Source: a virus | Direction: 5' to 3' (one strand) | IMG/VR virus record: IMGVR_UViG_3300030331_003909 | Span: 1 to 60,084 of that record | DNA: 60,084 bases | Shown: positions 1 to 60,084 of the stretch, one piece after another | How the letters are laid out: the number at the start of each line of letters is the position of its first letter | Position numbering within the stretch: position 1 is the first letter of the stretch | Notes under the pieces: generated by a model | The model's input: only the letters and a program-made list of their open reading frames with translations | Database searches by the model: none | Told to the model about the DNA's origin: nothing | Made by a program: the position numbers and the translations under genes

Positions 1-52
1 TATTTAAATTCTGTGGTCCCATACATAAATAAATATTTAATGAATGCATTAA

Positions 53-60
53 TATTTATA
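53..60 (+). promoter_or_regulatory. Putative late promoter (TATTTATA)
   Basis: The octamer TATTTATA lies 14 nt before the ATG at 75. The same sense-strand motif recurs at a similar distance before many other structural genes of this window, on both strands. Its role as a late promoter is inferred from that recurrence and from the gp55-like sigma gene at 21268. Confidence 0.5.
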
Positions 61-74
61 GATAAAAAGAAACT

Positions 75-737
75 ATGAATAGATTAGAACATAAAGGTAA
101 AAGTTGTGAAGAAATGCATCCCGGTGAAGAACATGAAATGTGGGAAAACAGTCAATTAGAGGGTAAAACAGAAGAAGAATTGTCTGAATTAGTTGATTTT
201 GACGGCTCAATGCTTAATTCAAAAATTCCTTTAGGTATTAATAAAACTAATAAAGTTAGTAGGAGTACAAGTGATGATATGGTTAAAACCGCACATCAAA
301 AAGGTAACGGATTTGGTTATTATTATAAAAGGTATTGGGGTGAGGCCTACCAAGGAGCCGCTTTAGGGGATAATGAAGAAATAGATTTAATGACTGGTCA
401 AGAGACTTTGGATTATTTTGAGGATGAACATGGTTTAAGTCCACATAAGGCTATTGAAAAAGCAAGTGGTGAATACGGTAAAAAGGTAAAGGGGTCTGAA
501 GACGCTTTACACGGAACTAAACAAAGAATAGTGGAATTGTCCAATAAGAAAATGAGGGATATGATAGAAATGTTGGTGGCTAAGCCAGATAATGATAAAA
601 TGAATATAGATTCTAAAGAAATGGAACTACATGACATGCAAAAATCTAATCCTGTTTTGGACAAAATGGCTTCTAGATTTAAAAGAGCTTGTGACGCTCA
701 AGGTGTTTCACCCCAACAAGTATTAAATAATATATAA
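75..737 (+). CDS. Hypothetical phage protein, probably late/virion
   Basis: This 220-residue, charged, soluble protein has no signal peptide or membrane segment and matches no family I recognise. The centre carries aromatic and Gly-rich stretches (GFGYYYKRYWGEAYQG, about residues 80-95), and the C-terminus is helical and Met/Lys-rich. A TATTTATA motif 14 nt upstream matches the motif before structural genes elsewhere in the window. It is followed after 1 nt by the gene at 739, so the two are probably co-translated. A virion or head-internal role is only inferred from the motif and the company of similar small genes. Confidence 0.7.
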   Translation: MNRLEHKGKSCEEMHPGEEHEMWENSQLEGKTEEELSELVDFDGSMLNSKIPLGINKTNKVSRSTSDDMVKTAHQKGNGFGYYYKRYWGEAYQGAALGDNEEIDLMTGQETLDYFEDEHGLSPHKAIEKASGEYGKKVKGSEDALHGTKQRIVELSNKKMRDMIEMLVAKPDNDKMNIDSKEMELHDMQKSNPVLDKMASRFKRACDAQGVSPQQVLNNI

Positions 738-738
738 A

Positions 739-1188
739 ATGCCCGATAAACACTTAAAAGGACACCAAATTAAAGTACCAAAGAAATGTGTTAAACATAT
801 TGCAAGTGCGGTGCAAGATTTTAATGGTCCTAAAAATACTGAAGGTTATGAAAGGGCTATTAATATTATTAAAAGTCCTGTTATTAGTATGGAGTTATTA
901 AAAAAAATTAATAACTTTTTTAGAAATGAGGAAAAAGGTACTCCATCATATAACTTAACTGGAGGTGATTACGGAAAAAAAGTGTTTTACGAGTTGGAGA
1001 AGCAACTTAGGGATACCGCTTCGACAGGAAGAAAAACTAAAATGGATGGTGGTATGATGAATACCCATTATGATGAACATGAAAAAGATGGTAACACGAA
1101 CCCAACACAAGTTAGTGTACCTAAAGTAGATAAAGCAAATACTTTAAGAGAATCTATAAATAAAATAAATCGACTTATAAATTATTAA
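739..1188 (+). CDS. Hypothetical phage protein
   Basis: This 149-residue basic protein starts 1 nt after the stop of the preceding gene. It contains Cys17 in VPKKCVKH and a Gly-rich turn (NLTGGDYGKK) that echoes EYGKK in its upstream neighbour, but I recognise no domain. The tail is low in complexity and polar. It sits in the same small late-type cluster (75-2724), so a virion-associated function is possible but not shown. Confidence 0.65.
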   Translation: MPDKHLKGHQIKVPKKCVKHIASAVQDFNGPKNTEGYERAINIIKSPVISMELLKKINNFFRNEEKGTPSYNLTGGDYGKKVFYELEKQLRDTASTGRKTKMDGGMMNTHYDEHEKDGNTNPTQVSVPKVDKANTLRESINKINRLINY

Positions 1189-1190
1189 AA

Positions 1191-1361
1191 ATGAAAATTA
1201 ATTGGATTAACTCATGGAAAAGTGGGAACAAAAAAAACAAATATAGCTTAACTTTAAGATTAGGAAAACTAACTGTTTTTGAATTTAAGATTTGTCCTTG
1301 TTACACAGAAAATTGTTCTAAATTTAGATTTATGTTATTAAATCTTGGTTTAGAACTATAA
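1191..1361 (+). CDS. Small hypothetical protein (56 aa)
   Basis: An ATG 2 nt after the preceding stop opens a 56-codon frame ending in TAA at 1359-1361. The product is basic and contains a CPCYTENC stretch (three cysteines at about residues 35, 37 and 42), followed by a hydrophobic tail ending NLGLEL. It fills what would otherwise be a 210-nt gap in an otherwise fully packed genome, which supports it being real. The Cys pattern could bind a metal, but it is too short to assign. Confidence 0.45.
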   Translation: MKINWINSWKSGNKKNKYSLTLRLGKLTVFEFKICPCYTENCSKFRFMLLNLGLEL

Positions 1362-1378
1362 AATAAACTTAAATAAAA

Positions 1379-1386
1379 TATTTATA
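1379..1386 (+). promoter_or_regulatory. Putative late promoter (TATTTATA)
   Basis: TATTTATA lies 12 nt before the ATG at 1399, after a short intergenic gap. It matches the recurrent motif proposed here as the phage late promoter. Confidence 0.5.
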
Positions 1387-1398
1387 AAATAAAAAATT

Positions 1399-1722
1399 AT
1401 GGCAGGAGAACAACAACAACAACCAGGAGCAAAATTAAGTGAATTTGCTAAAGCGGAAAGAGATAAACTTTTTCCTAAAAATTTATACAGCCCTAAAGCG
1501 GATAACTATGGTCCACAACACCCAAACGCGTTAAGTGATGGTGACGATAAAGGACGAGGTACTACTGTATTTTTAGGTATACGAGACCAAGAAACTGGGA
1601 CTAAAACTGATATCTTAACTAGGAAAGATAATATAAAAACTAACGCTTATAACTCAGGTAACGGTTACAGTGTACCTGATGATAACGCTGTGGGACCTAA
1701 TACAATTAATTTAACTTCTTAA
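1399..1722 (+). CDS. Hypothetical phage protein, probable virion component
   Basis: This 107-residue polar protein begins with a Gln-rich stretch (GEQQQQPG) and is rich in Asn, Gly and Asp with little hydrophobic core, which suggests an extended or disordered protein. It has its own upstream TATTTATA motif and heads a run of three genes (1399-2724). I recognise no family; a structural role is inferred only from the promoter motif and neighbours. Confidence 0.65.
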   Translation: MAGEQQQQPGAKLSEFAKAERDKLFPKNLYSPKADNYGPQHPNALSDGDDKGRGTTVFLGIRDQETGTKTDILTRKDNIKTNAYNSGNGYSVPDDNAVGPNTINLTS

Positions 1723-1733
1723 GTTTTTTAATT

Positions 1734-2096
1734 ATGAAACTTTACAACTCCCTTCGTGCGGTTATATTGGAAGTAGCAAACAGAGATGAAGTTCTGAACG
1801 CTATAAAAAATAAAAAAATTACGACCATATATTACGAAGGTGATACCGTTAATAATCCTGGGTGGAGAACAATAGAACCTGTATGTGCAGGGACCACTAA
1901 AAGGAATAACCCAGTTTTAAGAGCTTGGCAAACTGAGGGTGTTACTGATACCGAAGTACCTGGATGGAAATTTTTTAGATTAGACCGAATAAGAAACTGG
2001 CAACCAACAATGGACGGTTTTAATGAGGCTAGACCAAATTATAACCCTAACGGAGATAAAAGTATGAATCAAGTATGGGGGAACGCAAAATTTTAA
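1734..2096 (+). CDS. WYL-like small domain protein
   Basis: This 120-residue protein has the layout of a WYL-type SH3-like sensor domain: a short strand ending in IYYEGD (about 32-37), GWRTIEPVCAG (about 43-53), then NPVLRAWQTEG (about 59-69) and a GWKFFRLDRI strand (about 77-86). WYL domains in bacterial regulators bind ligands or nucleic acid and show this strand order with the terminal fRLDRI. Here the domain stands alone, without a helix-turn-helix. The N-terminus MKLYNSLRAVILE is helical and could be a separate targeting segment. Similarity is judged by eye, so the family call is moderate. Confidence 0.45.
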   Translation: MKLYNSLRAVILEVANRDEVLNAIKNKKITTIYYEGDTVNNPGWRTIEPVCAGTTKRNNPVLRAWQTEGVTDTEVPGWKFFRLDRIRNWQPTMDGFNEARPNYNPNGDKSMNQVWGNAKF

Positions 2097-2100
2097 TTAA

Positions 2101-2724
2101 ATGAAAAATTTAGAACAAAGTCTATTGAACGCAAAAAAATTTATGGACCATAGTGCTATGAATACAAGTGGGGATAAACGAAAAATGTCAGCACCTCAAA
2201 CCACAACAAATAATTTACAAGAAGCTCAACTTCCAAATATTGGAACGTCAACCCCTAGACAACCAAACATGAACCCTAAAGCTAATATGAGTAAAGAAGC
2301 TATTATGAAGTCTGGTTTACCTGACGCAATAAAAAAAGCTATGATACAAAACCCCATACCAGACCCAGTACCAGCACCTAACCTATCTGAGTCTTTTATG
2401 GATAAAGTTAGTGAAAAAATGAATTCTCCAGAGTATAGTGTAAGTAACATGAGAAATAAAGCGAACAGTAATGTATCTAATAATACAAATGAATTACCAC
2501 TCTTTACAACACCAAGTGAAAAATCTTCAGACCCAATTCCTACATTAGGTGGTTCTGACTTAGATAAAAATTATTTAAAAGAAACAATAAAAGAATGTAT
2601 TAAAGAAATTATAAAAGAAGAAAAAGTTTTATTGGAGTCTAAAAATATTAAAGAAAATTTACAGTTACGTGTTGGTAATAAAGTATTTACTGGGAGTATC
2701 AAAAGTATAAAAACAATTAAATAG
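2101..2724 (+). CDS. Hypothetical phage protein, Pro/Asn-rich
   Basis: This 207-residue protein starts 4 nt after the upstream stop. It is mostly low in complexity, with a Pro-rich linker (IPDPVPAPN, about residues 82-90) and a charged helical C-terminal segment (ETIKECIKEIIKEEK) followed by a short strand-rich end (LQLRVGNKVFTGSIKSI). It is the last gene before the terminator at 2754 and so closes the first operon. I cannot assign a function. Confidence 0.65.
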   Translation: MKNLEQSLLNAKKFMDHSAMNTSGDKRKMSAPQTTTNNLQEAQLPNIGTSTPRQPNMNPKANMSKEAIMKSGLPDAIKKAMIQNPIPDPVPAPNLSESFMDKVSEKMNSPEYSVSNMRNKANSNVSNNTNELPLFTTPSEKSSDPIPTLGGSDLDKNYLKETIKECIKEIIKEEKVLLESKNIKENLQLRVGNKVFTGSIKSIKTIK

Positions 2725-2753
2725 TTTTAATATAAAATATAGAATTAAGTATT

Positions 2754-2780
2754 AAAGAGAGGTAAGTCCTCTCTTTTTTT
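2754..2780 (+). terminator. Rho-independent terminator
   Basis: AAAGAGAGG pairs with CCTCTCTTT around a 5-nt loop, and the 3' arm runs into seven T residues. It separates the small late-type cluster from the glycan operon that starts at 2838. Confidence 0.85.
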
Positions 2781-2782
2781 GT

Positions 2783-2813
2783 TTGACTATTTCTATAAAA
2801 GTGTGTATCTTTT
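2783..2813 (+). promoter_or_regulatory. Host-type (Bacteroidota) promoter of the glycan operon
   Basis: TTG at 2783-2785, a 20-nt spacer and TATCTTTT at 2806-2813 match the Bacteroidota housekeeping promoter (-33 TTG, -7 TAnnTTTG) with one mismatch in the last base. It lies between a terminator and the first glycosyltransferase gene. It suggests that the operon is read by the unmodified host polymerase, hence early. Confidence 0.65.
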
Positions 2814-2837
2814 TTCTACATTAACTATATTAAAATT

Positions 2838-4061
2838 ATGGCAAAATACAAAGTATTAGTTATTCCTAGTGATAGAACAGGGGTTTCTAAATTCAGGTCA
2901 GTAGACCCACACCTATATCTTCAAAAACTATATCCAGATGACTTTTGGGTTGACATTGATTATGAACCTAAATTAAATGATGAAAATTTTTTAAAAAAAT
3001 ATGATTTAATTCACTATCACAGAACATTACACCCCAACTACGAACTTTCACAACAGATAGCACCTAAAATTAAAAAACTAGGTATCCCAGCTATTATGGA
3101 TATAGACGATTACTGGTTACCAAATCCAGAACATCCCGCCTATATGTTAATACGAAATAAAGGTATGGATAAATTAATTATGAATAATCTTAAGGTAGCT
3201 GAGTACGTCACTACCACCACACCATTATTTAAAAAAGAAATTTTAAAACAATGTAAAAAAGTATTTGTTTTACCTAACGCTGTAGACCCTAGTGAAAAAC
3301 AGTTTACCCCTAATCCAGAAAAAAGTGACCGTGTAAGGATAGGTTGGTTGGGTGGTTCATCTCATCTAGCAGATTTACAAATATTAAATGGTATGGTGGA
3401 CAGATTACACTCAATAAAAGATAGTATACAATTTGTATTGTGTGGTTTTGACACTAGAGGTACCATCACTGAATTAAATCCACAAACCAAACAAGAACGA
3501 ACTAGACCTATAAAACCGATGGAATCAGTATGGTACCAATATGAACAAATTTTCACAGGTAACTATCGTATAGTAGACGAAAAACAAAAAAAAGAATTAT
3601 ACAAATTTGATTTTGGTGTTGAGTATGGTGATAGTAACACACCATACCGTAGAGTATGGACTAAACCAATTACAACCTATGCTAGTAACTATAATAAATT
3701 TGACATTAGTTTAGCTCCTTTAAAACCACATTTATTTAATCAAGTTAAATCCCAACTTAAAGTAATAGAAGCGGGATTCCATAAAAAAGCTTTGATAGCA
3801 CAAAATTATGGGCCATACCAAATAGATTGTGTAAACGCTTATGAAAGAGGGGGTACCTTTAATAGTACTGGAAATTCATTATTAGTCGATGAAAATAGAA
3901 ACCACAAACAATGGTACCAACATATTAAAAGATTAGTCGATAACCCTAATTTAATGACTGACTTGGGGGAAAGATTATATGAGGCGGTACAGAAGTACCA
4001 CATAAAAAAGGTTACGGAAGACCGAGCCGAATTATATAAAGAAATAATAAAATCACATTAA
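2838..4061 (+). CDS. GT-B glycosyltransferase (group 1 type)
   Basis: This 407-residue soluble protein has a two-Rossmann GT-B organisation. The N-terminal half contains YDLIHYHRTLHP and IPAIMDIDDYWLP (about residues 90-110). The C-terminal half opens with VRIGWLGGSSHLADL, the usual start of the nucleotide-sugar-binding domain, and later has ISLAPLKPH and a KVIEAGFHKKALIA stretch resembling the donor-binding E-containing motif. Donor and acceptor cannot be read from sequence. It is first in the glycan operon, directly behind the host-type promoter, and would act in the cytoplasm. Confidence 0.8.
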   Translation: MAKYKVLVIPSDRTGVSKFRSVDPHLYLQKLYPDDFWVDIDYEPKLNDENFLKKYDLIHYHRTLHPNYELSQQIAPKIKKLGIPAIMDIDDYWLPNPEHPAYMLIRNKGMDKLIMNNLKVAEYVTTTTPLFKKEILKQCKKVFVLPNAVDPSEKQFTPNPEKSDRVRIGWLGGSSHLADLQILNGMVDRLHSIKDSIQFVLCGFDTRGTITELNPQTKQERTRPIKPMESVWYQYEQIFTGNYRIVDEKQKKELYKFDFGVEYGDSNTPYRRVWTKPITTYASNYNKFDISLAPLKPHLFNQVKSQLKVIEAGFHKKALIAQNYGPYQIDCVNAYERGGTFNSTGNSLLVDENRNHKQWYQHIKRLVDNPNLMTDLGERLYEAVQKYHIKKVTEDRAELYKEIIKSH

Positions 4062-4073
4062 AAAACAAAAAAC

Positions 4074-4304
4074 ATGTATTATCAAGCAATTGTAGCATTT
4101 GAAACCGGAGCTTTAGACGGTAATGGAAATCCTAAAGTTAAAAAATTTAAATATATTGTAGAGGCAGAATCTGTTTATGAAGCCACTACAAGAGTAAGTA
4201 AATATCTTGCTGAAGACACTAGAGATTCTGAAATAGTATCTTTAATAAAAGCACCATATGAAGACATTTTACACCCAACACTCACACCACAATATTATAA
4301 GTAA
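4074..4304 (+). CDS. Small DUF4494-like protein
   Basis: This 76-residue protein reads YQAIVAFETG, then KVKKFKYIVEAESVYEAT, then a C-terminal strand VSLIKAPYEDIL. That resembles the short DUF4494 family common in Bacteroidota and their phages: a strand, a VxAxSxxEA helix, then IKxAxYxEI. Function of the family is unknown. Its stop codon shares one base with the ATG of the next gene (TAATG), so the two are translationally coupled. Confidence 0.55.
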   Translation: MYYQAIVAFETGALDGNGNPKVKKFKYIVEAESVYEATTRVSKYLAEDTRDSEIVSLIKAPYEDILHPTLTPQYYK

Positions 4305-4999
4305 TGATTAGTGATATAAATAAACTTTTATTTTTAGATATCGAAACTGTTGGTATCGAAGAAGATTTAGATTCTTTACATATTAAGTTTCCACATTTAA
4401 GTAAAATGTGGGACGAAACTGGATACGATTACTGTAGAAGAAGGTACGCAAACGAAGACCTATACAGCAGTGAAATGTTTATTAAAAAAGCAGCTTTACT
4501 TCCTGAGTTTGGTAAAATAGTTTGTGCGTCTGTGGGGTTTATAACACCTAATGGTCAAATTAAATTAGATAGTTTTGTTGGTGATGAAAAGGACATTCTA
4601 AGTAACATTTGTGAGTTATTTAACAGGGTCGACAAATTAGGATTTAAAATTTGTGGACATAATATAAAAAACTTTGATTTACCGTACATAGGAAAAAAAA
4701 TGTTAGTACATGGAATAACTTTACCTAAAATTTTACCTACTTACAACGATAAACCTTGGGAGACTAAGGTAGTTGACACTAAAGAGGTTTGGGGATTCAA
4801 TTCTTATATCGGATTATCTTCATTAGACCTAATTTGTGCTTCGTTGGGAATTAATTCACCTAAAGGTGGAGATTTAAAGGGGGACCTATTACACCAATTT
4901 TATTATAGTGAAAAAAAAGATATAAATAAAATAAAAACTTATTGTGAAAATGATGTTACTGCCACAATAAAGTTAGTTAAAAAAATTACAAAATGTTAA
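4304..4999 (+). CDS. DnaQ-superfamily 3'-5' exonuclease (PolB-exo-like)
   Basis: This 231-residue protein carries all three DEDD exonuclease motifs: ExoI LFLDIETVG (Asp12, Glu14), ExoII CGHNIKNFDLPYI with the conserved Asp, and ExoIII YCENDVTATIKL (YxxxD type). The spacing and the HNxxxFDxP form of ExoII resemble the stand-alone predicted PolB-like exonuclease family. It would remove 3' nucleotides from DNA or RNA in replication, repair or host DNA breakdown. It overlaps the dUTPase gene downstream by 7 nt, giving a small nucleic-acid pair inside the glycan operon. Confidence 0.8.
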   Translation: MISDINKLLFLDIETVGIEEDLDSLHIKFPHLSKMWDETGYDYCRRRYANEDLYSSEMFIKKAALLPEFGKIVCASVGFITPNGQIKLDSFVGDEKDILSNICELFNRVDKLGFKICGHNIKNFDLPYIGKKMLVHGITLPKILPTYNDKPWETKVVDTKEVWGFNSYIGLSSLDLICASLGINSPKGGDLKGDLLHQFYYSEKKDINKIKTYCENDVTATIKLVKKITKC

Positions 5000-5622
5000 A
5001 AAAATATGAAGACCTTAAAAATGTAATAGGTCAATTAGATAAATTAAAAGAACTAACCTCAGAACTTAATAAATCTAATGAGGAGACACCTACTTTAAAA
5101 GAACAGTGGGGAATAGATTTAGAAGACTTAGAGAATTTAAAAATAGACGATTCACATACTTTTAAAAAACCTAAAGTACAAGTAAAATTTATTAACAAAA
5201 GTAATAACGTAGACCCTTCTTATTTTTATGAAGGAGATAGTGGATTTGATTTTAGAGCTGACCTTAAAGAAGAAAAAATAACAGTTAAAAGTGGTGGTCG
5301 TAAAATCATTCCGACAGGCCTTTACTTTGAAGTGCCGAGAGGTTATGAATTACAAGTAAGACCTCGTAGTGGATTAGCTGCCAAATATGGAATTACAGTT
5401 TTAAACACTCCAGGAACTGTAGATAGTAATTACAGGGGTGAAATAAAAATTATATTAATAAACTTAGGAGAAGAAGATTTTATTGTTGAAAACGGTGATA
5501 GGATAGCTCAAGGTGTCATTTCTTCGGTTTTAGATAATGTGTGGGGTGAATTAAAATCTGTTGAATCTTTAAACGATAGTAATCGGCAAGACTCTGGATT
5601 CGGTAGTACTGGAAAAAAATAA
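4993..5622 (+). CDS. dut: dUTP diphosphatase with N-terminal extension
   Basis: dUTPase hydrolyses dUTP to dUMP and PPi, keeping uracil out of phage DNA. All five trimeric-dUTPase motifs are visible: DSGFDFRAD, RPRSGLAAKYGI, the TVDSNYRGEI motif with the catalytic Asp, GDRIAQGVI and the C-terminal RQDSGFGSTGK. The protein has 209 residues against about 140-150 usually. The surplus is an N-terminal region of about 55 charged residues, probably coiled, that is not part of the fold. It overlaps the exonuclease gene upstream. Confidence 0.93.
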   Translation: MLKKYEDLKNVIGQLDKLKELTSELNKSNEETPTLKEQWGIDLEDLENLKIDDSHTFKKPKVQVKFINKSNNVDPSYFYEGDSGFDFRADLKEEKITVKSGGRKIIPTGLYFEVPRGYELQVRPRSGLAAKYGITVLNTPGTVDSNYRGEIKIILINLGEEDFIVENGDRIAQGVISSVLDNVWGELKSVESLNDSNRQDSGFGSTGKK

Positions 5623-5628
5623 AATAAA

Positions 5629-6594
5629 ATGCAAAAAAATACTATACTCATAACTGGAGGGGCTGGCTTCATAGGTTCACATTTAGTTAAATTCATGGTA
5701 GAAAAGTACCCACATTATGAAATTCACGTAATAGATTCTCTAACCTATGCTGGTAATTTAGAAAATTTAAAATCTGTAGAAGATAAAATTACTTTTCACA
5801 AAATGGACATTAGTCTTACTAGGTTTATGGATTCCATATATGAATTGTACAAATTTGACGGTGTTATAAATTTAGCCGCTGAAACACATGTTGATAATTC
5901 CATAGAGGAACCTAATATTTTTTTAAATACTAATATAATAGGAACGTGTAATCTAATAAAAAATGCTGTAAAGTATAAAAGTAGATTTTTACAGGTCTCT
6001 ACCGATGAAGTATATGGTTCCCTACAGTTTAATGATGGTAGAACTTTTTATGAATTCACCCCTTTTAAACCTCAGTCACCGTATGCTGCTTCTAAAGCCT
6101 CTGCAGATTTATTAATTGATTCTTTTGTGAACACTTATGGATTAAATGCGTCAATAACACACTGTTCAAATAATTATGGTTCCCACCAACACCCAGAAAA
6201 ATTAATACCTAAAACTATAAAATGCCTTAAAGAAAATATACAAATACCAATATACGGTAATGGAGAAAATATACGTGACTGGATACATGTAGATGACCAT
6301 GTAAAAGCTTTAGATTTAGTTTACCATACTGGAAAAATGGGTGAACATTATAATGTTGGTGGTGGTAATGAATTTTCTAATTTAGAACTTGTTAAATTGA
6401 TATGTAGAAATTATGATACTTTAAAAGGTTTTGTTCCTGGTACTGGAGCAAGATTAATATCATTTGTTAAAGATAGGTCAGGTCACGACCTAAGATATTC
6501 TATAAATTATGATAAAATATACACCAAACTTAGGTGGAAACCAGAAATAAATTTTTCACTAGGCATAGTAGAAACTATTAAATCTTATATGTAA
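5629..6594 (+). CDS. rmlB: dTDP-glucose 4,6-dehydratase-type SDR
   Basis: This extended short-chain dehydrogenase of 321 residues has the NAD-binding TGGAGFIGSH at 9-18, the dehydratase signature STDEVYGS (Thr125, Asp126, Glu127) and the YAASK pair (Tyr152, Lys156). These are the residues of RmlB/RfbB, which makes dTDP-4-keto-6-deoxyglucose. Length is slightly short of the usual 340-355. No RmlA, RmlC or RmlD partner is in the window, so the substrate might be supplied by the host or be a different NDP-sugar. Its stop overlaps the start of the next glycosyltransferase. Confidence 0.85.
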   Translation: MQKNTILITGGAGFIGSHLVKFMVEKYPHYEIHVIDSLTYAGNLENLKSVEDKITFHKMDISLTRFMDSIYELYKFDGVINLAAETHVDNSIEEPNIFLNTNIIGTCNLIKNAVKYKSRFLQVSTDEVYGSLQFNDGRTFYEFTPFKPQSPYAASKASADLLIDSFVNTYGLNASITHCSNNYGSHQHPEKLIPKTIKCLKENIQIPIYGNGENIRDWIHVDDHVKALDLVYHTGKMGEHYNVGGGNEFSNLELVKLICRNYDTLKGFVPGTGARLISFVKDRSGHDLRYSINYDKIYTKLRWKPEINFSLGIVETIKSYM

Positions 6595-8153
6595 TGATAA
6601 GTGTAATTTATTGTACTAAAGAAGATTATCCTTCACATATTGAACACATAAAAAAAACTTGTGGTGTAAAAGATATAGAAATTATTCAGTACATTAACAA
6701 AGGAGAACCACTTACTAAATTTTATAATAAAGGACTATGTGAAAGTAAAAATGAAATTGTGGTTTTTTGTCATGATGACATTATCTTCAATACTAAAAAC
6801 TGGGGAAAAAAATTATTAAACCATTTTAAAAATACCGATTTTGGTATTTTGGGGGTGGCAGGTACGACTAATATGCCATCAACAGGTAAATGGTGGGAGG
6901 AACCACAAAAAATGATGGGACAGGTAAGACATTCTCATGAAGGTAAGTCTTGGGATAGTATATATTGCCCTAGTTTTGGTGATTCTATATTACAGTCAAT
7001 TCTAGTCGATGGGTTATTTTTTGCTATTGACAAATCAAGAATTAAAAATGAATTTTCTAAAGAATTTAAAGGTTTTCATTTTTATGAAATAGATTTTTGT
7101 ATTTCTAACCACCTATCGGGTGTTAAGGTTGGAGTCATTTCAAATATAAGAATTACCCACAAATCTATAGGGATGACCAACGAAGAGTGGGAAAAAAATA
7201 GAAAACAATTTGTTAAAAAATACACGTATGATTTACCCATTAATTTAATACCACAAATTTTTTCAAAAAATAAAAATATTAAATTAAAAAAGAACCCTAA
7301 AGTAGGTGTCATTATACCCACCAAAGGCAATATAGAGTTACTAACTAATTGTATAAACTCATTATGGGACAATGACGACTACGAAAATATGGTTGTATAT
7401 ATTGCCGACACAGGTTCATCTAAAGATGAAAAAAATAAGATACATAAATTAATAAATGGTTATAATAAAAAAACTGACAGAAACAGAGACACCAGAGTAA
7501 TAGAATACGATTATTATAATTTTGCTAAAATTAATAATGATGTGGTTAAAAACCATATAGATGACGATACTGAATTAATATTATTTTCTAACAATGACAT
7601 AAAATTACTTAATAATGGTATATCCCAGATGGTTAATGTTTTTAATACCAAAAAAAATACTGGTACAGTAGGAATAAGATTACATTTTGGGGATGGTACT
7701 ATACAGCATTCTGGAGTTATGGCTTTTGTAGACCAACAACACAACATTAGGATAACTCACCACGGTCTTGGTTCTTATTTTAATTATCACCAACATACAA
7801 AAGAGGTTTTCGGCAATACAGCAGCCTTCATGATGATTAGAAAAAACACATTTAAATCTTTAAATGGTTTTAATGAAAACTACACTGAATGTTTTGAAGA
7901 TGTAGAATTGAATATAAAATGTTTAAATAAAAACTTAAAAAATTATTTTTTAGGTGAAAGTGTAGCATACCATTACGAAAGTCAAACCAGAAAAAAAGAC
8001 CCTAACAAATTAAAAAAAGAAAGTGAAGATTATGTCAATAGGTTAATGCCAACCATAATAAATAATAAAAAATGTTATAATTATTTTTCTAACATTAGTG
8101 TTTTACAACTTAGACATTTAATTCACCATAAATTTAAAGAACAATTAACATAA
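6594..8153 (+). CDS. Two-domain GT-A glycosyltransferase
   Basis: This 519-residue protein seems to contain two glycosyltransferase-2-like domains. The first (about 1-225) reads ISVIYCTKEDY and IVVFCHDDIIF, with a CHDD metal/nucleotide motif. The second opens with VGVIIPTKGNIELL at about 238, followed by ILFSNNDIKLL and GTVGIRLHFGDGTIQHSGV, and has an FEDVELNIKC stretch typical of GT2 enzymes. Such tandem enzymes often build disaccharide repeats, but the linkage cannot be read. It overlaps RmlB upstream by one base. Confidence 0.8.
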   Translation: MISVIYCTKEDYPSHIEHIKKTCGVKDIEIIQYINKGEPLTKFYNKGLCESKNEIVVFCHDDIIFNTKNWGKKLLNHFKNTDFGILGVAGTTNMPSTGKWWEEPQKMMGQVRHSHEGKSWDSIYCPSFGDSILQSILVDGLFFAIDKSRIKNEFSKEFKGFHFYEIDFCISNHLSGVKVGVISNIRITHKSIGMTNEEWEKNRKQFVKKYTYDLPINLIPQIFSKNKNIKLKKNPKVGVIIPTKGNIELLTNCINSLWDNDDYENMVVYIADTGSSKDEKNKIHKLINGYNKKTDRNRDTRVIEYDYYNFAKINNDVVKNHIDDDTELILFSNNDIKLLNNGISQMVNVFNTKKNTGTVGIRLHFGDGTIQHSGVMAFVDQQHNIRITHHGLGSYFNYHQHTKEVFGNTAAFMMIRKNTFKSLNGFNENYTECFEDVELNIKCLNKNLKNYFLGESVAYHYESQTRKKDPNKLKKESEDYVNRLMPTIINNKKCYNYFSNISVLQLRHLIHHKFKEQLT

Positions 8154-8154
8154 C

Positions 8155-8937
8155 ATGAAACTAGGTATTAGTTATAATATTTTTGACGGAGAAGAACTTT
8201 TAGAAGAATCTATAAAAAGTATAAGAAATAAAGTAGATTATATTTCAGTTGTCTACCAAGAAATTTCTAACTTCGGTAATCGGTGTAATGAAGGTTTAGT
8301 ACCACTACTAAAAAAATTAAAATCTGACGGTTTAATAGATGAATTGTACAAATATAAACCACAATTAAATAGTGGTGGCCATACTAATGAAATAACTAAA
8401 AGAAATATAGGTTTATTTCTATCTGAAGGTAATGGGTGTACACACCACATGGCCATGGACTCTGATGAATTTTACACTGAAAAACAATTACAGTATTTAA
8501 AAGAAACAATGTTAATTGAAGATTTAGATTCTTCAGCTTGTCAAATGACAACATACTATAAAGAACCCATTTATAGACTAGAACCCAAAGAAGAATATTA
8601 TGTCTCTTTAATTTTTAAAATAAAAAGAGGTAAACAATATGTTATGGGTTGTCCATTTCCGGTTTTAGTTGACCCAACTAGAAGAATGGAACCTGGTAAA
8701 TGTAAAATTTTTACTAGGGAAGAGGTTGAAATGCATCACATGAGCTATGTTAGAAAAGATATTAAAGTAAAGTTGACAAATTCTTCAGCTTCACCTAATT
8801 TTAAAAATATAGACAAAATAGTTAATTATTATAATGATTGGTCTTATGGGAAACAAGCTTTAATGGGGGGAGCTCCAGATAAATTTTACGATATTGTAAA
8901 AGAACAAAAAAAATTTAATTTAAATGTACAAAATTAA
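8155..8937 (+). CDS. Probable GT-A-like glycosyltransferase
   Basis: This 260-residue protein begins KLGISYNIFDGEELLEESI, which resembles the first strand-helix of glycosyltransferases that start IfNGEELLxesI. It has an HHMAMDSDEFYTEKQL segment whose DSDEFY could act as the DxD metal site, and later histidines (VEMHHMSYV). It starts 1 nt after the preceding glycosyltransferase and overlaps the next gene by 14 nt. Transferase activity is likely from context and the DxD; the family is not certain. Confidence 0.6.
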   Translation: MKLGISYNIFDGEELLEESIKSIRNKVDYISVVYQEISNFGNRCNEGLVPLLKKLKSDGLIDELYKYKPQLNSGGHTNEITKRNIGLFLSEGNGCTHHMAMDSDEFYTEKQLQYLKETMLIEDLDSSACQMTTYYKEPIYRLEPKEEYYVSLIFKIKRGKQYVMGCPFPVLVDPTRRMEPGKCKIFTREEVEMHHMSYVRKDIKVKLTNSSASPNFKNIDKIVNYYNDWSYGKQALMGGAPDKFYDIVKEQKKFNLNVQN

Positions 8938-10060
8938 TCAAACCTTATTTTCACAACCAGAAACAGTTTTAAAACAACAACAATTTAATAACCTAGAAAA
9001 ATATGTTAATTTAGAATGTGATTTAACTATTAAAGGAAACGTGTTACCAGCTGTTGGGACCCTGGAAGACTACTTTAATAAAGAAGACATATCTATTTTT
9101 GATTTATTTAGAATAATTTCAGAAAGGCAATTCAAAAGAAAAGTTAAACCGGACATTAAATTAAATAAATTAGCGGTGATTAAAACTAAAGCTAAAATAT
9201 CTTTTAAAGATAAAGACTCTTGGAGGAATGACCCGTTATTTTCCGAATACTCTAAATATAAAGATAACTTTATCAATGGGGATGTTTTTACCCCTATAAT
9301 CCTTACTCACCCTGGAGTTTTAAAGGATTATATGTTTACAGATGTCCCAGAATTTTTATATCAAGTAGATGGTATGCATCGCGTAATGTCAGCTTTGGAA
9401 GCTGGTAAAACAGAACTAGATTGTTATGTTATAGTAAGACGTATGGATTTAAAGAAATACTTAAGAACTATGGATAAAGAAGTTATTAATTCATTTGGGT
9501 CTACGTGTACATGGTTCCCTAGGTACCAAGAAATAAAAGAAGTCGGACTTAAAGGCCAAAGAGTTCAAGAACCTAGATATACAGAAATTTATGATTTTAG
9601 TAATTTAAAAGATAAAGTAGTTGTGGATTTTGGGGGTAATCTAGGGCAAGCAGCAATTGAGGCCTACTTTAACGGAGCTAAGAAAATATACAATTTTGAT
9701 TATCAAGAATGTGTAATTAATACTGGAGCTAAAATTTCAGAAATATTAGGTTTAGATATTGTGAACAATACGATAGACTTTAATTTAGATACTTTTGAAA
9801 AAGATGTCGAAGATACCGTTAAGGAATGGGACTGGACCATTTATCAAGCAATTTATAGAACTAAAGAAATCATAGATGTAAATAAAAGTTTTACTTATAT
9901 AGTAAAAAACACTAAAGAGGGTATGTACTTCGAAGGTAATGGAGCTGCTGAAATAGACACACCTGAATTTTACGATAACGTATTTAAACCGTTTAACTTC
10001 AAAGAAATAAATTATCTAGGACACAGTCAATTGCGTCCGGCATATAAAATAATAAAATAA
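8924..10060 (+). CDS. ParB-like domain fused to a SAM methyltransferase-like domain
   Basis: This 378-residue protein has two parts. The N-terminal half contains FTPIILTHPG and then YQVDGMHRVMSALEAGK (Gly150, His152, Arg153), the G-x-H-R signature of ParB/sulfiredoxin-like domains. The C-terminal half starts KVVVDFGGNLGQAAIEAYFNG at about 231, a class I methyltransferase motif I, followed by KIYNFDYQE with an acidic motif II. In some ParB-like proteins the GxHR motif binds nucleotide. A role in modifying a sugar, or a kinase-like step in the glycan route, is only inference. It overlaps the neighbours on both sides. Confidence 0.6.
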   Translation: MYKINQTLFSQPETVLKQQQFNNLEKYVNLECDLTIKGNVLPAVGTLEDYFNKEDISIFDLFRIISERQFKRKVKPDIKLNKLAVIKTKAKISFKDKDSWRNDPLFSEYSKYKDNFINGDVFTPIILTHPGVLKDYMFTDVPEFLYQVDGMHRVMSALEAGKTELDCYVIVRRMDLKKYLRTMDKEVINSFGSTCTWFPRYQEIKEVGLKGQRVQEPRYTEIYDFSNLKDKVVVDFGGNLGQAAIEAYFNGAKKIYNFDYQECVINTGAKISEILGLDIVNNTIDFNLDTFEKDVEDTVKEWDWTIYQAIYRTKEIIDVNKSFTYIVKNTKEGMYFEGNGAAEIDTPEFYDNVFKPFNFKEINYLGHSQLRPAYKIIK

Positions 10061-10719
10061 TGGAAAAAGTATTAGGCATTGTAGTACCATATAGAGATAG
10101 AGAATCTCATTTAGCTGAGTTCATACCTCACATGACACAGTTTTTAAAAAACATTAATCATAAAATAGTCATAGTTGAACAATCCGATGAAAAACCATTT
10201 AATCGTGCTAAACTCCTTAATGTGGGTTATGAGTTTCTTAAAAAAGAATGTGACTATTTTTGTTTTCATGACATAGACTTATTACCAATAGAAAACGCAA
10301 ATTATGATTATGTGGAAACCCCAACACACTTGGCTAGACTTTTGGAACATTTAGGTTGGAGGGTGCACTATGAAGAATTATTTGGTGGTGTGACTATGTT
10401 TAATAAAGAAGATTTTGAAAAGGTTAATGGTTTTAGTAATGAGTACTGGGGCTGGGGCGGTGAAGATGACGACTTAAGATTAAGGTGTGTAAAAGAAGGT
10501 TTTGAAATACATAAAAGAATGAATAAATATAAATCTTTACCTCATAGATATGCTGGCCCACACCACGATAATTATGAAAATAATAGAAATAAAATGAGAG
10601 ATTTTAGAGATACCCCTGGCAATAATTACCATAAAGAAGAAGGCCTCAACACCTTAATTTATGAAATTGTAGGTGTGGAAAATAAAGTAGACCATACAAT
10701 TGTAAAAGTAACTTTATAA
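10060..10719 (+). CDS. GT7 beta-1,4-galactosyltransferase-like enzyme
   Basis: This 219-residue protein follows the catalytic domain of metazoan beta-1,4-galactosyltransferases almost end to end: VVPYRDR (8-14), FNRAKLLNVGY (47-57), the DxD motif HDIDLLP (Asp71, Asp73), LFGGV (107-111), YWGWGGEDDD (129-138), a metal-ligand-like HHD (168-170) and GLNTLIYE (195-202). In the animal enzyme the residue before FGG is Tyr289, which sets Gal preference; here it is Leu107. Family knowledge says Ile or Leu there favours UDP-GalNAc. There is no transmembrane anchor or stem. It likely adds Gal or GalNAc to a GlcNAc-type acceptor. It overlaps both neighbours by one base. Confidence 0.88.
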   Translation: MEKVLGIVVPYRDRESHLAEFIPHMTQFLKNINHKIVIVEQSDEKPFNRAKLLNVGYEFLKKECDYFCFHDIDLLPIENANYDYVETPTHLARLLEHLGWRVHYEELFGGVTMFNKEDFEKVNGFSNEYWGWGGEDDDLRLRCVKEGFEIHKRMNKYKSLPHRYAGPHHDNYENNRNKMRDFRDTPGNNYHKEEGLNTLIYEIVGVENKVDHTIVKVTL

Positions 10720-11318
10720 TGGCAGTTTCGGAAAAATATAAAATATTATTTATACACATACCCAAAAATGCGGGTACTTCTCTTATAAACAAGTTAAGTC
10801 TTTACCCACACGGTCACTATGATTGGCGTACACACCCAAAATTTAATGGACCTTATCACAAATTTAGTATTGTTAGAAATCCATGGGATAGAGTTGTTTC
10901 CTGTTATGAATTTGCTAAAATGGAAAAAAGTTATTGGCATTCTAAAGATGACCACACTAAACACCCTGATTATGATTTATGTCACTCTTTAACGTTTAAA
11001 GAATGTGTTAGACTTCTTCAAGAAAAACCAAACAAGTTTACTCATCCAGGATGGAAAAACCAACATACATACATCGTAAATGACGAAGATAAAGTTGTGG
11101 TCGATTCTGTATTAAAAATGGAAAATTTAGATACTGAATTAAATAACCTATTTAGGAAATTAGGTATAAATGAAAATGTAAATATTCCTAAAACTAACAC
11201 ATCTAATAGGGGAAACTATAAGGATTACTACGATAAAGAATCCATAGAAATTATTAAAGACATATACCAAAAAGACATAAATTTCTTTAATTACGAGTTT
11301 GATAATAATAACTTATAA
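10719..11318 (+). CDS. PAPS-dependent sulfotransferase (family 2 type)
   Basis: The 199-residue protein has the two PAPS-binding elements of sulfotransferases: the 5'-phosphosulfate loop FIHIPKNAGTSL (about 11-22) and the 3'-phosphate motif FSIVRNPWDRVVSCY (about 49-63). The HIPKNAGT form is characteristic of the carbohydrate sulfotransferase group (Sulfotransfer_2) that sulfates sugars such as HNK-1 and chondroitin. It lies one base after the GT7 enzyme, so a sulfated sugar built by its neighbours is the likely acceptor. PAPS would have to come from the host; no PAPS synthesis gene is seen. Confidence 0.85.
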   Translation: MAVSEKYKILFIHIPKNAGTSLINKLSLYPHGHYDWRTHPKFNGPYHKFSIVRNPWDRVVSCYEFAKMEKSYWHSKDDHTKHPDYDLCHSLTFKECVRLLQEKPNKFTHPGWKNQHTYIVNDEDKVVVDSVLKMENLDTELNNLFRKLGINENVNIPKTNTSNRGNYKDYYDKESIEIIKDIYQKDINFFNYEFDNNNL

Positions 11319-11339
11319 TTACTTAATATAAAATAAATA

Positions 11340-12080
11340 ATGAAACTAATTGTATCCACATCAGACAAATATGAAGACGTTCTAAAAGTTTACTGTTTTC
11401 TTTTTAATAAATTTTGGTCCTCTAAACAAGAAGTAGAAGTAATCGGTTATAAACATCCTTCATTTGAACTACCATCTAACTTTAGTTTTCACAGTATGGG
11501 TGAAGATAGGGGCACAAAATTTTGGTCCGATGATTTAAAAAAATATTTTAATTCATTAGAAGAAAAATTTTTTATATACACTATGGAAGATAATTTTTTA
11601 ACTTCTAAGACTGATATAGAATCCATAAACAAAATAGAAAATATATTACACGATAAAGTAGGTAGGGTAGACTTAACAGATGTTTTTACTAGAATGTCTG
11701 AAGGTGTAATACAACCCCACTCTTTATATAAAGACCTTGATGGGTTAAAAATTTATGTTAGAGGACAAAATGCTAAATGGAGAGCGTCTTTTCCATTGTC
11801 TATATGGAATAAGGATTATCTTCTAAGAATTTTAAAAAAACCCAATATGACCCCGTGGGATGTAGAAAATTATGGTAACATAATTAGTAGGAATGATGGG
11901 TACGATATATTAGGTACTAAACATACAGAAAAGGTAATATCACCTAGAAATGAAGGGGTGTCGACCTTTAATAACAGTAGTGGACTTTTTAAATATAGAT
12001 TACACGACATAGACCCAAAAGTTATAAAAGAAATGGAAGAGAAAGGTATACTTCCTAAACATATAGAAAAACTAGTTTAA
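11340..12080 (+). CDS. Hypothetical protein of the glycan operon, possibly GT-A-like
   Basis: This 246-residue soluble protein starts KLIVSTSDKYEDVL and has FFIYTMEDNFLTSK at about residues 78-91. The latter resembles the acidic nucleotide/metal loop (LEDDF) of some glycosyltransferase-like folds. A Trp-rich stretch (KWRASFPLSIWNKDYLL) lies in the second half. I recognise no named family. Its position between a sulfotransferase and a cupin supports a role in glycan assembly; catalytic function is unproven. Confidence 0.5.
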   Translation: MKLIVSTSDKYEDVLKVYCFLFNKFWSSKQEVEVIGYKHPSFELPSNFSFHSMGEDRGTKFWSDDLKKYFNSLEEKFFIYTMEDNFLTSKTDIESINKIENILHDKVGRVDLTDVFTRMSEGVIQPHSLYKDLDGLKIYVRGQNAKWRASFPLSIWNKDYLLRILKKPNMTPWDVENYGNIISRNDGYDILGTKHTEKVISPRNEGVSTFNNSSGLFKYRLHDIDPKVIKEMEEKGILPKHIEKLV

Positions 12081-12083
12081 TCG

Positions 12084-12497
12084 ATGGAAAAGGTATATTC
12101 AAAAGTAGAACCTAATAAGTTATTACATATAATAAATCGTTTAGAAGAAATAGAGGGCAGATGTGATGTAGTACCTCAGGAAAACTTCATACAATGTGCC
12201 ACCATGAAAATGGATAAAGGTAAAACGTTTCTACCCCATAAACACATCACAAAAGATAGACACTATCCAAATCAAATAGCTCAAGAATCTTGGATTGTAA
12301 TTAAAGGTAGTGTTAAATGTAAATTTTACGACCTAGACGATAGTTTAATAGCTGAACCTATTCTAGGCCCAGGAGATGCGAGTTTTACTCTCTACGGTGG
12401 TCACACATATGAAATATTAGAAGAAGATACGATAGTATATGAATATAAAACAGGACCCTATGAAGGTCAAAAATTAGATAAAGAGTTCATAAAATGA
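12084..12497 (+). CDS. Cupin-fold protein of the glycan operon
   Basis: This 137-residue protein reads as a single-domain cupin: the metal-type motif LPHKHI at about 52-57, ESWIVIKGSVKCKFYD (about 71-86) and the second-motif strand GDASFTLYGGHTYEIL (about 94-109). Small cupins in sugar clusters include ketoisomerases and epimerases acting on dTDP-4-keto sugars, which would fit the RmlB-type enzyme at 5629, but the catalytic His/Tyr pattern of those is not clearly present. It overlaps the next gene by 4 nt (ATGA). Confidence 0.65.
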   Translation: MEKVYSKVEPNKLLHIINRLEEIEGRCDVVPQENFIQCATMKMDKGKTFLPHKHITKDRHYPNQIAQESWIVIKGSVKCKFYDLDDSLIAEPILGPGDASFTLYGGHTYEILEEDTIVYEYKTGPYEGQKLDKEFIK

Positions 12498-13132
12498 AAG
12501 AAATAGATTTAAATTTAATTAAAAAAAGTTTTTCTAAAGAGTTTATAAAAGAATTAAAAAATTGTTATAATGACTATTTTTCCACCTCTAAATCTATAGA
12601 TAACCAACATTACTTCGGTACTCTAGGCACATATACAAATAGAAACGATAAACATATAAATAAAGAAATTTCTGACTACTTTGAAAGATTATTATTTTTA
12701 CCTAATATAACAATATTAGATTATATTTTAAAAAATTTAGATAAATTTTCTAAATTAAATTTTATAGATAACGGTGCTGGATTAGGATTGTTATCTATTT
12801 TTTTAAAAGAGCTCGGGATAACGTGTTTTAATTACGATAATTATTCTCAGATTTCTAATGTTACATTTCATGAAATAGTTAAAAACAGATTAAGTGTTGA
12901 AATTATGCCTGTAACTAATAATATAGATTTATTAGGTAATTTTAAAGGTGATGTAATTACATCTTCAGGTATATGGTTAAGTTCACCCACATTCAATAAA
13001 ATGGATATAAAATGTGTTTTAATGGACTCTTTTTATTTTGGTAGAGGCACTGAAAATTCTTTAATAGACAGATGTGAATTAACGTTAAAAGGTGAATATG
13101 AAGGAGCGATAAAAATATATAGTAAAATATAA
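12494..13132 (+). CDS. SAM methyltransferase-like protein
   Basis: The 212-residue protein contains NFIDNGAGLGLLSIFLKELG (about residues 93-112), a motif I of class I methyltransferases, followed by ITCFNYDNYSQ with an Asp at the SAM-ribose position. The rest is divergent and the post-motif region (GDVITSSGIWL) is poorly conserved, so it may be a specialised or degenerate member. It overlaps the cupin gene by 4 nt and precedes a clearer methyltransferase, suggesting O-methylation of a sugar or a paired enzyme. Confidence 0.5.
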   Translation: MKEIDLNLIKKSFSKEFIKELKNCYNDYFSTSKSIDNQHYFGTLGTYTNRNDKHINKEISDYFERLLFLPNITILDYILKNLDKFSKLNFIDNGAGLGLLSIFLKELGITCFNYDNYSQISNVTFHEIVKNRLSVEIMPVTNNIDLLGNFKGDVITSSGIWLSSPTFNKMDIKCVLMDSFYFGRGTENSLIDRCELTLKGEYEGAIKIYSKI

Positions 13133-13136
13133 TATC

Positions 13137-13679
13137 ATGGTAAAAATAAATATGGGTTGTGGTTGGAGGAATTTTGGTTCTGAGTGGACACATATAGATG
13201 GTGGTAATTACGACCATTTAGATAGTCATTCTATAACACATTTAAATTATGAAGATAATACTGTAGATTTAATTTACGCTTCTCATGTATTGGAGTACTT
13301 TGATAGGGAAGAAGTGAGTGAAGTTTTAGAAGAATGGTACAGAGTTTTAAAACCTGGAGGAATTTTACGGTTAGCGGTTCCAGATTTTGAAGCGATGGCT
13401 AGGTTATATTTAAATAAAAATACACCACTAAAAGAATTTTTAGGTCCTTTATATGGGAAAATGGAAATGGGTGGTAAAAACATATACCATAAAACAACTT
13501 ACGATTTTAAGAGTTTACATTCAAAACTAAAATCAATAGGTTTTAAAGAACCAAAAAGATATAACTGGAGAAATTATTCAGTTCATATTAAAAATGATGA
13601 CCACTCACAATCTTACAAACCTCACATGGATAAAGAAAATGGCACTTTAATAAGTTTAAATTTAGAGACACATAAATAA
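13137..13679 (+). CDS. Class I SAM-dependent methyltransferase
   Basis: This 180-residue protein starts with motif I in the form INMGCGWRNFGSEWTHIDGG. It then has DLIYASHVLEYFDREEVSEVL (motif IV region, about 42-62) and WYRVLKPGGILRLAVPDF (motif V/VI, about 67-84). That is the pattern of the type-11/25 methyltransferases frequent in polysaccharide loci, where they methylate sugar hydroxyls. It overlaps the fucosyltransferase gene by one base, so a methylated glycan product is plausible. Confidence 0.8.
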   Translation: MVKINMGCGWRNFGSEWTHIDGGNYDHLDSHSITHLNYEDNTVDLIYASHVLEYFDREEVSEVLEEWYRVLKPGGILRLAVPDFEAMARLYLNKNTPLKEFLGPLYGKMEMGGKNIYHKTTYDFKSLHSKLKSIGFKEPKRYNWRNYSVHIKNDDHSQSYKPHMDKENGTLISLNLETHK

Positions 13680-14533
13680 TGGATAAACTTAAAATTAAAT
13701 TTGTTGATTTTTGGCCGGGATTTAACCCGTCTACTGACCCTCTATTTGGGGAATTTTTAAACAGACATTTTAATGTGGAATATAGTAATAATCCAGACGT
13801 AGTAATATTTAGTGTTTTTGGTACTTCACATAAATATTTTACTAAAAAAAATGTAATTAAAATATTTTATGCTGCTGAAAATTTTCCATTTCGTCCTTAT
13901 CCAGCATTAGATATGGTAAAAGGGTGGGATAAAGTTATAGAATTTTCACATTATAGTATCACCCCATTTAACGTCGATTACCCAACAAATTTCCGAATGC
14001 CTCAGTATCTTAGAAAATATGGATTTAAAGTTAAAGATGAAATTGACAACACTAGAGAAAAATACATTAAACCTAAAGATATTGTCTATCTTCAACGTAG
14101 TTGTGTTTCTTTCCGAGATGATATGGTGAAAGATTTAATGAAAAAATTTAGAGTAGATTGTGTCGGCAACTGTTTACGTAATAAAAATGTAACAGTAGGA
14201 GAAGATAAATTAGGTTTTATTAAAAATTATAATTTTGTTATTGCTATTGAAAATTCCTGTTCTCCTGGGTATACTTCAGAAAAAATTATTGACCCGTTTA
14301 AAGTAAATTCCATACCCATTTATTTTGGAGATTCCGAAATAACTAAAGATTTTAATGGAAATACTTTTTTAAATTATCACACACAAACCAAAGAAGAAAT
14401 ATATGACCAAATTTCTATGTTATTAAATAATAAAGATAAACTACTAGAAATGATGTCTTATGAAAAAATAAAAAATCACAGTTTATATGATGGGGATATA
14501 TTCCTTAAATTTTTTAAAAACTGTTTAAGATAA
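13679..14533 (+). CDS. GT10 alpha-1,3-fucosyltransferase-like enzyme
   Basis: The 284-residue protein carries the GT10 layout: KIFYAAENFPFRP (about 61-73, replacing YFGENxRP), the LQRSCVSFRDDMV segment, and the donor-binding core YNFVIAIENSCSPGYTSEKI (184-203) with IPIYFGDSEITKDFN (212-226). GT10 enzymes transfer L-fucose from GDP-fucose, usually alpha-1,3/1,4 to GlcNAc, making Lewis-type structures in animals and in Helicobacter and Bacteroides. Next to it are the two GDP-fucose biosynthesis genes (14533 and 16812), which strongly supports the donor. There is no membrane anchor. Confidence 0.88.
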   Translation: MDKLKIKFVDFWPGFNPSTDPLFGEFLNRHFNVEYSNNPDVVIFSVFGTSHKYFTKKNVIKIFYAAENFPFRPYPALDMVKGWDKVIEFSHYSITPFNVDYPTNFRMPQYLRKYGFKVKDEIDNTREKYIKPKDIVYLQRSCVSFRDDMVKDLMKKFRVDCVGNCLRNKNVTVGEDKLGFIKNYNFVIAIENSCSPGYTSEKIIDPFKVNSIPIYFGDSEITKDFNGNTFLNYHTQTKEEIYDQISMLLNNKDKLLEMMSYEKIKNHSLYDGDIFLKFFKNCLR

Positions 14534-15453
14534 TGAAAACTATGGATAAAATACTAATAACGGGAGGCCGTGGATTGGTCGGAACACAATTCGTGGGTAA
14601 AAATTACACACATCTATCTTCAAAAGACTGTGATTTAAGAAAAACTGAAGATACTGAAAATGTATTTAAAGAAAAATGGGATGCTATAATTCATTGTGCA
14701 GCTAAAGTAGGTGGATTAGGTAGTAATATGAGATTTAAAGGGGAATTTTTTTATGATAATATTATGATAAATACAAATGTCATAGAATCCGCAAGAAAAT
14801 TTAATGTTAAAAAATTAATTGTATTTTTATCTACCTGTGTTTTTCCAGATAATGTAGAGTATCCATTAACTGAATCTAAAATTCATCTAGGTCCTCCACA
14901 TACTTCTAATAATGCATACGCTTACGCAAAAAGAATGGCGGACATCCAAGTTAGAGCATATAAAGAACAATACGGGCTCCAGTACACATGTGTGATACCA
15001 ACTAATATTTACGGACCTAATGATAATTTTAATATAGAGAATGGGCATGTAATACCATCATTAATTCATAAATGTTATTTATCTAAGTTAAATAACAAAC
15101 CTTTTTATGTGTGGGGAAGTGGAACACCTTTAAGAGAATTTATTCATAGTGAAGATATCGCAAAACTTACTGAATTAATATTAGAGAGTGGGTATGATGA
15201 CGATGAACCTATCATACTTTCTACGTCAGAAGAAATCTCAATAAAAGAAGTTGTAGAAACTATAGTAGAATCCTTTGAATTTAAAGGTCAAGTTGTTTGG
15301 ATGAGTGATAAACCAGACGGGCAATATCGTAAACCCAGTGATAACACAAAGTTAAAAAAATTATTTCCTAATTATAAATTTAAACCATTTAAAGAAGGAA
15401 TTAAAGAGACTGTACAATGGTTCGTTGAAAATTATGAAAAAGCTAGAAAATAA
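14533..15453 (+). CDS. fcl: GDP-L-fucose synthase
   Basis: The enzyme converts GDP-4-keto-6-deoxymannose to GDP-L-fucose with NADPH (3,5-epimerase and 4-reductase). Seen are the Rossmann loop TGGRGLVGT (10-18), the family hallmark HCAAKVGGLGSNM (about 54-66), FLSTCVFP with Ser100, the YAYAK catalytic pair (Tyr129, Lys133), VIPTNIYGPNDNF and VWGSGTPLREFIHSED. These are typical of WcaG/Fcl. The 306-residue length is normal. The start could also be the second Met (MDKI). It directly follows the GT10 fucosyltransferase that would use the product. Confidence 0.93.
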   Translation: MKTMDKILITGGRGLVGTQFVGKNYTHLSSKDCDLRKTEDTENVFKEKWDAIIHCAAKVGGLGSNMRFKGEFFYDNIMINTNVIESARKFNVKKLIVFLSTCVFPDNVEYPLTESKIHLGPPHTSNNAYAYAKRMADIQVRAYKEQYGLQYTCVIPTNIYGPNDNFNIENGHVIPSLIHKCYLSKLNNKPFYVWGSGTPLREFIHSEDIAKLTELILESGYDDDEPIILSTSEEISIKEVVETIVESFEFKGQVVWMSDKPDGQYRKPSDNTKLKKLFPNYKFKPFKEGIKETVQWFVENYEKARK

Positions 15454-15475
15454 AATATTAATTTGGATATTATAA

Positions 15476-16132
15476 ATGAAAATTTACGAAATACACAATG
15501 GTATGGTTTGGCACAACCGTAGGTATGATTTAGGTTTAATGGGTATTCCTAAATGTATGTCTACTACGTTAAAAAACCAATTTGGATTAACAAAACTAGG
15601 ACACATTACAAATTTACCAGAATCTATGATAAATAATAAAAAAATTATTTCTATAGTTAGAGACCCTTTGATTAGATATGTTTCGGGTTACCTAGAGTCA
15701 ATGATATCAACAAGTGATTATCCTAAAGGTAGGTATCATATGATTCCATTACCTGATGGATTAAAAGGTAAGTTAAATAATCTTTTTATGGTTAAAGATG
15801 AGATTGTTAAATTTAAAAAATTTACTGATTATATTTTTGAATATGGTTATTTTGAACCTCATATAGTCCAACAAGTAGATTATATAAGAGATTTAAAGAC
15901 TAAAAGTTTTTATAAAAATATTAACATATTTAAACTAGAACACATAACTAATCTTGAAAATTTCTTAGGTCATAAATTAAAAACTCTAAATATTAGTGAA
16001 CATCAATTATTGAAAAAGTCACTAATACAATTTATACGTACTGATAACGAATACAAGGAAAAAATAGAAAATTTATACAATGAAGATATAAATTTTTATA
16101 AGTCTTTCAATGAAAAAACAATAACTAAATAA
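15476..16132 (+). CDS. Second sulfotransferase-family protein
   Basis: The 218-residue protein has LMGIPKCMSTTLKNQF at about 21-36, the 5'-phosphosulfate loop, and IISIVRDPLIRYVSGYLE (57-74), the 3'-phosphate-binding RxPxxRxxS element. Both resemble the sulfotransferase at 10719 but the proteins are otherwise different, so they are not a recent duplication. It would transfer sulfate from PAPS to a sugar. Its stop lies 1 nt before the DegT-like gene. Confidence 0.75.
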   Translation: MKIYEIHNGMVWHNRRYDLGLMGIPKCMSTTLKNQFGLTKLGHITNLPESMINNKKIISIVRDPLIRYVSGYLESMISTSDYPKGRYHMIPLPDGLKGKLNNLFMVKDEIVKFKKFTDYIFEYGYFEPHIVQQVDYIRDLKTKSFYKNINIFKLEHITNLENFLGHKLKTLNISEHQLLKKSLIQFIRTDNEYKEKIENLYNEDINFYKSFNEKTITK

Positions 16133-16133
16133 T

Positions 16134-16733
16134 ATGAGTTTTAATAAAGTAAAAGAGTTTGAGGAAGGGGTATCTAAATTTTTTGGTGCACCTTATGGGA
16201 TAGCTGTAGATAGTTGTACCCACGGAATTGAGTTGTGTTTAAGAAGAAATGGTGATAAACTTATACGTGTACCAAATAGGACTTACATATCAGTCCCTTT
16301 TTTAGCGGAAAAATTAGGCATAGATTTAATATGGGAAGATATAGAATGGAAAGATTATTATTATCTCACCAACGATATAATTGATGCTGCTGTATTATGG
16401 AAAAAAAACAGTTATATTCCAGGGACATTTATGTGTTTAAGTTTTCAATTTCAAAAACATTTATCATTAGGTCGTGGAGGAATGATTCTAACAGACAATA
16501 AAGAAGCCACTGACCACCTTAAAAAAATGTCTTATGATGGTAGAATCCCCAACATTCCTTGGAGAGACCAAGACATAGATACTCTAGGTTACCACTATTA
16601 CATGACTCCAGAAACAGCTCAAAAAGGTTTAGATAAATTAGATAAAGCGATTGAATCTAAACCCCGACAATGGGTTATAAATGATTGGCCCGACTTATCA
16701 AAAATGGAAGTGTTTAAAAAAATATATAAATAA
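16134..16733 (+). CDS. Half-size DegT/DnrJ/EryC1-type PLP protein
   Basis: This 199-residue protein resembles the large PLP domain of sugar aminotransferases. It has FFGAPYGIAVDSCTHGIELCL (a GTxA-like loop), VPNRTYISVPFL, an Asp84 in DIIDAAVLW where PLP N1 is bound, and SFQFQKHLSLGRGGMILTD with Lys108 in the aldimine position. Family members usually have 360-400 residues; the small C-terminal domain is missing here. The frame stays open for 22 codons after the stop (16734-16802), which could be a lost tail. It might be a compact 4-keto-sugar aminotransferase or a decayed one. Confidence 0.65.
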   Translation: MSFNKVKEFEEGVSKFFGAPYGIAVDSCTHGIELCLRRNGDKLIRVPNRTYISVPFLAEKLGIDLIWEDIEWKDYYYLTNDIIDAAVLWKKNSYIPGTFMCLSFQFQKHLSLGRGGMILTDNKEATDHLKKMSYDGRIPNIPWRDQDIDTLGYHYYMTPETAQKGLDKLDKAIESKPRQWVINDWPDLSKMEVFKKIYK

Positions 16734-16811
16734 TCTAATAATATTAAAACTATTTACGAAAAGAGCTTTGGTGATTATATTAATAAAAAGAGAATCAAAT
16801 AAATTAAAAAT
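16734..16811 (+). other. Intergenic spacer with in-frame coding-like tail
   Basis: The 78-nt gap between the DegT-like gene and gmd holds no promoter or hairpin I can support. Directly after the DegT stop, 22 sense codons in the same frame read like protein (IKTIYEKSFGDYINKK) before a TAA at 16800-16802. This may be the remains of a longer gene. Confidence 0.35.
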
Positions 16812-17801
16812 ATGAAAAAAGCATTTATTACGGGTATAGGAGGACAAGATGGAAGTTATCTTGCCGAATACTTAGTAGAGCTTGGATATGATGTACACGG
16901 GATTGTCAGAAGAAATTCTACTCCAGAACACCAAGATACTAGATTAAATCATTTAGAAGGTAAAATAAAAACTTATTATGGTGACCTATTAGACCAAGGA
17001 GGGTTAGAGAGGCTTTTGGATAAGATACAACCTGACGAAATATATAATATTGCTGCACAATCACATGTTAGAATTAGTTTTGACATACCACAATTTACAG
17101 TACAAACTAATTCCTTAGGTGTTTTAAATATTTTAGAAGCCTATAGAAGGAGTTGTCCAAACTCTAAGTTCTATCAAGCTAGTTCTTCGGAAATGTTTGG
17201 TTTAACTGTAGACGAAGATGGGTTTCAAAGAGAAACTACAGTAATGAATCCAGTATCACCTTATGGGTGTTCTAAAGTATTTGGTTATAATATTGTTAGA
17301 AATTACAGAAGAGCTTATAAATTACACGCAACTAATGGAATACTATTTAACCACGAATCACCTAGAAGAGGGTCAAATTTTGTAACAAACAAAGTGGTAA
17401 AAGCGGCAGTTAGAATTAAACTAGGATTACAAGATAAACTAGAACTGGGTAATATGGACTCTTATAGAGACTGGGGTCACTCTTATGATTATGTTAGAGC
17501 AATGCATCTTATGTTACAACAAGATGAACCTGGTGATTGGGTTGTTTCTACAATGGAGACTCATTCAGTCAGAGAAATGTGTGACGTTGTTTTTAAACAT
17601 TTAGATTTAAATTATGAAGATTACGTAGTTCAAAACCCAAAATATATGAGACCTGAAGAACTACCATATTTAAAAGGAGACTCTACTAAAATTAGAACTG
17701 AGCTTGGGTGGAAACCTAAATATAGTTTTAAGATGTTAATGGAGGAAATGGTGGACCACTGGATGAAAGTTTACAGTGCAAAACAAGAAATAAGTTATTA
17801 A
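16812..17801 (+). CDS. gmd: GDP-mannose 4,6-dehydratase
   Basis: The enzyme dehydrates GDP-D-mannose to GDP-4-keto-6-deoxymannose, the first step toward GDP-L-fucose. Evidence: the NADP loop ITGIGGQDGSYLAEYL (6-21), the IVRRNSTP motif that contacts NADP(H), YNIAAQSHV, the catalytic SSSEMFG (Ser126, Glu127) with YGCSK (Tyr151, Lys155), NHESPRRGSNFVT and YRDWGHSYDYV. These are signature blocks of Gmd. The 329-residue length is slightly short but complete. Together with fcl at 14533 it gives the whole two-enzyme GDP-fucose route. Confidence 0.95.
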   Translation: MKKAFITGIGGQDGSYLAEYLVELGYDVHGIVRRNSTPEHQDTRLNHLEGKIKTYYGDLLDQGGLERLLDKIQPDEIYNIAAQSHVRISFDIPQFTVQTNSLGVLNILEAYRRSCPNSKFYQASSSEMFGLTVDEDGFQRETTVMNPVSPYGCSKVFGYNIVRNYRRAYKLHATNGILFNHESPRRGSNFVTNKVVKAAVRIKLGLQDKLELGNMDSYRDWGHSYDYVRAMHLMLQQDEPGDWVVSTMETHSVREMCDVVFKHLDLNYEDYVVQNPKYMRPEELPYLKGDSTKIRTELGWKPKYSFKMLMEEMVDHWMKVYSAKQEISY

Positions 17802-17811
17802 ATAAAAAAAA

Positions 17812-18474
17812 ATGGCAAAACAAAACATTGATAAAGTTCCACCTAAAGGACCTGTAAGATTTTCTATAACTTTATCTCAAGAACAAAAGTTATCTAAAGC
17901 AGAAATGTTAACCCATCCTTTTAATTTTATTGTGGGTAAAGCTGGTTCTGGAAAAACGTTATTAGCTTGTCAAACAGCATTAGATATGTTTTTTAAAAGA
18001 ATGGTAAATAAAATTATAATAACTCGTCCCACAGTTTCTACTGAAGATAATGGTTTTTTACCTGGTTCTGAAAAAGAAAAAATGGAGCCTTGGCTGGTAC
18101 CTATTAGAAGTAATATGAGAAAGGTTTATAATAAACCCACGATATTAGAAAAAATGGAAGAGGATGAGAGTATTGAACTTGTTTCTTTAGCACATTTTAG
18201 AGGAAGGACATTTGAAAATTGTGTTGTTATAGTAGACGAATTTCAAAACCTAACTAAGTCTCAATTAAACATGGCTTTAGGTAGGTTAGGAAAAAATTCT
18301 ACTATGATATTTTGTGGTGATAACCAACAAATAGATTTAAAAGACAAAAATTATTCTGCAATTCATGAAATTCCAAAAATCAAAGATTCTGAATTTGTTT
18401 TTAAATCTGTTTTAGAAGACAATCATCGTCATGAAGCTATAGATGAAGTATTAACATTATTAACAGGTTATTAA
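17812..18474 (+). CDS. phoH: PhoH-family ATPase
   Basis: This 220-residue protein has Walker A VGKAGSGKTLLA (about 42-53), the PhoH hallmark IITRPTVSTEDNGFLPGS (about 64-81), Walker B VVIVDEFQNL and a sensor-like IFCGDNQQIDL. PhoH-like proteins are common in T4-like phages; they are predicted RNA/DNA-associated ATPases whose phage role is unsettled. It starts 10 nt after gmd and so may share the glycan operon transcript. Confidence 0.92.
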   Translation: MAKQNIDKVPPKGPVRFSITLSQEQKLSKAEMLTHPFNFIVGKAGSGKTLLACQTALDMFFKRMVNKIIITRPTVSTEDNGFLPGSEKEKMEPWLVPIRSNMRKVYNKPTILEKMEEDESIELVSLAHFRGRTFENCVVIVDEFQNLTKSQLNMALGRLGKNSTMIFCGDNQQIDLKDKNYSAIHEIPKIKDSEFVFKSVLEDNHRHEAIDEVLTLLTGY

Positions 18475-18512
18475 TAGTTTACAAGTACTATAATTTAACT
18501 AAATTGTAATTA

Positions 18513-19088
18513 ATGAAAAAAAATATATACATAGAATTAAATAATATAATAAGAGATATAAACACTAAAACCATTCAAGTCTATAAAAGTGATAATCCAG
18601 AAAAAGAGTTTACTGAGGATTATGATGGTCAAGACTTACAAAAATACCTGGGTGTTGAGAATGGTGATGAACTGATAGAGTTTATGTATGTGGAAGCACC
18701 TATGAGAATATTCGGTTATGCTTCAGAAACAGAAGATGGTATTTCTTTTATGTTAAATGAATTTTATAAAAAGTATAGGGACGAACATAATCTTACTATT
18801 TTTTCTAATGAGATTGAAAAGTCCAAACCAGCTACTTTAATGTTTTTAGCTAGAATGGGTTTGTTAATAGATAACGTTAAATTTTTTCCTTTAAAAGATT
18901 ATATTAATGTTAACAAAGAAGCTGACATTATCATAACTAACAACGAAAACATTATTAATGTAGGTGAAAGTACATATATTACAGTAAATAAAAAAGAAAG
19001 TGACGTTAAAAACAATGAAATAATTAAAGTCACTTCATTTAAAGAATTAGTAGAAAATGAGTATATTGAAAGAAACGAACTCGCTTAA
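18513..19088 (+). CDS. HAD-like hypothetical protein
   Basis: This 191-residue protein starts with IYIELNNIIRDI and has LTIFSNEIEKSKPATLMFLARMGLLIDNVKFFP (about 92-124) and ADIIITNNENII (about 133-144). The order resembles a HAD phosphatase fold in which strand 1 should carry DxD, a middle strand S/T, and the last strand D. However, the N-terminal Asp pair is replaced (IELNN), so catalytic activity is doubtful. It overlaps the next gene by 32 nt if that gene's first ATG is used. Confidence 0.5.
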   Translation: MKKNIYIELNNIIRDINTKTIQVYKSDNPEKEFTEDYDGQDLQKYLGVENGDELIEFMYVEAPMRIFGYASETEDGISFMLNEFYKKYRDEHNLTIFSNEIEKSKPATLMFLARMGLLIDNVKFFPLKDYINVNKEADIIITNNENIINVGESTYITVNKKESDVKNNEIIKVTSFKELVENEYIERNELA

Positions 19089-19371
19089 AGATTTCCAAGT
19101 GAATATTATGGGTGTGAAAATGGTTGTAGACGTTGAAAGACTAATGTCGGAGATTACCTTAGATACCACTCAAGAAGAGGTGGAGTCCTCTGGATTAGCT
19201 ATAAACGCAGCAAAATATGAAACATTAAGAACCTTACTAGATGTTATATTTACAGGGGACGAACAAATTGATGATAAAATGGGTTATAAAAGTCTTGATA
19301 ATTCTACATTTCCCTTTAAATTAGCATTAAATACATTAATCGAATATAAAATAATAAAAGAAGTTAATTAA
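19057..19371 (+). CDS. Small hypothetical protein
   Basis: This 104-residue acidic, mostly helical protein has no recognisable family. The first ATG (19057) overlaps the upstream gene by 32 nt; Met18 (19108) would avoid the overlap and gives a plausible start MGVKMVVDVERL, so the true start may be there. The C-terminal part (TFPFKLALNTLIEYKIIKEV) looks like a compact helical pair. Confidence 0.55.
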   Translation: MSILKETNSLKDFQVNIMGVKMVVDVERLMSEITLDTTQEEVESSGLAINAAKYETLRTLLDVIFTGDEQIDDKMGYKSLDNSTFPFKLALNTLIEYKIIKEVN

Positions 19372-19377
19372 ACTAAA

Positions 19378-20469
19378 ATGGCAGACGACAAAAATTTTAA
19401 AAAAATAGAAGAAGCTTTAAACCTAGTAAAAAATAAAACAGGTAAGTTATATTTCCTTACTCAAGATACTAAAGGTAATCCAAAAGCTTCAATTTCATAT
19501 ATCTATGGGTTAGTTAAGACATTAAGAGAAAATGGATATGACGCAATAATCTTACATGAGAAAAAAGATTATAAAATTAAAGACGGTAATCCAGAGTGGT
19601 TATCTATAGAGGATTGGTTAGGTGAAGAATTCGCTGAACTTCCACATGCTTGTGTAGAAACGGGTGAACTAAAAGTGGGTCCAGAAGATATACTTGTAGT
19701 ACCTGAATTGTTTGGTCACGTAATGGAACAAACTAAAGATATGGCATGTACAAAAATTGTTTTATGTCAATCTTATGATTATATATTTGAAATGTTACAA
19801 CCTGGAGTCCAATGGATAAACTATGGTTACACTTACGCTATAACAACTTCACAAACATCAAAAGAGTACATTAACAGTGTTTTCCCACAAATGAATGTTT
19901 CGGTGATAACACCAAATATTTCTCCTGTATTCAAAAATCAAAAATTACCAGGTCAACCAATAATTGGGATACATACTAGAGACCCTAGAGATACTATGAA
20001 AATTGTAAAAACTTTTTACGCTAAGTACCCACAATTTAAATGGATAACGTTTAGAGACATGAGAGGAATGTCAGTAGAATTTTTCGCTAACACTTTAAAT
20101 GAAATGTGTGTTGGTGTTTGGGTGGATGACATATCAGGTTTTGGTACTTTCCCTCTAGAATGTATGAAAACTGGTGTTCCAGTAATTGGTAAAATTCCTA
20201 ACTTAAAACCAGATTGGCTGAAAGAAGAAAACGGTTTTTGGACTTACGAGTCTACACAAATTGTAGATATTATCCAAGCTTACATTAAAACATGGTTAGA
20301 AGATTCATTACCAGAACAACTACTGGAAGAAATGGATAAAACTATAGAACCTTACACTGTAGAAAATACTACTGCTCAATTACTAGAATTTTTTGGTAAG
20401 GTAGAAGAAGAAAAAATAAAAGAATTAGAAAATGCTTTAAATAAATTTACTTTAAAAGAAGAAAAATAA
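19378..20469 (+). CDS. GT-B glycosyltransferase
   Basis: The 363-residue protein has a GT-B layout. The N-terminal half has GKLYFLTQDT and SISYIYGLVKTLRENGYDAIIL. The C-terminal half has IIGIHTRDPRDTMKIV and VWVDDISGFGTFPLECMKTGVPVIGK, a GT4-type ExxxxxxxE-like donor site (GFGTFPLECMKTGVPV). A charged helical tail follows. Donor sugar is unknown. It sits 2 nt before another glycosyltransferase, extending the glycan cluster beyond PhoH. Confidence 0.75.
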   Translation: MADDKNFKKIEEALNLVKNKTGKLYFLTQDTKGNPKASISYIYGLVKTLRENGYDAIILHEKKDYKIKDGNPEWLSIEDWLGEEFAELPHACVETGELKVGPEDILVVPELFGHVMEQTKDMACTKIVLCQSYDYIFEMLQPGVQWINYGYTYAITTSQTSKEYINSVFPQMNVSVITPNISPVFKNQKLPGQPIIGIHTRDPRDTMKIVKTFYAKYPQFKWITFRDMRGMSVEFFANTLNEMCVGVWVDDISGFGTFPLECMKTGVPVIGKIPNLKPDWLKEENGFWTYESTQIVDIIQAYIKTWLEDSLPEQLLEEMDKTIEPYTVENTTAQLLEFFGKVEEEKIKELENALNKFTLKEEK

Positions 20470-20470
20470 A

Positions 20471-21268
20471 ATGGAAAATATAACAGTAATTATCCCACTA
20501 CATAAGATAGATGAAAAATTTAATAACTACTTTATCAACTGTGTAAAAAGTCTAAAAAGTCAAACTTCAGTACCTTCAAACATTTTGATTGTAAGGTCTA
20601 AAGACGATAAATTAAAAAATTATTTAGATAATTTTAACTTTGAAGAATTAAATGTGGAAGTCGTAGAAAATGAAGGTGAAACAGATTATATGTCCCAGAT
20701 TAATTATGGAGCATCCCAAGTTAAAACTAAATGGTTTTCTATTTTAGAATATGATGATGAATATTCAAATATTTGGTTTAATAATGTAGAAAAATATTCT
20801 TCACACTATAATGATGTAGACATATTTTTACCTTTAGTGGTGGACGTGACAGACGAAGGAGAATTTATAAACTTTACTAATGAAGCTGTTTGGGCAATGA
20901 ATTTTAGTGATAAAATGGGTTATCTAGATAATGCATGTCTTCTAAGGTATCCTAATTTCCAAACCAGTGGTCTTGTAATTGATAAAGAAAAATTTGAAGA
21001 AATAGGTGGTTTTAAACCATCAATGAAACTAACCTTTGTTTATGAATTACTTTTAAGAGCTACTTATAATGATGTAAAAATATTTACGATACCTAAAGTA
21101 GGTTATAAACACACCAATATGAGAAGTGGTTCTTTATTTTGGGACTATAGGTATGATGAATCTAAAAAAATTAGTTCTGATGAGGCTAATTTTTGGATTG
21201 AGTCAGCAAAGAAAGAATACTTTTTTACTACCGATAGAGGAATAAAATACGAACCAGAGACAGTGTAG
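20471..21268 (+). CDS. GT2-family glycosyltransferase
   Basis: The 265-residue protein begins ITVIIPLHKIDEKFNNYFINCVKSL, the N-terminal strand-helix of GT-A enzymes. It continues with SQINYGASQVKTKWFSILEYDDEY (about 76-99), where EYDDEY is the DxD-like metal site, and has LVIDKEKFEEIGGFKPSM typical of GT2 acceptor loops. Sugar specificity is unknown. Its TAG stop shares a base with the GTG start of the sigma-like gene, so the two are coupled. Confidence 0.75.
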   Translation: MENITVIIPLHKIDEKFNNYFINCVKSLKSQTSVPSNILIVRSKDDKLKNYLDNFNFEELNVEVVENEGETDYMSQINYGASQVKTKWFSILEYDDEYSNIWFNNVEKYSSHYNDVDIFLPLVVDVTDEGEFINFTNEAVWAMNFSDKMGYLDNACLLRYPNFQTSGLVIDKEKFEEIGGFKPSMKLTFVYELLLRATYNDVKIFTIPKVGYKHTNMRSGSLFWDYRYDESKKISSDEANFWIESAKKEYFFTTDRGIKYEPETV

Positions 21269-21972
21269 TGCCAAGGCCTAAATCTAAAAATACTATGTAT
21301 TTTGGTGAACCACAGGAAGCTGCGGTTCGCATGTTTTTAACAGCTACTACTCTAACTGAAAAAAATCAAATATATAATAAACATCTATATTCACCTTTAA
21401 ATAAAATGATAGACAGTATCATTAGGAGGTATAAATTATATAGAAAAGGTGAAGAATTTAGAGATATACACGCTGATGTTTTATCTTTCTTAATAACTAA
21501 AGCAGATAAATTCAAACCAGCTAAAGGTAAAAAAGCTTATTCTTATTTTGGTACTATTTGTAAAAACTATTTGATGGGTCAAATAATAAAAGACCAAAAA
21601 CACCAGAATAGAAACATTTCATATGAAGATATCTCTACTTCTTTGGAAACCAGAGAAGACCAAATATACTATATCCATAATGACGGACCAACCGACCATT
21701 CTAAATTTTTTATAGACTTAATAGACCGTATTGAGGAATTTATGTCTACAACTCATTTAAATGAAAATGAGGTAAAGATAGGTTCAGCTTTAATAGAAGT
21801 TTTTAGTAATTATGATGAAATATTTATTCACGGTGAGGGGAATAAGTTTAATAAAAATTTAGTGCTCTTAAATTTAAGAGAGATGACAAATCTTTCGACT
21901 AAAGAAATACGTAACTCTTTAAAAAAGTTCAAAGTAATCTATAAGGGTGTCATAGATGACTCGGGAGAATAG
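21268..21972 (+). CDS. gp55-like late sigma factor
   Basis: This 234-residue protein has a single sigma-70 region-2-like block: LYSPLNKMIDSIIRRYKLYRKG, FRDIHADVLSFLITKADKFKP, then KKAYSYFGTICKNYLMGQII followed by a basic stretch and ISYEDI (about 41-125). This layout matches the T4 gp55 group, small sigma factors that direct host polymerase to late promoters. Start is GTG overlapping the upstream TAG. The N-terminus MPRPKSK is echoed by MPRPKKK in the next gene. The repeated TATTTAT(A/T) motif in this window is the natural candidate target. Confidence 0.7.
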   Translation: MPRPKSKNTMYFGEPQEAAVRMFLTATTLTEKNQIYNKHLYSPLNKMIDSIIRRYKLYRKGEEFRDIHADVLSFLITKADKFKPAKGKKAYSYFGTICKNYLMGQIIKDQKHQNRNISYEDISTSLETREDQIYYIHNDGPTDHSKFFIDLIDRIEEFMSTTHLNENEVKIGSALIEVFSNYDEIFIHGEGNKFNKNLVLLNLREMTNLSTKEIRNSLKKFKVIYKGVIDDSGE

Positions 21973-21989
21973 GCTTTCATCATTACTGG

Positions 21990-21997
21990 TATTTATT
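21990..21997 (+). promoter_or_regulatory. Putative late promoter (TATTTATT)
   Basis: TATTTATT lies 19 nt before the ATG at 22017, in the short gap after the sigma gene. It matches the recurrent late-promoter candidate and would head the tail/baseplate genes 22017-26184. Confidence 0.5.
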
Positions 21998-22016
21998 TAA
22001 TATAAAACAATGTATT

Positions 22017-22385
22017 ATGCCTAGACCCAAAAAAAAAGATATACAATTAAATAATGAAAGTGTCCTAGCACTATTACAAGAAATATATAATGAATGTGTG
22101 GAACAAAGAACTACTGCAATTCGTATTCAAAACAAGATGTTAGGTTTTATGCAAGGAGCTGACGACTTACAACAGTTAGGTCCAGTCATAAAAGAACAAC
22201 AAAAAGTAATAGACTCCTCATTAGAGAAAAAAATTCAATTAGCTAAAATACAAAGTACCTTAACTCAAAAACAGATAGGTGACGCAGACTCTCTGGGCAC
22301 CTTATCGTTAGATGACCGTGAATCTTTAAATCTACTTTTAAATAAAAAAGATGAGGATGATAAAAAAGATGAATATAAAATGTAA
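22017..22385 (+). CDS. Small hypothetical phage protein
   Basis: This 122-residue helical, Gln/Lys-rich protein has no known domain by eye. Its N-terminus MPRPKKKDI resembles that of the sigma-like protein just upstream (MPRPKSKNT), which may reflect a shared binding tail or chance. The C-terminus is very acidic and basic (KKDEDDKKDEYK). In T4 a small co-activator (gp33) works with gp55, but nothing in the sequence establishes that here. It overlaps the next gene by one base. Confidence 0.6.
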   Translation: MPRPKKKDIQLNNESVLALLQEIYNECVEQRTTAIRIQNKMLGFMQGADDLQQLGPVIKEQQKVIDSSLEKKIQLAKIQSTLTQKQIGDADSLGTLSLDDRESLNLLLNKKDEDDKKDEYKM

Positions 22386-24289
22386 TGGCACAAGATATTT
22401 CAGATAGTAAACGTAAAGGATTAGATGGTATTCAAAACCTTCAAAATACTAATGACGCTATAGATTCATTAAAAGAACAAGTTAATTTAGATAGTCTAAT
22501 GAGTTCTATGGAAAGTACTCAGGAGGAAGGTGCTAATATGTTGACTTACTTTATGGATTTAATTAAAACTACTGGGGGTAATGAAGCTATTACAGATTTA
22601 AGAGAAAAACTTGGTAAGGAGACACCTCAATTAGCTGATGAATGTAAGGAAGTAGTTTTTGAGGAACTAGTCAAATTTATAAATTGTAATGTTAACTTTA
22701 CAATACCTTCCTCTAATTCCACAACTGGTGTTGATTCTAACGCTATGGAAATACCTATAAAAAGTATAGACCCATTTAGATTACTTAAAAACTCGCCAAC
22801 CAGTAATGTGGGTAAAGCTACATATGAAAAGTTAGACCCAAGTACTGGTCAAATACCATATTCAACTAATAAAGAATTATTTCAAAGACTAGAAAACCCA
22901 ACACTACAACAAGATTATTTAGGTGGTTCTGGACAAAGACTGTTCACTATAGAGTTTGATGGTAATGAAAATTACATAATAAGACCCGTAGGTTATAATG
23001 ATACTTTTGATGATAATACCATATTACCACAAAACGATAGAAAATTAGTAGAATTTTTAAGAGATTACTATGATTCTATAAAAATATTTGAAGGACAAAA
23101 TTTTTTAGGTGTTTTACTAGATTCCTTATCTGGATTTTTAAGTATTCAAGCGGATTTAAGTGGTAGAGAAGTAGAGTTAAAAGGTAAATTTGGTAAAGTA
23201 ATAGATAAATTAATGGCTTTGTGTGACGATGATGGTGACGGTTCTACGGGAGCCCCAATTAATTCGTCGGGTATAGGGCATTTAGCTGAAGATATACCAG
23301 GTGCTAACACTGACTTTTGGGATTTTGGTCCACAAGACCTAAGAAATATAGAAGAAGAAACAAATTTAAAACTTAAAGGACTAATTAAATTTGTAACATG
23401 TAACGATATTGAGGGTGGTGTCGACGTGGATGAATTAAACGGAATTATAGATTCGTTATTAAGTGAAGGTAATTTTGGTCTAGAAGGTATGCAAATAAAC
23501 TCTGGTATGGAAGCCGCTGTACAAGGAATGACTGTAGATGGCTCCAAAGGACTAAGTTTCAGATTACCAGCTTTACAAGCAGATTTTGATTTAAATATAT
23601 TAAAGAAATTACCCTTAATTTTGATAAGTTTAATTTTAACACCTAAAGTTATTTTAGGTTTTGCTATAGCTTTAAAAGCGATAGGAGAGTTTTTAGAAAA
23701 CTTTGATATTATGGATTTTATTAAAAAGTTTTTTAGACTTATTTGGAAAATAGTAAAAAGGTTAAAAGATATAATTTTAGAGTTTATCTGGCAAGAAATT
23801 AAAAAATATATAATAAAATTAGTTAAAGACATTTTACAAGAGGTAATAAAAGAAAAGCACCAAAAACAACTTGCAATAATTAATTCTTTAATTCAAACCT
23901 TACTTTCTGCTGTTGATTCTTTGGATAATCTCGGAGATTGTAGGAGTATATTAGATACTTTATTAAAGTATATAAAGATACCCCCAGTGCCACCCATCAA
24001 CGTACCCAACAATCTAGTATTCGCTGCAGAAGCAAGACCAGGTTTTAGTGATGTAAGAGCATTTCAAAATGTCTTAGAAAATTTTCAAAAATCAGGTATA
24101 AGTACGGAACCACACCCTGATGGTTCTCCTAATCAAAATGTTATAATGGCTTTCAGTATGATAAAAGGTGTTGAAAAAGAAAGATTAGAGAACGGTAAAA
24201 CTAAAATAGTTACGTACCCACAAAACGTTCAAACAGCTGCAGGTCCAGGTGTTACTGAAAGAGGAAGTGGTGTAGGTATTCCACTTTAA
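22385..24289 (+). CDS. Large virion-associated protein with hydrophobic helices
   Basis: The 634-residue protein has a polar N-terminal half, then a strongly hydrophobic stretch beginning LPLILISLILTPKVILGFAI (about 408-427) followed by amphipathic Lys/Ile-rich helices up to about 490. The C-terminal part is Pro/Gly-rich and polar. Such a segment could be buried in a tail tube or tape-measure-like assembly, or insert into a host membrane during DNA entry. It lies between the sigma gene and a spike-like protein, so a tail or baseplate role is likely. I recognise no named family. Confidence 0.6.
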   Translation: MAQDISDSKRKGLDGIQNLQNTNDAIDSLKEQVNLDSLMSSMESTQEEGANMLTYFMDLIKTTGGNEAITDLREKLGKETPQLADECKEVVFEELVKFINCNVNFTIPSSNSTTGVDSNAMEIPIKSIDPFRLLKNSPTSNVGKATYEKLDPSTGQIPYSTNKELFQRLENPTLQQDYLGGSGQRLFTIEFDGNENYIIRPVGYNDTFDDNTILPQNDRKLVEFLRDYYDSIKIFEGQNFLGVLLDSLSGFLSIQADLSGREVELKGKFGKVIDKLMALCDDDGDGSTGAPINSSGIGHLAEDIPGANTDFWDFGPQDLRNIEEETNLKLKGLIKFVTCNDIEGGVDVDELNGIIDSLLSEGNFGLEGMQINSGMEAAVQGMTVDGSKGLSFRLPALQADFDLNILKKLPLILISLILTPKVILGFAIALKAIGEFLENFDIMDFIKKFFRLIWKIVKRLKDIILEFIWQEIKKYIIKLVKDILQEVIKEKHQKQLAIINSLIQTLLSAVDSLDNLGDCRSILDTLLKYIKIPPVPPINVPNNLVFAAEARPGFSDVRAFQNVLENFQKSGISTEPHPDGSPNQNVIMAFSMIKGVEKERLENGKTKIVTYPQNVQTAAGPGVTERGSGVGIPL

Positions 24290-24299
24290 ATAAAAAAAT

Positions 24300-24497
24300 A
24301 TGAATTTAAAAGAGACAATAGAAGATTACAAAAACGCATCTAATGTAGATTTATACAAAGCTTTAACTTTTTTAAAAGAAAGATTCGAAAGTGATAAATC
24401 TAGAGTTATTGAAATAACTTACCAGATAGATGCTTTAGAAGCGGATTACAATAAATTGTATGATGAATATAAAAAAAGAGTAGGTTCTCATGAGTAA
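24300..24497 (+). CDS. Small coiled-coil protein
   Basis: This 65-residue, highly charged helical protein (LKERFESDKSRVIEITYQIDALEADYNKLYDEYKKR) looks like a single coiled coil. It overlaps the spike-like gene by 8 nt, so it is probably co-translated with it and could be an assembly partner or chaperone. Confidence 0.6.
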   Translation: MNLKETIEDYKNASNVDLYKALTFLKERFESDKSRVIEITYQIDALEADYNKLYDEYKKRVGSHE

Positions 24498-26184
24498 AGT
24501 ATTTAATTTTGGTGTTTGTTTAGATAATGAAGACCCCGCAAGAGCTGGCAGAATACGTGCTATTATGGACACACACTGCCCAGAAGAAAATCATTCAGTG
24601 TGTGCGGATGCTGAGTATACTAAAATTTTAATAGATGAAGGCATAACATGGTCTAGTGATAATGAAAAAAAATTGGCATTAGAGAGTAAAGTCTATTGGT
24701 CTAAGTTAGACCCATACGTTGTTTTACCTATGTTACCTTTATTTATAAATCAAGTACCAAAACCTGATGAGAGTGTACAAATAATTTTAATGAATCCTGA
24801 GAATGAATTCTCTAATAATTTTTATATAGGACCTTTAATTAGTGCACCACAGGACTTAGAATATCAAAATTCTGCAAACGGTAGAAAAGGTACTACCAAA
24901 GGAGTTAGGGTTCAGGGACCCAAGAATATAACACAATCTGATTCGTCCTCCAAAGTTTTTGCTTCACCACAACATATTTCTATTGATGGTAGAAATAATA
25001 GTGATATTATATTTAGTGGTGAAAAAAATAGAAGTGGAGAAATTGTTCTAAGAGCAGGAAAATTCGAACCTAATGAAAAGGACCCAGATTTTCCCACAAA
25101 CAATAAAGAAGTAACTACTGTACAACTTACTAATTTTTCAACAGAACTAAATTTAGTTAAGGAGACAATAGAAAAAATAGAAGCTGTAAAAGAAAAAGTA
25201 AAATGGTTGGTAGAGTATGATGTTTATGGTGAAGATACTGTTTGGTCGGAAGAAAATTTGACTGGTGAAATAAACTTGTACCAAGTGGCACCAGATGGTA
25301 CGGAGTGGGTAGGTGATAAAGGGCCTACTAATTTGGATGTTGGAGTTGGCACACCGTTTAATCCTAACGGTAACCCCACACCAGATAAGATATCTGCGAC
25401 TATTAAATTCGGTAACCAACCAATTAGTGGGGTAACTTCATTGATTAATAGATTTTTAATAGAAACTGCTGGAATGGAAAATCAAAGTATAGAGTCTCCT
25501 CCTTCTGAAGAAGGATTACCCAGTCTTCTCCAACCCTGGTACGTTAAAAGTGGTCAGTTAGTTACTACGGGTGAAGTAGGTGAACCCTCACCCACTAATC
25601 AAACATTAGATTTATACCCTTTTTATTTTAGACCATCGTACAAATTATATAATTATTATACTAGAGGTGAGGATGAGAAAAAAAGAATTAGTACAAACGT
25701 TATTAATGGTGTTAATATTAGTGGTATTGATATTACCGTAGGGTCAGCGTGTCTAATAAATAAAGAAGACCCGCAACCAGACCCTAAAAAAACTGATATC
25801 GATATCATAAGTACTAGTGAAAATGAGAAAAAAAGACAAGGTATAATTAATGCTATGAGTAATAAAATATTATTATACTCTTATGATAGTACAATTCCAG
25901 GTAAAAATTCTAACAACCCTAATAACGTAAATTTAAATAGGCCTGAAACAGGTCAGAATGTAGGAATTGACCAAGAAAATTTAGTTAAAATGGATGTTAA
26001 TGAAACAGAACCTTTAGTTAGAGGTGAACAACTAGTTAAACTTTTATCTAAAATTGTAGACTTTTTAGCAACTCACGAACATGGAAATGCGGGTACCGCC
26101 GCAAAGAATCCAGACCTTATAAGTGAAATTAGAACCCTCTTTAATAGTAAGACTTTTTTGAATGAGAATATAAGAATTAACTAG
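24490..26184 (+). CDS. Baseplate spike/hub-like protein (gp5 OB-fold type)
   Basis: The 564-residue protein begins VFNFGVCLDNEDPARAGRIRAIMDTHCP. The D-P-x-x-x-G-R-I/V-R strand is typical of the OB-fold at the start of T4 gp5/VgrG-type spikes and their relatives. Further on are KVYWSKLDPYVVLPMLPLFI and a NFYIGPLI strand, consistent with that fold, then polar Gly/Asn-rich repeats. The C-terminus has LLSKIVDFLATHEHGN, as in many baseplate proteins. No lysozyme domain is visible. It probably forms part of the cell-puncturing device. Confidence 0.55.
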   Translation: MSKVFNFGVCLDNEDPARAGRIRAIMDTHCPEENHSVCADAEYTKILIDEGITWSSDNEKKLALESKVYWSKLDPYVVLPMLPLFINQVPKPDESVQIILMNPENEFSNNFYIGPLISAPQDLEYQNSANGRKGTTKGVRVQGPKNITQSDSSSKVFASPQHISIDGRNNSDIIFSGEKNRSGEIVLRAGKFEPNEKDPDFPTNNKEVTTVQLTNFSTELNLVKETIEKIEAVKEKVKWLVEYDVYGEDTVWSEENLTGEINLYQVAPDGTEWVGDKGPTNLDVGVGTPFNPNGNPTPDKISATIKFGNQPISGVTSLINRFLIETAGMENQSIESPPSEEGLPSLLQPWYVKSGQLVTTGEVGEPSPTNQTLDLYPFYFRPSYKLYNYYTRGEDEKKRISTNVINGVNISGIDITVGSACLINKEDPQPDPKKTDIDIISTSENEKKRQGIINAMSNKILLYSYDSTIPGKNSNNPNNVNLNRPETGQNVGIDQENLVKMDVNETEPLVRGEQLVKLLSKIVDFLATHEHGNAGTAAKNPDLISEIRTLFNSKTFLNENIRIN

Positions 26185-26185
26185 A

Positions 26186-26193
26186 TATTTATT
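26186..26193 (+). promoter_or_regulatory. Putative late promoter (TATTTATT)
   Basis: TATTTATT lies 13 nt before the ATG at 26207 and just after the stop of the spike-like gene. It matches the recurrent late-promoter candidate. Confidence 0.5.
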
Positions 26194-26206
26194 AGTAAAG
26201 AGAATA

Positions 26207-27778
26207 ATGAGTACTCATAAGTCATATTTTAGTAAGAACAACACACTAATATCTAATAGTGAGGTTAATACAGCTAAAAATCCAGTTACTGAAATTTTTT
26301 ACGGGGGTGGGGTTTCCAGATTTGTTTGTGTAGAGACACAGAACCCAACCGATAGTTGTATAGACGACAATGGAGTTTCTATAACTGGTTATACTAGACA
26401 ACGTATAAATAACAGTTTTAGTAGGTTCATATTTGACTTAAATTTAAATGACTTAAAAGAGAAATACCAAGACCAAACAATTAATCTAGAAGGTGGGTGT
26501 CTAAACAGTGCAGCCACACATACTTTAAGAATGGTTAACACCTCAACTTTTGATAAAGAATTATTAAACACCACAACTGCTAAAGGTAATAAAAGAGCAA
26601 CATCTTTTGATTTAGTTTTAATTAAATTAAGTGGTGTTACTAGTGCAAGTACCTGGTCAGAAGGTGTAGGTTACGACTATGTAGATACTGGAAGTGAATG
26701 GTCTGGTTTAGACGATAAGTCATTTTCTACTAGACCCAGTAATTGGTACTACGAAAGTACCATTAACGCGTGGTGTACTAACGGTGCTTATGATTGGTAT
26801 AGTTTTAGTTCATGTACACCTACTGTTATCGCAACACAATCTTTTGATAATGGTAATGAGAACATAGAATTCGATATGACTAATGAGATAAACGCTATTT
26901 TAACTGGGGGAACTGGTTACACTAGTGTTGGTTACGCTATAGGTTATGTGAAAGAAATAGAAGCTTTAACTGGATTAACTGAAAGTTACTCTACTGGATT
27001 TTTTACTATGTATACTCAAACGTTCTACGAACCTTATTTAGAAACTAATTATCATGACTATATAGACGATGCTCGAAATTTCTTTTATGAAGGTAAAACT
27101 AATTGTTTGTACTTGTATGTTAATGCTGGTGGTGTACCCGTTAATTTAGATACACTTCCTACAGTAACAATCTATAATAGTTCAGGTGATTTATTGTACA
27201 CATTAGAGGCTTCTCAAGTCACTAAAGGAGTTTATTGTATTTGTTTTTCAATACCGTGTGACACCTACTCTACACCATGTATTTTTACAGATAGGTGGTC
27301 TGGATTATCTATTGATGGTAATTGTCAAACTGACATTAATAACAAGTTTACTTTAAAAGCTAATTCTCAGTATTTTGAAATCGGGACACATGTAGGTTTA
27401 CCTAAACACTACGGTTACTCAGTTTCTGGAATAAAGAGAGATGAGAAGGTAGTTAACGGTGATATTAGAAAAGTAATTGTTTCGGCTAGAAAAGAATACT
27501 CGACAGAAGTACCCCAACCCATATCTAACATACGTTATAGAATGTACGTAAAACAAGGGACAACAGAAGTAGAGACTCACCCATGGACCAAAGTTAACAG
27601 AGCTAACAATCAAAATTATTTTTTAATAGACACTGGTGATATGGTACCTAACGAATATTATTTAGATATACAAGCAATATCGGACTTAGAAATCAATACG
27701 TATTCTCAAACACTTAAATTTCAAGTGGTCAATCAAGCTAATTACTTTGGTAATCCACCCGCAGATTATAGACAATAA
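26207..27778 (+). CDS. Tail/virion structural protein
   Basis: This 523-residue protein is rich in Thr, Ser, Asn and Tyr with alternating strand-like segments (SRFIFDLNLNDL, TFDLVLIKLSG, YLDIQAISDLEI), typical of beta-rich phage appendage proteins. It contains several cysteines (CVETQNPTDSCIDD; CICFSIPCDTYSTPC). No enzymatic motif is visible. It follows a late-promoter-type motif and the baseplate genes, so a tail fibre, tail-tip or decoration role is likely. Confidence 0.6.
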   Translation: MSTHKSYFSKNNTLISNSEVNTAKNPVTEIFYGGGVSRFVCVETQNPTDSCIDDNGVSITGYTRQRINNSFSRFIFDLNLNDLKEKYQDQTINLEGGCLNSAATHTLRMVNTSTFDKELLNTTTAKGNKRATSFDLVLIKLSGVTSASTWSEGVGYDYVDTGSEWSGLDDKSFSTRPSNWYYESTINAWCTNGAYDWYSFSSCTPTVIATQSFDNGNENIEFDMTNEINAILTGGTGYTSVGYAIGYVKEIEALTGLTESYSTGFFTMYTQTFYEPYLETNYHDYIDDARNFFYEGKTNCLYLYVNAGGVPVNLDTLPTVTIYNSSGDLLYTLEASQVTKGVYCICFSIPCDTYSTPCIFTDRWSGLSIDGNCQTDINNKFTLKANSQYFEIGTHVGLPKHYGYSVSGIKRDEKVVNGDIRKVIVSARKEYSTEVPQPISNIRYRMYVKQGTTEVETHPWTKVNRANNQNYFLIDTGDMVPNEYYLDIQAISDLEINTYSQTLKFQVVNQANYFGNPPADYRQ

Positions 27779-27792
27779 TCTTTTATTTTAAT

Positions 27793-27823
27793 TTGGTAGT
27801 TTAATATTTTTTCATTATATTTG
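27793..27823 (+). promoter_or_regulatory. Host-type (Bacteroidota) promoter
   Basis: TTG at 27793-27795, a 20-nt spacer and TATATTTG at 27816-27823 are a perfect fit to the Bacteroidota TTG/TAnnTTTG consensus. It lies 21 nt before the ATG of the CAP-domain gene, giving it an independent, probably early, promoter. Confidence 0.8.
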
Positions 27824-27844
27824 TACTATAATAATTAAAACACT

Positions 27845-28348
27845 ATGATACATATGAAAAATATTTTAACCTTAATAACATTTATTTTATTTAGCTTTGG
27901 TCTTTTTGCTCAAACTAGTTTAGATTTTCTTTTATTTAAAAAAATAAACGATTATAGAAATTCTAATGGTTTGGATTCTTGGATATGGGACCAAAATGTG
28001 TGGAAAGCTTCTAAAGGCCATAATGAGTATTTAATGGAACTGGGAGACTGTACACATTTTCAAGTAGGTAGTGATTCTACATATTCGGGAGGTGACAGAC
28101 TTTTATTAGAAAATGTTTTGTGGGGTTTAACTAAAGAAAATTGTGCAGTAACAGACAGGTATAACTATGAAACAGATGAAGAACAAAGTGAAAAAATTCT
28201 TCAGCAATGGATTAACTCACCAGGTCATCACAGAACTTTATTATGTCCTAATACAAAATATGGTGCGGTATCTACCACCCATACGGCTAAATTTCAATGG
28301 TCAATAGGTGCATGGTGGACCTATTCCACATTAAATGTATATTCTTAA
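27845..28348 (+). CDS. Secreted CAP/SCP-domain protein
   Basis: The 167-residue protein has a signal peptide (from Met4: a Lys, a hydrophobic core NILTLITFILFSFGLFA, then a cleavage site before QTS). A CAP domain follows: KINDYRNSNGLDSWIWD, ASKGHNEYLMELGDCTHF (the HN pair) and ILQQWINSPGHHRTLLCP, all typical. CAP proteins are secreted in bacteria and are mostly of unknown biochemical function; some bind lipids or act on the envelope. It has its own host-type promoter and is closed by a terminator, so it is an isolated unit. Met4 (27854) may be the true start. Confidence 0.85.
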   Translation: MIHMKNILTLITFILFSFGLFAQTSLDFLLFKKINDYRNSNGLDSWIWDQNVWKASKGHNEYLMELGDCTHFQVGSDSTYSGGDRLLLENVLWGLTKENCAVTDRYNYETDEEQSEKILQQWINSPGHHRTLLCPNTKYGAVSTTHTAKFQWSIGAWWTYSTLNVYS

Positions 28349-28361
28349 TAAATTATTGGAC

Positions 28362-28390
28362 AAAAAAAAACCCCTCATTAGAGGGGTTTT
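28362..28390 (+). terminator. Bidirectional terminator
   Basis: A perfect stem AAAACCCCTC/GAGGGGTTTT with a 4-nt ATTA loop has an A-tract on one side and a T-tract on the other. It therefore works for the CAP gene on the plus strand and for the head gene block on the minus strand that ends at 28417. Confidence 0.92.
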
Positions 28391-28416
28391 TATTATGATA
28401 AAGTATATAATACTTA

Positions 28417-30237
28417 TTATCTTAACTCTCTGATATCGAAAGTTCTTACTCCATCTATAGTGATAAGACCATAGAATCTGTTGTTTACCATCTTCTTCGC
28501 GTATCTGGTCATAATACCTTTGATTGGTGCGAAGTTGAATGGGTTATACATTGTTGGTGTAAGTTGTAATGGTACGTATGGTGCGTATACATAACCAGTA
28601 TCAAGTAGAGATGTTCCTTTGTGACCTAACAAACATTTGTTTGCTGGGAAGTAAGGGTCTCTGTATACTGTGTAACGACCAGAAAGTGAACCTACTTTCT
28701 CGATACCCATGTTATATTGGTCTTGCTCTGGAGACGCGTTAGATACGTGGAAGTATTCTAAATCGTCAAAAATTGCAGAAACTTCAGAAGAACATACAAT
28801 CCAGTTAGCTCCACCTCTCAATGTAGACTTGTGAATCTGAGCTGAGATTTGGTTAATCGCAGTAATCAATGTTTGATTCCAATCTTTTTGAGTGTATGGT
28901 GCTTGACCAGCTGAGAATCTCTTCCATCCGTTGTAATCCCATCTTAGTTGCCATGCTGCACCTTTTCTAAGGTCTCTCAAGATTTCTCTATCGATTTCAG
29001 CTGCTATCTCTTCAGATAATAAAGCTGTTAATTCAGCTTCAGCATCAATGTTATGGAATGCACTAACGTCTTGTGCTAATTCTGGTGACCATTGAGCTCT
29101 TAGTTTTCTTTCTGTAACCGATACAGTAACTGCGTCAAGGTCAAAAGAAACTTCAGCTAATTCAGTTTCGAATTCCAAATCTTGGTAAATTCTGTACTGA
29201 GCTTGGAAGGTAGGTTGTATACCTGAACCATCAATGAAAGCTCCCATATAACCATCAACTGAGTTACAGTCAATACATGCTGGACATGATAAATCTAAAC
29301 CAATCCAGATTGCTCCGTCAACATCACAGATATCTTCATATGAACCACCTGGGAATGTTGTATCTTTAGTAGAACCATACTGTACAATAGCTTTACCATA
29401 TTTTTGAGTTACTACTCTAAATGGTATTTTAGTAGTTGATGTAATGTAAGTCTTACCTGTGTTTGCACAACATGCTATATCTGAATCAGAGAAAAACTCT
29501 AATGAAGATAAAAACTCTTCAGTGTCCATTTCATTACCGTTAGGTCCGATTAATTTACCAGCACCTGCAGTAGAGAACCCTTCTAATTTAACAATTACAC
29601 TTCTAACACCACCGTCAGTACAAGCAGTTAATCCAGGATATGCTGCTGCAATAGTTGCTGCATCTTGGAATGCTGTACCCGCTGTGTTCCATTGTTGAAC
29701 TGTTGTTGGTCTAGTTACAGCTGAAAAAGCTCCTTTTGAACGGTCAAATAAACCATCTCTACCATTTTCATAGTAAGCGTCATAAAGGTCAACTGGGTCA
29801 AAAGTTGTAGTATCATTACCTAAACCTGAACCGATTGGGTTAGTATGACCAGCCATACCTGTAGCAGGGTCACCACCTTTACCAGCAGCGTTTGTAGTTC
29901 TTTCAGAAATTTTAGGTACAAAGTAGAACAATTTACCAATTGGTAAGTTCATAGCTTGTACAGAAACGATATCGTTTGCCAATAATTTAGAGAATACTCT
30001 TCTAATGATTGGGAAAACAACTGTTTCAAACGAACCTGAAGCGTCAGATGACGTAGCCTCGTTAATTAAGTGTGTAGCTTGATTTTCGTATAATTGAGCA
30101 ACGTTTTCTTTTGTGTGCCCATTTAATCCGTTAAGGAACCCAAGCTTGTTCCATTTTCCAATAGTATCTTCGCGGATAACTTTAAGGTGTTTTAAACCTA
30201 TGTTTCCGACCATACCTGATTCTAATAATGCTCCCAT
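28417..30237 (-). CDS. Major capsid protein (T4 gp23-like)
   Basis: The 606-residue protein forms the hexamers of the head shell. The N-terminal region YENQATHLINEATSSDASG leads into VFPIIRRVFSKLLANDIVSVQAMNLPIGKLFYF (about 75-107), the conserved gp23 core. The C-terminal region has YVYAPYVPLQLTP and FAPIKGIMTRYAKK, as in T4. INE/A at residues 58-61 fits the T4 prohead protease site (I/L-x-E before A/G/S), so an N-terminal propeptide of 60 residues is likely removed. Codon choice looks less AT-rich than in neighbours, as expected for a very highly expressed gene. Confidence 0.93.
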   Translation of the reverse strand: MGALLESGMVGNIGLKHLKVIREDTIGKWNKLGFLNGLNGHTKENVAQLYENQATHLINEATSSDASGSFETVVFPIIRRVFSKLLANDIVSVQAMNLPIGKLFYFVPKISERTTNAAGKGGDPATGMAGHTNPIGSGLGNDTTTFDPVDLYDAYYENGRDGLFDRSKGAFSAVTRPTTVQQWNTAGTAFQDAATIAAAYPGLTACTDGGVRSVIVKLEGFSTAGAGKLIGPNGNEMDTEEFLSSLEFFSDSDIACCANTGKTYITSTTKIPFRVVTQKYGKAIVQYGSTKDTTFPGGSYEDICDVDGAIWIGLDLSCPACIDCNSVDGYMGAFIDGSGIQPTFQAQYRIYQDLEFETELAEVSFDLDAVTVSVTERKLRAQWSPELAQDVSAFHNIDAEAELTALLSEEIAAEIDREILRDLRKGAAWQLRWDYNGWKRFSAGQAPYTQKDWNQTLITAINQISAQIHKSTLRGGANWIVCSSEVSAIFDDLEYFHVSNASPEQDQYNMGIEKVGSLSGRYTVYRDPYFPANKCLLGHKGTSLLDTGYVYAPYVPLQLTPTMYNPFNFAPIKGIMTRYAKKMVNNRFYGLITIDGVRTFDIRELR

Positions 30238-30269
30238 TTTAATATTTTTTTTAGTTAGCGTTTATTTAA

Positions 30270-31931
30270 TTATAATTTATTCATGATATCCTTCATTCTT
30301 GCGATTTGTGGATTTTCATAAGTTTTAGTCTCAATTAAATTAATTGATGACCCTCCTGATGGAGTTTTAGTAATGGTTTTTTGAACCGACTCGTTCAATT
30401 TATTAACCTTAGAACCAAGTTCTTGATTAATATTAGTGAATAAGTTTTTACTTTCGTTGAGAGTTTTTACGTTATCAAAACGTCTAAGAATATTGATTTT
30501 CTCTTTTTTAGTTGTTGTGTTCTCAGTAAATAACTTAGTTGAATAAGCTAAATTAGCGTTAAACACAGCTACCTCGTTGAGTTTTTCTCTAAACAATTTA
30601 AGCGCTTGTCTATATTCTTTATTTTTCTCTCTGTAAGCCTGATTTTCTTCTTGTAACTGTTTTGCAGTTCTTATGATGTTATTGATGTGTTTCTTAGTTG
30701 ATTCATTCATCGGGTATACATAGTTCCTATTTGGAGTAATGGCTTTTCTCAAACCTCTTCCAGATTCAGAACCAAAACCATACGTTCTTGAAGCTTCTTC
30801 CATATCACCTTGTTTTCCATAATGACCTTCATTAGCTTCTTTATCTACACCGTATGCTTCATGATGTTCTTTTCCATAATGACCTTCATTAGCTTCTTTA
30901 TCTACACCGTATGCTTCATGATGTTCTTCATCGTGACCTTCTCCCATATATGCTCCGTACTCTCCGGCTTCTTTTTCGTGACCATCAACATCATGTCTAT
31001 GATATTTATTACCTTTGTTCATTCCGTAGTGTCCTTCTCTCATTTCTCGCTCATATGCTTCATGAGATTCTTTATGACGTAGTTCTTCCAAATCTTTTCC
31101 ATGTGCTTCATGTGCATGTGACATACCTAAAGATTCGTCTTCTCTAGCATTATAACCTTGTACATTTTTACGACCTGTAGAATGTAAACCATCAGGGTTT
31201 TCACCGTAATATTTTCTCATACCACCTCTTTCATCTCTTCGGTCTTTCTTTGATTGCATCATTTCTTCAAGGTCTTCCGCTGTAACGTCATCTTCTTCTA
31301 GTTCGACTTCGTACATTGGTTCGTCTTTCATTTTAAGTTCATACATGTCTTTTTTCATACCTTCTTTGATTTCATCATCTGATTCATCATCAATAACTGA
31401 TTCGTGTTTATCAGACTTGTAGCTTCCTTCGTTTATTAAACCTCGGAAACTGTTAAGTTTATTCTCGGCCAACTCAATTTTATATTCAGTACCAGCTTCC
31501 TGGTCTTCAATATCAATTGTGTCCCCATCTTGTGTAACAACAATTCCGTCTTCAGTTCCCATAGCTTTGAAAACTTTCAATACTTCCTCATCGGACGCAA
31601 GGGTTAGGTCGAGTGGTTCATCCGCATCCATACTCATGGATACCATTGCTTCTTCTTCGTCAGGTAAATTAACGCTTACCTCATTTTCTAGGTCTTCATC
31701 TTCTTCGTCATCAAAATCCCCATCATCAAAATCAAATTCTTCTCCTTCTTCCGTATCTTTTACGTTTACGAAGTCGTCTTCTTCTTGTTCAGTGAGAGAT
31801 TCTTTAACTAATTCTTCGATTTCTTGCTTCATAGTAGCTGCAAGTATTCCCTTTGCATTAGATTTAACAGCTTCTTCTAACTGTTGTGCCTCTAACAAAG
31901 CTTGTTCTAGGACTGATTTATTATCTGCCAT
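30270..31931 (-). CDS. Prohead scaffold/core protein (gp22-like) with repeats
   Basis: This 553-residue, extremely acidic protein lies between the capsid and protease genes, the T4 position of the scaffold gp22. The C-terminal third is coiled (EKNKEYRQALKLFREKLNEVAVFNANLAYSTKLF), resembling gp22-type scaffold ends. The middle is His/Glu/Gly-rich, with two perfect copies of a 19-residue unit starting EHHEAYGVDKEANEG and a degenerate copy before them. The N-terminus is Glu/Asp-rich. It would be degraded by the prohead protease before packaging. Confidence 0.75.
   Translation of the reverse strand: MADNKSVLEQALLEAQQLEEAVKSNAKGILAATMKQEIEELVKESLTEQEEDDFVNVKDTEEGEEFDFDDGDFDDEEDEDLENEVSVNLPDEEEAMVSMSMDADEPLDLTLASDEEVLKVFKAMGTEDGIVVTQDGDTIDIEDQEAGTEYKIELAENKLNSFRGLINEGSYKSDKHESVIDDESDDEIKEGMKKDMYELKMKDEPMYEVELEEDDVTAEDLEEMMQSKKDRRDERGGMRKYYGENPDGLHSTGRKNVQGYNAREDESLGMSHAHEAHGKDLEELRHKESHEAYEREMREGHYGMNKGNKYHRHDVDGHEKEAGEYGAYMGEGHDEEHHEAYGVDKEANEGHYGKEHHEAYGVDKEANEGHYGKQGDMEEASRTYGFGSESGRGLRKAITPNRNYVYPMNESTKKHINNIIRTAKQLQEENQAYREKNKEYRQALKLFREKLNEVAVFNANLAYSTKLFTENTTTKKEKINILRRFDNVKTLNESKNLFTNINQELGSKVNKLNESVQKTITKTPSGGSSINLIETKTYENPQIARMKDIMNKL
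30814..30927. repeat. Perfect 57-bp tandem duplication
   Basis: Two identical 57-bp units (30814-30870 and 30871-30927) lie in frame within the scaffold gene. Each encodes the same 19 residues, rich in His, Glu and Gly. Perfect identity at DNA level indicates a recent duplication or active repeat-number change. Confidence 0.95.
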
Positions 31932-31971
31932 GTTAATTTTTTTATTAGCGCTTTTTATGTTTATCTTTGTT

Positions 31972-31979
31972 AATAAATA
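31972..31979 (-). promoter_or_regulatory. Putative late promoter (sense TATTTATT)
   Basis: On the minus strand TATTTATT lies 40 nt before the scaffold ATG at 31931, farther than at other genes. It matches the recurrent late-promoter candidate. Confidence 0.4.
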
Positions 31980-32034
31980 TAATGAACGTGGGAAAAATTC
32001 CCATCACACATGAAATATAAAAGAAAAAGTAATT

Positions 32035-32751
32035 TTAATACCCAGATAAAAAATTATCTAATTTATTCATTAAGTTTAATGAACCACTTAATGCGTTACT
32101 TGTTAACTCTTCTTTATTAGTTTCATGACTTAAAGATTCATCATAAATTTCTTTATCTTCTAAATTTTTAAAAAGGTATGCTCCTGGTGTAGATGGTGAT
32201 GATACTAAATCAAAACATATTAATTCAAAGTCATCCTGTACCATGTTTTGACCATTTTCTCTTTCTAAAGAACCTACACCTCTAGATGAAATTCCTAGAG
32301 TAACTCCGTGTCTTAATAAATTAGCTGCGATGTCACCGACACAAGATAAAACTCCAGTATCGTGATAAGCTGGAGAAGTTAATATTTCTAATTTACCCAT
32401 AAGGATATTACCTTCCCAAAAAGTTTCTATTACTCTATGAGAACTTCTTTCTAAATCTACTAAAGATGATTCTGGGTGATTTAATTCTGATAAGGCACTG
32501 CCTTTTTCTATCAAAGACTGATAGTTTTCTACTTCTCTTCTTAATATCTTATCTGGGTATACTCTCCCATTTCTATTTTCAACACCACTTTTTTGTAATA
32601 TGGCATGAAAAATAATAGGTCCTTGTTGGATTGACCTATCTTCCATTTCTTTAATTATTTTTTTATTAAAGGTATTTTTTGGTGAAATGTGTCCTGCATC
32701 GTATTCTATAAGAATTCCAGTGCCTACTTTTCCAGGTTTTATTATTTCCAT
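32035..32751 (-). CDS. Prohead core protease (T4 gp21-like)
   Basis: This serine protease of the gp21/assemblin type cleaves scaffold and capsid proteins in the prohead. Seen are IIFHAILQKSG and NRNGRVYPDKIL, the His motif SELNHPESS, the Ser motif LGISSRGVGS and a following FDLVSSPSTPGA block, all family hallmarks. The frame is open to a TTG at 32766, but that TTG overlaps the TATTTATT motif. The ATG at 32751, preceded by AGAGG, gives a 13-nt leader and 238 residues, so I choose it. The gene lies between scaffold and portal genes, as in T4. Confidence 0.92.
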   Translation of the reverse strand: MEIIKPGKVGTGILIEYDAGHISPKNTFNKKIIKEMEDRSIQQGPIIFHAILQKSGVENRNGRVYPDKILRREVENYQSLIEKGSALSELNHPESSLVDLERSSHRVIETFWEGNILMGKLEILTSPAYHDTGVLSCVGDIAANLLRHGVTLGISSRGVGSLERENGQNMVQDDFELICFDLVSSPSTPGAYLFKNLEDKEIYDESLSHETNKEELTSNALSGSLNLMNKLDNFLSGY

Positions 32752-32764
32752 TTTCCTCTTTACC

Positions 32765-32772
32765 AATAAATA
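32765..32772 (-). promoter_or_regulatory. Putative late promoter (sense TATTTATT)
   Basis: TATTTATT on the minus strand lies 13 nt before the ATG at 32751. Its position rules out the in-frame TTG at 32766 as the normal start. Confidence 0.5.
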
Positions 32773-32798
32773 GTAAAGTGTTAATAAAACTTCTCTTA

Positions 32799-33230
32799 TT
32801 ATTTTTTAGTTAAATAGAAATTAAATTTTTTGGATGTAGTCAAATTTTTACTTATAATATCATTTAGTAGGTCTTTTACAAGGACTTTGATTCCGTTGGA
32901 TTTTATATCTTCCTCTTGTTTAAGAAAAAGAGTTATTTCACAATTCATGTAACTACGTTTATTTTTTCTAATTCCACTAGTCCTTATATCTAAATCCACA
33001 ATATGTTTATTCGATAAGAAATAGTCGGTAATAGGTACGTCAGTAATTGTGTATTTTATTTGTCTTTTGAGTTGCCCTACTATTCGTTCCCAGTTTTCTT
33101 CTTCCTCTAAAGGTGAGAACCAAGAAGCTATATTAACGTATATTGATTTTGGTTTTTTGTAATCCACACTCCCATAGTATGTCCTAAAATTAGGATTAAG
33201 ATTAAGTTTAAATTGTTTTCCTGTTTTCAT
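32799..33230 (-). CDS. Hypothetical phage protein
   Basis: The 143-residue basic protein is strand-rich (KSIYVNIASWFSP, IKYTITDVPITDYFL, CEITLFLKQEED) and resembles a small alpha/beta virion protein, but I recognise no family. It sits between the protease and a membrane protein in the head block, where T4-like phages carry small accessory genes. No promoter motif is visible upstream. Confidence 0.6.
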   Translation of the reverse strand: MKTGKQFKLNLNPNFRTYYGSVDYKKPKSIYVNIASWFSPLEEEENWERIVGQLKRQIKYTITDVPITDYFLSNKHIVDLDIRTSGIRKNKRSYMNCEITLFLKQEEDIKSNGIKVLVKDLLNDIISKNLTTSKKFNFYLTKK

Positions 33231-33287
33231 AAAAAATGCTATTATACATAATTATAATAGCATTTAATATTTTTGTCAAAATTAACT

Positions 33288-33578
33288 TTAGACTTCCTCT
33301 TCGTCCCCATAATCGTATTCGTGGGTAATGGTGGTGTGTGACGGTGAAGGGTCTTCTTTAGGTTCTTCTTTCTTACCTGCAAAATTTTCTGAAGCGGTAA
33401 ATCCTAATCCTGCCATTACAATCCATTGTAAAGCTTCAAATAACGAATCTTTAACATCAAAATCCCAAAATAGATTAGCGGTATATCCGATAATCATAAA
33501 TAATAGACATGTAAAAGTAACAAATCTTTTACTAGAAATCTTACCTTCACTACTTAACATATTTTGTATAAAATTCAT
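33288..33578 (-). CDS. Small two-TM protein, holin candidate
   Basis: The 96-residue protein has two hydrophobic segments, RFVTFTCLLFMIIGYTANLFW (about 18-38) and ALQWIVMAGLGFTASENFAG (about 49-68), then a charged cytoplasmic tail ending DYGDEEEV. The size, two helices and polar tail suit a holin or holin-like membrane protein. There is no endolysin next to it, so the assignment is by topology only. It lies 1 nt downstream of the gene at 33580. Confidence 0.5.
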   Translation of the reverse strand: MNFIQNMLSSEGKISSKRFVTFTCLLFMIIGYTANLFWDFDVKDSLFEALQWIVMAGLGFTASENFAGKKEEPKEDPSPSHTTITHEYDYGDEEEV

Positions 33579-33579
33579 A

Positions 33580-34308
33580 TTATAGTGTTTTGTTTAATTG
33601 TTTTATTTTATAAAAAGAAACTTTACTTGTTTTACTCTCGATAATTTTTTTTCTTGTCTCTTCTAGTTTAGTTAGTAAATTTTTATCTTCGGTATTTTTA
33701 ATTAAAGTATTTATTTTTCCAGTAACCTCCTCAACCAAAGAGCTCATTTTATTTTCTAAATTATTAATATCGGTATTGAATAATTCTTTAAATTTTTTCT
33801 TATCACTTTCAGTTAGATTAGAAAATTTTTCATTAAATTTTTTGGTAGATAAGTTTATTAATAATGAATTAGGGATTTTAGATTCAGTAACAAATTCTTT
33901 TTTTACTTCCATAATAGATTTTAAAATATTATTTTTAGCTTCTATTCTTTTTTCAATATCTAAAGCATTATTTGAGAATATTAAAATGTCCAAATTTTCG
34001 TATAAGGGATTCCTATTTTTTTTCTGAAATTTATTAAATTTACTAAGAGTAGTCTCTAATTTTTTTAGTCTAAGATGTTTCTTTTTTTCTTTTAAAAAAT
34101 CTAAAGTTTCATTAAGATATTTTTCTGCTTTAACTGGGTCACTAATTTTTTTATTTTCTAACTGTGAATAGATAACAAAAAATTCTCTACTAGTTTTGTT
34201 ACTTTTTAAAGCTGACATAGATTCGTGAAAAATTTTTTTAAACTGTCCTTTACTATTAAAGGATTCTACTAAGATGTTATCTAACTTGTTTTTTACTATA
34301 CCGAACAT
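33580..34308 (-). CDS. Coiled-coil hypothetical protein next to portal
   Basis: This 242-residue Lys/Glu/Asn-rich protein is almost wholly helical, with long coiled-coil-like stretches (DFLKEKKKHLRLKKLETTL; LENKMSSLVEEVTGKINTL). No family is recognised. Adjacent to the portal gene, it could be a scaffold-like or head-internal protein. A TATTTATT motif precedes it by 16 nt. Confidence 0.6.
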   Translation of the reverse strand: MFGIVKNKLDNILVESFNSKGQFKKIFHESMSALKSNKTSREFFVIYSQLENKKISDPVKAEKYLNETLDFLKEKKKHLRLKKLETTLSKFNKFQKKNRNPLYENLDILIFSNNALDIEKRIEAKNNILKSIMEVKKEFVTESKIPNSLLINLSTKKFNEKFSNLTESDKKKFKELFNTDINNLENKMSSLVEEVTGKINTLIKNTEDKNLLTKLEETRKKIIESKTSKVSFYKIKQLNKTL

Positions 34309-34324
34309 ATTAATTTATTTTTGC

Positions 34325-34332
34325 AATAAATA
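34325..34332 (-). promoter_or_regulatory. Putative late promoter (sense TATTTATT)
   Basis: TATTTATT on the minus strand lies 16 nt before the ATG at 34308, immediately after the end of the portal gene. Confidence 0.5.
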
Positions 34333-34333
34333 T

Positions 34334-36142
34334 CTATTCACTTAATAAACTTTCTATTTTGTTGGCGACTTCGTTTAAATTATCTTTTCCTTTATCAACA
34401 TTAAAATTATTGTTATCTAGTTTTTCTAAAATTAGAGGTAATTCTTTTTTTCTTTTTTCAGCTAGTGTATCTCCCGCTTCGGTGTCTGAACCACCTAAGT
34501 CTGTAGGTGGGGTCTCATCCATACCACCTTCTAAACCTGTATCAGCTGGAGATTCTTCTTCTCCACCTGCAGCGGCTTCTTCAGCACCACCTTCGTCAGG
34601 TTTCATTTCACCATAAAGTTTGTCTATATTGGAGAATATTCCAGTATTTTTAATAATTGTAGCAGTTTGATTTAATTCCTCACCTACCGCTTTTTCTATA
34701 CGTTGTTGTTGTAAGTCTAATTTAATTTCTTCGTCCGAGAACCCAAGTATATGTTTTTTACCCCAAGTAGCGGATACAGCTTGTATACCAGAACCTGGGT
34801 CAGTAACAGCGTCTTTATATAAAGTAATTTTTTCTTTCCATTGTTCAATCTTTAATAATTCAGACTGGGTAGACGGGTTAGTAAGACCTAAAGTGAAATT
34901 GCCTAACTCCTCCTCAAACCCTAACATATAAAGGTGTATTATCGCTATTTTGTTAAGTTCTTGTATTATAGATTTTTGAATCCTATTAATACTTCTAGCA
35001 AATCTAATGTCTTGAATTGCTAAATTTTTACCTTCTCCCACCACATCTTCAAAACCAAGAAAAGCTTTCGGTATTCGTAAAGCCGCTAATAGTTTTTTCT
35101 GTATATATTCAATATCCGCAATTTCTGCAAGGTTAGTGGCTCCAGGAAGAGTTTCTATAGGGTTAGGTGCAGCTAAATCTCTAACTGGTATAAAGAAATC
35201 TTGGTCTACAGCCATTTGATTGTAACGTAAATCTACATTTCCAGTATCTTTATCTACAATTGGGTCTCTTTTAAATTTATTAGCTACTCTTTGTACATAA
35301 GCTTCTACGTCTTGGTCTTCCATGTTACCAACGTAGACTTTAAATACTCTTCTTTCAGGAGCTCTAGAAGTTCTATATATTAACATAGCGTCTTCTGCTA
35401 GAAGTAATTGTTTCCATATACGTCTAGATTTTTCTAACATAGAAGTCCCATAAGGAAGTCTTCTATCATCAGCAAGTAAACGAAAATGTGCTACTTCCCA
35501 GGTATTGAATTCCATATTTTTATTCTTCCATATAAATTTAACTTCTCTCTCTTCAGATTCAGTATGGTTAGTTTGGTAAGTGTTCATACCTTTTTCGATT
35601 CTCTCAATTTCAATGTTAGGTAATTGACTTGCTCCCACAATACCTTTTTCGGGGTCAATTTTAAGGTAAACAAAATTATCACCGTATTTACATGTGTTTC
35701 TTACCCACATTGGTAGGTTAGATTCTATGTCTAAAACGTTATTAAATAAATCGCCTAGTATAGCTTTTATTCTTTTAGATTCTGAATATATGTTCAACAT
35801 GTAACCTCTTTCAGAAATGGTACAAGCTTCTTCAGATACAATATCTAAAGCTGCTGAAATTTCTGGAGTAAACTCCATAGATTCATAATCATAATAAGAA
35901 GCTAATCTAGTAGGTTCATAATAAACTGCCTGAGAATAAAGTTGTGATTCTATTTTCTGCCATTGATTAGCTAAATACTGACCTTGTTGTAGTTCTAATT
36001 TAGTACGGTCATAATCAGCTTTAGATGTAGTTTTTAAAATATCTTTTTTATCAAAACTATAACTACGTTTAGGTGCCTGAGGTCCCTCAGCACCAAAAAG
36101 GTTAGTTAACCTTTGAAAAATTGTCATATTGTTTTCTGCCAT
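34334..36142 (-). CDS. Portal protein (T4 gp20-like)
   Basis: The 602-residue protein forms the dodecameric DNA gate. It shows the gp20 pattern: DYESMEFTPEISAALDIVSEEA (about 63-85), LPMWVRNTCKYGDNFVYLKID (about 139-160), DRRLPYGTSMLEKSRRIWKQLLLAEDAML with the RTSRAPERRVFKVYVGN block, and LRIPKAFLGFEDVVGEGKNLA. The C-terminal 90 residues are Glu/Gly/Pro-rich and disordered. It lies between the protease side and the terminase, as in T4-like genomes. Confidence 0.93.
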   Translation of the reverse strand: MAENNMTIFQRLTNLFGAEGPQAPKRSYSFDKKDILKTTSKADYDRTKLELQQGQYLANQWQKIESQLYSQAVYYEPTRLASYYDYESMEFTPEISAALDIVSEEACTISERGYMLNIYSESKRIKAILGDLFNNVLDIESNLPMWVRNTCKYGDNFVYLKIDPEKGIVGASQLPNIEIERIEKGMNTYQTNHTESEEREVKFIWKNKNMEFNTWEVAHFRLLADDRRLPYGTSMLEKSRRIWKQLLLAEDAMLIYRTSRAPERRVFKVYVGNMEDQDVEAYVQRVANKFKRDPIVDKDTGNVDLRYNQMAVDQDFFIPVRDLAAPNPIETLPGATNLAEIADIEYIQKKLLAALRIPKAFLGFEDVVGEGKNLAIQDIRFARSINRIQKSIIQELNKIAIIHLYMLGFEEELGNFTLGLTNPSTQSELLKIEQWKEKITLYKDAVTDPGSGIQAVSATWGKKHILGFSDEEIKLDLQQQRIEKAVGEELNQTATIIKNTGIFSNIDKLYGEMKPDEGGAEEAAAGGEEESPADTGLEGGMDETPPTDLGGSDTEAGDTLAEKRKKELPLILEKLDNNNFNVDKGKDNLNEVANKIESLLSE

Positions 36143-36182
36143 AACTTCTTAAACTTAATCAAATATTAATTCATGTAAATAA

Positions 36183-36467
36183 TTAAATAACATAATTACA
36201 ATCTACGTAAGCGGCTATACCATTATAGGACCCTTCTTTACATTGGCCCCCACTAACATAAGTCACACAATTATCTACTATCTGACCTGAACACTTTTCA
36301 CAACAAATCACACTTTTTTTTTGTTTATCTAAAACATCGTTTTTAACAAAATAATCGGGAGGTGTTGGTAACCAAGTGTAAATGGTAGTTCCCAGTACTT
36401 GTCTGAGTTGTTTACCACTTTTAAATCTTCCACCTGACCCAAATCCAGGGTTTTTTATTTTAGCCAT
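36183..36467 (-). CDS. Small Cys-rich protein between portal and terminase
   Basis: This 94-residue protein starts with a basic Gly-rich stretch (NPGFGSGGRFKSGKQLRQVLG) and has six cysteines in the second half (CCEKC, NCVTY, QCKEG, DCNYV). They could bind a metal such as Zn, or form disulphides if exposed on the virion. No family is recognised. A small decoration, neck or packaging accessory protein is possible from position. Confidence 0.6.
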   Translation of the reverse strand: MAKIKNPGFGSGGRFKSGKQLRQVLGTTIYTWLPTPPDYFVKNDVLDKQKKSVICCEKCSGQIVDNCVTYVSGGQCKEGSYNGIAAYVDCNYVI

Positions 36468-36473
36468 TTTATT

Positions 36474-38198
36474 TTATTTTAATCCAGTATATAACCATAA
36501 ATAGTCTTTAGGGTCATTAGAAGAAGGTGGTAATGGATTACTTCTCGCTCTACCTGGTTGAAATACTGGTTTTCCTTTTGTGGTGTTGAATTTTCTTTCG
36601 TCAGTAACCCAGGCATCTATCATTGCTTTTGCTTGTGCTACATTCTTTTTTAATTGGGTAAATGAATTTTGAGCCACATAAAGTGCCATAGCTAAAGACA
36701 TGATTAAATCATCGTGATGACCTTTCATGTGGTCGGGCCTACCGTTTATGTAGACAAAAGTTTTTAATTCATTCATCAATCTTTGCGACCTTATTTTAAA
36801 ACCTGTCCTTAATTGTTCTTCTAAAGCTTGGACTAGTTGTGCTCTTTTACTATTAAAATTTATTCCTGGTGTCTTACTGTCAGGATTAAATTTCCACATT
36901 TCATCAGATTTAACTCCATCATAATAAAAATCTTTGTATCCCAACTCCAACATTTTTCTAGAGGTAGCAACACCCATTCCACCCGTAATATCTATTACTA
37001 CAAAACAACTATACTTGGTAGCCCATTTATTAGCTAAATCTGCTACAATATCTGGTGGAATCTTACCCAAATATTCTACCACCTCTTCTCGTTCATCAAA
37101 ATCTATAATAACAAAACCACTAGAGTCTTCACTATCACCTCTAGAAACATCTATCCCCATAATATATTTGTGGTCAGGAACAGGTTCTTTCCAAACCCAA
37201 AGACCATTGCCTACCCATTTTTCAACGGGGTCACATATATGTTCTTCTAGTTGGTCCATTGTCGTACTGTTAATTACATTGTCTCCTGAACCTAAAAATG
37301 CACACTCTAACTCCTGTGAAATTTTTCGTCTATCAAATTTTAATTTTTTACACATAGCTTCAAACCAATCTGAAAATGGTTTGTAACCTTTATCTAAATA
37401 AGTTTGGTACTCTTCTTTGTCTATTTTGGATAATATGTCTTCTTCATTATATTCATCTCTATTTAAAAGAAAATGTACAATATCCTTGGTTTTAACCCAC
37501 CTTAAATCTTGTGTAAATCTAGGGTCATGATACCAACTTAAATAACTTATTCGAAAATTATTTAACCCTCTAACTGATTGGTCAAAAACTTCGTAGTAAA
37601 TTTGGTCGAATCCATTAGGTGTGGAAATAACAATTACCTTACCCCCAGTAGCTAGTGACGCCATACATGCAGCCCATAAATCCCCACCAGATTCTATATA
37701 AGCAGCCTCATCAAATACTAATATTGTGGGCGTATACCCTCTAAGTGCATCCACTGAAGTTGCGACTGCTTTTACCTCAGAACCGTTATTAAGTTTGTAA
37801 TGTTTTTGTGAATTTTTGTCTTTATCGAACCCTACATTTATCCAGTCGGGCCATTGTCTTAAAAAACCTTTTATCTTGTTTGCCATTTCAGTGGCAGTAT
37901 CTAATTTGTTAGCAAGTATAAGAATTTTTTCTGGTGACTCTTTAGAAGCGAACTGGAGTTTTTTTGAAATCCATCCCGCTGTTGCTGTAGAAACACCAGC
38001 TTGTCTATACTTTAAAACAATATTATCCGAATGGTTTTCAAAATCATATATCATTTCCTTTTGTTCTGGAAACAATTCGAATGGTACATGCTTCTGTTGG
38101 GTATTGTCGTAAGTTTGCAAGTAAGTTTTAAGTGCATATGGTGTGTTACCATGACATTTCACATATTCTTGTATGAGTTCTTGTTTGTTCATTCCCAT
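36474..38198 (-). CDS. Terminase large subunit (T4 gp17-like)
   Basis: This is the packaging motor ATPase and nuclease, 574 residues. The ATPase has an adenine-side FELFPEQKEMI, a variant Walker A KYRQAGVSTATAG (about 63-75, lacking the usual GK(T/S)), Walker B TILVFDEAAYIE (158-169) and coupling motif ISTPNG (191-196). The nuclease begins MGIDVSRGDSEDSSG (Asp350), has FVVIDITGG (Asp403) and ends GHHDDLIMSLAMAL. The first ATG is only 3 nt after a late-promoter-type motif, so the second Met (38192) may be used. Confidence 0.94.
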   Translation of the reverse strand: MGMNKQELIQEYVKCHGNTPYALKTYLQTYDNTQQKHVPFELFPEQKEMIYDFENHSDNIVLKYRQAGVSTATAGWISKKLQFASKESPEKILILANKLDTATEMANKIKGFLRQWPDWINVGFDKDKNSQKHYKLNNGSEVKAVATSVDALRGYTPTILVFDEAAYIESGGDLWAACMASLATGGKVIVISTPNGFDQIYYEVFDQSVRGLNNFRISYLSWYHDPRFTQDLRWVKTKDIVHFLLNRDEYNEEDILSKIDKEEYQTYLDKGYKPFSDWFEAMCKKLKFDRRKISQELECAFLGSGDNVINSTTMDQLEEHICDPVEKWVGNGLWVWKEPVPDHKYIMGIDVSRGDSEDSSGFVIIDFDEREEVVEYLGKIPPDIVADLANKWATKYSCFVVIDITGGMGVATSRKMLELGYKDFYYDGVKSDEMWKFNPDSKTPGINFNSKRAQLVQALEEQLRTGFKIRSQRLMNELKTFVYINGRPDHMKGHHDDLIMSLAMALYVAQNSFTQLKKNVAQAKAMIDAWVTDERKFNTTKGKPVFQPGRARSNPLPPSSNDPKDYLWLYTGLK

Positions 38199-38201
38199 AC
38201 C

Positions 38202-38209
38202 GATAAATA
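38202..38209 (-). promoter_or_regulatory. Putative late promoter (sense TATTTATC)
   Basis: TATTTATC on the minus strand lies 3 nt before the first and 9 nt before the second ATG of the terminase. The extended block CTATTTATnGGTATG is also found before the gene at 44412. Confidence 0.45.
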
Positions 38210-38226
38210 GTTGTATTTAATCTTTA

Positions 38227-39606
38227 TTAAGATTTAGACTGGTCTCTAAGGAATTGTAACTCACCACTTGTTAGTGAAGACATTCCACTTCTACCTATTT
38301 TGTCTAGTATGTCATCAACGTCATATTGTTGATTTTCATTAGCTTTAGGTACATCTAGAGTTCCCAATACATCTCCAGTATCTGAACCTGCTACTGCAGT
38401 ATCACCATCGTCGTCCCCAAAGTCACCAGTAGCGTCTTCGTAAGCTTCTTCATTTAATTGTTCTATAATTTCTTTAACAATTCTTTCTAATTCCTCTCTA
38501 CCCTCATCACCACCACTTAAGATTTTCTTAGCTAATGCAAACATATCAGTCGCTTGCATACTCGCAAACTCACTAAAGAGATAATTTTGAATTTCTCTTT
38601 TATCGTCTTGAAGTAAATCGTGTGGGTAAGCTTCTCTAAACTTTTCCCAGATTACTGGTCCTAGTCTTAAATCCCATACTTCCGCAACTAATGTATCTTC
38701 CGAGTCCATTACTCGTTGTGCTTTATTAGGGTCGTCTGGTAAACCTTGAGTTGCAAGTACTTCCATAACTCCCTTAACTAATTCATGTACTAAGATAGGA
38801 AAGGTTATACCTTGTGCTTTTACTGTAGGTGGGTCCGTGTCTGGGTCTACTTCTTCTTTTCCAGCCATTCCTTGACCACTTTGAGCCATCATCATAGTTG
38901 TTTGGTCTGGCATAATCCAATAAACCAAATCATTAATTGACATCATTACCCCATATAAGTTAATTAAATCTGGACTAATATTATTAAGTTCTTCTTCTAC
39001 CAAATGAAACATGTAGTGTCCTTTTTTGGAAGCTCCTTGGATTAATTGGTTTAGGAATCTTCTTTTTTGTTTTTCTATATCAAAGTCCTCAAATTCTTCC
39101 ATGGCTTCTTCTTCAGCGTCCATCTGTTGTTCTTGAGATTGACCTTGCATGCCCGACATATCGATTTCTCCCATACCCACAATCTTTGCGTCAAATTGTA
39201 AAGCATCTGGTGGGATAGCCATTTCTTCTCTTACTATTTTGACAGCTAGTTCTTCTAGGTCTTCTTTGTGTTGTGATTCTAATTGTAAAATTCTTTGTGT
39301 AGCACCCATTAACATTTGTTGTAATTGCATAAATGACTGGGGTGTCACATTTCTAATACCAGTATAGTTCTTAACTTTTTCTACTACCGATTTAAATCTT
39401 TCTGATGATACTAACTCCTCAAAATTACTTGGGATACCTGAAGGGTCTACAGATGGATAAGCGTCAGAACCTGCACCTGGAAAATCCCCAGTTTCTAATT
39501 TTCTTTGTAATGAGGGGTCCATTCTCTCTGGTCTATCACCATAATCTATAGGTGCTTCAAACATGTTCTTCTTAAATTCTCTTAATATTTTTCTAGTTTT
39601 CATCAC
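38227..39606 (-). CDS. Hypothetical structural protein, acidic
   Basis: This 459-residue acidic protein is rich in Gln, Met and Glu, with a central helical region (QSFMQLQQMLMGATQRILQLE; EEELNNISPDLINLYGVMMSINDLVYW) and a disordered Asp/Gly-rich C-terminus. No catalytic motif is visible. It overlaps the upstream gene (39593) by 14 nt and lies just upstream of the terminase in the transcript. It is probably a head or neck protein of this phage lineage. Confidence 0.6.
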   Translation of the reverse strand: MMKTRKILREFKKNMFEAPIDYGDRPERMDPSLQRKLETGDFPGAGSDAYPSVDPSGIPSNFEELVSSERFKSVVEKVKNYTGIRNVTPQSFMQLQQMLMGATQRILQLESQHKEDLEELAVKIVREEMAIPPDALQFDAKIVGMGEIDMSGMQGQSQEQQMDAEEEAMEEFEDFDIEKQKRRFLNQLIQGASKKGHYMFHLVEEELNNISPDLINLYGVMMSINDLVYWIMPDQTTMMMAQSGQGMAGKEEVDPDTDPPTVKAQGITFPILVHELVKGVMEVLATQGLPDDPNKAQRVMDSEDTLVAEVWDLRLGPVIWEKFREAYPHDLLQDDKREIQNYLFSEFASMQATDMFALAKKILSGGDEGREELERIVKEIIEQLNEEAYEDATGDFGDDDGDTAVAGSDTGDVLGTLDVPKANENQQYDVDDILDKIGRSGMSSLTSGELQFLRDQSKS

Positions 39607-40987
39607 TTATAGCTTTTGGTCTTGGTTTGTGTTTAGGTTTGTAAGGTGACTTTCTACCTGGTTTTGTAGGAGAAGGAGTCGTAGTTGGTGCGGGTTTAGT
39701 TGTTGGGGATGGTGCGTTCATAAATAGAGTATCGAAATCCATCCAAGCTGGTAACTCATATTTTGCGTCATCAACGTCATTATCAATAACTTCAATATCT
39801 TGTGTCTCTACCGCAATTTCATTTAAAGTTTGTAAAAATTGTGATTTTGTCATTGAAGGTCTTTCATATTTTTCAACTAACCCTAGTAACCAATTTTCAA
39901 CTATTTGTTGTTCGTTTTTTTCTTTTTTAACTTTTTCTGGTAAAGAGTCAAAATCTTTTGTGTCGTCAGAAAATTCTTTAGCGTATTTTTTCCATTTTTT
40001 CCCTTCTTTTCCTGGTTCATTAGCTTTTTCGTAAAAATATCTTGCTTGAGCTTTAGAAGCAAATTTTTCCATTAAATCTTTCTTTGTAATGTGAGTTTCT
40101 GCAATATCCCCCATATTTTTATGAGATGGACTTTCTGGGTCAGAATCGTCAGCCATTCCGTCATTTGACATATCATCTGCATCGTGAGGTACTGATTGAC
40201 CTGTTACTTTTTGACCAAAATACTGGTTAGTTTCAGACTCATCTTCATGTAGACCTCTACTATGTCCTCTTGGTCCATCTGACTGATGACCTCTAGCTAC
40301 AGGATTTATAAATGAATAGTCTGGTTCTGGTGCAAATTCATTTAATTCACCCGCAAAACCACCTTCGTCCCATCCGTTTCCACCATAGGAATCCATTGGT
40401 CCATCTGAGTCAAAACCTTGAGCGTCTGGATTGTGAAATGAAGGTGTGTCTAAATAGTCAGCGTTTTGACTGTATTGTCCAGCGTCTCCTTCCATACCAT
40501 TACGAACAAATTTTCCTTTATTGTCTGTTGAGTAATAAGAATCCATCGGTCCTTGTGAACTGTGGAATCCACCAGCATCGGGATTGTAAAATGAAGTATC
40601 GTCAAAATCTCCCGCTCCCATATCCATAATTTCTTCGTCTAAATTATCTTCTAATATTTTCATTTCTTTTCCTTCAGCGTCTCTATAAGATTTAGCTTCA
40701 GGATATCTCGGGTCTAAATAAGGTTCGTCATCTTCATTAATTTTTTTACTTATGTAAGTTTCACCATCCTTTTCGTATACTCTAGCATCTTCAACCTCTA
40801 CCGCCTTATTGGGTTCTAATTTGGTAACTTCGTAAGTACCTTCATCATCCTGTTCGTTTAAAACTTTAGATTTTAACTGGATAAGTTGTTTGTCACTAAA
40901 CTTAAGTAGGGTATCTATATTGAAACCTTCTCTAACTAATTTAGATAGAGTGTCTATTTTACTAAACTTTTTTATATTCTTCTTCAT
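39593..40987 (-). CDS. Hypothetical protein with three internal repeats
   Basis: The 464-residue acidic protein contains three imperfect copies of a unit of the form SF(Y/H/I)NP(D/V)A-x-G(F/H)-x-S-x-GP(M/R) between about residues 130 and 245. The first half reads EDDEPYLDPRYPEAKSYRD and the C-terminal region is helical, then Pro/Thr-rich and basic (TTKPAPTTTPSPTKPGRK). No family is recognised. It may be an internal or decoration protein. It overlaps both neighbours. Confidence 0.6.
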   Translation of the reverse strand: MKKNIKKFSKIDTLSKLVREGFNIDTLLKFSDKQLIQLKSKVLNEQDDEGTYEVTKLEPNKAVEVEDARVYEKDGETYISKKINEDDEPYLDPRYPEAKSYRDAEGKEMKILEDNLDEEIMDMGAGDFDDTSFYNPDAGGFHSSQGPMDSYYSTDNKGKFVRNGMEGDAGQYSQNADYLDTPSFHNPDAQGFDSDGPMDSYGGNGWDEGGFAGELNEFAPEPDYSFINPVARGHQSDGPRGHSRGLHEDESETNQYFGQKVTGQSVPHDADDMSNDGMADDSDPESPSHKNMGDIAETHITKKDLMEKFASKAQARYFYEKANEPGKEGKKWKKYAKEFSDDTKDFDSLPEKVKKEKNEQQIVENWLLGLVEKYERPSMTKSQFLQTLNEIAVETQDIEVIDNDVDDAKYELPAWMDFDTLFMNAPSPTTKPAPTTTPSPTKPGRKSPYKPKHKPRPKAISDEN

Positions 40988-41363
40988 TGTATTTTAATAT
41001 TAAATCTCTACTATAAAGTTTATCTTCTACTGATTTTTGGTCTTCACCAAATCTAAAAACCAGTCTTCCTTCCTCAACAGAGTCTTCTTCATGTCTTTCC
41101 CACGCTAATGATATCACATCATCTATTGCGTCTGTAAAAGAAAAATAGTCTGAAGTTTGAACTAAATCAAATTCCAAACCTTCGTTAGAGAATATCCCTA
41201 CTTTTTCAATAAATTCAATTTCTGGGGGTTGGGGTTTTCCTCCTGCTGGAGCAGTGTCCCAGTCTTCACCCCAAATATCGACTAAATTAGTAGAAAAGAT
41301 GAATTCATATACGTAATTACCCTTAAAATTAGGTCCTAATTCATTAACGTACACTAATTTCAT
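40962..41363 (-). CDS. Hypothetical phage protein
   Basis: This 133-residue acidic alpha/beta protein has MKLVYVNELGPNFKGNYVYEFIFS and LISLAWERHEED-like segments. It lies 2 nt downstream of the 610-residue protein gene and overlaps the next gene by 26 nt, so it is tightly coupled with both. I recognise no domain. Confidence 0.6.
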   Translation of the reverse strand: MKLVYVNELGPNFKGNYVYEFIFSTNLVDIWGEDWDTAPAGGKPQPPEIEFIEKVGIFSNEGLEFDLVQTSDYFSFTDAIDDVISLAWERHEEDSVEEGRLVFRFGEDQKSVEDKLYSRDLILKYNEEEYKKV

Positions 41364-41365
41364 AA

Positions 41366-43198
41366 TTAAGAAATTCTACCTCTTGTATTTATTTCTACTA
41401 AATTATTTTTTCCTTTAAAAACTAAACTACCTCTTTTGTTCTTACCGACAAACTTCATATTTTTATTTTCATTTAAAAATTTTGTAGTTGTTCTTTCTTG
41501 TTCATAACTAGAAAAGGAATTTTTAATTATTTTATTTGTTTTAGCTTTTTTCAAAACTGATTCTAAAAGTTCATTTTTAGCTAAATGTAAATCAAAACTT
41601 CTTCTTTCTTTAGCTTCTTGAATTTTATTTTTTTCTTCTTCAGTATAATCAAAATAAGAAGTTAAAGTTTTACCTACCTTACTTTTAGATTCAAACATAT
41701 CGAATACGTCTGCTACTGCTTCAGCAGCTTCGTCTGATAATTCAGGATTTTCTGGTACTTGTATCATATCTTCTTCATCTAACATACCTGATATTGTATC
41801 CATACCTTTACTTATCATGTCACCAGCTTTATCTACCATACTGGTGAATACACCAGTGCTCATTTTATTTACCAAACAAGCCGTTCCTTTAAATACGTTG
41901 GTATTGGACAACCATTTTACTAAGCTAGACATACAGATGTCATTTTGTCTTATATTCATTACCGTACCACACTCACCTATGCCTTCCCCAACAGCATCCC
42001 ATAAATTAAAATATTTATTACTTCCCTCACCTTTTTCTATATCCGCACATTCCATTACAGCTTCTAGAAAGTTTTCTAAACCTTCTTTATCTGCGTCTTT
42101 AGCCATAATAACTTTCAAGACATCACTTATTCTTTCATCCATACCCTCATACATTTCGTTCATGTTTCTTTGTGTAGACATTTCAGACATTGCCATTTCA
42201 GCTGAACGTGTAAGTTTTTCTTCTTGTTCTTCTTCATCCATACCCATTCTTCGAGTTGCTTTATCAGCTACCATAGCTCCAAAACCAGTTGCTGCGGCTC
42301 TACCTAAAGCTCCCAAGTTTTCAGATAATTCTGTTTCTAAATCCATTTCTTCTTCACCACCCAAATCGAAGTCTCCACCATCTAGGTCAAGTTCTTCTTC
42401 ACCACCTAGGTCGACATCAAATTCACCTTCCTCAGTATATTCAATATCCTCGTCTTCAAATTTTTCTACCATCTCTTCTTTATCCTCTTCACTTAATTTT
42501 TCTAAATCAACTGCAGATATAATAGAATTTAAAACATACTTAATAATATCAGCATCCATGTCCGTTTCAGGTAGGTCTCTTAATTTTTGTCCTAGTTTAC
42601 CAGTTAGTTTTTGAACTGCTTTAGTGGCGTCCTCATCATCTGTAACTTCTACATCCATAGAACCTTCAATTTCTTCACCACCTTCATCATCCATACTCAT
42701 TTCAGTATCGTCAAATGAAAAATCTTCAGTTTCTCCACCTTCATCTGTACTAGTATCATCGAATGAAAAATCTTCAGTTTCTTCTTCGTCTTCAACCTCA
42801 CTTTCTGGTTGTTTTAAAACAAATTTTTTCCCCGCTTCTTCTTGTTCACCAATCAAATTAAATTGTTTACCAGAATTATAGGTTTCATTAATAGGTTTCA
42901 TTAATAAGTTTAATTTCTTTAAAGCTTCTGAATATGAATTAAAAGAATATCTAGAATTGTTTCTCATACCATCCATATAGGTGTATCCATTACTACCTTC
43001 TTTTAAAATCATATATTTAGCATTTTCACGGATAATACCGTATTTGTTACCGTCAGCTGCTGTAATATTATATTCTAATGAAGCCGTTTTATGTGTATCT
43101 ACTTTAGGTTGGATACCATAATTAGCGATTTCCATTATTCTTTGGATTTTTAGGTCTACTGAAAGTTTTTCACTTCCTACTGGTTTTAAATCTGCCAT
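41366..43198 (-). CDS. Large acidic virion protein
   Basis: The 610-residue protein has repeated acidic stretches (ETEDFSFDDT appears twice at about 140-170; later GGEEELDLDGGDFDLGGEEEMD), a helical central part and a basic C-terminal region (SLVFKGKNNLVEINTRGRIS). The overall character resembles scaffold or head-core proteins cleaved during maturation, but no motif identifies it. It is first of four overlapping or adjacent genes leading to the terminase. Confidence 0.6.
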   Translation of the reverse strand: MADLKPVGSEKLSVDLKIQRIMEIANYGIQPKVDTHKTASLEYNITAADGNKYGIIRENAKYMILKEGSNGYTYMDGMRNNSRYSFNSYSEALKKLNLLMKPINETYNSGKQFNLIGEQEEAGKKFVLKQPESEVEDEEETEDFSFDDTSTDEGGETEDFSFDDTEMSMDDEGGEEIEGSMDVEVTDDEDATKAVQKLTGKLGQKLRDLPETDMDADIIKYVLNSIISAVDLEKLSEEDKEEMVEKFEDEDIEYTEEGEFDVDLGGEEELDLDGGDFDLGGEEEMDLETELSENLGALGRAAATGFGAMVADKATRRMGMDEEEQEEKLTRSAEMAMSEMSTQRNMNEMYEGMDERISDVLKVIMAKDADKEGLENFLEAVMECADIEKGEGSNKYFNLWDAVGEGIGECGTVMNIRQNDICMSSLVKWLSNTNVFKGTACLVNKMSTGVFTSMVDKAGDMISKGMDTISGMLDEEDMIQVPENPELSDEAAEAVADVFDMFESKSKVGKTLTSYFDYTEEEKNKIQEAKERRSFDLHLAKNELLESVLKKAKTNKIIKNSFSSYEQERTTTKFLNENKNMKFVGKNKRGSLVFKGKNNLVEINTRGRIS

Positions 43199-43231
43199 TT
43201 TGTATTTTATTTAATTTCTTTTTTTTTTATT

Positions 43232-43594
43232 CTAACTTTGTAAATATCCCATACCTATTAATGTGAAGGGTGAACTTGGATTTATTGTACTTCCACTATA
43301 GGTAGCTTTTTCAGCGTTCCCATCTGGGTCAGAACAATTGTGACATGAACACACAAACAATGCGTTTGATAAATCTCCACCTGTCGTTACGCTATTTACT
43401 ATAACATCATATACTTCTCCTGTTGTTATTCCTATACTAGTACCATTAATACCTACTGTAATGTTTCCAGTAGAGTTATTATGTACTTGTGAACATGTTT
43501 TACCTGTAAGGATTCCATTACCGTCGATATAGTTTAATATATCGGTTCCAGTAATTAGTTCATTCCCGTAGGATATTCCTGCATAATTTGCCAT
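43232..43594 (-). CDS. Small Gly/Thr-rich virion protein
   Basis: The 120-residue protein is rich in Gly, Thr, Asn and Ile with strand-like segments (GNITVGINGTSIGITTGEVYDVIV), as in beta-rich decoration or fibre-tip proteins. It has a short cysteine cluster (VCSCHNCSDPDG) that could bind metal. A TATATTTATA-type motif lies 19 nt upstream. Confidence 0.6.
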   Translation of the reverse strand: MANYAGISYGNELITGTDILNYIDGNGILTGKTCSQVHNNSTGNITVGINGTSIGITTGEVYDVIVNSVTTGGDLSNALFVCSCHNCSDPDGNAEKATYSGSTINPSSPFTLIGMGYLQS

Positions 43595-43613
43595 AATAGA
43601 ATTTATTTTTTTA

Positions 43614-43621
43614 TATAAATA
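43614..43621 (-). promoter_or_regulatory. Putative late promoter (sense TATTTATA)
   Basis: TATTTATA on the minus strand lies 19 nt before the ATG at 43594. Confidence 0.5.
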
Positions 43622-43647
43622 TTAAGTTTAAGAGAAAAAAAACCTTT

Positions 43648-44412
43648 CTAATCTAAACTTAGACTTAAATCTAATACTTTATTTTTTAAATCAAATAATT
43701 TTTTTATATAACCACTTCGTCTTAAAAATTTAAAAGCTAAATTTTCGTAAGAGTATTCACCATTTTTTTCTAATCCTGTCGCTCTAAATTTTTTAAGTTT
43801 GGTTTTGATTTTATCTATAACATCTAAAACTTCTTCACTAGACATATCATAAGCGTTAATGTGAACATCATCTATCATTTCCATCCACCCACGAGATTTT
43901 TGTAAAACCTTACGAAAATCAATATCTACATTATCATATTGTGGTTCTACTAACCATTTATCAAAAAGTACTGAATAAACCCCACTGGAGTGATGTGCTT
44001 CTTCTACATCTTGTGCGTACACCTCCACTTCATACCCTTTAATCTGAATATCGTGTGAAGCATTCCATAAATTTTTTTTAGTGTTTAATATATTTTTTAC
44101 TAATTTAACATTATCGTTTATTAGTTCATAATCTATTAATATGTGTAAATCAATATCTGAAAACTTAGACCAATTGTAGTTACATATACTACCAGTGATT
44201 GTAATATCTCCTATGTCACATTTTCTAGTATCCACATCACAATCTAAATTATCTATGTCAATAAAATCTAAAAAATCGTTAGCACTAAGCAAAAGTTTAT
44301 CCCGAACATCTTTCCTTAAAACATAATTTTCATTTTTGTCTAAGGTCCAAATTTCGGGATTCAAACTTTTTTTCTGATTAAAACTACTTAGTATTTTATC
44401 TGCCAATGTCAT
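43648..44412 (-). CDS. Nucleotidyltransferase-superfamily protein
   Basis: The 254-residue protein has the pol-beta-like nucleotidyltransferase signature: ITGSICNYNWSKFSDIDLHILID (72-94), with Gly74-Ser75 and the metal-binding Asp86 and Asp88, and a possible third acidic residue in IKGYEVEVYAQD. The family transfers nucleotides to RNA, proteins or antibiotics, and the target here is unknown. The start codon is only 3 nt after a TATTTATA motif, so the mRNA may be almost leaderless. Confidence 0.7.
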   Translation of the reverse strand: MTLADKILSSFNQKKSLNPEIWTLDKNENYVLRKDVRDKLLLSANDFLDFIDIDNLDCDVDTRKCDIGDITITGSICNYNWSKFSDIDLHILIDYELINDNVKLVKNILNTKKNLWNASHDIQIKGYEVEVYAQDVEEAHHSSGVYSVLFDKWLVEPQYDNVDIDFRKVLQKSRGWMEMIDDVHINAYDMSSEEVLDVIDKIKTKLKKFRATGLEKNGEYSYENLAFKFLRRSGYIKKLFDLKNKVLDLSLSLD

Positions 44413-44415
44413 ACC

Positions 44416-44423
44416 TATAAATA
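44416..44423 (-). promoter_or_regulatory. Putative late promoter (sense TATTTATA)
   Basis: TATTTATA on the minus strand lies 3 nt before the ATG at 44412, in the same extended context (CTATTTATnGGTATG) as the terminase site. Confidence 0.45.
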
Positions 44424-44440
44424 GTCTATCTTAATGGAAG

Positions 44441-44686
44441 TTAAGAAAGTAATTTATATTTGTATTTTTTAGAGATTTGTTTATTAAAGTAACTACCCTG
44501 ACTTTTAGCTATTCTTAAACCTGCAGCTACATTATCGGGTACTTCTTCGTATTCGTATTTACGTCCAGAATTAAACTCAACTATAAGTTTTTTAGTGTTT
44601 TTATTATAAATCGAACCTTTTATATTGGAGGACTTATATTGATTCACGATTCTGTCACCACTGTATATTTCTGATAAAACTCCCAT
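44441..44686 (-). CDS. KTSC-domain small protein
   Basis: The 81-residue protein reads SSNIKGSIYNKNTKKLIVEFNSGRKYEYEEVPDNVAAGLRIA in two overlapping blocks: an S-x-I/V start, an L-x-V-x-F-x-x-G strand and a Y-x-Y-x-x-V-P helix. This is the pattern of the KTSC domain, a small fold found alone or fused to lysyl-tRNA synthetase-like proteins and common in phages. Function is unknown. It follows dnaK by 1 nt, so the two are probably co-transcribed. Confidence 0.75.
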   Translation of the reverse strand: MGVLSEIYSGDRIVNQYKSSNIKGSIYNKNTKKLIVEFNSGRKYEYEEVPDNVAAGLRIAKSQGSYFNKQISKKYKYKLLS

Positions 44687-44687
44687 G

Positions 44688-46553
44688 TTATTTTACTTCT
44701 TCGTATTCAACGTCAGTTGCCTGTTCTTCATTATCCTCACTTGTAACTGGTTCTTCAGTTTGTTGATAGATTTTAGTAGTTATTGATTGCCATTCTTCAT
44801 TTAGTTTTTCTAAACTACTATCAATTAATCCTATATCTTCTTTTTGATGAGATTCTTTAAGATTATCTAGACATTCATTAAGTTTATTTACATCTTCCTC
44901 ACTTAATTTATCACCAAATTCTTTTATTTGTTTTTCGGTTTGGAAAATCATGGAATCAGCCTCATTTAATTTTTCTACTTTTTCCTTTTTTTCTTGGTCT
45001 TTGGCTTGATTCTGTTCAGCTTCCATTTTCATTCTTTCGATTTCTTCATCTGATAAACTACCTCCCGATTCAATTTTAATGTTCTGAGATTTTCCAGTAC
45101 CTTTATCTTTTGCACTCACACTAATAATACCATTAGCGTCAATATCGAAAGTCACCTCAATTTGTGGAATACCTCTAGGTGATGGTGGTATATCCGTTAG
45201 TTGGAATCTTCCTAGACTTCTATTATCGGTAGCCATAGGTCTTTCCCCTTGAAGTACGTGTATATCTACAGATGGTTGATTGTCTACTGCTGTAGAGAAT
45301 ACTTGAGACTTAGATGTCGGAATTGTACTGTTAGACTCAATTAATGTGGTCATTACTCCACCCATTGTTTCAATACCCAGTGAGAGTGGGGTGACATCTA
45401 ATAATAACACATCATTCACGTCTCCTGACAATACACCTCCTTGGATTGCTGCTCCCATCGCTACTACCTCATCTGGATTCACCCCCTTAGATGGTTTACG
45501 TTTAAAGAACTTTTCTACCGACTCTTGGATTATAGGAATTCTAGTAGAACCCCCAACTAAAATTACCTCATCAATTTCACTTACTTTAAGTTTAGCGTCT
45601 TTAAGAGCTTTTTCACAAGGTTTAATACTTCTCTTTACTAAATTATCCACCATTGTTTCAAACTTAGACCGTGATAGTGAAACTACTAAGTGTTTAGGTC
45701 CCGTAGAATCGGCAGTTAAATAAGGTAAATTAATTTCAGTATTAGTAGATGAAGATAATTCTACTTTTGCTTTTTCAGCCGCTTCTTTGATTCTTTGTAA
45801 AGCCATGGGGTCTTTACTAATGTCAACTCCGTTCTCTTTTTTAAACTCAGTGATTATCCAATCCATAATTACTTCGTCAAAATTATCCCCACCTAAATGA
45901 GTGTCACCATTTGTAGAAAGTACCTCAAAAACACCATCACCCATTTCTAAAATAGAAACATCAAAAGTACCACCACCTAAATCATATACTACAACTTTTT
46001 TATCTTTATTATCATCAAGACCATAAGCTAGTGAAGCTGCGGTTGGTTCATTTATAATTCTTAAAACATTTAATCCCGCAATTTCTCCCGCTTCTTTAGT
46101 TGCATTTCTTTGTGAATCATTAAAATAAGCTGGTACAGTAATAACAGCATCTGTCACTGTTTCACCCAAGTATTCTTCAGCTGTCTTTTTAAGGTTTTGT
46201 AAAACCACAGCTGAAATTTCTTGTGGAATATAATCCGTATCATCTATTTCTATACCTACACCATTATTATGTATTTGTGATACTTTATATGGCATTTTAC
46301 TTGCCTCTTTTTTAATTTCTGAGTATGTACTACCCATAAATCTTTTTACTGAGTAGATAGTTTTTTCAGGATTAGTGACCGCTTGTCGTTTAGCTGGGTC
46401 ACCAACTACCCTTTCTCCTTTATTTTTAAAAGCTACTACAGATGGCGTGGTTCTTTGACCTTCACCATTAACAATAACTTTAGGTTCGTTACCTTCAATT
46501 ACGGCAACACAGGAATTTGTTGTTCCTAAATCTATACCAATTACTTTTCCCAT
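44688..46553 (-). CDS. dnaK: DnaK (Hsp70) chaperone
   Basis: This full-length 621-residue Hsp70 refolds or holds client proteins with ATP. Present are the phosphate loop [13 protein letters not shown] (5-17), [50 protein letters not shown], the linker [10 protein letters not shown] and a substrate-binding domain with a lid. The C-terminus ends in an acidic EEVK. No DnaJ or GrpE gene is in the window, so host co-chaperones are probably used. It is very close to bacterial DnaK, suggesting fairly recent capture, and is divergent from the clpC gene. Confidence 0.97.
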
Positions 46554-46592
46554 TTGTTTAATTTTTATTTATGGTTATTTATTTATTTATGA

Positions 46593-46622
46593 AAAATATA
46601 TCAATACTTTTCATTAAATCAA
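46593..46622 (-). promoter_or_regulatory. Candidate host-type promoter of dnaK
   Basis: On the minus strand TTG (46620-46622) is followed after 19 nt by TATATTTT (46593-46600), close to the Bacteroidota TTG/TAnnTTTG form. It lies 39 nt before the dnaK ATG. Confidence 0.4.
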
Positions 46623-46691
46623 GTAGTCAAATAGTATACCATTAATAATATACTGACATTTTGTCATGAGTACATGTCATAATTATAATGG

Positions 46692-46722
46692 TTGATTATT
46701 AATAATATTGGTGGTATAATTA
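46692..46722 (+). promoter_or_regulatory. Candidate promoter of clpC
   Basis: TTG (46692-46694), a 20-nt spacer and TATAATTA (46715-46722) lie 29 nt before the clpC ATG. The -7 element deviates from TAnnTTTG. Between this and the dnaK promoter is a repeated TGTCAT (TTTTGTCATGAG and ACATGTCATAAT, 46660-46685), a possible operator for both genes. Confidence 0.4.
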
Positions 46723-46751
46723 AAGGGAATTAAAAAATTAAAAATATATCT

Positions 46752-48791
46752 ATGAAATTAGAAGGTAATTATGCTGATTTTGAGTCGTCAGAAGAGAAGA
46801 ACTCACCTAGAAGAGATAAAGGTACTAGTAGTAAAAGTACTACTCCAGTATTAGATAATTTTTCTAGAGATTTAATAAAATATGCGGAAGAGGGAAAATT
46901 AGACCCTGTAGTTGGAAGGAGTGAAGAAATTAATAGAATAGCTCAAATTTTATCCAGAAGGAAAAAGAATAATCCTGTGTTAATAGGTGAACCTGGATGT
47001 GGTAAAACTGCTTTAGTAGAAGGGTTAGCGATGAAAATAAGTGAAGGAAGATGTCCTAGAAATTTATTAGATAAAAAAATTATAGGATTAGATTTAACTT
47101 CTATTGTTGCGGGTACTAAATATAGAGGACAGTTCGAGGAAAGAATGAAAGCTATTATAGATGAGTTAAGAGAAAATCCCGATATAATAATTTTCATAGA
47201 TGAAATTCACACTGTTGTAGGTACTGGTAATGCTTCTGGTGCTTTAGATGCAGCTAATATTTTTAAACCAGCTTTAGCGAGGGGTGAAGTGCAATGTATA
47301 GGAGCTACAACTATAGACGAATATCGTGAGAATATTGAAAAGGATGGTGCACTAGAAAGACGGTTTCAAAAAGTCATGGTAGAACCTACAACTGTTGAGG
47401 AAACTCTACAAATTTTACAAAACTTAAAAGATAGGTATGAAGAACACCATAAAGTAAACTTTAGTCCTGAATCTTTAGAAGCGTGTGTTACATTAGCTGA
47501 AAGATATATAACACATAGAGAATTTCCAGATAAAGCTATTGACATTATGGATGAGGTAGGTGCGAAAGTACAAGTTGACATAGAATTTCCTAAGGAAATC
47601 GAAGACCTTCGTAATAAACTACAATCTTTAAAATTAGAAAAAGTCGAGGTTGTAAAATCTCAGAAGTATGAAAAAGCCGCAGAATTAAGAGACCAGGAAC
47701 GTCATGTGCTTGATGAATTAGAAGATAGAAAAGCTTCTTGGGAAATAGAAATGGAAGAACAAAGAGTGGGTGTTACAGAAGAAGATATTTACGAAGTGGT
47801 TTCCCAAATAACTAAAATACCATTAACTAAATTAGACACTAATGAGACTAAAAATTTATTATCTTTAGAGACCTCATTAAAAAAATTAGTAATGGGTCAA
47901 GATGAAGCTATTAGAAAAATAGCCAAAGCTATTAGAAGAAATAGAGTGGGGATTAGAGAAGTTAAAAAACCAATAGGTTCTTTTATGTTTTTAGGTTCAA
48001 CTGGTGTGGGTAAAACTCATTTAGCTAAGTCTATCGCGAAAGAAATTTTTGGTAATGAAGATTCATTGATTAGATTAGATATGTCAGAGTACAAAGAAAA
48101 ATTTAACTCTACTAGACTAATAGGTTCTCCTCCAGGATACGTAGGTTATAATGAAGGTGGCCAATTGACAGAGGCAGTTAGAAAAAAACCTTACTCAGTA
48201 ATACTACTAGATGAGATTGAGAAAGCTCATACAGACATATATGACCTATTACTTCAGATATTTGACGAGGGTCACCTTACTGATAGTCTGGGGAGAAAAA
48301 TAAATTTTAAGAACACATTAATTATAATGACATCTAATGTGGGGGCTAAACAAGTTAGTGAATTTAATAAACCTCTTGGTTTTTCTACAAAAGATAGTGA
48401 GTCTAGACTAGAAGAAGCTAAAGACCAAATAATTAAAAAAGCTTTAAAAAACACATTTAGACCCGAATTCTTAAATAGAATAGACCAAACAGTAGTCTTT
48501 AAACCTCTTCAGAAAAAAACTATTTCTAAAATTGTTAAATTAGAATTACTTAATCTTAAGGAACGTTTAAATGAAAAAAATTACAATATTATCTTTGATA
48601 ATTCTGTAACTAAATACGTAGTAGAGGAAGGATATGATGACAAATTTGGAGCCAGACCCATTAAAAGAGCTATTCAGAACGACATAGAGGATTTTATTTC
48701 TGAAAATATATTAAAAGGTGAAATATTGGAAGATGTTCACTACTCGTTAAGTGTTAATAAAGATAAGGAAGTAAAAATAATTACAGTTTAA
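46752..48791 (+). CDS. clpC: ClpC-type AAA+ unfoldase lacking the N-domain
   Basis: This 679-residue Hsp100 has two ATPase modules. D1 has Walker A GEPGCGKT (79-86) and Walker B IIFIDEIHT. A middle segment has the UVR-like motif KYEKAAELRDQE (305-316), typical of ClpC. D2 has Walker A GSTGVGKT (415-422), LLDEIEKAH and a pore-type GYVGY (462-466). LGF (542-544) sits where ClpC has the V/I/L-GF loop that docks ClpP. Normal ClpC has about 820-850 residues; the N-terminal Clp-N repeats are absent and replaced by about 35 polar residues. It could feed substrates to host ClpP with altered adaptor choice. Confidence 0.92.
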   Translation: MKLEGNYADFESSEEKNSPRRDKGTSSKSTTPVLDNFSRDLIKYAEEGKLDPVVGRSEEINRIAQILSRRKKNNPVLIGEPGCGKTALVEGLAMKISEGRCPRNLLDKKIIGLDLTSIVAGTKYRGQFEERMKAIIDELRENPDIIIFIDEIHTVVGTGNASGALDAANIFKPALARGEVQCIGATTIDEYRENIEKDGALERRFQKVMVEPTTVEETLQILQNLKDRYEEHHKVNFSPESLEACVTLAERYITHREFPDKAIDIMDEVGAKVQVDIEFPKEIEDLRNKLQSLKLEKVEVVKSQKYEKAAELRDQERHVLDELEDRKASWEIEMEEQRVGVTEEDIYEVVSQITKIPLTKLDTNETKNLLSLETSLKKLVMGQDEAIRKIAKAIRRNRVGIREVKKPIGSFMFLGSTGVGKTHLAKSIAKEIFGNEDSLIRLDMSEYKEKFNSTRLIGSPPGYVGYNEGGQLTEAVRKKPYSVILLDEIEKAHTDIYDLLLQIFDEGHLTDSLGRKINFKNTLIIMTSNVGAKQVSEFNKPLGFSTKDSESRLEEAKDQIIKKALKNTFRPEFLNRIDQTVVFKPLQKKTISKIVKLELLNLKERLNEKNYNIIFDNSVTKYVVEEGYDDKFGARPIKRAIQNDIEDFISENILKGEILEDVHYSLSVNKDKEVKIITV

Positions 48792-50294
48792 TTAAAGAAC
48801 CGTATCTGTAGAACAGTACCACACGTTACCATTTGCAATACATGTGGTTACTGAATATATGTCTGTAGGTAAGGGTTTAGTCACGGACCCGTTAATTGTA
48901 GATGTACCACCCGCACCTAAAGTAGCTGCTGCGGTAGTGCTAGTCCTAATTAATTTCACTTGGTATCCTGAAGGTAAAACAGAAGAATCACCTATATAAA
49001 TTGTTCCACCAGGAGAAGTTGTTGTGTAGAATACTGTATTTATACCGTAAGGTATATCTGGGTCAGCATTACTGATTACAGTTGTTGAAAGTCCTTCTGG
49101 TACGGTACTTCCAGTGATTATAGTACCATCAGCTCTAACAGATAGGTTTGCTATAGGCGTCCCACTAATGGTCTTATCTAATACCAATCCATCCTCACTT
49201 GTAGTAATTCTTGAGTCACCACTCCAATATAATTTTACGTTACTCGCAGCAGAATTACCCCGTAAAAAAGGTTTTCCTGTTAAAGCGTCCTCTAAATGTA
49301 ATTCTGTACCAGAAAGGAGTAGTTGACCCGTCCCTACTTCGGCTATATAAGTATTAAGACCATCATGGTAAATTTGTAAATCAGAACTATCACCAATCCT
49401 TAATTTGTGGTTATCTGGTAAGTAAATATCACCTTCAGATAGTGTATCACCACTAATAAGTAATTTAAAACCAGGCCTGATGATATCAGTACCAATAGAC
49501 ACACTGCCACCCGAACTTATAATAAATGGTGTGGAGTCTGGATGTGTAGAATCTTCAACTAGAAACGATGGTGCTGTTGTAGTATTATTAACGTGTAATT
49601 TTGCAGAAACAACAGGAACACCAGGTGCTATTACTCCAATACCAATACCAACGTTACCATCTGGGTCGATTCTCATCCTTTCACCAACCAAATCTTGAGG
49701 ATTGGCTCCCTCTAAAGTTCCATTTGTTCCACCAGTTGTTGCAAATATTATAGAACTACCCGCAGCACTATTTTGTACACCACCTATGTAACTTTTAACA
49801 CCCGAATTACCACTATTTTCATTACTATGAAATTCAATTTTACCTATAAATTGTTCTTGAAATGGGCTTACTACAGTGTCGTTATCAGCAAATCTTAATA
49901 TGTTATTTATCGTTACTGTGTTCCCTGTAGAATATAACTCTAATTTTGTTTTAGGGACAGGTGTTCCAATACCTACATTACCCGTATTAGCATTATAAAT
50001 GGCATCTCCATTACTTAACCAATCACTATCATTTATACCAGAACCATCAACTACTAATGTAGTACCACTAACACCTATACTAACACCATTAACACCAGAT
50101 AGCGAATATAAATTTATAGTACCACTATTTGCAGTTGTTTCTTTACTTTCAAAAATACCCACACCATTCCCTATATTGTTACAGGTAGTGTTATCAATTT
50201 TACTGTTTAAAATAGTAAAATTTCCATCTAATTGGGTGTGTGTTAGAGGTATTGTTTGATTATCTCGTAGATAAAAAGGTATCGGTAAAGGCAT
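48792..50294 (-). CDS. Tail fibre protein, cyanophage-like repeats
   Basis: The 500-residue protein is beta-rich, with repeated units such as TGNVGIGTPVPKTKLEL, DGNVGIGIGV, DSSDLQIYHDGLNTYIAEVGTGQL. The last is the pattern of cyanophage T4-like fibres (L-x-I-Y-H-D-G). The N-terminus (MPLPIPFYLRDNQTIPLTHTQLDGNF) resembles a virion-attachment end. The C-terminus is a Gly/Thr-rich domain with Cys. It probably binds host surface structures. It abuts clpC stop-to-stop with no terminator between. A TATTTATT motif lies 14 nt upstream. Confidence 0.75.
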   Translation of the reverse strand: MPLPIPFYLRDNQTIPLTHTQLDGNFTILNSKIDNTTCNNIGNGVGIFESKETTANSGTINLYSLSGVNGVSIGVSGTTLVVDGSGINDSDWLSNGDAIYNANTGNVGIGTPVPKTKLELYSTGNTVTINNILRFADNDTVVSPFQEQFIGKIEFHSNENSGNSGVKSYIGGVQNSAAGSSIIFATTGGTNGTLEGANPQDLVGERMRIDPDGNVGIGIGVIAPGVPVVSAKLHVNNTTTAPSFLVEDSTHPDSTPFIISSGGSVSIGTDIIRPGFKLLISGDTLSEGDIYLPDNHKLRIGDSSDLQIYHDGLNTYIAEVGTGQLLLSGTELHLEDALTGKPFLRGNSAASNVKLYWSGDSRITTSEDGLVLDKTISGTPIANLSVRADGTIITGSTVPEGLSTTVISNADPDIPYGINTVFYTTTSPGGTIYIGDSSVLPSGYQVKLIRTSTTAAATLGAGGTSTINGSVTKPLPTDIYSVTTCIANGNVWYCSTDTVL

Positions 50295-50308
50295 ATCTAT
50301 TGTTTTAC

Positions 50309-50316
50309 AATAAATA
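50309..50316 (-). promoter_or_regulatory. Putative late promoter (sense TATTTATT)
   Basis: TATTTATT on the minus strand lies 14 nt before the ATG of the fibre gene at 50294. Confidence 0.5.
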
Positions 50317-50336
50317 TTACTGATAATGAAATAATA

Positions 50337-51158
50337 TTATAAAAGATTATATGGGTGTGATTGAGGTTTATGTATAAACTCGTATTTTTTATTACCTAGT
50401 TGGTTTACTACCTTAAATCCTAGATTTATAGCATTTTGTACGTCTTCTACCACAACATACTCATATGGGGTGTGGTAACGATAGTAACCCGCTGCAAAAT
50501 TTAAACAAGGAAAGTTAAATTTTTTCTTTAACATCATAGTGTCTGTGTAAGGGTGGTTTAACCACTTGGTAAACCCGTGTTCTAAAATTATATCTTTTAC
50601 TGAACCAAAAAATCTACTTTCTTCTTCGTATAATTTAACCCCCATAAGAGTTTTACTCATTGTATCATTTTCTGTAGAATCAAACTGAATAGCGTACCCT
50701 ACATTTGTAAAGAACTCTGGGTCCGCCTCTTTAGAACCGTTACATCCTGTTTCTTCCGCTACTGGTAGAAATACTTTACATGAGTCTAATTTTTCTAGTA
50801 ATTGTAAACAGATAAACACACCTGCTTTATCGTCTCCACCAATACCAGTAGGTAAACCTTCTTCTTTGTCGTAAGCTTTTAACGCTAATTTAAGTTCACC
50901 TTGTGCGTTAGGTAGTTGTTCCTCCATAACCTCCATTTCGGTAATACTATGAACACTATCAAGGTGAGCTACCAAACAAGGATAGGTCGAAGAGTCTCCT
51001 TTAGTAATATAGAGACTCCCCAACTTATCTTGATAATAATTAACCGAGTCTAGAGAACTAATATAATTAATAACGTGTTCTATGAGTCTATCCTCCTCCC
51101 AAGTATGGGTAGGAACGGAAAGTAAGTTTTTTAATTTATTTAGTGTTTCTCTATTCAT
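50337..51158 (-). CDS. M20-type metallopeptidase (PepT-like)
   Basis: The 273-residue protein shows the metal-ligand pattern of M20 peptidases: LVAHLDSVHS (His and Asp), GIGGDDKAGV (bridging Asp), PVAEETGCNGS (catalytic Glu pair), IQFDSTEND (Asp) and YYRYHTPYEYV (final His). It is short compared with PepT (about 400), because the lid/dimerisation domain seems reduced. Such enzymes release amino acids from small peptides; in a phage it could recycle peptides or process a virion component. It is rarely described in phages. Confidence 0.8.
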   Translation of the reverse strand: MNRETLNKLKNLLSVPTHTWEEDRLIEHVINYISSLDSVNYYQDKLGSLYITKGDSSTYPCLVAHLDSVHSITEMEVMEEQLPNAQGELKLALKAYDKEEGLPTGIGGDDKAGVFICLQLLEKLDSCKVFLPVAEETGCNGSKEADPEFFTNVGYAIQFDSTENDTMSKTLMGVKLYEEESRFFGSVKDIILEHGFTKWLNHPYTDTMMLKKKFNFPCLNFAAGYYRYHTPYEYVVVEDVQNAINLGFKVVNQLGNKKYEFIHKPQSHPYNLL

Positions 51159-51215
51159 ACTACAAATATACGAATAATATTTTAAAGAAAAAAATAAAAT
51201 TTAAACTTTTTTAAT

Positions 51216-51246
51216 TTGGATTAGTTGGAATTATATTCTATATTTG
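51216..51246 (+). promoter_or_regulatory. Host-type promoter of the tRNA/tmRNA cluster
   Basis: TTG at 51216-51218, 20 nt, then TATATTTG at 51239-51246 match the Bacteroidota consensus exactly. The tRNA-Leu starts 23 nt later. Confidence 0.75.
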
Positions 51247-51269
51247 CTTTGTATTCATCACACAAACAT

Positions 51270-51354
51270 GCTCGGGTGGTGGAATAGGTAGACACGAGGG
51301 ACTTAAAATCCCTTGGCCATTGTGGCCGTGCGGGTTCGATTCCCGCCCCGAGTA
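51270..51354 (+). tRNA. tRNA-Leu (UAA)
   Basis: This class II tRNA has a 7-bp acceptor GCTCGGG/CCCGAGT (first pair G-U), a T-arm GCGGG-TTCGATT-CCCGC, a long variable arm built on GGCC/GGCC, and an anticodon loop CTTAAAA giving UAA. CCA is not fully encoded. It reads UUA, the most used Leu codon of this AT-rich genome. Confidence 0.92.
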
Positions 51355-51361
51355 CCCAAAT

Positions 51362-51435
51362 GCACCCGTAGCTCAGCTGGATAGAGCAACTGCCTTCTAA
51401 GCAGTAGGTCATAGGTTCGAATCCTATCGGGTGTA
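51362..51435 (+). tRNA. tRNA-Arg (UCU)
   Basis: A canonical cloverleaf: acceptor GCACCCG/CGGGTGT, D-arm GCTC/GAGC, anticodon stem ACTGC/GCAGT with loop CTTCTAA (anticodon UCU), and T-arm ATAGG/CCTAT. It reads AGA, the dominant Arg codon here. It follows tRNA-Leu by 7 nt. Confidence 0.93.
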
Positions 51436-51443
51436 CTAAATAT

Positions 51444-51520
51444 AGACGGGTATCCCCTCAAGCTTATACCTTGTAGAAAGGGTAACTGGTTACATGTGGG
51501 TTCAAGTCCCATTCCGTCTA
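51444..51520 (+). tRNA. Degenerate tRNA-like element
   Basis: It has an acceptor AGACGGG/TCCGTCT (one G-U), a perfect T-arm GTGGG-TTCAAGT-CCCAT, a discriminator A and a tRNA-like overall length of 77 nt. The D and anticodon arms do not fold canonically: GGTAT/ATACC and CCTT/AAGG can pair, but no 5-bp stem with a 7-nt loop results. TTGTAGA could hold a GUA (Tyr) anticodon. It may be a decayed tRNA, or one processed or folded unusually. Confidence 0.4.
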
Positions 51521-51549
51521 CCCGAAGATAAATTTTTTAATTTATCGGG
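51521..51549 (+). other. AT-rich hairpin before tmRNA
   Basis: CCCG...CGGG encloses GATAAATT/AATTTATC with a short T loop. There is no T-tract after it, so it is more likely a processing or spacing hairpin between the tRNA-like element and tmRNA than a strong terminator. Confidence 0.45.
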
Positions 51550-51551
51550 TG

Positions 51552-51559
51552 TATTTATA
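51552..51559 (+). promoter_or_regulatory. Putative late promoter before tmRNA
   Basis: TATTTATA lies 18 nt before the tmRNA 5' end, the spacing seen at structural genes. It may allow late transcription of tmRNA apart from the tRNAs. Confidence 0.45.
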
Positions 51560-51577
51560 TAAGTTCTTTGAAAATAT

Positions 51578-51983
51578 GGGGATGACTGGAATTGATTGAC
51601 GTTAGTTTGATTGATATCAGCACGTCGAGGCTAAACTAACCTTGTAAAACTGGTTTATACTTCTAATCGGCAACGTATTAGATACTATGACAACTCTCGG
51701 TCTTATCCGTGAGGAGTCAACTGTGGCTGTAGCGTAATTAAATTACGACTAAGGCTCCATCTCGTCTAAAGAATTTAAGATTTGTGTCTTTAGTATATGA
51801 GGTGTCGACAGACAAATCGACCGCACCAATATCATTAAGGTGGTTAAATAATATTATGGTTGGGGCTTCTGGATGGTTGTTTATTCTAGAAGGGTAAGTC
51901 CGAGGATAAAAGAATAAACTAAGCGTGTAGGATAGGTACAATAGACAACGGACAAGACGGGGGTTCGACTCCCCCCATCTCCA
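51578..51983 (+). ncRNA. ssrA: tmRNA with a long (22-residue) tag
   Basis: The RNA frees stalled ribosomes and tags the nascent protein. The tRNA-like ends match: GGGGATG pairs with CATCTCC, followed by A, and the T-arm is GGGGG-TTCGACT-CCCCC; the 3' part CTAAGCGTGTAG is as in bacterial tmRNA. PK1 is visible (CGAGG/CCTTG and TAAAC/GTTTA). Aligning UAAUC-GGC with E. coli UAGUC-GCA puts the resume codon at 51669. The frame then runs 22 codons, starting GNVLDT and ending STVAVA, to TAA at 51735-51737, which sits in a CGTAAT/ATTACG hairpin. Usual tags have about 8-15 residues. Confidence 0.92.
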
Positions 51984-51991
51984 CTAATAAA

Positions 51992-52018
51992 AAAAGGTCC
52001 CGGTTGGGACCTTTTATG
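51992..52018 (+). terminator. Rho-independent terminator after tmRNA
   Basis: AAAAGGTCCC pairs with GGGACCTTTT around GGTT, followed by T-rich sequence. It ends the tRNA/tmRNA transcript. The A-tract also makes it usable from the minus-strand gene that ends at 52040. Confidence 0.88.
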
Positions 52019-52039
52019 TTTTAATGTATTTATATAAAC

Positions 52040-52858
52040 TTATTCTGATGCTGCCATATTCTGTTTAAACATATCAAAATATTTTTGGAACGTGCTACCA
52101 TCTATTCCAGCAGTGTTACTACCAGTAGGTGTAGTTTTTTGATTAGGTGACGACTGACCTTCATATTCAGATTCAACACTATTAATAGCACCTTGTACCT
52201 GAGTTCTTTTTTCACCTAGTGGACCACAAATAGTATTAGTAACACCTTGTAATACATCTTGGTAAAACTCAGTGTTGTCTAACAAATTATCTAAACTGTT
52301 ACCGAAAATTTGTTCAAATGTACCTGACATACCAGTAAATTTCGCACCCACACTACGTACAGCATATTCTATCACACCTTTAGTAATTACAGGAGCTAAG
52401 TAGTTACAATTCATAAGTTTAGGTAACTCAAAGAAAGGAACGTTTGCTAATGATTGTGATAAATACTTTGCTAATTCTCCTTCCACACCAAACTTACCTA
52501 AAATCCACATATATAATTTTTCTCGGATTGTTTCCCATAATCCACCAAATATACCTTGACTTAAATTAAGTCCACCTACAGATTGTTCACCCAATAACTG
52601 AGTTTTACTTTCTAAAAAAAGTGATACATCTTCTGGTGAAATTCCGTTTCTGTTAAGTTTTAAAATTTCATTATAAAAATTTTCACATATGACATCATCA
52701 GATTCGTTAATATTTTTTCTTTCAAATCTTCTTTTCCAAATTTCTATCTTTCTAGATTTAGATTCGGACAAAACAGGTTTGTTAGTTTTCTTTTTATCTT
52801 TAGCGATTTCTTCTATGAAATCAATTAATTCTGCTTCAGTAAATTTTATTTTAGCCAT
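52040..52858 (-). CDS. Virion-associated protein with shared N-terminal motif
   Basis: This 272-residue protein starts KIKFTEAELIDFIEEIAKD, an N-terminal motif (TExEL-[IV]-xxI) also found at the start of the proteins at 55241 and 56200. The rest has amphipathic segments (GLWETIREKLYMWILGKFG) and a polar C-terminus. A possible prohead-protease site VLSE/S lies at about 29-33. No family is recognised. I infer a head-internal (possibly ejected) protein carrying a capsid-targeting signal. Confidence 0.6.
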   Translation of the reverse strand: MAKIKFTEAELIDFIEEIAKDKKKTNKPVLSESKSRKIEIWKRRFERKNINESDDVICENFYNEILKLNRNGISPEDVSLFLESKTQLLGEQSVGGLNLSQGIFGGLWETIREKLYMWILGKFGVEGELAKYLSQSLANVPFFELPKLMNCNYLAPVITKGVIEYAVRSVGAKFTGMSGTFEQIFGNSLDNLLDNTEFYQDVLQGVTNTICGPLGEKRTQVQGAINSVESEYEGQSSPNQKTTPTGSNTAGIDGSTFQKYFDMFKQNMAASE

Positions 52859-52879
52859 TTTTTATTATTTAAATTAATT

Positions 52880-55207
52880 TTATCTTCTTCTACGATTTCT
52901 TCTATCACCGTCATGTGAAATACCATACTCTCGTTTAACTTTTCTAGATGTTTTACCCAATCTACCAAAGTTATACTTATCATAACAGAACTGTAAAACT
53001 TTATAAGTGGAAGGTCCACCTTTAGCGGGTAATGCTCTAGATGCGGTTGCAATTACTTCCACACAAGTATCGTAACTGACTTCGGTGTCTTCTAAGTTTC
53101 TAACTTGGTCTAATACATCCTGAGCTTCATCTTCACTTGCGTATCTTCCCGCCACTCTATTTATTTTTTTCTCTGTTTCTTTTTTATCTGGAGTTGTTTG
53201 TGTGTTATTATTTGTTTTTGGTGTTTGTGTGTTAGTATTAGTTTTTGGTGTTGGTTGTTTAACATTAATAGCTCTAATAATAGCTAAAGCTGTTTCAGGT
53301 CCTACAAGTCCATTCGCTGGTACAATATTATTTTGTGACTGGAAACTTACAACTCTATCAAATGTTTCATCATCATAAACACCTGTCACATTTGGTACAT
53401 TTAAGAATGTTTGGATTGTAACTATAGCATCACCCTTTTCTCCTTTTCTAATACTTCCAGCTCCAGACGCGACATCTTGTAATGACATAGCTGGTTTATA
53501 TGTTGGTGTTGTATTATTATTAGGGTTTGTGGTACCCGTATTAATTCTTCTAATTTTGTATTTATCGTCCCCCCTATCGAATGATACACTATAATCTTGT
53601 TCTAATAATCTACTTTCACCTAAAACACTTCTTAAATCAGTTATAGTCTCTTGTATTATTTGGTAATTTTCCTCTCCCATCGCTACTGCTATTGCAGCTC
53701 CTTGGATTACAGTAGGTTTAGTTGTTGCTATTGTAGGATTATCTTCTTTAAGTTCGTCTATGTATTCAGCAGCTGTACCATTTGGCCCTTCAATAGAACT
53801 AAGTGGAGTTCCCGCACTATATTGTCTACCCCCTACGTTTATACTTCTAGATAACGTACCTAAATCACTAGCCGCTTGTTCCTCATCGTCTGCAGCTCCA
53901 AATATTTTCATTACTTGGTTTTCGTCTTCTTTATCAGTTATCGACATAGGCTCTTTACCCACCGGTTTAAAATAAACTTTACCATTACTTCTTATGTATT
54001 GAAATTCACCTACGAATTTGTCTCCAATAAAAACAATTGCGACATCTCCAGTTCTTTTAACCCAAACATCCACCATTTTACCATCAAATAGAGAGTTAAA
54101 ACGTGTTCTAAATTTAGGAAGGCCCTCAGGTTTTTGAATTAGGTCTTTAGATATTCCTTCCAGTGTGTCATTTAAATCTTCTGGGTTAAATATTCTTTTA
54201 CCATCAATAATAGCTAATGGTTTATCTTGCACTATTTGTTGTATGTCTAATAATTCACCCTCATCTAACTCATCAACAAGTTCTTCTATTAAGGGGACAC
54301 CGTATTTGGTTTCATAAACACCTGATAAATGTGAAATGTCAGCTATGGTAGTACATGCACGGATAGCTCTATTCACTTCTTCTTCGTCCGTACCAGCTCC
54401 TCTAACATAATCACCAGCACCAACAAAATCTGCTAGACCTCCTACAGCCCAATCTACAACACCTTTACCCACGTATTTTTCACCACCCTCGGTAGCGTCA
54501 TGAATTACATCTGCTAATTTTGTTATTGTACCTTTATCCATAAAGGTAACATCAACTGAATTTCTTAAAGTACCTTCATATGTTTCTTTATAGAAAACAG
54601 GACTAAAAGCTAAAGCCATTTTATTGGTAGCATCATCACCTTCACCAGTCCCCCAATTCTCCATAGCTCCCGCAGCTTCTACAGCACTTTCACCTTCGGA
54701 ACCCCAGTTAGCTAACATATTTAGTCCAAAACCCCAAGCTATAAGACTACCTATTCCACTCAAAGCTTCTTTCTTCAGTATACTTTTATATGCCGAGTTA
54801 GTTAAAAATCTACTCCCATCATAACCAGCACCCTTGGCGATATTAGCTATTTGTTTTGAACCTAGACCTGTGGCTTTTTCTAGACCTTTAGTACCGACAT
54901 TACCTACACCAGCTAACGATTTTAAAAATCCCGCAACTTTACCTTTACCTGGTAGTTTGTTACCTATTCTTGCTCCAAATCTACCGACGTTCGCAAGTTT
55001 TGGTAATATAAATCTCGCCGCTTGTGCCCACTCATTTAATTTTTCTAAATCTCTAGTGTTGGTGGTTTTAAGTAATTGTTTAGATTCTTTGATATGTTTT
55101 TTTTCGTTATAACTTTTTGCTTCATCATAAGAAAAATCTTTGTCGTAACCTAGAAGGTAATCCATTTTTTGAATTTCTTCATGTAATTGTGGTTTTCTTT
55201 TTATCAT
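52880..55207 (-). CDS. Large virion protein with peptidoglycan-binding domain
   Basis: The 775-residue protein has a Gly/Ala/Lys-rich N-terminal quarter with small hydrophobic helices (about 60-175), a middle part of alpha/beta character, and a PG_binding_1-type domain at about 584-644 (GSIRKGEKGDAIVTIQTFLN, GVYDDETFDRVVSFQ, NGLVGPETALAI). A Thr/Asn/Pro linker and a basic C-terminus ending DRRNRRRR follow. Binding the cell wall would fit a virion component used at entry; no hydrolase motif is clear. A TATTTATA motif lies 14 nt upstream. Confidence 0.7.
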   Translation of the reverse strand: MIKRKPQLHEEIQKMDYLLGYDKDFSYDEAKSYNEKKHIKESKQLLKTTNTRDLEKLNEWAQAARFILPKLANVGRFGARIGNKLPGKGKVAGFLKSLAGVGNVGTKGLEKATGLGSKQIANIAKGAGYDGSRFLTNSAYKSILKKEALSGIGSLIAWGFGLNMLANWGSEGESAVEAAGAMENWGTGEGDDATNKMALAFSPVFYKETYEGTLRNSVDVTFMDKGTITKLADVIHDATEGGEKYVGKGVVDWAVGGLADFVGAGDYVRGAGTDEEEVNRAIRACTTIADISHLSGVYETKYGVPLIEELVDELDEGELLDIQQIVQDKPLAIIDGKRIFNPEDLNDTLEGISKDLIQKPEGLPKFRTRFNSLFDGKMVDVWVKRTGDVAIVFIGDKFVGEFQYIRSNGKVYFKPVGKEPMSITDKEDENQVMKIFGAADDEEQAASDLGTLSRSINVGGRQYSAGTPLSSIEGPNGTAAEYIDELKEDNPTIATTKPTVIQGAAIAVAMGEENYQIIQETITDLRSVLGESRLLEQDYSVSFDRGDDKYKIRRINTGTTNPNNNTTPTYKPAMSLQDVASGAGSIRKGEKGDAIVTIQTFLNVPNVTGVYDDETFDRVVSFQSQNNIVPANGLVGPETALAIIRAINVKQPTPKTNTNTQTPKTNNNTQTTPDKKETEKKINRVAGRYASEDEAQDVLDQVRNLEDTEVSYDTCVEVIATASRALPAKGGPSTYKVLQFCYDKYNFGRLGKTSRKVKREYGISHDGDRRNRRRR

Positions 55208-55221
55208 TTTTTTCTTTTTTA

Positions 55222-55229
55222 TATAAATA
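55222..55229 (-). promoter_or_regulatory. Putative late promoter (sense TATTTATA)
   Basis: TATTTATA on the minus strand lies 14 nt before the ATG at 55207. Confidence 0.5.
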
Positions 55230-55240
55230 GTAGATTTTAT

Positions 55241-56203
55241 TTAAGATGACATAGCATTAACCATTTCTTCTTGGTCACCTAAGTCCATTTGAGAGAAAAA
55301 GTTTTGTCCATCTTCAGTATTTAAGAAATTAGTAAACTTCTTATTTAGTTCATCATCACTCATTCCTTGTATTGCTGCAGCTCCTACACCAGTTCCAGTT
55401 AACCACTGTATAAACTTACCATATAATTTTGTTCTATTTAGTAGACCTCTTCTTTGCATTTTAGTAAGGAGTCCACCACTTCTAAATATTCTAACACCTT
55501 TACCTTTTGAAGCTAATGTTGCAGCTTCTGTAAATACCTTTGTATATGTTTTAGCGTCTTTTACAAACCTACCCATTCCTGGTAATTTACCTAACTTAGC
55601 TAAAAGGCCAGCTATAAAACTTTGTGTTTTAGGGTTTTTCATAGCATCCAACACCGCTTTACCTTTAGTGGATTTACCCATTTCTGCTGCGACTTTAGCA
55701 GCGTTTCCAGATTTGAGACCAGCATTTATTACATTTTTATTTATTTTACCCATTTTGATTATCCCGATAAAAGGTTTCGCAATCGCATCACCTAGATAAG
55801 GAACTAAAGAAATTAAACTTAAAATTCCAAATAACATATCTCCTTGTCTAAAATAAGATATTGCATTTATACCGTCAGCTATACCTGTTGGGTCTACAAT
55901 TCCAACAACATCTAAAAAGGTGTTATACCATTTACTTTCATTTAGTAAATTCTCGTCTTCTTCTTCCGATAATGGATTTGCTTTTCCCCTACTAATACTG
56001 TAAGAGTCTGCCCAGTGAGTTACACCTCCACCAGCTGGATTTGCTGCACCTCTGGTAAGTCCTGTGGACCAAGTAGAAGCTCCTGTTCCTCCAGCGTCTG
56101 AAGTACCAGACTCCACACCACCACCTTCGGTACCCTCCTGTTCACTAATGATACTCTTAATAATAGCAATTAGTTCAGTCTCAGTTAATATTAGTTTTTT
56201 CAT
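55241..56203 (-). CDS. Virion-associated protein with shared N-terminal motif and membrane-like segment
   Basis: The 320-residue protein begins KKLILTETELIAIIKSIISEQ, the shared TExEL motif, with IISE as a possible protease site. A Gly/Ser-rich linker follows. The centre has VVGIVDPTGIADGINAISYF and GILSLISLVPYLGDAIAKPF (about 110-155), a pattern also seen before toxin domains in polymorphic toxins (GD-A motif), then Lys/Gly-rich helices. It could be an ejected or pore-forming virion protein. It overlaps the gene at 56200 by 4 nt. Confidence 0.6.
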   Translation of the reverse strand: MKKLILTETELIAIIKSIISEQEGTEGGGVESGTSDAGGTGASTWSTGLTRGAANPAGGGVTHWADSYSISRGKANPLSEEEDENLLNESKWYNTFLDVVGIVDPTGIADGINAISYFRQGDMLFGILSLISLVPYLGDAIAKPFIGIIKMGKINKNVINAGLKSGNAAKVAAEMGKSTKGKAVLDAMKNPKTQSFIAGLLAKLGKLPGMGRFVKDAKTYTKVFTEAATLASKGKGVRIFRSGGLLTKMQRRGLLNRTKLYGKFIQWLTGTGVGAAAIQGMSDDELNKKFTNFLNTEDGQNFFSQMDLGDQEEMVNAMSS

Positions 56204-56532
56204 TTTTTAGGGTTCATTTTAACGTCAAGGGTAACAACAATTTCAACTTTTTCATCATTAGTTTTCCATTTCCAAGTCTTTTTAAGTTTATCGTCTTCGT
56301 CGTTTTGTGTCGTACTTCTATTTCTTAAAGTAAAAGTTCCTTTAGTAGCTTCTAAATGACCTACAACATCATCAAAAGTTTTTTTCGCTATTGGATTCGC
56401 GGTCTTAGGTGTACTTTCACTTTGGGTTTTTGTAGAAGAACCTTCTTTTTTTTCTTCTAATTCATAACCTAAAGTTAGATTTTCGATAATTCTAACTAAT
56501 TCTGATTCGGTAAGTCTTACTACTTTTTTCAT
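56200..56532 (-). CDS. Small virion-associated protein with shared N-terminal motif
   Basis: The 110-residue protein starts KKVVRLTESELVRIIENLT, the clearest copy of the shared N-terminal motif. A disordered Lys/Ser/Thr linker follows, and a C-terminal strand-rich part (WKWKTNDEKVEIVVTLDVKMNPKK). It overlaps both neighbouring genes by 4 nt (ATGA). It is probably a packaged head protein, by inference from the motif. Confidence 0.6.
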   Translation of the reverse strand: MKKVVRLTESELVRIIENLTLGYELEEKKEGSSTKTQSESTPKTANPIAKKTFDDVVGHLEATKGTFTLRNRSTTQNDEDDKLKKTWKWKTNDEKVEIVVTLDVKMNPKK

Positions 56533-56852
56533 TTTACAATTTTTTTATTAATCCACTCTTTAATGTATTCTTTGGACAGTGTATCTATTTTTTTATTTAT
56601 GGTAGAAGTAAGGTAATCTTCATCATCAGACATTTCACACATTGCCTCTTTAATAAGTTGGTCTCTAAAACCTCCTTTAACAAGACGCATAGCTTCTACA
56701 TTATTTACTTTTCCCCTATTTTCATAAATAGTATCTAAAAAAGTAAATATATTTTCCGATAATCTATCCTCCCCCTTTCCAGACTGGCGCTTTTCAACTA
56801 TATCATTAATGATATGCTCTAGATGTAGACTTAACTTAAAAGAATTACCCAT
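56529..56852 (-). CDS. Small helical hypothetical protein
   Basis: This 107-residue charged, helical protein (LHLEHIINDIVEKRQSGKGEDRL) has no recognisable family. It is the first gene of a minus-strand operon running to 52040, with a TATTTATA motif 14 nt upstream and a 4-nt overlap with the next gene. Confidence 0.6.
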   Translation of the reverse strand: MGNSFKLSLHLEHIINDIVEKRQSGKGEDRLSENIFTFLDTIYENRGKVNNVEAMRLVKGGFRDQLIKEAMCEMSDDEDYLTSTINKKIDTLSKEYIKEWINKKIVK

Positions 56853-56866
56853 TGTTTAATTTTACT

Positions 56867-56874
56867 TATAAATA
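56867..56874 (-). promoter_or_regulatory. Putative late promoter (sense TATTTATA)
   Basis: TATTTATA on the minus strand lies 14 nt before the ATG at 56852. It is back to back with the host-type promoter for the lipoprotein gene on the plus strand. Confidence 0.5.
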
Positions 56875-56875
56875 T

Positions 56876-56906
56876 TTGGTTATTAGAGAATATTTCTTTA
56901 TCTTTG
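56876..56906 (+). promoter_or_regulatory. Host-type (Bacteroidota) promoter
   Basis: TTG (56876-56878), 20 nt, TATCTTTG (56899-56906) is a perfect consensus promoter 41 nt before the lipoprotein ATG. Confidence 0.8.
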
Positions 56907-56947
56907 TACTAATAACTTTAAAAATACACGATTAAAAAATAATTCTT

Positions 56948-57865
56948 ATGAAAATAAACAAATTACTACTTTTTCTTACCACTATCATAACAGTTTTTAC
57001 GAGTTGTGAAAAATACGACTTTGAACAAGACCTAGCCACTATAGAAGGAACTCAATGGGTTCTAGTTAGTGGTAAAGTTTATACCGAAAATTTGACTACT
57101 GGGGAAAAATTATATTATGACCATTTTGATAGTAGTAAAACAACATCCAATTTAGACATTTTTGGTGGTTCTAGTGTGGATATTGATATACTGGAACAAG
57201 GTGTCACTAACTGGTATTTTTATGATGGCACTTTTATGGTAAATAATTTAAATACTTACGATTATAACACACAAGGTAGTGGAATACGTAAACAATACTC
57301 AATATATGGGGTGCCTCCCAATGGTTCATCTAGAAATATAGAAGTTATAGACTTTGATGATAATGTAATGTACATTAAATTATATGAGTCCAACGAATCT
57401 CATAATGGGGACAATTATCATTATTTTTCAACACTTACATTTGTAAGGGTGGGTTATAGTTGTCCTGAATGTGGTACTCCACCTAACACTGATTATACCT
57501 ATATGGGCACAGTTACTAATAGTGTAGAACCTGTTCCTGGACATTTACAATTAAATGGTACCTCATGGGTTATCACTAGATATGACGATGGTATGACACC
57601 AGTGTACCCTAATGATACTATTAATTTTATTAGTGGTGTTACTTATAATATAAATGGGTCTAATGTAAACACCTATTCATTTTCCAATAATACTGGTAAT
57701 AATTTATACAATTTAACACTTTATGAATGTGTTACTTTGGGGGGCAATTATTCAGGGCAAGTGGGATTGTCTTTCATCGATGAAGGAGAATTAAATAACC
57801 TTACAATGAATGGTATATTTGGAACCTCTGGTTCTATTAATGTGTGGATGGAGCGAATTAATTAG
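56948..57865 (+). CDS. Secreted lipoprotein
   Basis: The 305-residue protein has a lipoprotein signal peptide: MKINK, a hydrophobic core LLLFLTTIITVF and the lipobox FTSC with Cys20, then CEKYDF, typical of Bacteroidota lipoproteins. The mature part has two similar beta-rich halves, each with a (G/N)(T)(Q/S)W(V) start (IEGTQWVLVSGK and LNGTSWVITRYD), like lipocalin-type domains. With a strong host-type promoter it may be made early and placed at the cell surface, e.g. to block superinfection; that role is inference. Confidence 0.8.
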   Translation: MKINKLLLFLTTIITVFTSCEKYDFEQDLATIEGTQWVLVSGKVYTENLTTGEKLYYDHFDSSKTTSNLDIFGGSSVDIDILEQGVTNWYFYDGTFMVNNLNTYDYNTQGSGIRKQYSIYGVPPNGSSRNIEVIDFDDNVMYIKLYESNESHNGDNYHYFSTLTFVRVGYSCPECGTPPNTDYTYMGTVTNSVEPVPGHLQLNGTSWVITRYDDGMTPVYPNDTINFISGVTYNINGSNVNTYSFSNNTGNNLYNLTLYECVTLGGNYSGQVGLSFIDEGELNNLTMNGIFGTSGSINVWMERIN

Positions 57866-58008
57866 TCCTCTATTTCAAAATAATTGTCTAGACTACCGTC
57901 GTTTAAATCATAAACCTCTTCCAACTTGTTCTTACATGTTTCTACTAAATCCCAGTCCTTGTCTTGAATGGCTTCATTTAGTAATTCTATAATGTCGTAC
58001 AATTCCAT
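57862..58008 (-). CDS. Small acidic protein (48 aa)
   Basis: An ATG at 58006-58008 (minus) opens 48 codons ending in TAA at 57862-57864. The product is acidic and helical (ELYDIIELLNEAIQDKDWD, then LVETCKNKLEEVYD). It overlaps the lipoprotein stop by 4 nt in convergent orientation. It fills an otherwise empty 226-nt interval and has a convincing amphipathic pattern, but no family is known. Confidence 0.5.
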   Translation of the reverse strand: MELYDIIELLNEAIQDKDWDLVETCKNKLEEVYDLNDGSLDNYFEIED

Positions 58009-58032
58009 AATGATATTATTTTTGAGAATAAG

Positions 58033-58040
58033 TATTTATA
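58033..58040 (+). promoter_or_regulatory. Putative late promoter (TATTTATA)
   Basis: TATTTATA lies 51 nt before the ATG at 58092, farther than typical, in a gene-free gap. Confidence 0.35.
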
Positions 58041-58091
58041 ATGTAAGCAAAAGACATTTCCTTTATTAAAAAAAATTAATACAATTATCTT

Positions 58092-59012
58092 ATGGGAAAA
58101 AAAGATTTAAAAAACCAACATAAAGATTTGGTAATTGACATTATTGATATACTCGCTGAACTTGACCCTTCAAAAACAAATAAATTTCTAACACTATTAA
58201 TTAAACGTTTCAAAGAAGAATCTTCTGAGTTTAAAAAATACATAACACTTGAAATTATGCATTTAATGGGTAAGGAAAATTTACGGGCATTAGAAGATTT
58301 TAATAATCATCTTGATAATAATCGAACCAAAATTAAGGATGTTTCTTTAATAAAAAATTTTGGGGACTTACACGAACAACTAGTTTACGCTGAATTAAAA
58401 CTTAAAAAAAGAGATTTAAAAAAAGAAATTTCTATTTTATATAAAGACAAAGAGTGGTTAGTTTTAAAACCTTTAAGTTACGAATCTTCTAAAATTTATG
58501 GTGCAGGAACTAAGTGGTGTACGAGTAGTAGAGAAGACGATAAAGCTTTTTATAATTACTCTAATGATGGTGTTCTTTTATACGTTATAAAATTGGGTAC
58601 AAAAGAAAAATATGGTGTTCACTGGTACTTCGAAAAAGAGAAAAGTGTTGAGATGAGTTGGTGGGATGTTGAGGATAGGAAAGTAGACTCACTAACCCTT
58701 AATGTTCCTTCTAAAATTACACAAATTGTTTTAAACCATTATTTAACCATTAAACAACCCAATTCAGATTACTTTAAAGGTAGGGATAAGGAAAGGTCAG
58801 AAGAACTGAAGGTTAAAGATGATAATTGTAATGTAATACCTATGAATTTAAATCCTCAACCCCAACTACAAACCCTACCAGCACCTGAATGGACCTTATA
58901 TGAAGGTAATACTACAACAACACTAGATGTAGATGGTCTAGTGACTAAAAGTTTAGAGTACACCTATATGGCAGACGCCATGAAAAAAAGTTTAGAGGAT
59001 TTGGATAATTAA
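58092..59012 (+). CDS. Hypothetical phage protein with WCT motif
   Basis: The 306-residue protein has a helical N-terminal half and a block LKPLSYESSKIYGAGTKWCTSS followed by YNYSNDGVLLYVIKLG (about 133-173). The GxxTKWCT...Y...GxLLYVI pattern recurs in hypothetical proteins of large phages, but I know no function for it. The C-terminus is Pro/Gln-rich then acidic. It converges with the gene at 59009 with a 4-nt overlap. Confidence 0.6.
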   Translation: MGKKDLKNQHKDLVIDIIDILAELDPSKTNKFLTLLIKRFKEESSEFKKYITLEIMHLMGKENLRALEDFNNHLDNNRTKIKDVSLIKNFGDLHEQLVYAELKLKKRDLKKEISILYKDKEWLVLKPLSYESSKIYGAGTKWCTSSREDDKAFYNYSNDGVLLYVIKLGTKEKYGVHWYFEKEKSVEMSWWDVEDRKVDSLTLNVPSKITQIVLNHYLTIKQPNSDYFKGRDKERSEELKVKDDNCNVIPMNLNPQPQLQTLPAPEWTLYEGNTTTTLDVDGLVTKSLEYTYMADAMKKSLEDLDN

Positions 59013-60084
59013 TTCCAGAAAGACTTATAAACTGATTCGTTAATCGTTTCTGGGTTTACTACTTCTGGTGTATTAAATACGTAATATTCTTTATTGTCTT
59101 TAATGGTAGGCCCTTGTCCGTCGTTATTAAAAATATAACCTTTTCCTTGTGAGGGCCCAAAAAAGAAATATTTCGTTGTGTCTGCATTATAAGGTTGTAA
59201 GTCGTATGACTCTACCCACCACTGACCATTTTTTTGGTACATTCCTCTGAATGGTTTAACTTGGTAGGTGTGTTTTATGTTAGTACCTGTTTTAATCATT
59301 GTTACATCCACTCCTGTTATTGCGTCATTAAATATTCCTGGTTCTCCCGAATAATAAGGTTCCCACTCACTTCCATATAAATTACTTAAATATTTAGCAG
59401 CCTCCTGTTCAGCTATTTGACCTCCCTCCCATTGTGTCGTATTTTTTTCAACTAACTTATTAAATACTGGTTTTCCCATACCAAACAGTTCATTTTTATT
59501 TTCTTTTAACCAATCTGTAAACTCATCAATATTAAACCAACAATTGAGGTTGTTGTCATTTTTGTGTTGTGCATAAGCTTCGATTAATATTTTTCTCACA
59601 TTAGAATTTGTCTCAAAGAAATTTAATATGGACCATCCATGTGTGGTCCCATAAGCATCTGTACCTGGAACATTAATAAATCCATTCTTTAGGTGATACG
59701 GAGTTGGTAACCCATCTGGTGCTTTGTATTGAGAATACATTTGATTTAATATTTTTCTAATTGTGGATTGTAATTTTTTACGCCATTGACATGTTTTACA
59801 CCAATATGTCGGTTTTAGAACGTTATTTTTATTATAATTACAGTTGCCCCCTCCAGGTTGTGGTTCTGGTTGGTTTCTTTCTCGTCTATTAAACACCAGG
59901 TCTAGGTCTCCTCTTGTATTATTATTATAGTTAACTTGTAGACCACCATATTTACCATCTTTAACTTCGTAAGAATCAATGCTAATCGTAGGATAGTCAT
60001 CGGTAGGTCCGTTTAAGACTAACCTCTCTACTCCTGGTAATTTTTTGTCTTTAGTTTTTAAAAATACAAGTTGATTCCTACCAT
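59009..60084 (-). CDS. Partial protein with possible nuclease-like core
   Basis: The frame is open without a stop from 59009 to the window edge, so the true start lies beyond 60084 and a GTG at 59896 is not needed. The visible 358 codons include a Cys-rich stretch (WCKTCQWRKK), then GGQIAEQEAAKYLSNLYG, GVDVTMIKTG and TYQVKPFRG. Glu-helix, GxDVT and QxK in this order resemble a PD-(D/E)xK nuclease core, but the match is weak. Function is otherwise unknown. Confidence 0.55.
   Translation of the reverse strand, partial: GRNQLVFLKTKDKKLPGVERLVLNGPTDDYPTISIDSYEVKDGKYGGLQVNYNNNTRGDLDLVFNRRERNQPEPQPGGGNCNYNKNNVLKPTYWCKTCQWRKKLQSTIRKILNQMYSQYKAPDGLPTPYHLKNGFINVPGTDAYGTTHGWSILNFFETNSNVRKILIEAYAQHKNDNNLNCWFNIDEFTDWLKENKNELFGMGKPVFNKLVEKNTTQWEGGQIAEQEAAKYLSNLYGSEWEPYYSGEPGIFNDAITGVDVTMIKTGTNIKHTYQVKPFRGMYQKNGQWWVESYDLQPYNADTTKYFFFGPSQGKGYIFNNDGQGPTIKDNKEYYVFNTPEVVNPETINESVYKSFWN

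Follow-up and report, generated by a model that had tools for sequence, protein, structure and literature searches.

Glycosyltransferases of family GT7 are usually treated as a family of the animal Golgi. In animals, the synthesis of Lewis x and of fucosylated LacdiNAc begins with a GT7 enzyme, after which a GT10 fucosyltransferase acts. The animal enzymes include B4GALT1-6 (CAZy GT7) and the invertebrate beta-1,4-GalNAc transferases (those of Drosophila and Bombyx, the latter called GalNAcT, and NGAT-1 of C. elegans), which are Golgi enzymes with shown activity. The donor used by animal GT7s follows the residue at the position of Tyr289 of B4GALT1: Tyr or Phe goes with Gal, and Leu or Ile goes with GalNAc (PMC5560668). 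Bombyx GalNAcT, which has Ile, works at about 3,700 nmol/h/mg with UDP-GalNAc and at 158 with UDP-Gal, and the fly enzyme, once its Ile289 has been changed to Tyr, has mainly galactosyltransferase activity (PMC7943597). At a second position, the change of bovine Arg228 to Lys moves donor use away from Gal and towards Glc (PMC7185993). Outside animals, GT7 proteins are present in alphaproteobacteria and in giant viruses, i.e., viruses of eukaryotes (Megaviridae, Aureococcus anophagefferens virus). Among phages, the cyanophage S-SCSM1 has a GDP-mannose 4,6-dehydratase (GMD), a GDP-fucose synthase and fucosyltransferases; the latter are of the O-fucosyltransferase, alpha-1,2 and NodZ types, and no GT10-GT7 pair was reported (PMC9602691). 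A literature search combining the GT7 Pfam accessions with viruses found nothing relevant, and the context of the phage GT7 analysed here is little described.

The DNA under study (the window, 60,084 nucleotides) is part of a 62,088-base virus record in IMG/VR. An earlier note, made from the letters alone, had seen in it a metazoan-like beta-1,4-galactosyltransferase of a phage. The genome is indeed that of a T4-like tailed phage, with terminase, portal, prohead protease and major head protein, the terminase having about 28% identity to its counterpart in Flavobacterium phage immuto. The window also encodes a chaperone that is DnaK-like in sequence and a Clp-type ATPase (44688-46553 and 46752-48791), the chaperone matching PHROG 22485 (7.7e-259, function unnamed) and the ATPase PHROG 4871 (ATP-dependent protease), together with a Leu(TAA) and an Arg(TCT) tRNA gene at 51269-51436.

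The open reading frame at 10060..10719 on the plus strand encodes a predicted soluble GT7 beta-1,4-Gal/GalNAc transferase of 219 amino acids, and overlaps both neighbouring genes via TAATG at its start and stop. Both Pfam domains of the family are found far above their cut-offs: Glyco_transf_7N (PF13733; E=1.9e-20, 73 bits, cut-off 27) and Glyco_transf_7C (PF02709; E=3.5e-26, 91 bits, cut-off 23). Among sequences of solved structures, the best matches are fly (Drosophila) B4GALT7 (6.5e-38) and human/bovine B4GALT1 (4e-36). An AlphaFold2 model, for which the input was 42 window and locus sequences, has a mean pLDDT of 95.6 and a pTM of 0.92. In a Foldseek search, this model has the GT-A fold of the B4GALT structures and ranks B4GALT1 at the top (TMq up to 0.90, rmsd 2.1 A), followed by B4GALT7 and then the chondroitin synthases; the fold is also shared with the giant-virus enzymes (TMq 0.80-0.82), whereas identity to these is 26-27%. 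Comparison with an 82%-identical homologue from another viral locus (L051) shows purifying selection on the gene (dN 0.12, dS 1.66, dN/dS about 0.07). Chance is excluded as an explanation of the GT7 identity, and the protein is assigned as a new member of a family that was itself already known. Unlike B4GALT1-6, the phage protein has no stem, no N-terminal membrane segment or anchor and no signal, but begins at the first strand, which agrees with the earlier description.

Relatives of this protein were found in at least 452 IMG/VR viral loci and in 39 bacterial genome loci; among 50,697 isolate phage records, there was no match at E 1e-5, and weak matches to mycobacteriophage glycosyltransferases (E 0.1 and above) were rejected as evidence of GT7. 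Viral GT7s have a short form, as in the window, and a long form of about 480-500 amino acids, often two or three in tandem. In the long form, the catalytic domain is interrupted, after WGWGxEDDD and before the C-terminal His/GLN part, by a LamG/concanavalin-type domain. This insertion is supported by Pfam and by an AlphaFold2 model (pLDDT 85), and examples are L004:7950-9392, L004:6244-7734, L005, L063, L070 and many others; possibly, it is a lectin-in-transferase architecture. Long GT7s with the insertion are also present in three contigs of Flavobacteriales/Flavobacteriaceae metagenome-assembled genomes (L014, L015, L047), which are probably phage contigs or prophages; if so, they indicate Bacteroidota hosts.

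The motifs of the animal beta4GalTs that the earlier note had listed are present in the phage protein (FNRAKLLNVGY; DID, 71-73; FGG, 108-110; WGWGGEDDD, 130-138; GLNxLxY, 195-201), with one exception as regards their meaning: HHD occurs at 168-170, but these columns vary across the family and the invariant histidine is H162. The DxD metal motif, WGWGGEDDD (with the catalytic residues E135-D136-D137) and the C-terminal metal histidine are all in place, H162 being the presumed metal ligand. Among 44 short viral forms, D71/D73, D136 and H162 are kept in 44 and E135 in 43, and W132 and R49 (equivalent to bovine Arg228) in nearly all. The phage enzyme has equivalents of Arg228, Tyr286 and Trp314 of the animal enzymes. 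Given the donor shift seen in the Lys variant of Arg228, retention of R49 would favour a galacto donor.

At the position of Tyr289, the phage enzyme has Leu107. This equivalence is based on a gap-free alignment block and on the global fold match (TM 0.90), and upholds the substitution that had been proposed. An aliphatic residue here, Leu or Ile, is what distinguishes the beta-1,4-GalNAc transferases (LacdiNAc synthases) of invertebrates; their activity has been shown, whereas that of the phage enzyme is predicted. The L051 homologue likewise has Leu107. Since Leu107 would leave room for an N-acetyl group, UDP-GalNAc is a plausible donor, the balance tilts slightly towards its use being at least equal to that of UDP-Gal, and donor use is probably relaxed or GalNAc-leaning. 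Among the short viral forms, the residue at this site is Tyr in 32, Leu in 3, Ile in 3, Asn in 2, Phe in 2, Glu in 1 and Cys in 1; among the long forms (one representative per locus) it is Tyr in 47, Trp in 4 and Ile in 1. It is Thr or Ser in bacterial GT7s of the Azospirillum type and mostly Tyr in other bacteria; outside animals, Thr, Ser, Ala, Asn, Glu and Cys also occur. Tyr is the usual state, Leu, Ile and Asn are confined to few branches, and at least ten changes between aromatic and non-aromatic residues have taken place on the tree. Because the site varies so freely in prokaryotes and viruses, the residue alone cannot settle the donor; across such a distance, a single residue suggests a donor rather than fixing it.

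The fucose, fucosyltransferase and sulfotransferase genes around GT7, passed over in the earlier note, say more about the product than does the donor residue. GT7 lies in a co-directional island (2838-17801), in which all the following genes are on the plus strand. A carbohydrate sulfotransferase (Sulfotransfer_2, PF03567, 2.3e-19) at 10719..11318 overlaps the GT7 stop with its start and matches PHROG 3347, 'Galactose-3-O-sulfotransferase' (5.5e-16); a second sulfotransferase is at 15476..16132 (PF03567, 1e-6, 29.5 bits, cut-off 22). At 13679..14533, 3 kb from GT7 and not adjacent to it, there is a GT10 alpha-1,3-fucosyltransferase, in which both domains exceed their cut-offs (PF00852, 4.9e-13, 49.6 bits against 23.9; FucT_N, 2.4e-12, 47.5 bits against 27.2) and of which the best solved relative is the H. 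pylori FucT (2nzw, 2.7e-13). It is followed by a GDP-L-fucose synthase at 14533..15453 (human GDP-L-fucose synthase 4e5y, 1.5e-93; best NCBIfam model NF047922, 4.4e-70, under its cut-off) and, at 16812..17801, by GMD (1n7g, 2.3e-96; TIGR01472, 388 bits, cut-off 415), which is also present in the L051 and L052 viruses. Together, the last two are predicted to make up a complete route from GDP-mannose to GDP-fucose. A clear GalE or UDP-GlcNAc 4-epimerase was not found in the virus record. The remainder of the island includes a dTDP-glucose 4,6-dehydratase (RmlB-like; 5629..6594; TIGR01181, 396 bits, cut-off 365), a double-domain GT2-type glycosyltransferase (6594..8153; PF13712, 3.1e-32; PF00535, 6.8e-11), a WbuC-like cupin that may be a sugar isomerase (12084..12497; TIGR04366, 1.5e-8, below cut-off), a short DegT/DnrJ aminotransferase-like protein of 199 amino acids (16134..16733; PF01041, 1.7e-17), kept in L051, and methyltransferases. 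Directly upstream of GT7, the protein at 8924-10060 is without a Pfam or PHROG match; by eye, its N-terminal stretch resembles ParB and its C-terminal half a SAM-methyltransferase. A related phage (L060) has the genes starting at 2838, 6594, 19378 and 20471 in common with the window, whereas different genes flank its GT7 (which has Leu before YGG and a shortened loop), and this implies turnover of the island between related phages.

The combination of GT7 with GT10 recurs. Using a profile built from Pfam-confirmed GT10 members, GT10 genes were counted within the flanking DNA of distinct GT7 loci. They are present near GT7 in 19/44 short-form viral loci versus 0/52 LamG-inserted long-form viral loci (Fisher p 2.5e-8, although related rows are not independent), and in 20/21 Azospirillum-type loci versus 0/20 other bacterial loci. 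In 12 of the short-form viral loci GT10 lies within 700 bases downstream of GT7, and in 4 more within 700 bases upstream. A reciprocal scan starting from GT10 yielded 13 loci, in 11 of which GT7 is adjacent, and the linkage has changed at least nine times on the tree. The Pfam match of GT10 is above cut-off in L051, L065, L066, L087, L104, L007 and L036, and below it in L053 and L055, which are Ile-type viruses. A special tie of Leu/Ile variants to GT10 was considered and is not supported (6/10 non-aromatic versus 13/34 aromatic viral rows). The less ordinary features here are the extent of the viral family, the repeated pairing with GT10 and, in related phages, the LamG-inserted long form.

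Starting from the observed homology, fold, residue alignment, purifying selection and gene linkage, we infer the activity, donor, acceptor, order of steps and target as follows. GT7 would be a soluble, metal-dependent, inverting GT-A enzyme acting in the infected cell, where it would extend a terminal acceptor of the GlcNAc type with a beta-1,4-linked galacto-configured sugar (GalNAc and/or Gal). GMD and GDP-fucose synthase would convert host GDP-mannose to GDP-fucose, from which GT10 would attach fucose in alpha-1,3 linkage beside the sugar added by GT7, and the sulfotransferases may cap the glycan. This would yield, on a surface component of phage or host, a structure of the Lewis-x type or of the fucosylated LacdiNAc type. 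Because the animal order for such glycans is GT7 and then GT10, serial action is the simplest reading, and most likely the two enzymes act in series on a structure of this type. We consider it reasonably probable that GT7 adds GalNAc and/or Gal within a fucosylation/sulfation island in this way. The more specific proposal, that a tailed phage has a complete line for fucosylated, possibly sulfated LacdiNAc (LDNF-type) decorating virion or host surface, with GT7-GT10 as a recurrent viral module, is put forward tentatively.

The same enzyme and cassette could instead use UDP-Gal and make LacNAc or Lewis-x-type structures, with Leu107 of little effect. Most GT10-linked viral GT7s retain an aromatic residue at site 107 (13/19), so the linkage does not point to GalNAc specifically; the adjoining sulfotransferase matches a PHROG that names galactose-3-O-sulfation and, read literally, that name speaks for Gal; and even Bombyx GalNAcT, with its Ile, still weakly transfers Gal (PMC7943597). 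Against this, Leu or Ile favours GalNAc in the characterised animal enzymes (PMC5560668, PMC7943597), and the window and L051 both retain Leu in a gene under purifying selection; UDP-Gal as the donor is judged a minority possibility.

A little less probable still is another donor or acceptor (e.g. Glc as donor; xylose or heptose as acceptor) in an O-antigen- or capsule-like chain, homology then meaning 'beta-1,4 hexosyltransferase' only. Identity to the animal enzymes is about 30%, the acceptor lobe (97-100, 163-185) is unlike that of B4GALT1, the xylose-acceptor enzyme B4GALT7 is equally close by sequence, and the RmlB, cupin, aminotransferase and GT2 enzymes share the island. However, R49 is retained, GT10 linkage is strong, and Y104 (equivalent to Tyr286), W132 and a conserved N-x-x-R/K helix (175-178) appear to recall the acceptor site of B4GALT1.

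Recent capture of the gene from an animal, which the similarity of motifs might suggest, is rejected as very improbable, given the number of viral loci and the tree, in which the window groups with L051 (99/99) and sits in a 12-row clade (97/98) with L051, L052 and GT7s of alphaproteobacteria, Azospirillum among them, while the two sequences that represent animals lie elsewhere. This tree did not include the invertebrate GalNAc transferases, and its deep branches are weak. Thus, 'metazoan-like' holds for the fold and not for kinship: the nearest cellular kin of the phage enzyme are the alphaproteobacterial GT7s (Azospirillum megaplasmids L007/L008; L023). These are likewise soluble with GT10 nearby, but have Thr or Ser at site 107, are about 33% identical to it, and have their GT10 a few kb off, not adjacent.

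Among environmental tailed phages, GT7 is a common enzyme in soluble form, recurrently linked to GT10 as in the animal Lewis-x pathway. The family in these phages offers a natural series of Tyr, Leu, Ile and Asn variants at its best-studied donor-specificity site, and the small soluble enzymes may be useful for synthesis of LacNAc or LacdiNAc. As GT7 shares its island with a fucose supply, a fucosyltransferase and sulfotransferases, animal-like sugar decorations made by a phage may follow, and the island provides a testable route to phage-made animal-type glycans. If the LDNF-type reading is true, an animal- or helminth-like glycan on the virion or host surface would be made by a phage.

Follow-up and report, generated by a model that had tools for sequence, protein, structure and literature searches.

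A phage tmRNA family with a long altered tag and an in-frame hairpin, encoded near a phage ClpC and a PepT-like peptidase

The phage described here carries a tmRNA (ssrA) gene with a long, altered tag and a hairpin inside the tag frame, and this combination is no one-off but is conserved across a large phage family. In that family the tmRNA gene almost always lies near genes for a ClpC-type unfoldase and a peptidase, which suggests a private protein-recycling line. It is quite possible, although we propose it tentatively, that trans-translation has been rewritten in these phages, such that a tag of 21-22 amino acids, dual-coded as peptide and hairpin, would shift rescued chains from host ClpXP to phage ClpC acting with host ClpP and the PepT-like peptidase, in a linked line of tagging, unfolding and recycling during infection.

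The window, that is, the whole stretch of DNA analysed, comprises 60,084 nucleotides of a 62,088-bp IMG/VR virus contig (IMGVR_UViG_3300030331_003909). Its T4-type portal, capsid and terminase genes, together with the nature of the source record, agree with the phage origin proposed in an initial annotation, which had been made from the sequence alone. Flavobacterium phages are among the best named matches of the capsid, which shows similarity to Flavobacterium phage immuto; from these matches, from the relatives of the peptidase in Cellulophaga phages and from the Bacteroidota-type resume context of the tmRNA, we infer a Bacteroidota host. The window also encodes, at 56948-57865 (+), a protein without family match that opens with a Bacteroidota-style lipoprotein-type signal (FTSCEKYDFEQD), which is unusual in a phage.

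The tmRNA gene and its tag frame

The gene occupies positions 51578..51986 (+) of the window, where the covariance model RF00023 aligned end to end (cmscan; model 1-374 of 374, 111.9 bits, E 6e-43), well above the gathering cut-off of 47 bits; ARAGORN missed it. The initial annotation had read this region as a phage tmRNA and had named a covariance-model scan as the way to check it, and the full-length match settles the identification along with the features that follow and the homologous tmRNAs of related phages. The 5' half of the acceptor stem, GGGGATG (51578..51584, +), pairs with CATCTCC (51976-51982) at 7/7 positions, including G3-U70, the identity pair for alanyl-tRNA synthetase (AlaRS), and 7/7 pairs with G3-U70 are also present in 51 members of the phage tmRNA family. 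The T-loop reads TTCGACT. The discriminator base is 51983, the end given in the initial annotation, and as the last three nucleotides read CTA in place of CCA, CCA must be added. The first helix of pseudoknot 1 (TAAACTA / TGGTTTA; 51632..51657, +) was placed by the cmscan alignment, and the helix-5 hairpin with the stop codon of the tag (51730..51751, +) by that alignment together with reading of the sequence.

Downstream of the gene lies a hairpin resembling an intrinsic terminator (51992..52015, +), and the gene is preceded on its own strand by tRNA-Leu(TAA) (51269-51358, +) and tRNA-Arg(TCT) (51362-51436, +). A third tRNA-like element, without an ARAGORN call in the window, is found between tRNA-Arg and the tmRNA (51443-51520), and at the matching place in the near relatives L009 and L010 ARAGORN calls a tRNA-Ile(TAT). 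Group I introns (RF00028) split the T-loop region of two other tmRNAs of the family, L026 at 1711-1941 (-) and L440 at 16459-16675 (-), with scores of 71.3 and 72.5 bits; bacterial tmRNAs with group I introns are already known (PMC11915505), and these two cases are in phages.

The tag frame runs from GGC at 51669 to TAA at 51735-51737 (51669..51737, +) and holds 22 codons before the stop (GNVLDTMTTLGLIREESTVAVA + TAA), which falls within the helix-5 hairpin. As the initial annotation had claimed, the tag ends in VAVA and not in LAA, and it differs from the canonical Bacteroidota tag, which is short and ends in YA[LM]AA. Ordinary Bacteroidota tmRNAs resume in the context UUUAACU/GGC GAR (the slash preceding the resume codon), as in ...UUUUAACU/GGC GAA AAU AAC UAC GCU CUU GCU GCU UAA (GENNYALAA) or sequences near it. 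The phage relatives show the same context, as in ...UUUUUAACU/GGC GAA ACA AUC..., with the tag GETIAKLQAVGLIRTEEVTVA. Because UAAYY/GGC is common to the phage family and the canonical tmRNAs, the resume codon is GGC. A resume codon in another frame, yielding a short ordinary tag, had been raised in the initial annotation as the alternative; we rejected it, since the other frames meet early stops or sit off the resume context, and the UUUAACU/GGC of the window matches that of ordinary Bacteroidota tmRNAs. Likewise, the 17-aa tags that ARAGORN predicts for some relatives (AKLSTLGLIRTEEVTVA) begin at an in-frame GCA, and homology at UAACU/GGC moves the resume codon four codons upstream. Judged by this sequence comparison, residues 1 and 2 of the tag are still host-like (G, followed by E or N), and the remainder is replaced.

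A conserved peptide and a hairpin in the same codons

Related phages were found first through the genes neighbouring the window tmRNA, and the tag set was enlarged by a profile search of loci ascertained through ClpC. The resulting IMG/VR set comprises 74 distinct sequences of the tag and 61 peptides, every one of 21-22 amino acids, with the consensus G[NE][VT][ILF]xK[LM]xx[VLI]GL[IVL]RxExxVxVA. G11 is invariant, L12 is found in 71/74 and the C-terminal alanine in 73/74. Mean entropy at the three codon positions is 0.88, 0.46 and 1.33 bits, respectively, and this excess variability of third positions indicates selection on the tag peptide. Two degenerate codon patterns (GL[IL]RxExV[AT]VA with its stop) matched 73 IMG/VR stretches, all of which read as tmRNA tag frames, so that among these 73/73 matches no phage protein with the C-terminal motif of the tag was seen. 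The exact degenerate pattern, which covers that pattern and not all divergent variants, had 0 matches in 84,980 bacterial and archaeal species; the scan works, as a pattern for the canonical Bacteroidota tag (GENNYALAA type), used as a positive control, found at least 117 stretches in the same collection. Among named phages, a similarity search with the window tmRNA returned short matches at the tmRNA ends only, and a cultured member was not found.

The initial annotation had also noted that part of the frame could fold, CTCTCGG pairing with CCGTGAG. Such a hairpin, with one U-U mismatch, is present in the window (51694-51700 with 51707-51713, +), and the corresponding signal at codons 8-17 extends across the family. 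The whole window tag folds at -19.6 kcal/mol, compared with -11.5 +/- 2.8 kcal/mol for its synonymous recodings (fraction 0.006). In 20 representatives less than 80% identical to one another, codons 8-17 of each tag fold more stably than recodings with synonymous codons (Stouffer Z about -5.5), and over the family representatives the best-stem sum for these codons is 247 vs 183 +/- 12 for recodings; the remaining windows of the tags show a weak folding effect or none (z -2.6 to 2.3). The register of the hairpin varies by 1-4 bases among lineages (registers 26-30). A fixed-register covariation model was rejected, as pairing in the register of the window reaches 43% over the family, no higher than in slid registers. 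Since the signal is positional and the register shifts, no single covariation model fits, and synonymous recoding was used instead. On the most economical reading, the in-frame hairpin would keep the additional codons of the long tag in a folded state between pseudoknot 1 and helix 5.

The huge phage LR756508.1 (484 kb) has a tmRNA at L198 1501-1947, in which the frame after AACU/GGC could encode a 36-aa tag (GVNNADYESAGFTAEDFAQMDGESLYHGSERKPAAV). A second match in LR756508.1 (L202 1501-1612, 112 nt) looks like a mini tmRNA consisting of the tRNA-like domain only, comparable to that of mycobacteriophage DS6A.

ClpC, the peptidase and their linkage to the tmRNA

The window encodes a ClpC-type AAA+ unfoldase at 46752..48791 (+), and the claim of the initial annotation that the phage has its own ClpC is confirmed by its Pfam domains (AAA_2, AAA_lid_9, ClpB_D2-small and UVR) and by alignment to S. 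aureus ClpC, residues 145-802 of which are covered by the profile of the phage family. Two AAA+ modules with Walker motifs, the D2-small domain, the UVR-type middle domain and an [LIV]GF loop (LGF in the window) are all present, as in ClpC of S. aureus and B. subtilis. Unlike those proteins, the window ClpC and the whole phage ClpC family have no N-terminal repeat domain and start at about ClpC residue 145, and therefore offer no docking site for N-domain adaptors. The [VIL]GF loop, by which ClpA, ClpC and ClpX dock on ClpP and which is missing from disaggregases such as ClpB, is found in 80/80 members of the phage family. In the contig 3300034374_010855 (L014 / L052), a frameshift splits ClpC into 432 + 253 aa, while the gene is intact in the near-identical 3300034375_011589; the split is probably an assembly error.

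As to other partners, a ClpP gene is found in 4/45 tag-bearing records, and some phages of the tag family may own a whole ClpCP protease; four relatives (L109-L112) have ClpP frames of 221-262 aa, two of them in records of more than 190 kb. SmpB was detected in 0/45 tag-bearing records and not in the record of the window. Divergent from ClpC in the window lies a gene for DnaK (Hsp70; 44688..46553, -), a full-length family match (Pfam HSP70; NCBIfam DnaK, above its cut-off). DnaK adjoins ClpC in only 6/79 related loci, and we rejected it as a constant partner.

Between ClpC and the tmRNA, the window encodes a metallopeptidase of 272 aa resembling PepT and M42 enzymes (50337..51158, -). It retains the metal-ligand motifs H-x-D, GGDD and EETG, and its AlphaFold model (pLDDT 93) matches PepT and M42 aminopeptidases best, with PepT 3gb0 as the best PDB match; it thus shares both the fold, as modelled, and the metal-binding residues of PepT (M20B) and the M42 TET aminopeptidases. 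However, it is only ~11-17% identical to their solved members, which have roughly 300-420 aa, and it scores 27.7 bits against the NCBIfam PepT models, far under the curated cut-off of 255, so that we call it PepT-like and not PepT. Relatives of the peptidase occur in Cellulophaga phages, where it stands alone.

A ClpC-type gene is present in 45/45 tag-bearing records tested. Counting from ClpC, the tmRNA lies 1,990-6,312 bp downstream on the same strand in 56/79 loci, and in all 56 the PepT-like peptidase lies between the two, on the minus strand in 44 and on the plus strand in 12. Since the strand of the peptidase differs among loci, the region has undergone rearrangement that did not separate ClpC, peptidase and tmRNA. 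Of the 23 ClpC loci without a tmRNA, 21 are on contigs that end within 3.7 kb, and two, L116 and L177, have ample downstream DNA (6.65 kb and 5.5 kb) and no tmRNA. A count from the capsid gene over 23 records gave 10 with both ClpC and tmRNA, 12 with neither, among them several fragments, 0 with the tmRNA alone and one with ClpC only, which ends 1.0 kb past the ClpC match; a further candidate for the ClpC-only class, G084, was rejected, as its tmRNA is there, split by a group I intron. Both genes are absent from Flavobacterium phage immuto, Microcystis phage Mel-JY01 and the contig G069, and in the huge phages LR756502 and LR745206 a related ClpC is present and no tmRNA was detected. The window genes between ClpC and the tmRNA are on the opposite strand, which speaks against a simple operon, and as the phages that have both the tag and ClpC are of common descent, linkage alone is no proof of cooperation.

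Possible fates of tagged chains

On the evidence of sequence and gene order, we consider it rather probable that the phage tmRNA is functional and that its tag serves as a degron for the phage ClpC working on ClpP, with the resulting peptides recycled by the peptidase; we hold to this degree of confidence because recognition of the tag by ClpC is itself inferred and much of the linkage could stem from common ancestry. Ribosomes would stall in the infected cell through phage attack on host mRNA and through damage to phage mRNA, and host AlaRS, EF-Tu and SmpB would deliver the phage tmRNA to them for rescue. The stalled chain would then gain alanine plus G-N-V-L-D-T-M-T-T-L-G-L-I-R-E-E-S-T-V-A-V-A in place of the 9-residue host tag of the GENNYALAA type. 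The conserved interior of the tag, K-[LM]-x-x-[VLI]-G-L-[IVL]-R-x-E, could form, together with its small hydrophobic end V-x-V-A, a degron matched to the N-domain-less ClpC, whose [VIL]GF loops would dock on host ClpP (or on phage ClpP in some relatives), so that the tagged chain would be unfolded and fed in. Finally, the PepT-like peptidase would break the peptides down to amino acids from which phage proteins could be made. The initial annotation had suggested that an altered tag could redirect rescued proteins away from, or toward, a different protease. Of this suggestion, the part that relates the tag to another protease, here the phage ClpC, has strong circumstantial support: the genes remain linked although the peptidase between them has been rearranged, and what is conserved in the tag is its amino-acid sequence.

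A less likely reading, which nevertheless retains some weight, is that the long tag acts as a general C-terminal degron for host ClpXP or ClpCP, that the substrates of the phage ClpC are unrelated and that the linkage reflects the ancestry of one phage group. The C-termini VAVA, VVAA and AVVA do resemble the small hydrophobic C-terminal degrons generally known from ssrA variants, and the linked records all belong to related T4-type phages. However, whereas host tags have 9 residues, the phage tag stays at 21-22 and preserves a central GL[IVL]R, for which a plain C-terminal degron would have no need, and linkage holds despite strand flips of the peptidase and changes in spacing. It is improbable that the tag is instead protective, the chains being rescued and the tagged phage proteins steered away from host proteases, stable or relocated, while ClpC acts as a disaggregase. 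In favour of this, the tag no longer matches YALAA and the window phage encodes DnaK, a disaggregase partner, but DnaK is rarely next to ClpC, the constant neighbour is a peptidase and not a chaperone, the ClpP loop that ClpB-like disaggregases lack is retained throughout the phage ClpCs, and the near-universal C-terminal alanine argues for a C-terminal degron over a purely protective tag.

We give very little credence to the idea that the frame is conserved for its RNA only, as a structured spacer with an incidental or untranslated peptide: the hairpin at codons 8-17 does beat synonymous recodings, yet codon positions 1 and 2 vary less than position 3, the amino acids stay while the hairpin register shifts, and length changes by whole codons only (21 or 22), with a stop codon in every case. 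It is equally implausible that the tmRNA gene is a passenger, or was left behind by integration, and has no function during lytic growth. Although tmRNA genes often serve as integration sites and three other viral contigs bear canonical Bacteroidota tmRNAs, the acceptor stem, G3-U70 and the tag are intact in dozens of divergent phages and the tag pattern occurs in no sampled bacterium.

The phage tmRNA can be set beside several known systems. With the chromosomal tmRNAs of Bacteroidota (GENNYALAA / GEENYALAA), the phage tmRNA shares its fold, G3-U70, UUUAACU/GGC GAR, the start of the tag with G and E or N, and the stop in helix 5; it differs in being phage-borne, in a tag of 21-22 aa instead of 9, in lacking YALAA, and in its inner GL[IVL]R and in-frame hairpin. 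Phage-borne ssrA genes are known from mycobacteriophages Bxz1, Wildcat and others and from Bacillus phage G (PMC4131195), while some huge phages are described as encoding SmpB as well as a tmRNA (PMC7162821). Our phage resembles Bxz1, Wildcat, phage G and the Streptomyces phages in carrying the gene, but the Streptomyces phage tag ANSKFAFALAA is short and ends in ALAA, and for the known phage tmRNAs we found no description of a linked phage ClpC and peptidase in the literature searched. A precedent for a long tag with a protease other than ClpXP is mf-SsrA of the mollicute Mesoplasma florum, whose longer tag is matched to Lon (PMC9382460), although it differs in sequence (NYAFA end), in being chromosomal and in using Lon, not ClpC. 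No report of the tag family, or of linkage of tag, ClpC and peptidase, was found in the literature searched, subscription papers lying outside its scope.

In summary, a tag that is replaced, kept under selection and travelling with a dedicated unfoldase and peptidase offers a specific candidate answer on the purpose of phage tmRNAs, namely that the phage would gain control of what becomes of stalled chains and would not merely add more tmRNA. The tag and the N-domain-less ClpC would supply a natural orthogonal degron-protease pair for Bacteroidota, and the tag frame would be a case of one short stretch coding for a degron and an RNA hairpin together.
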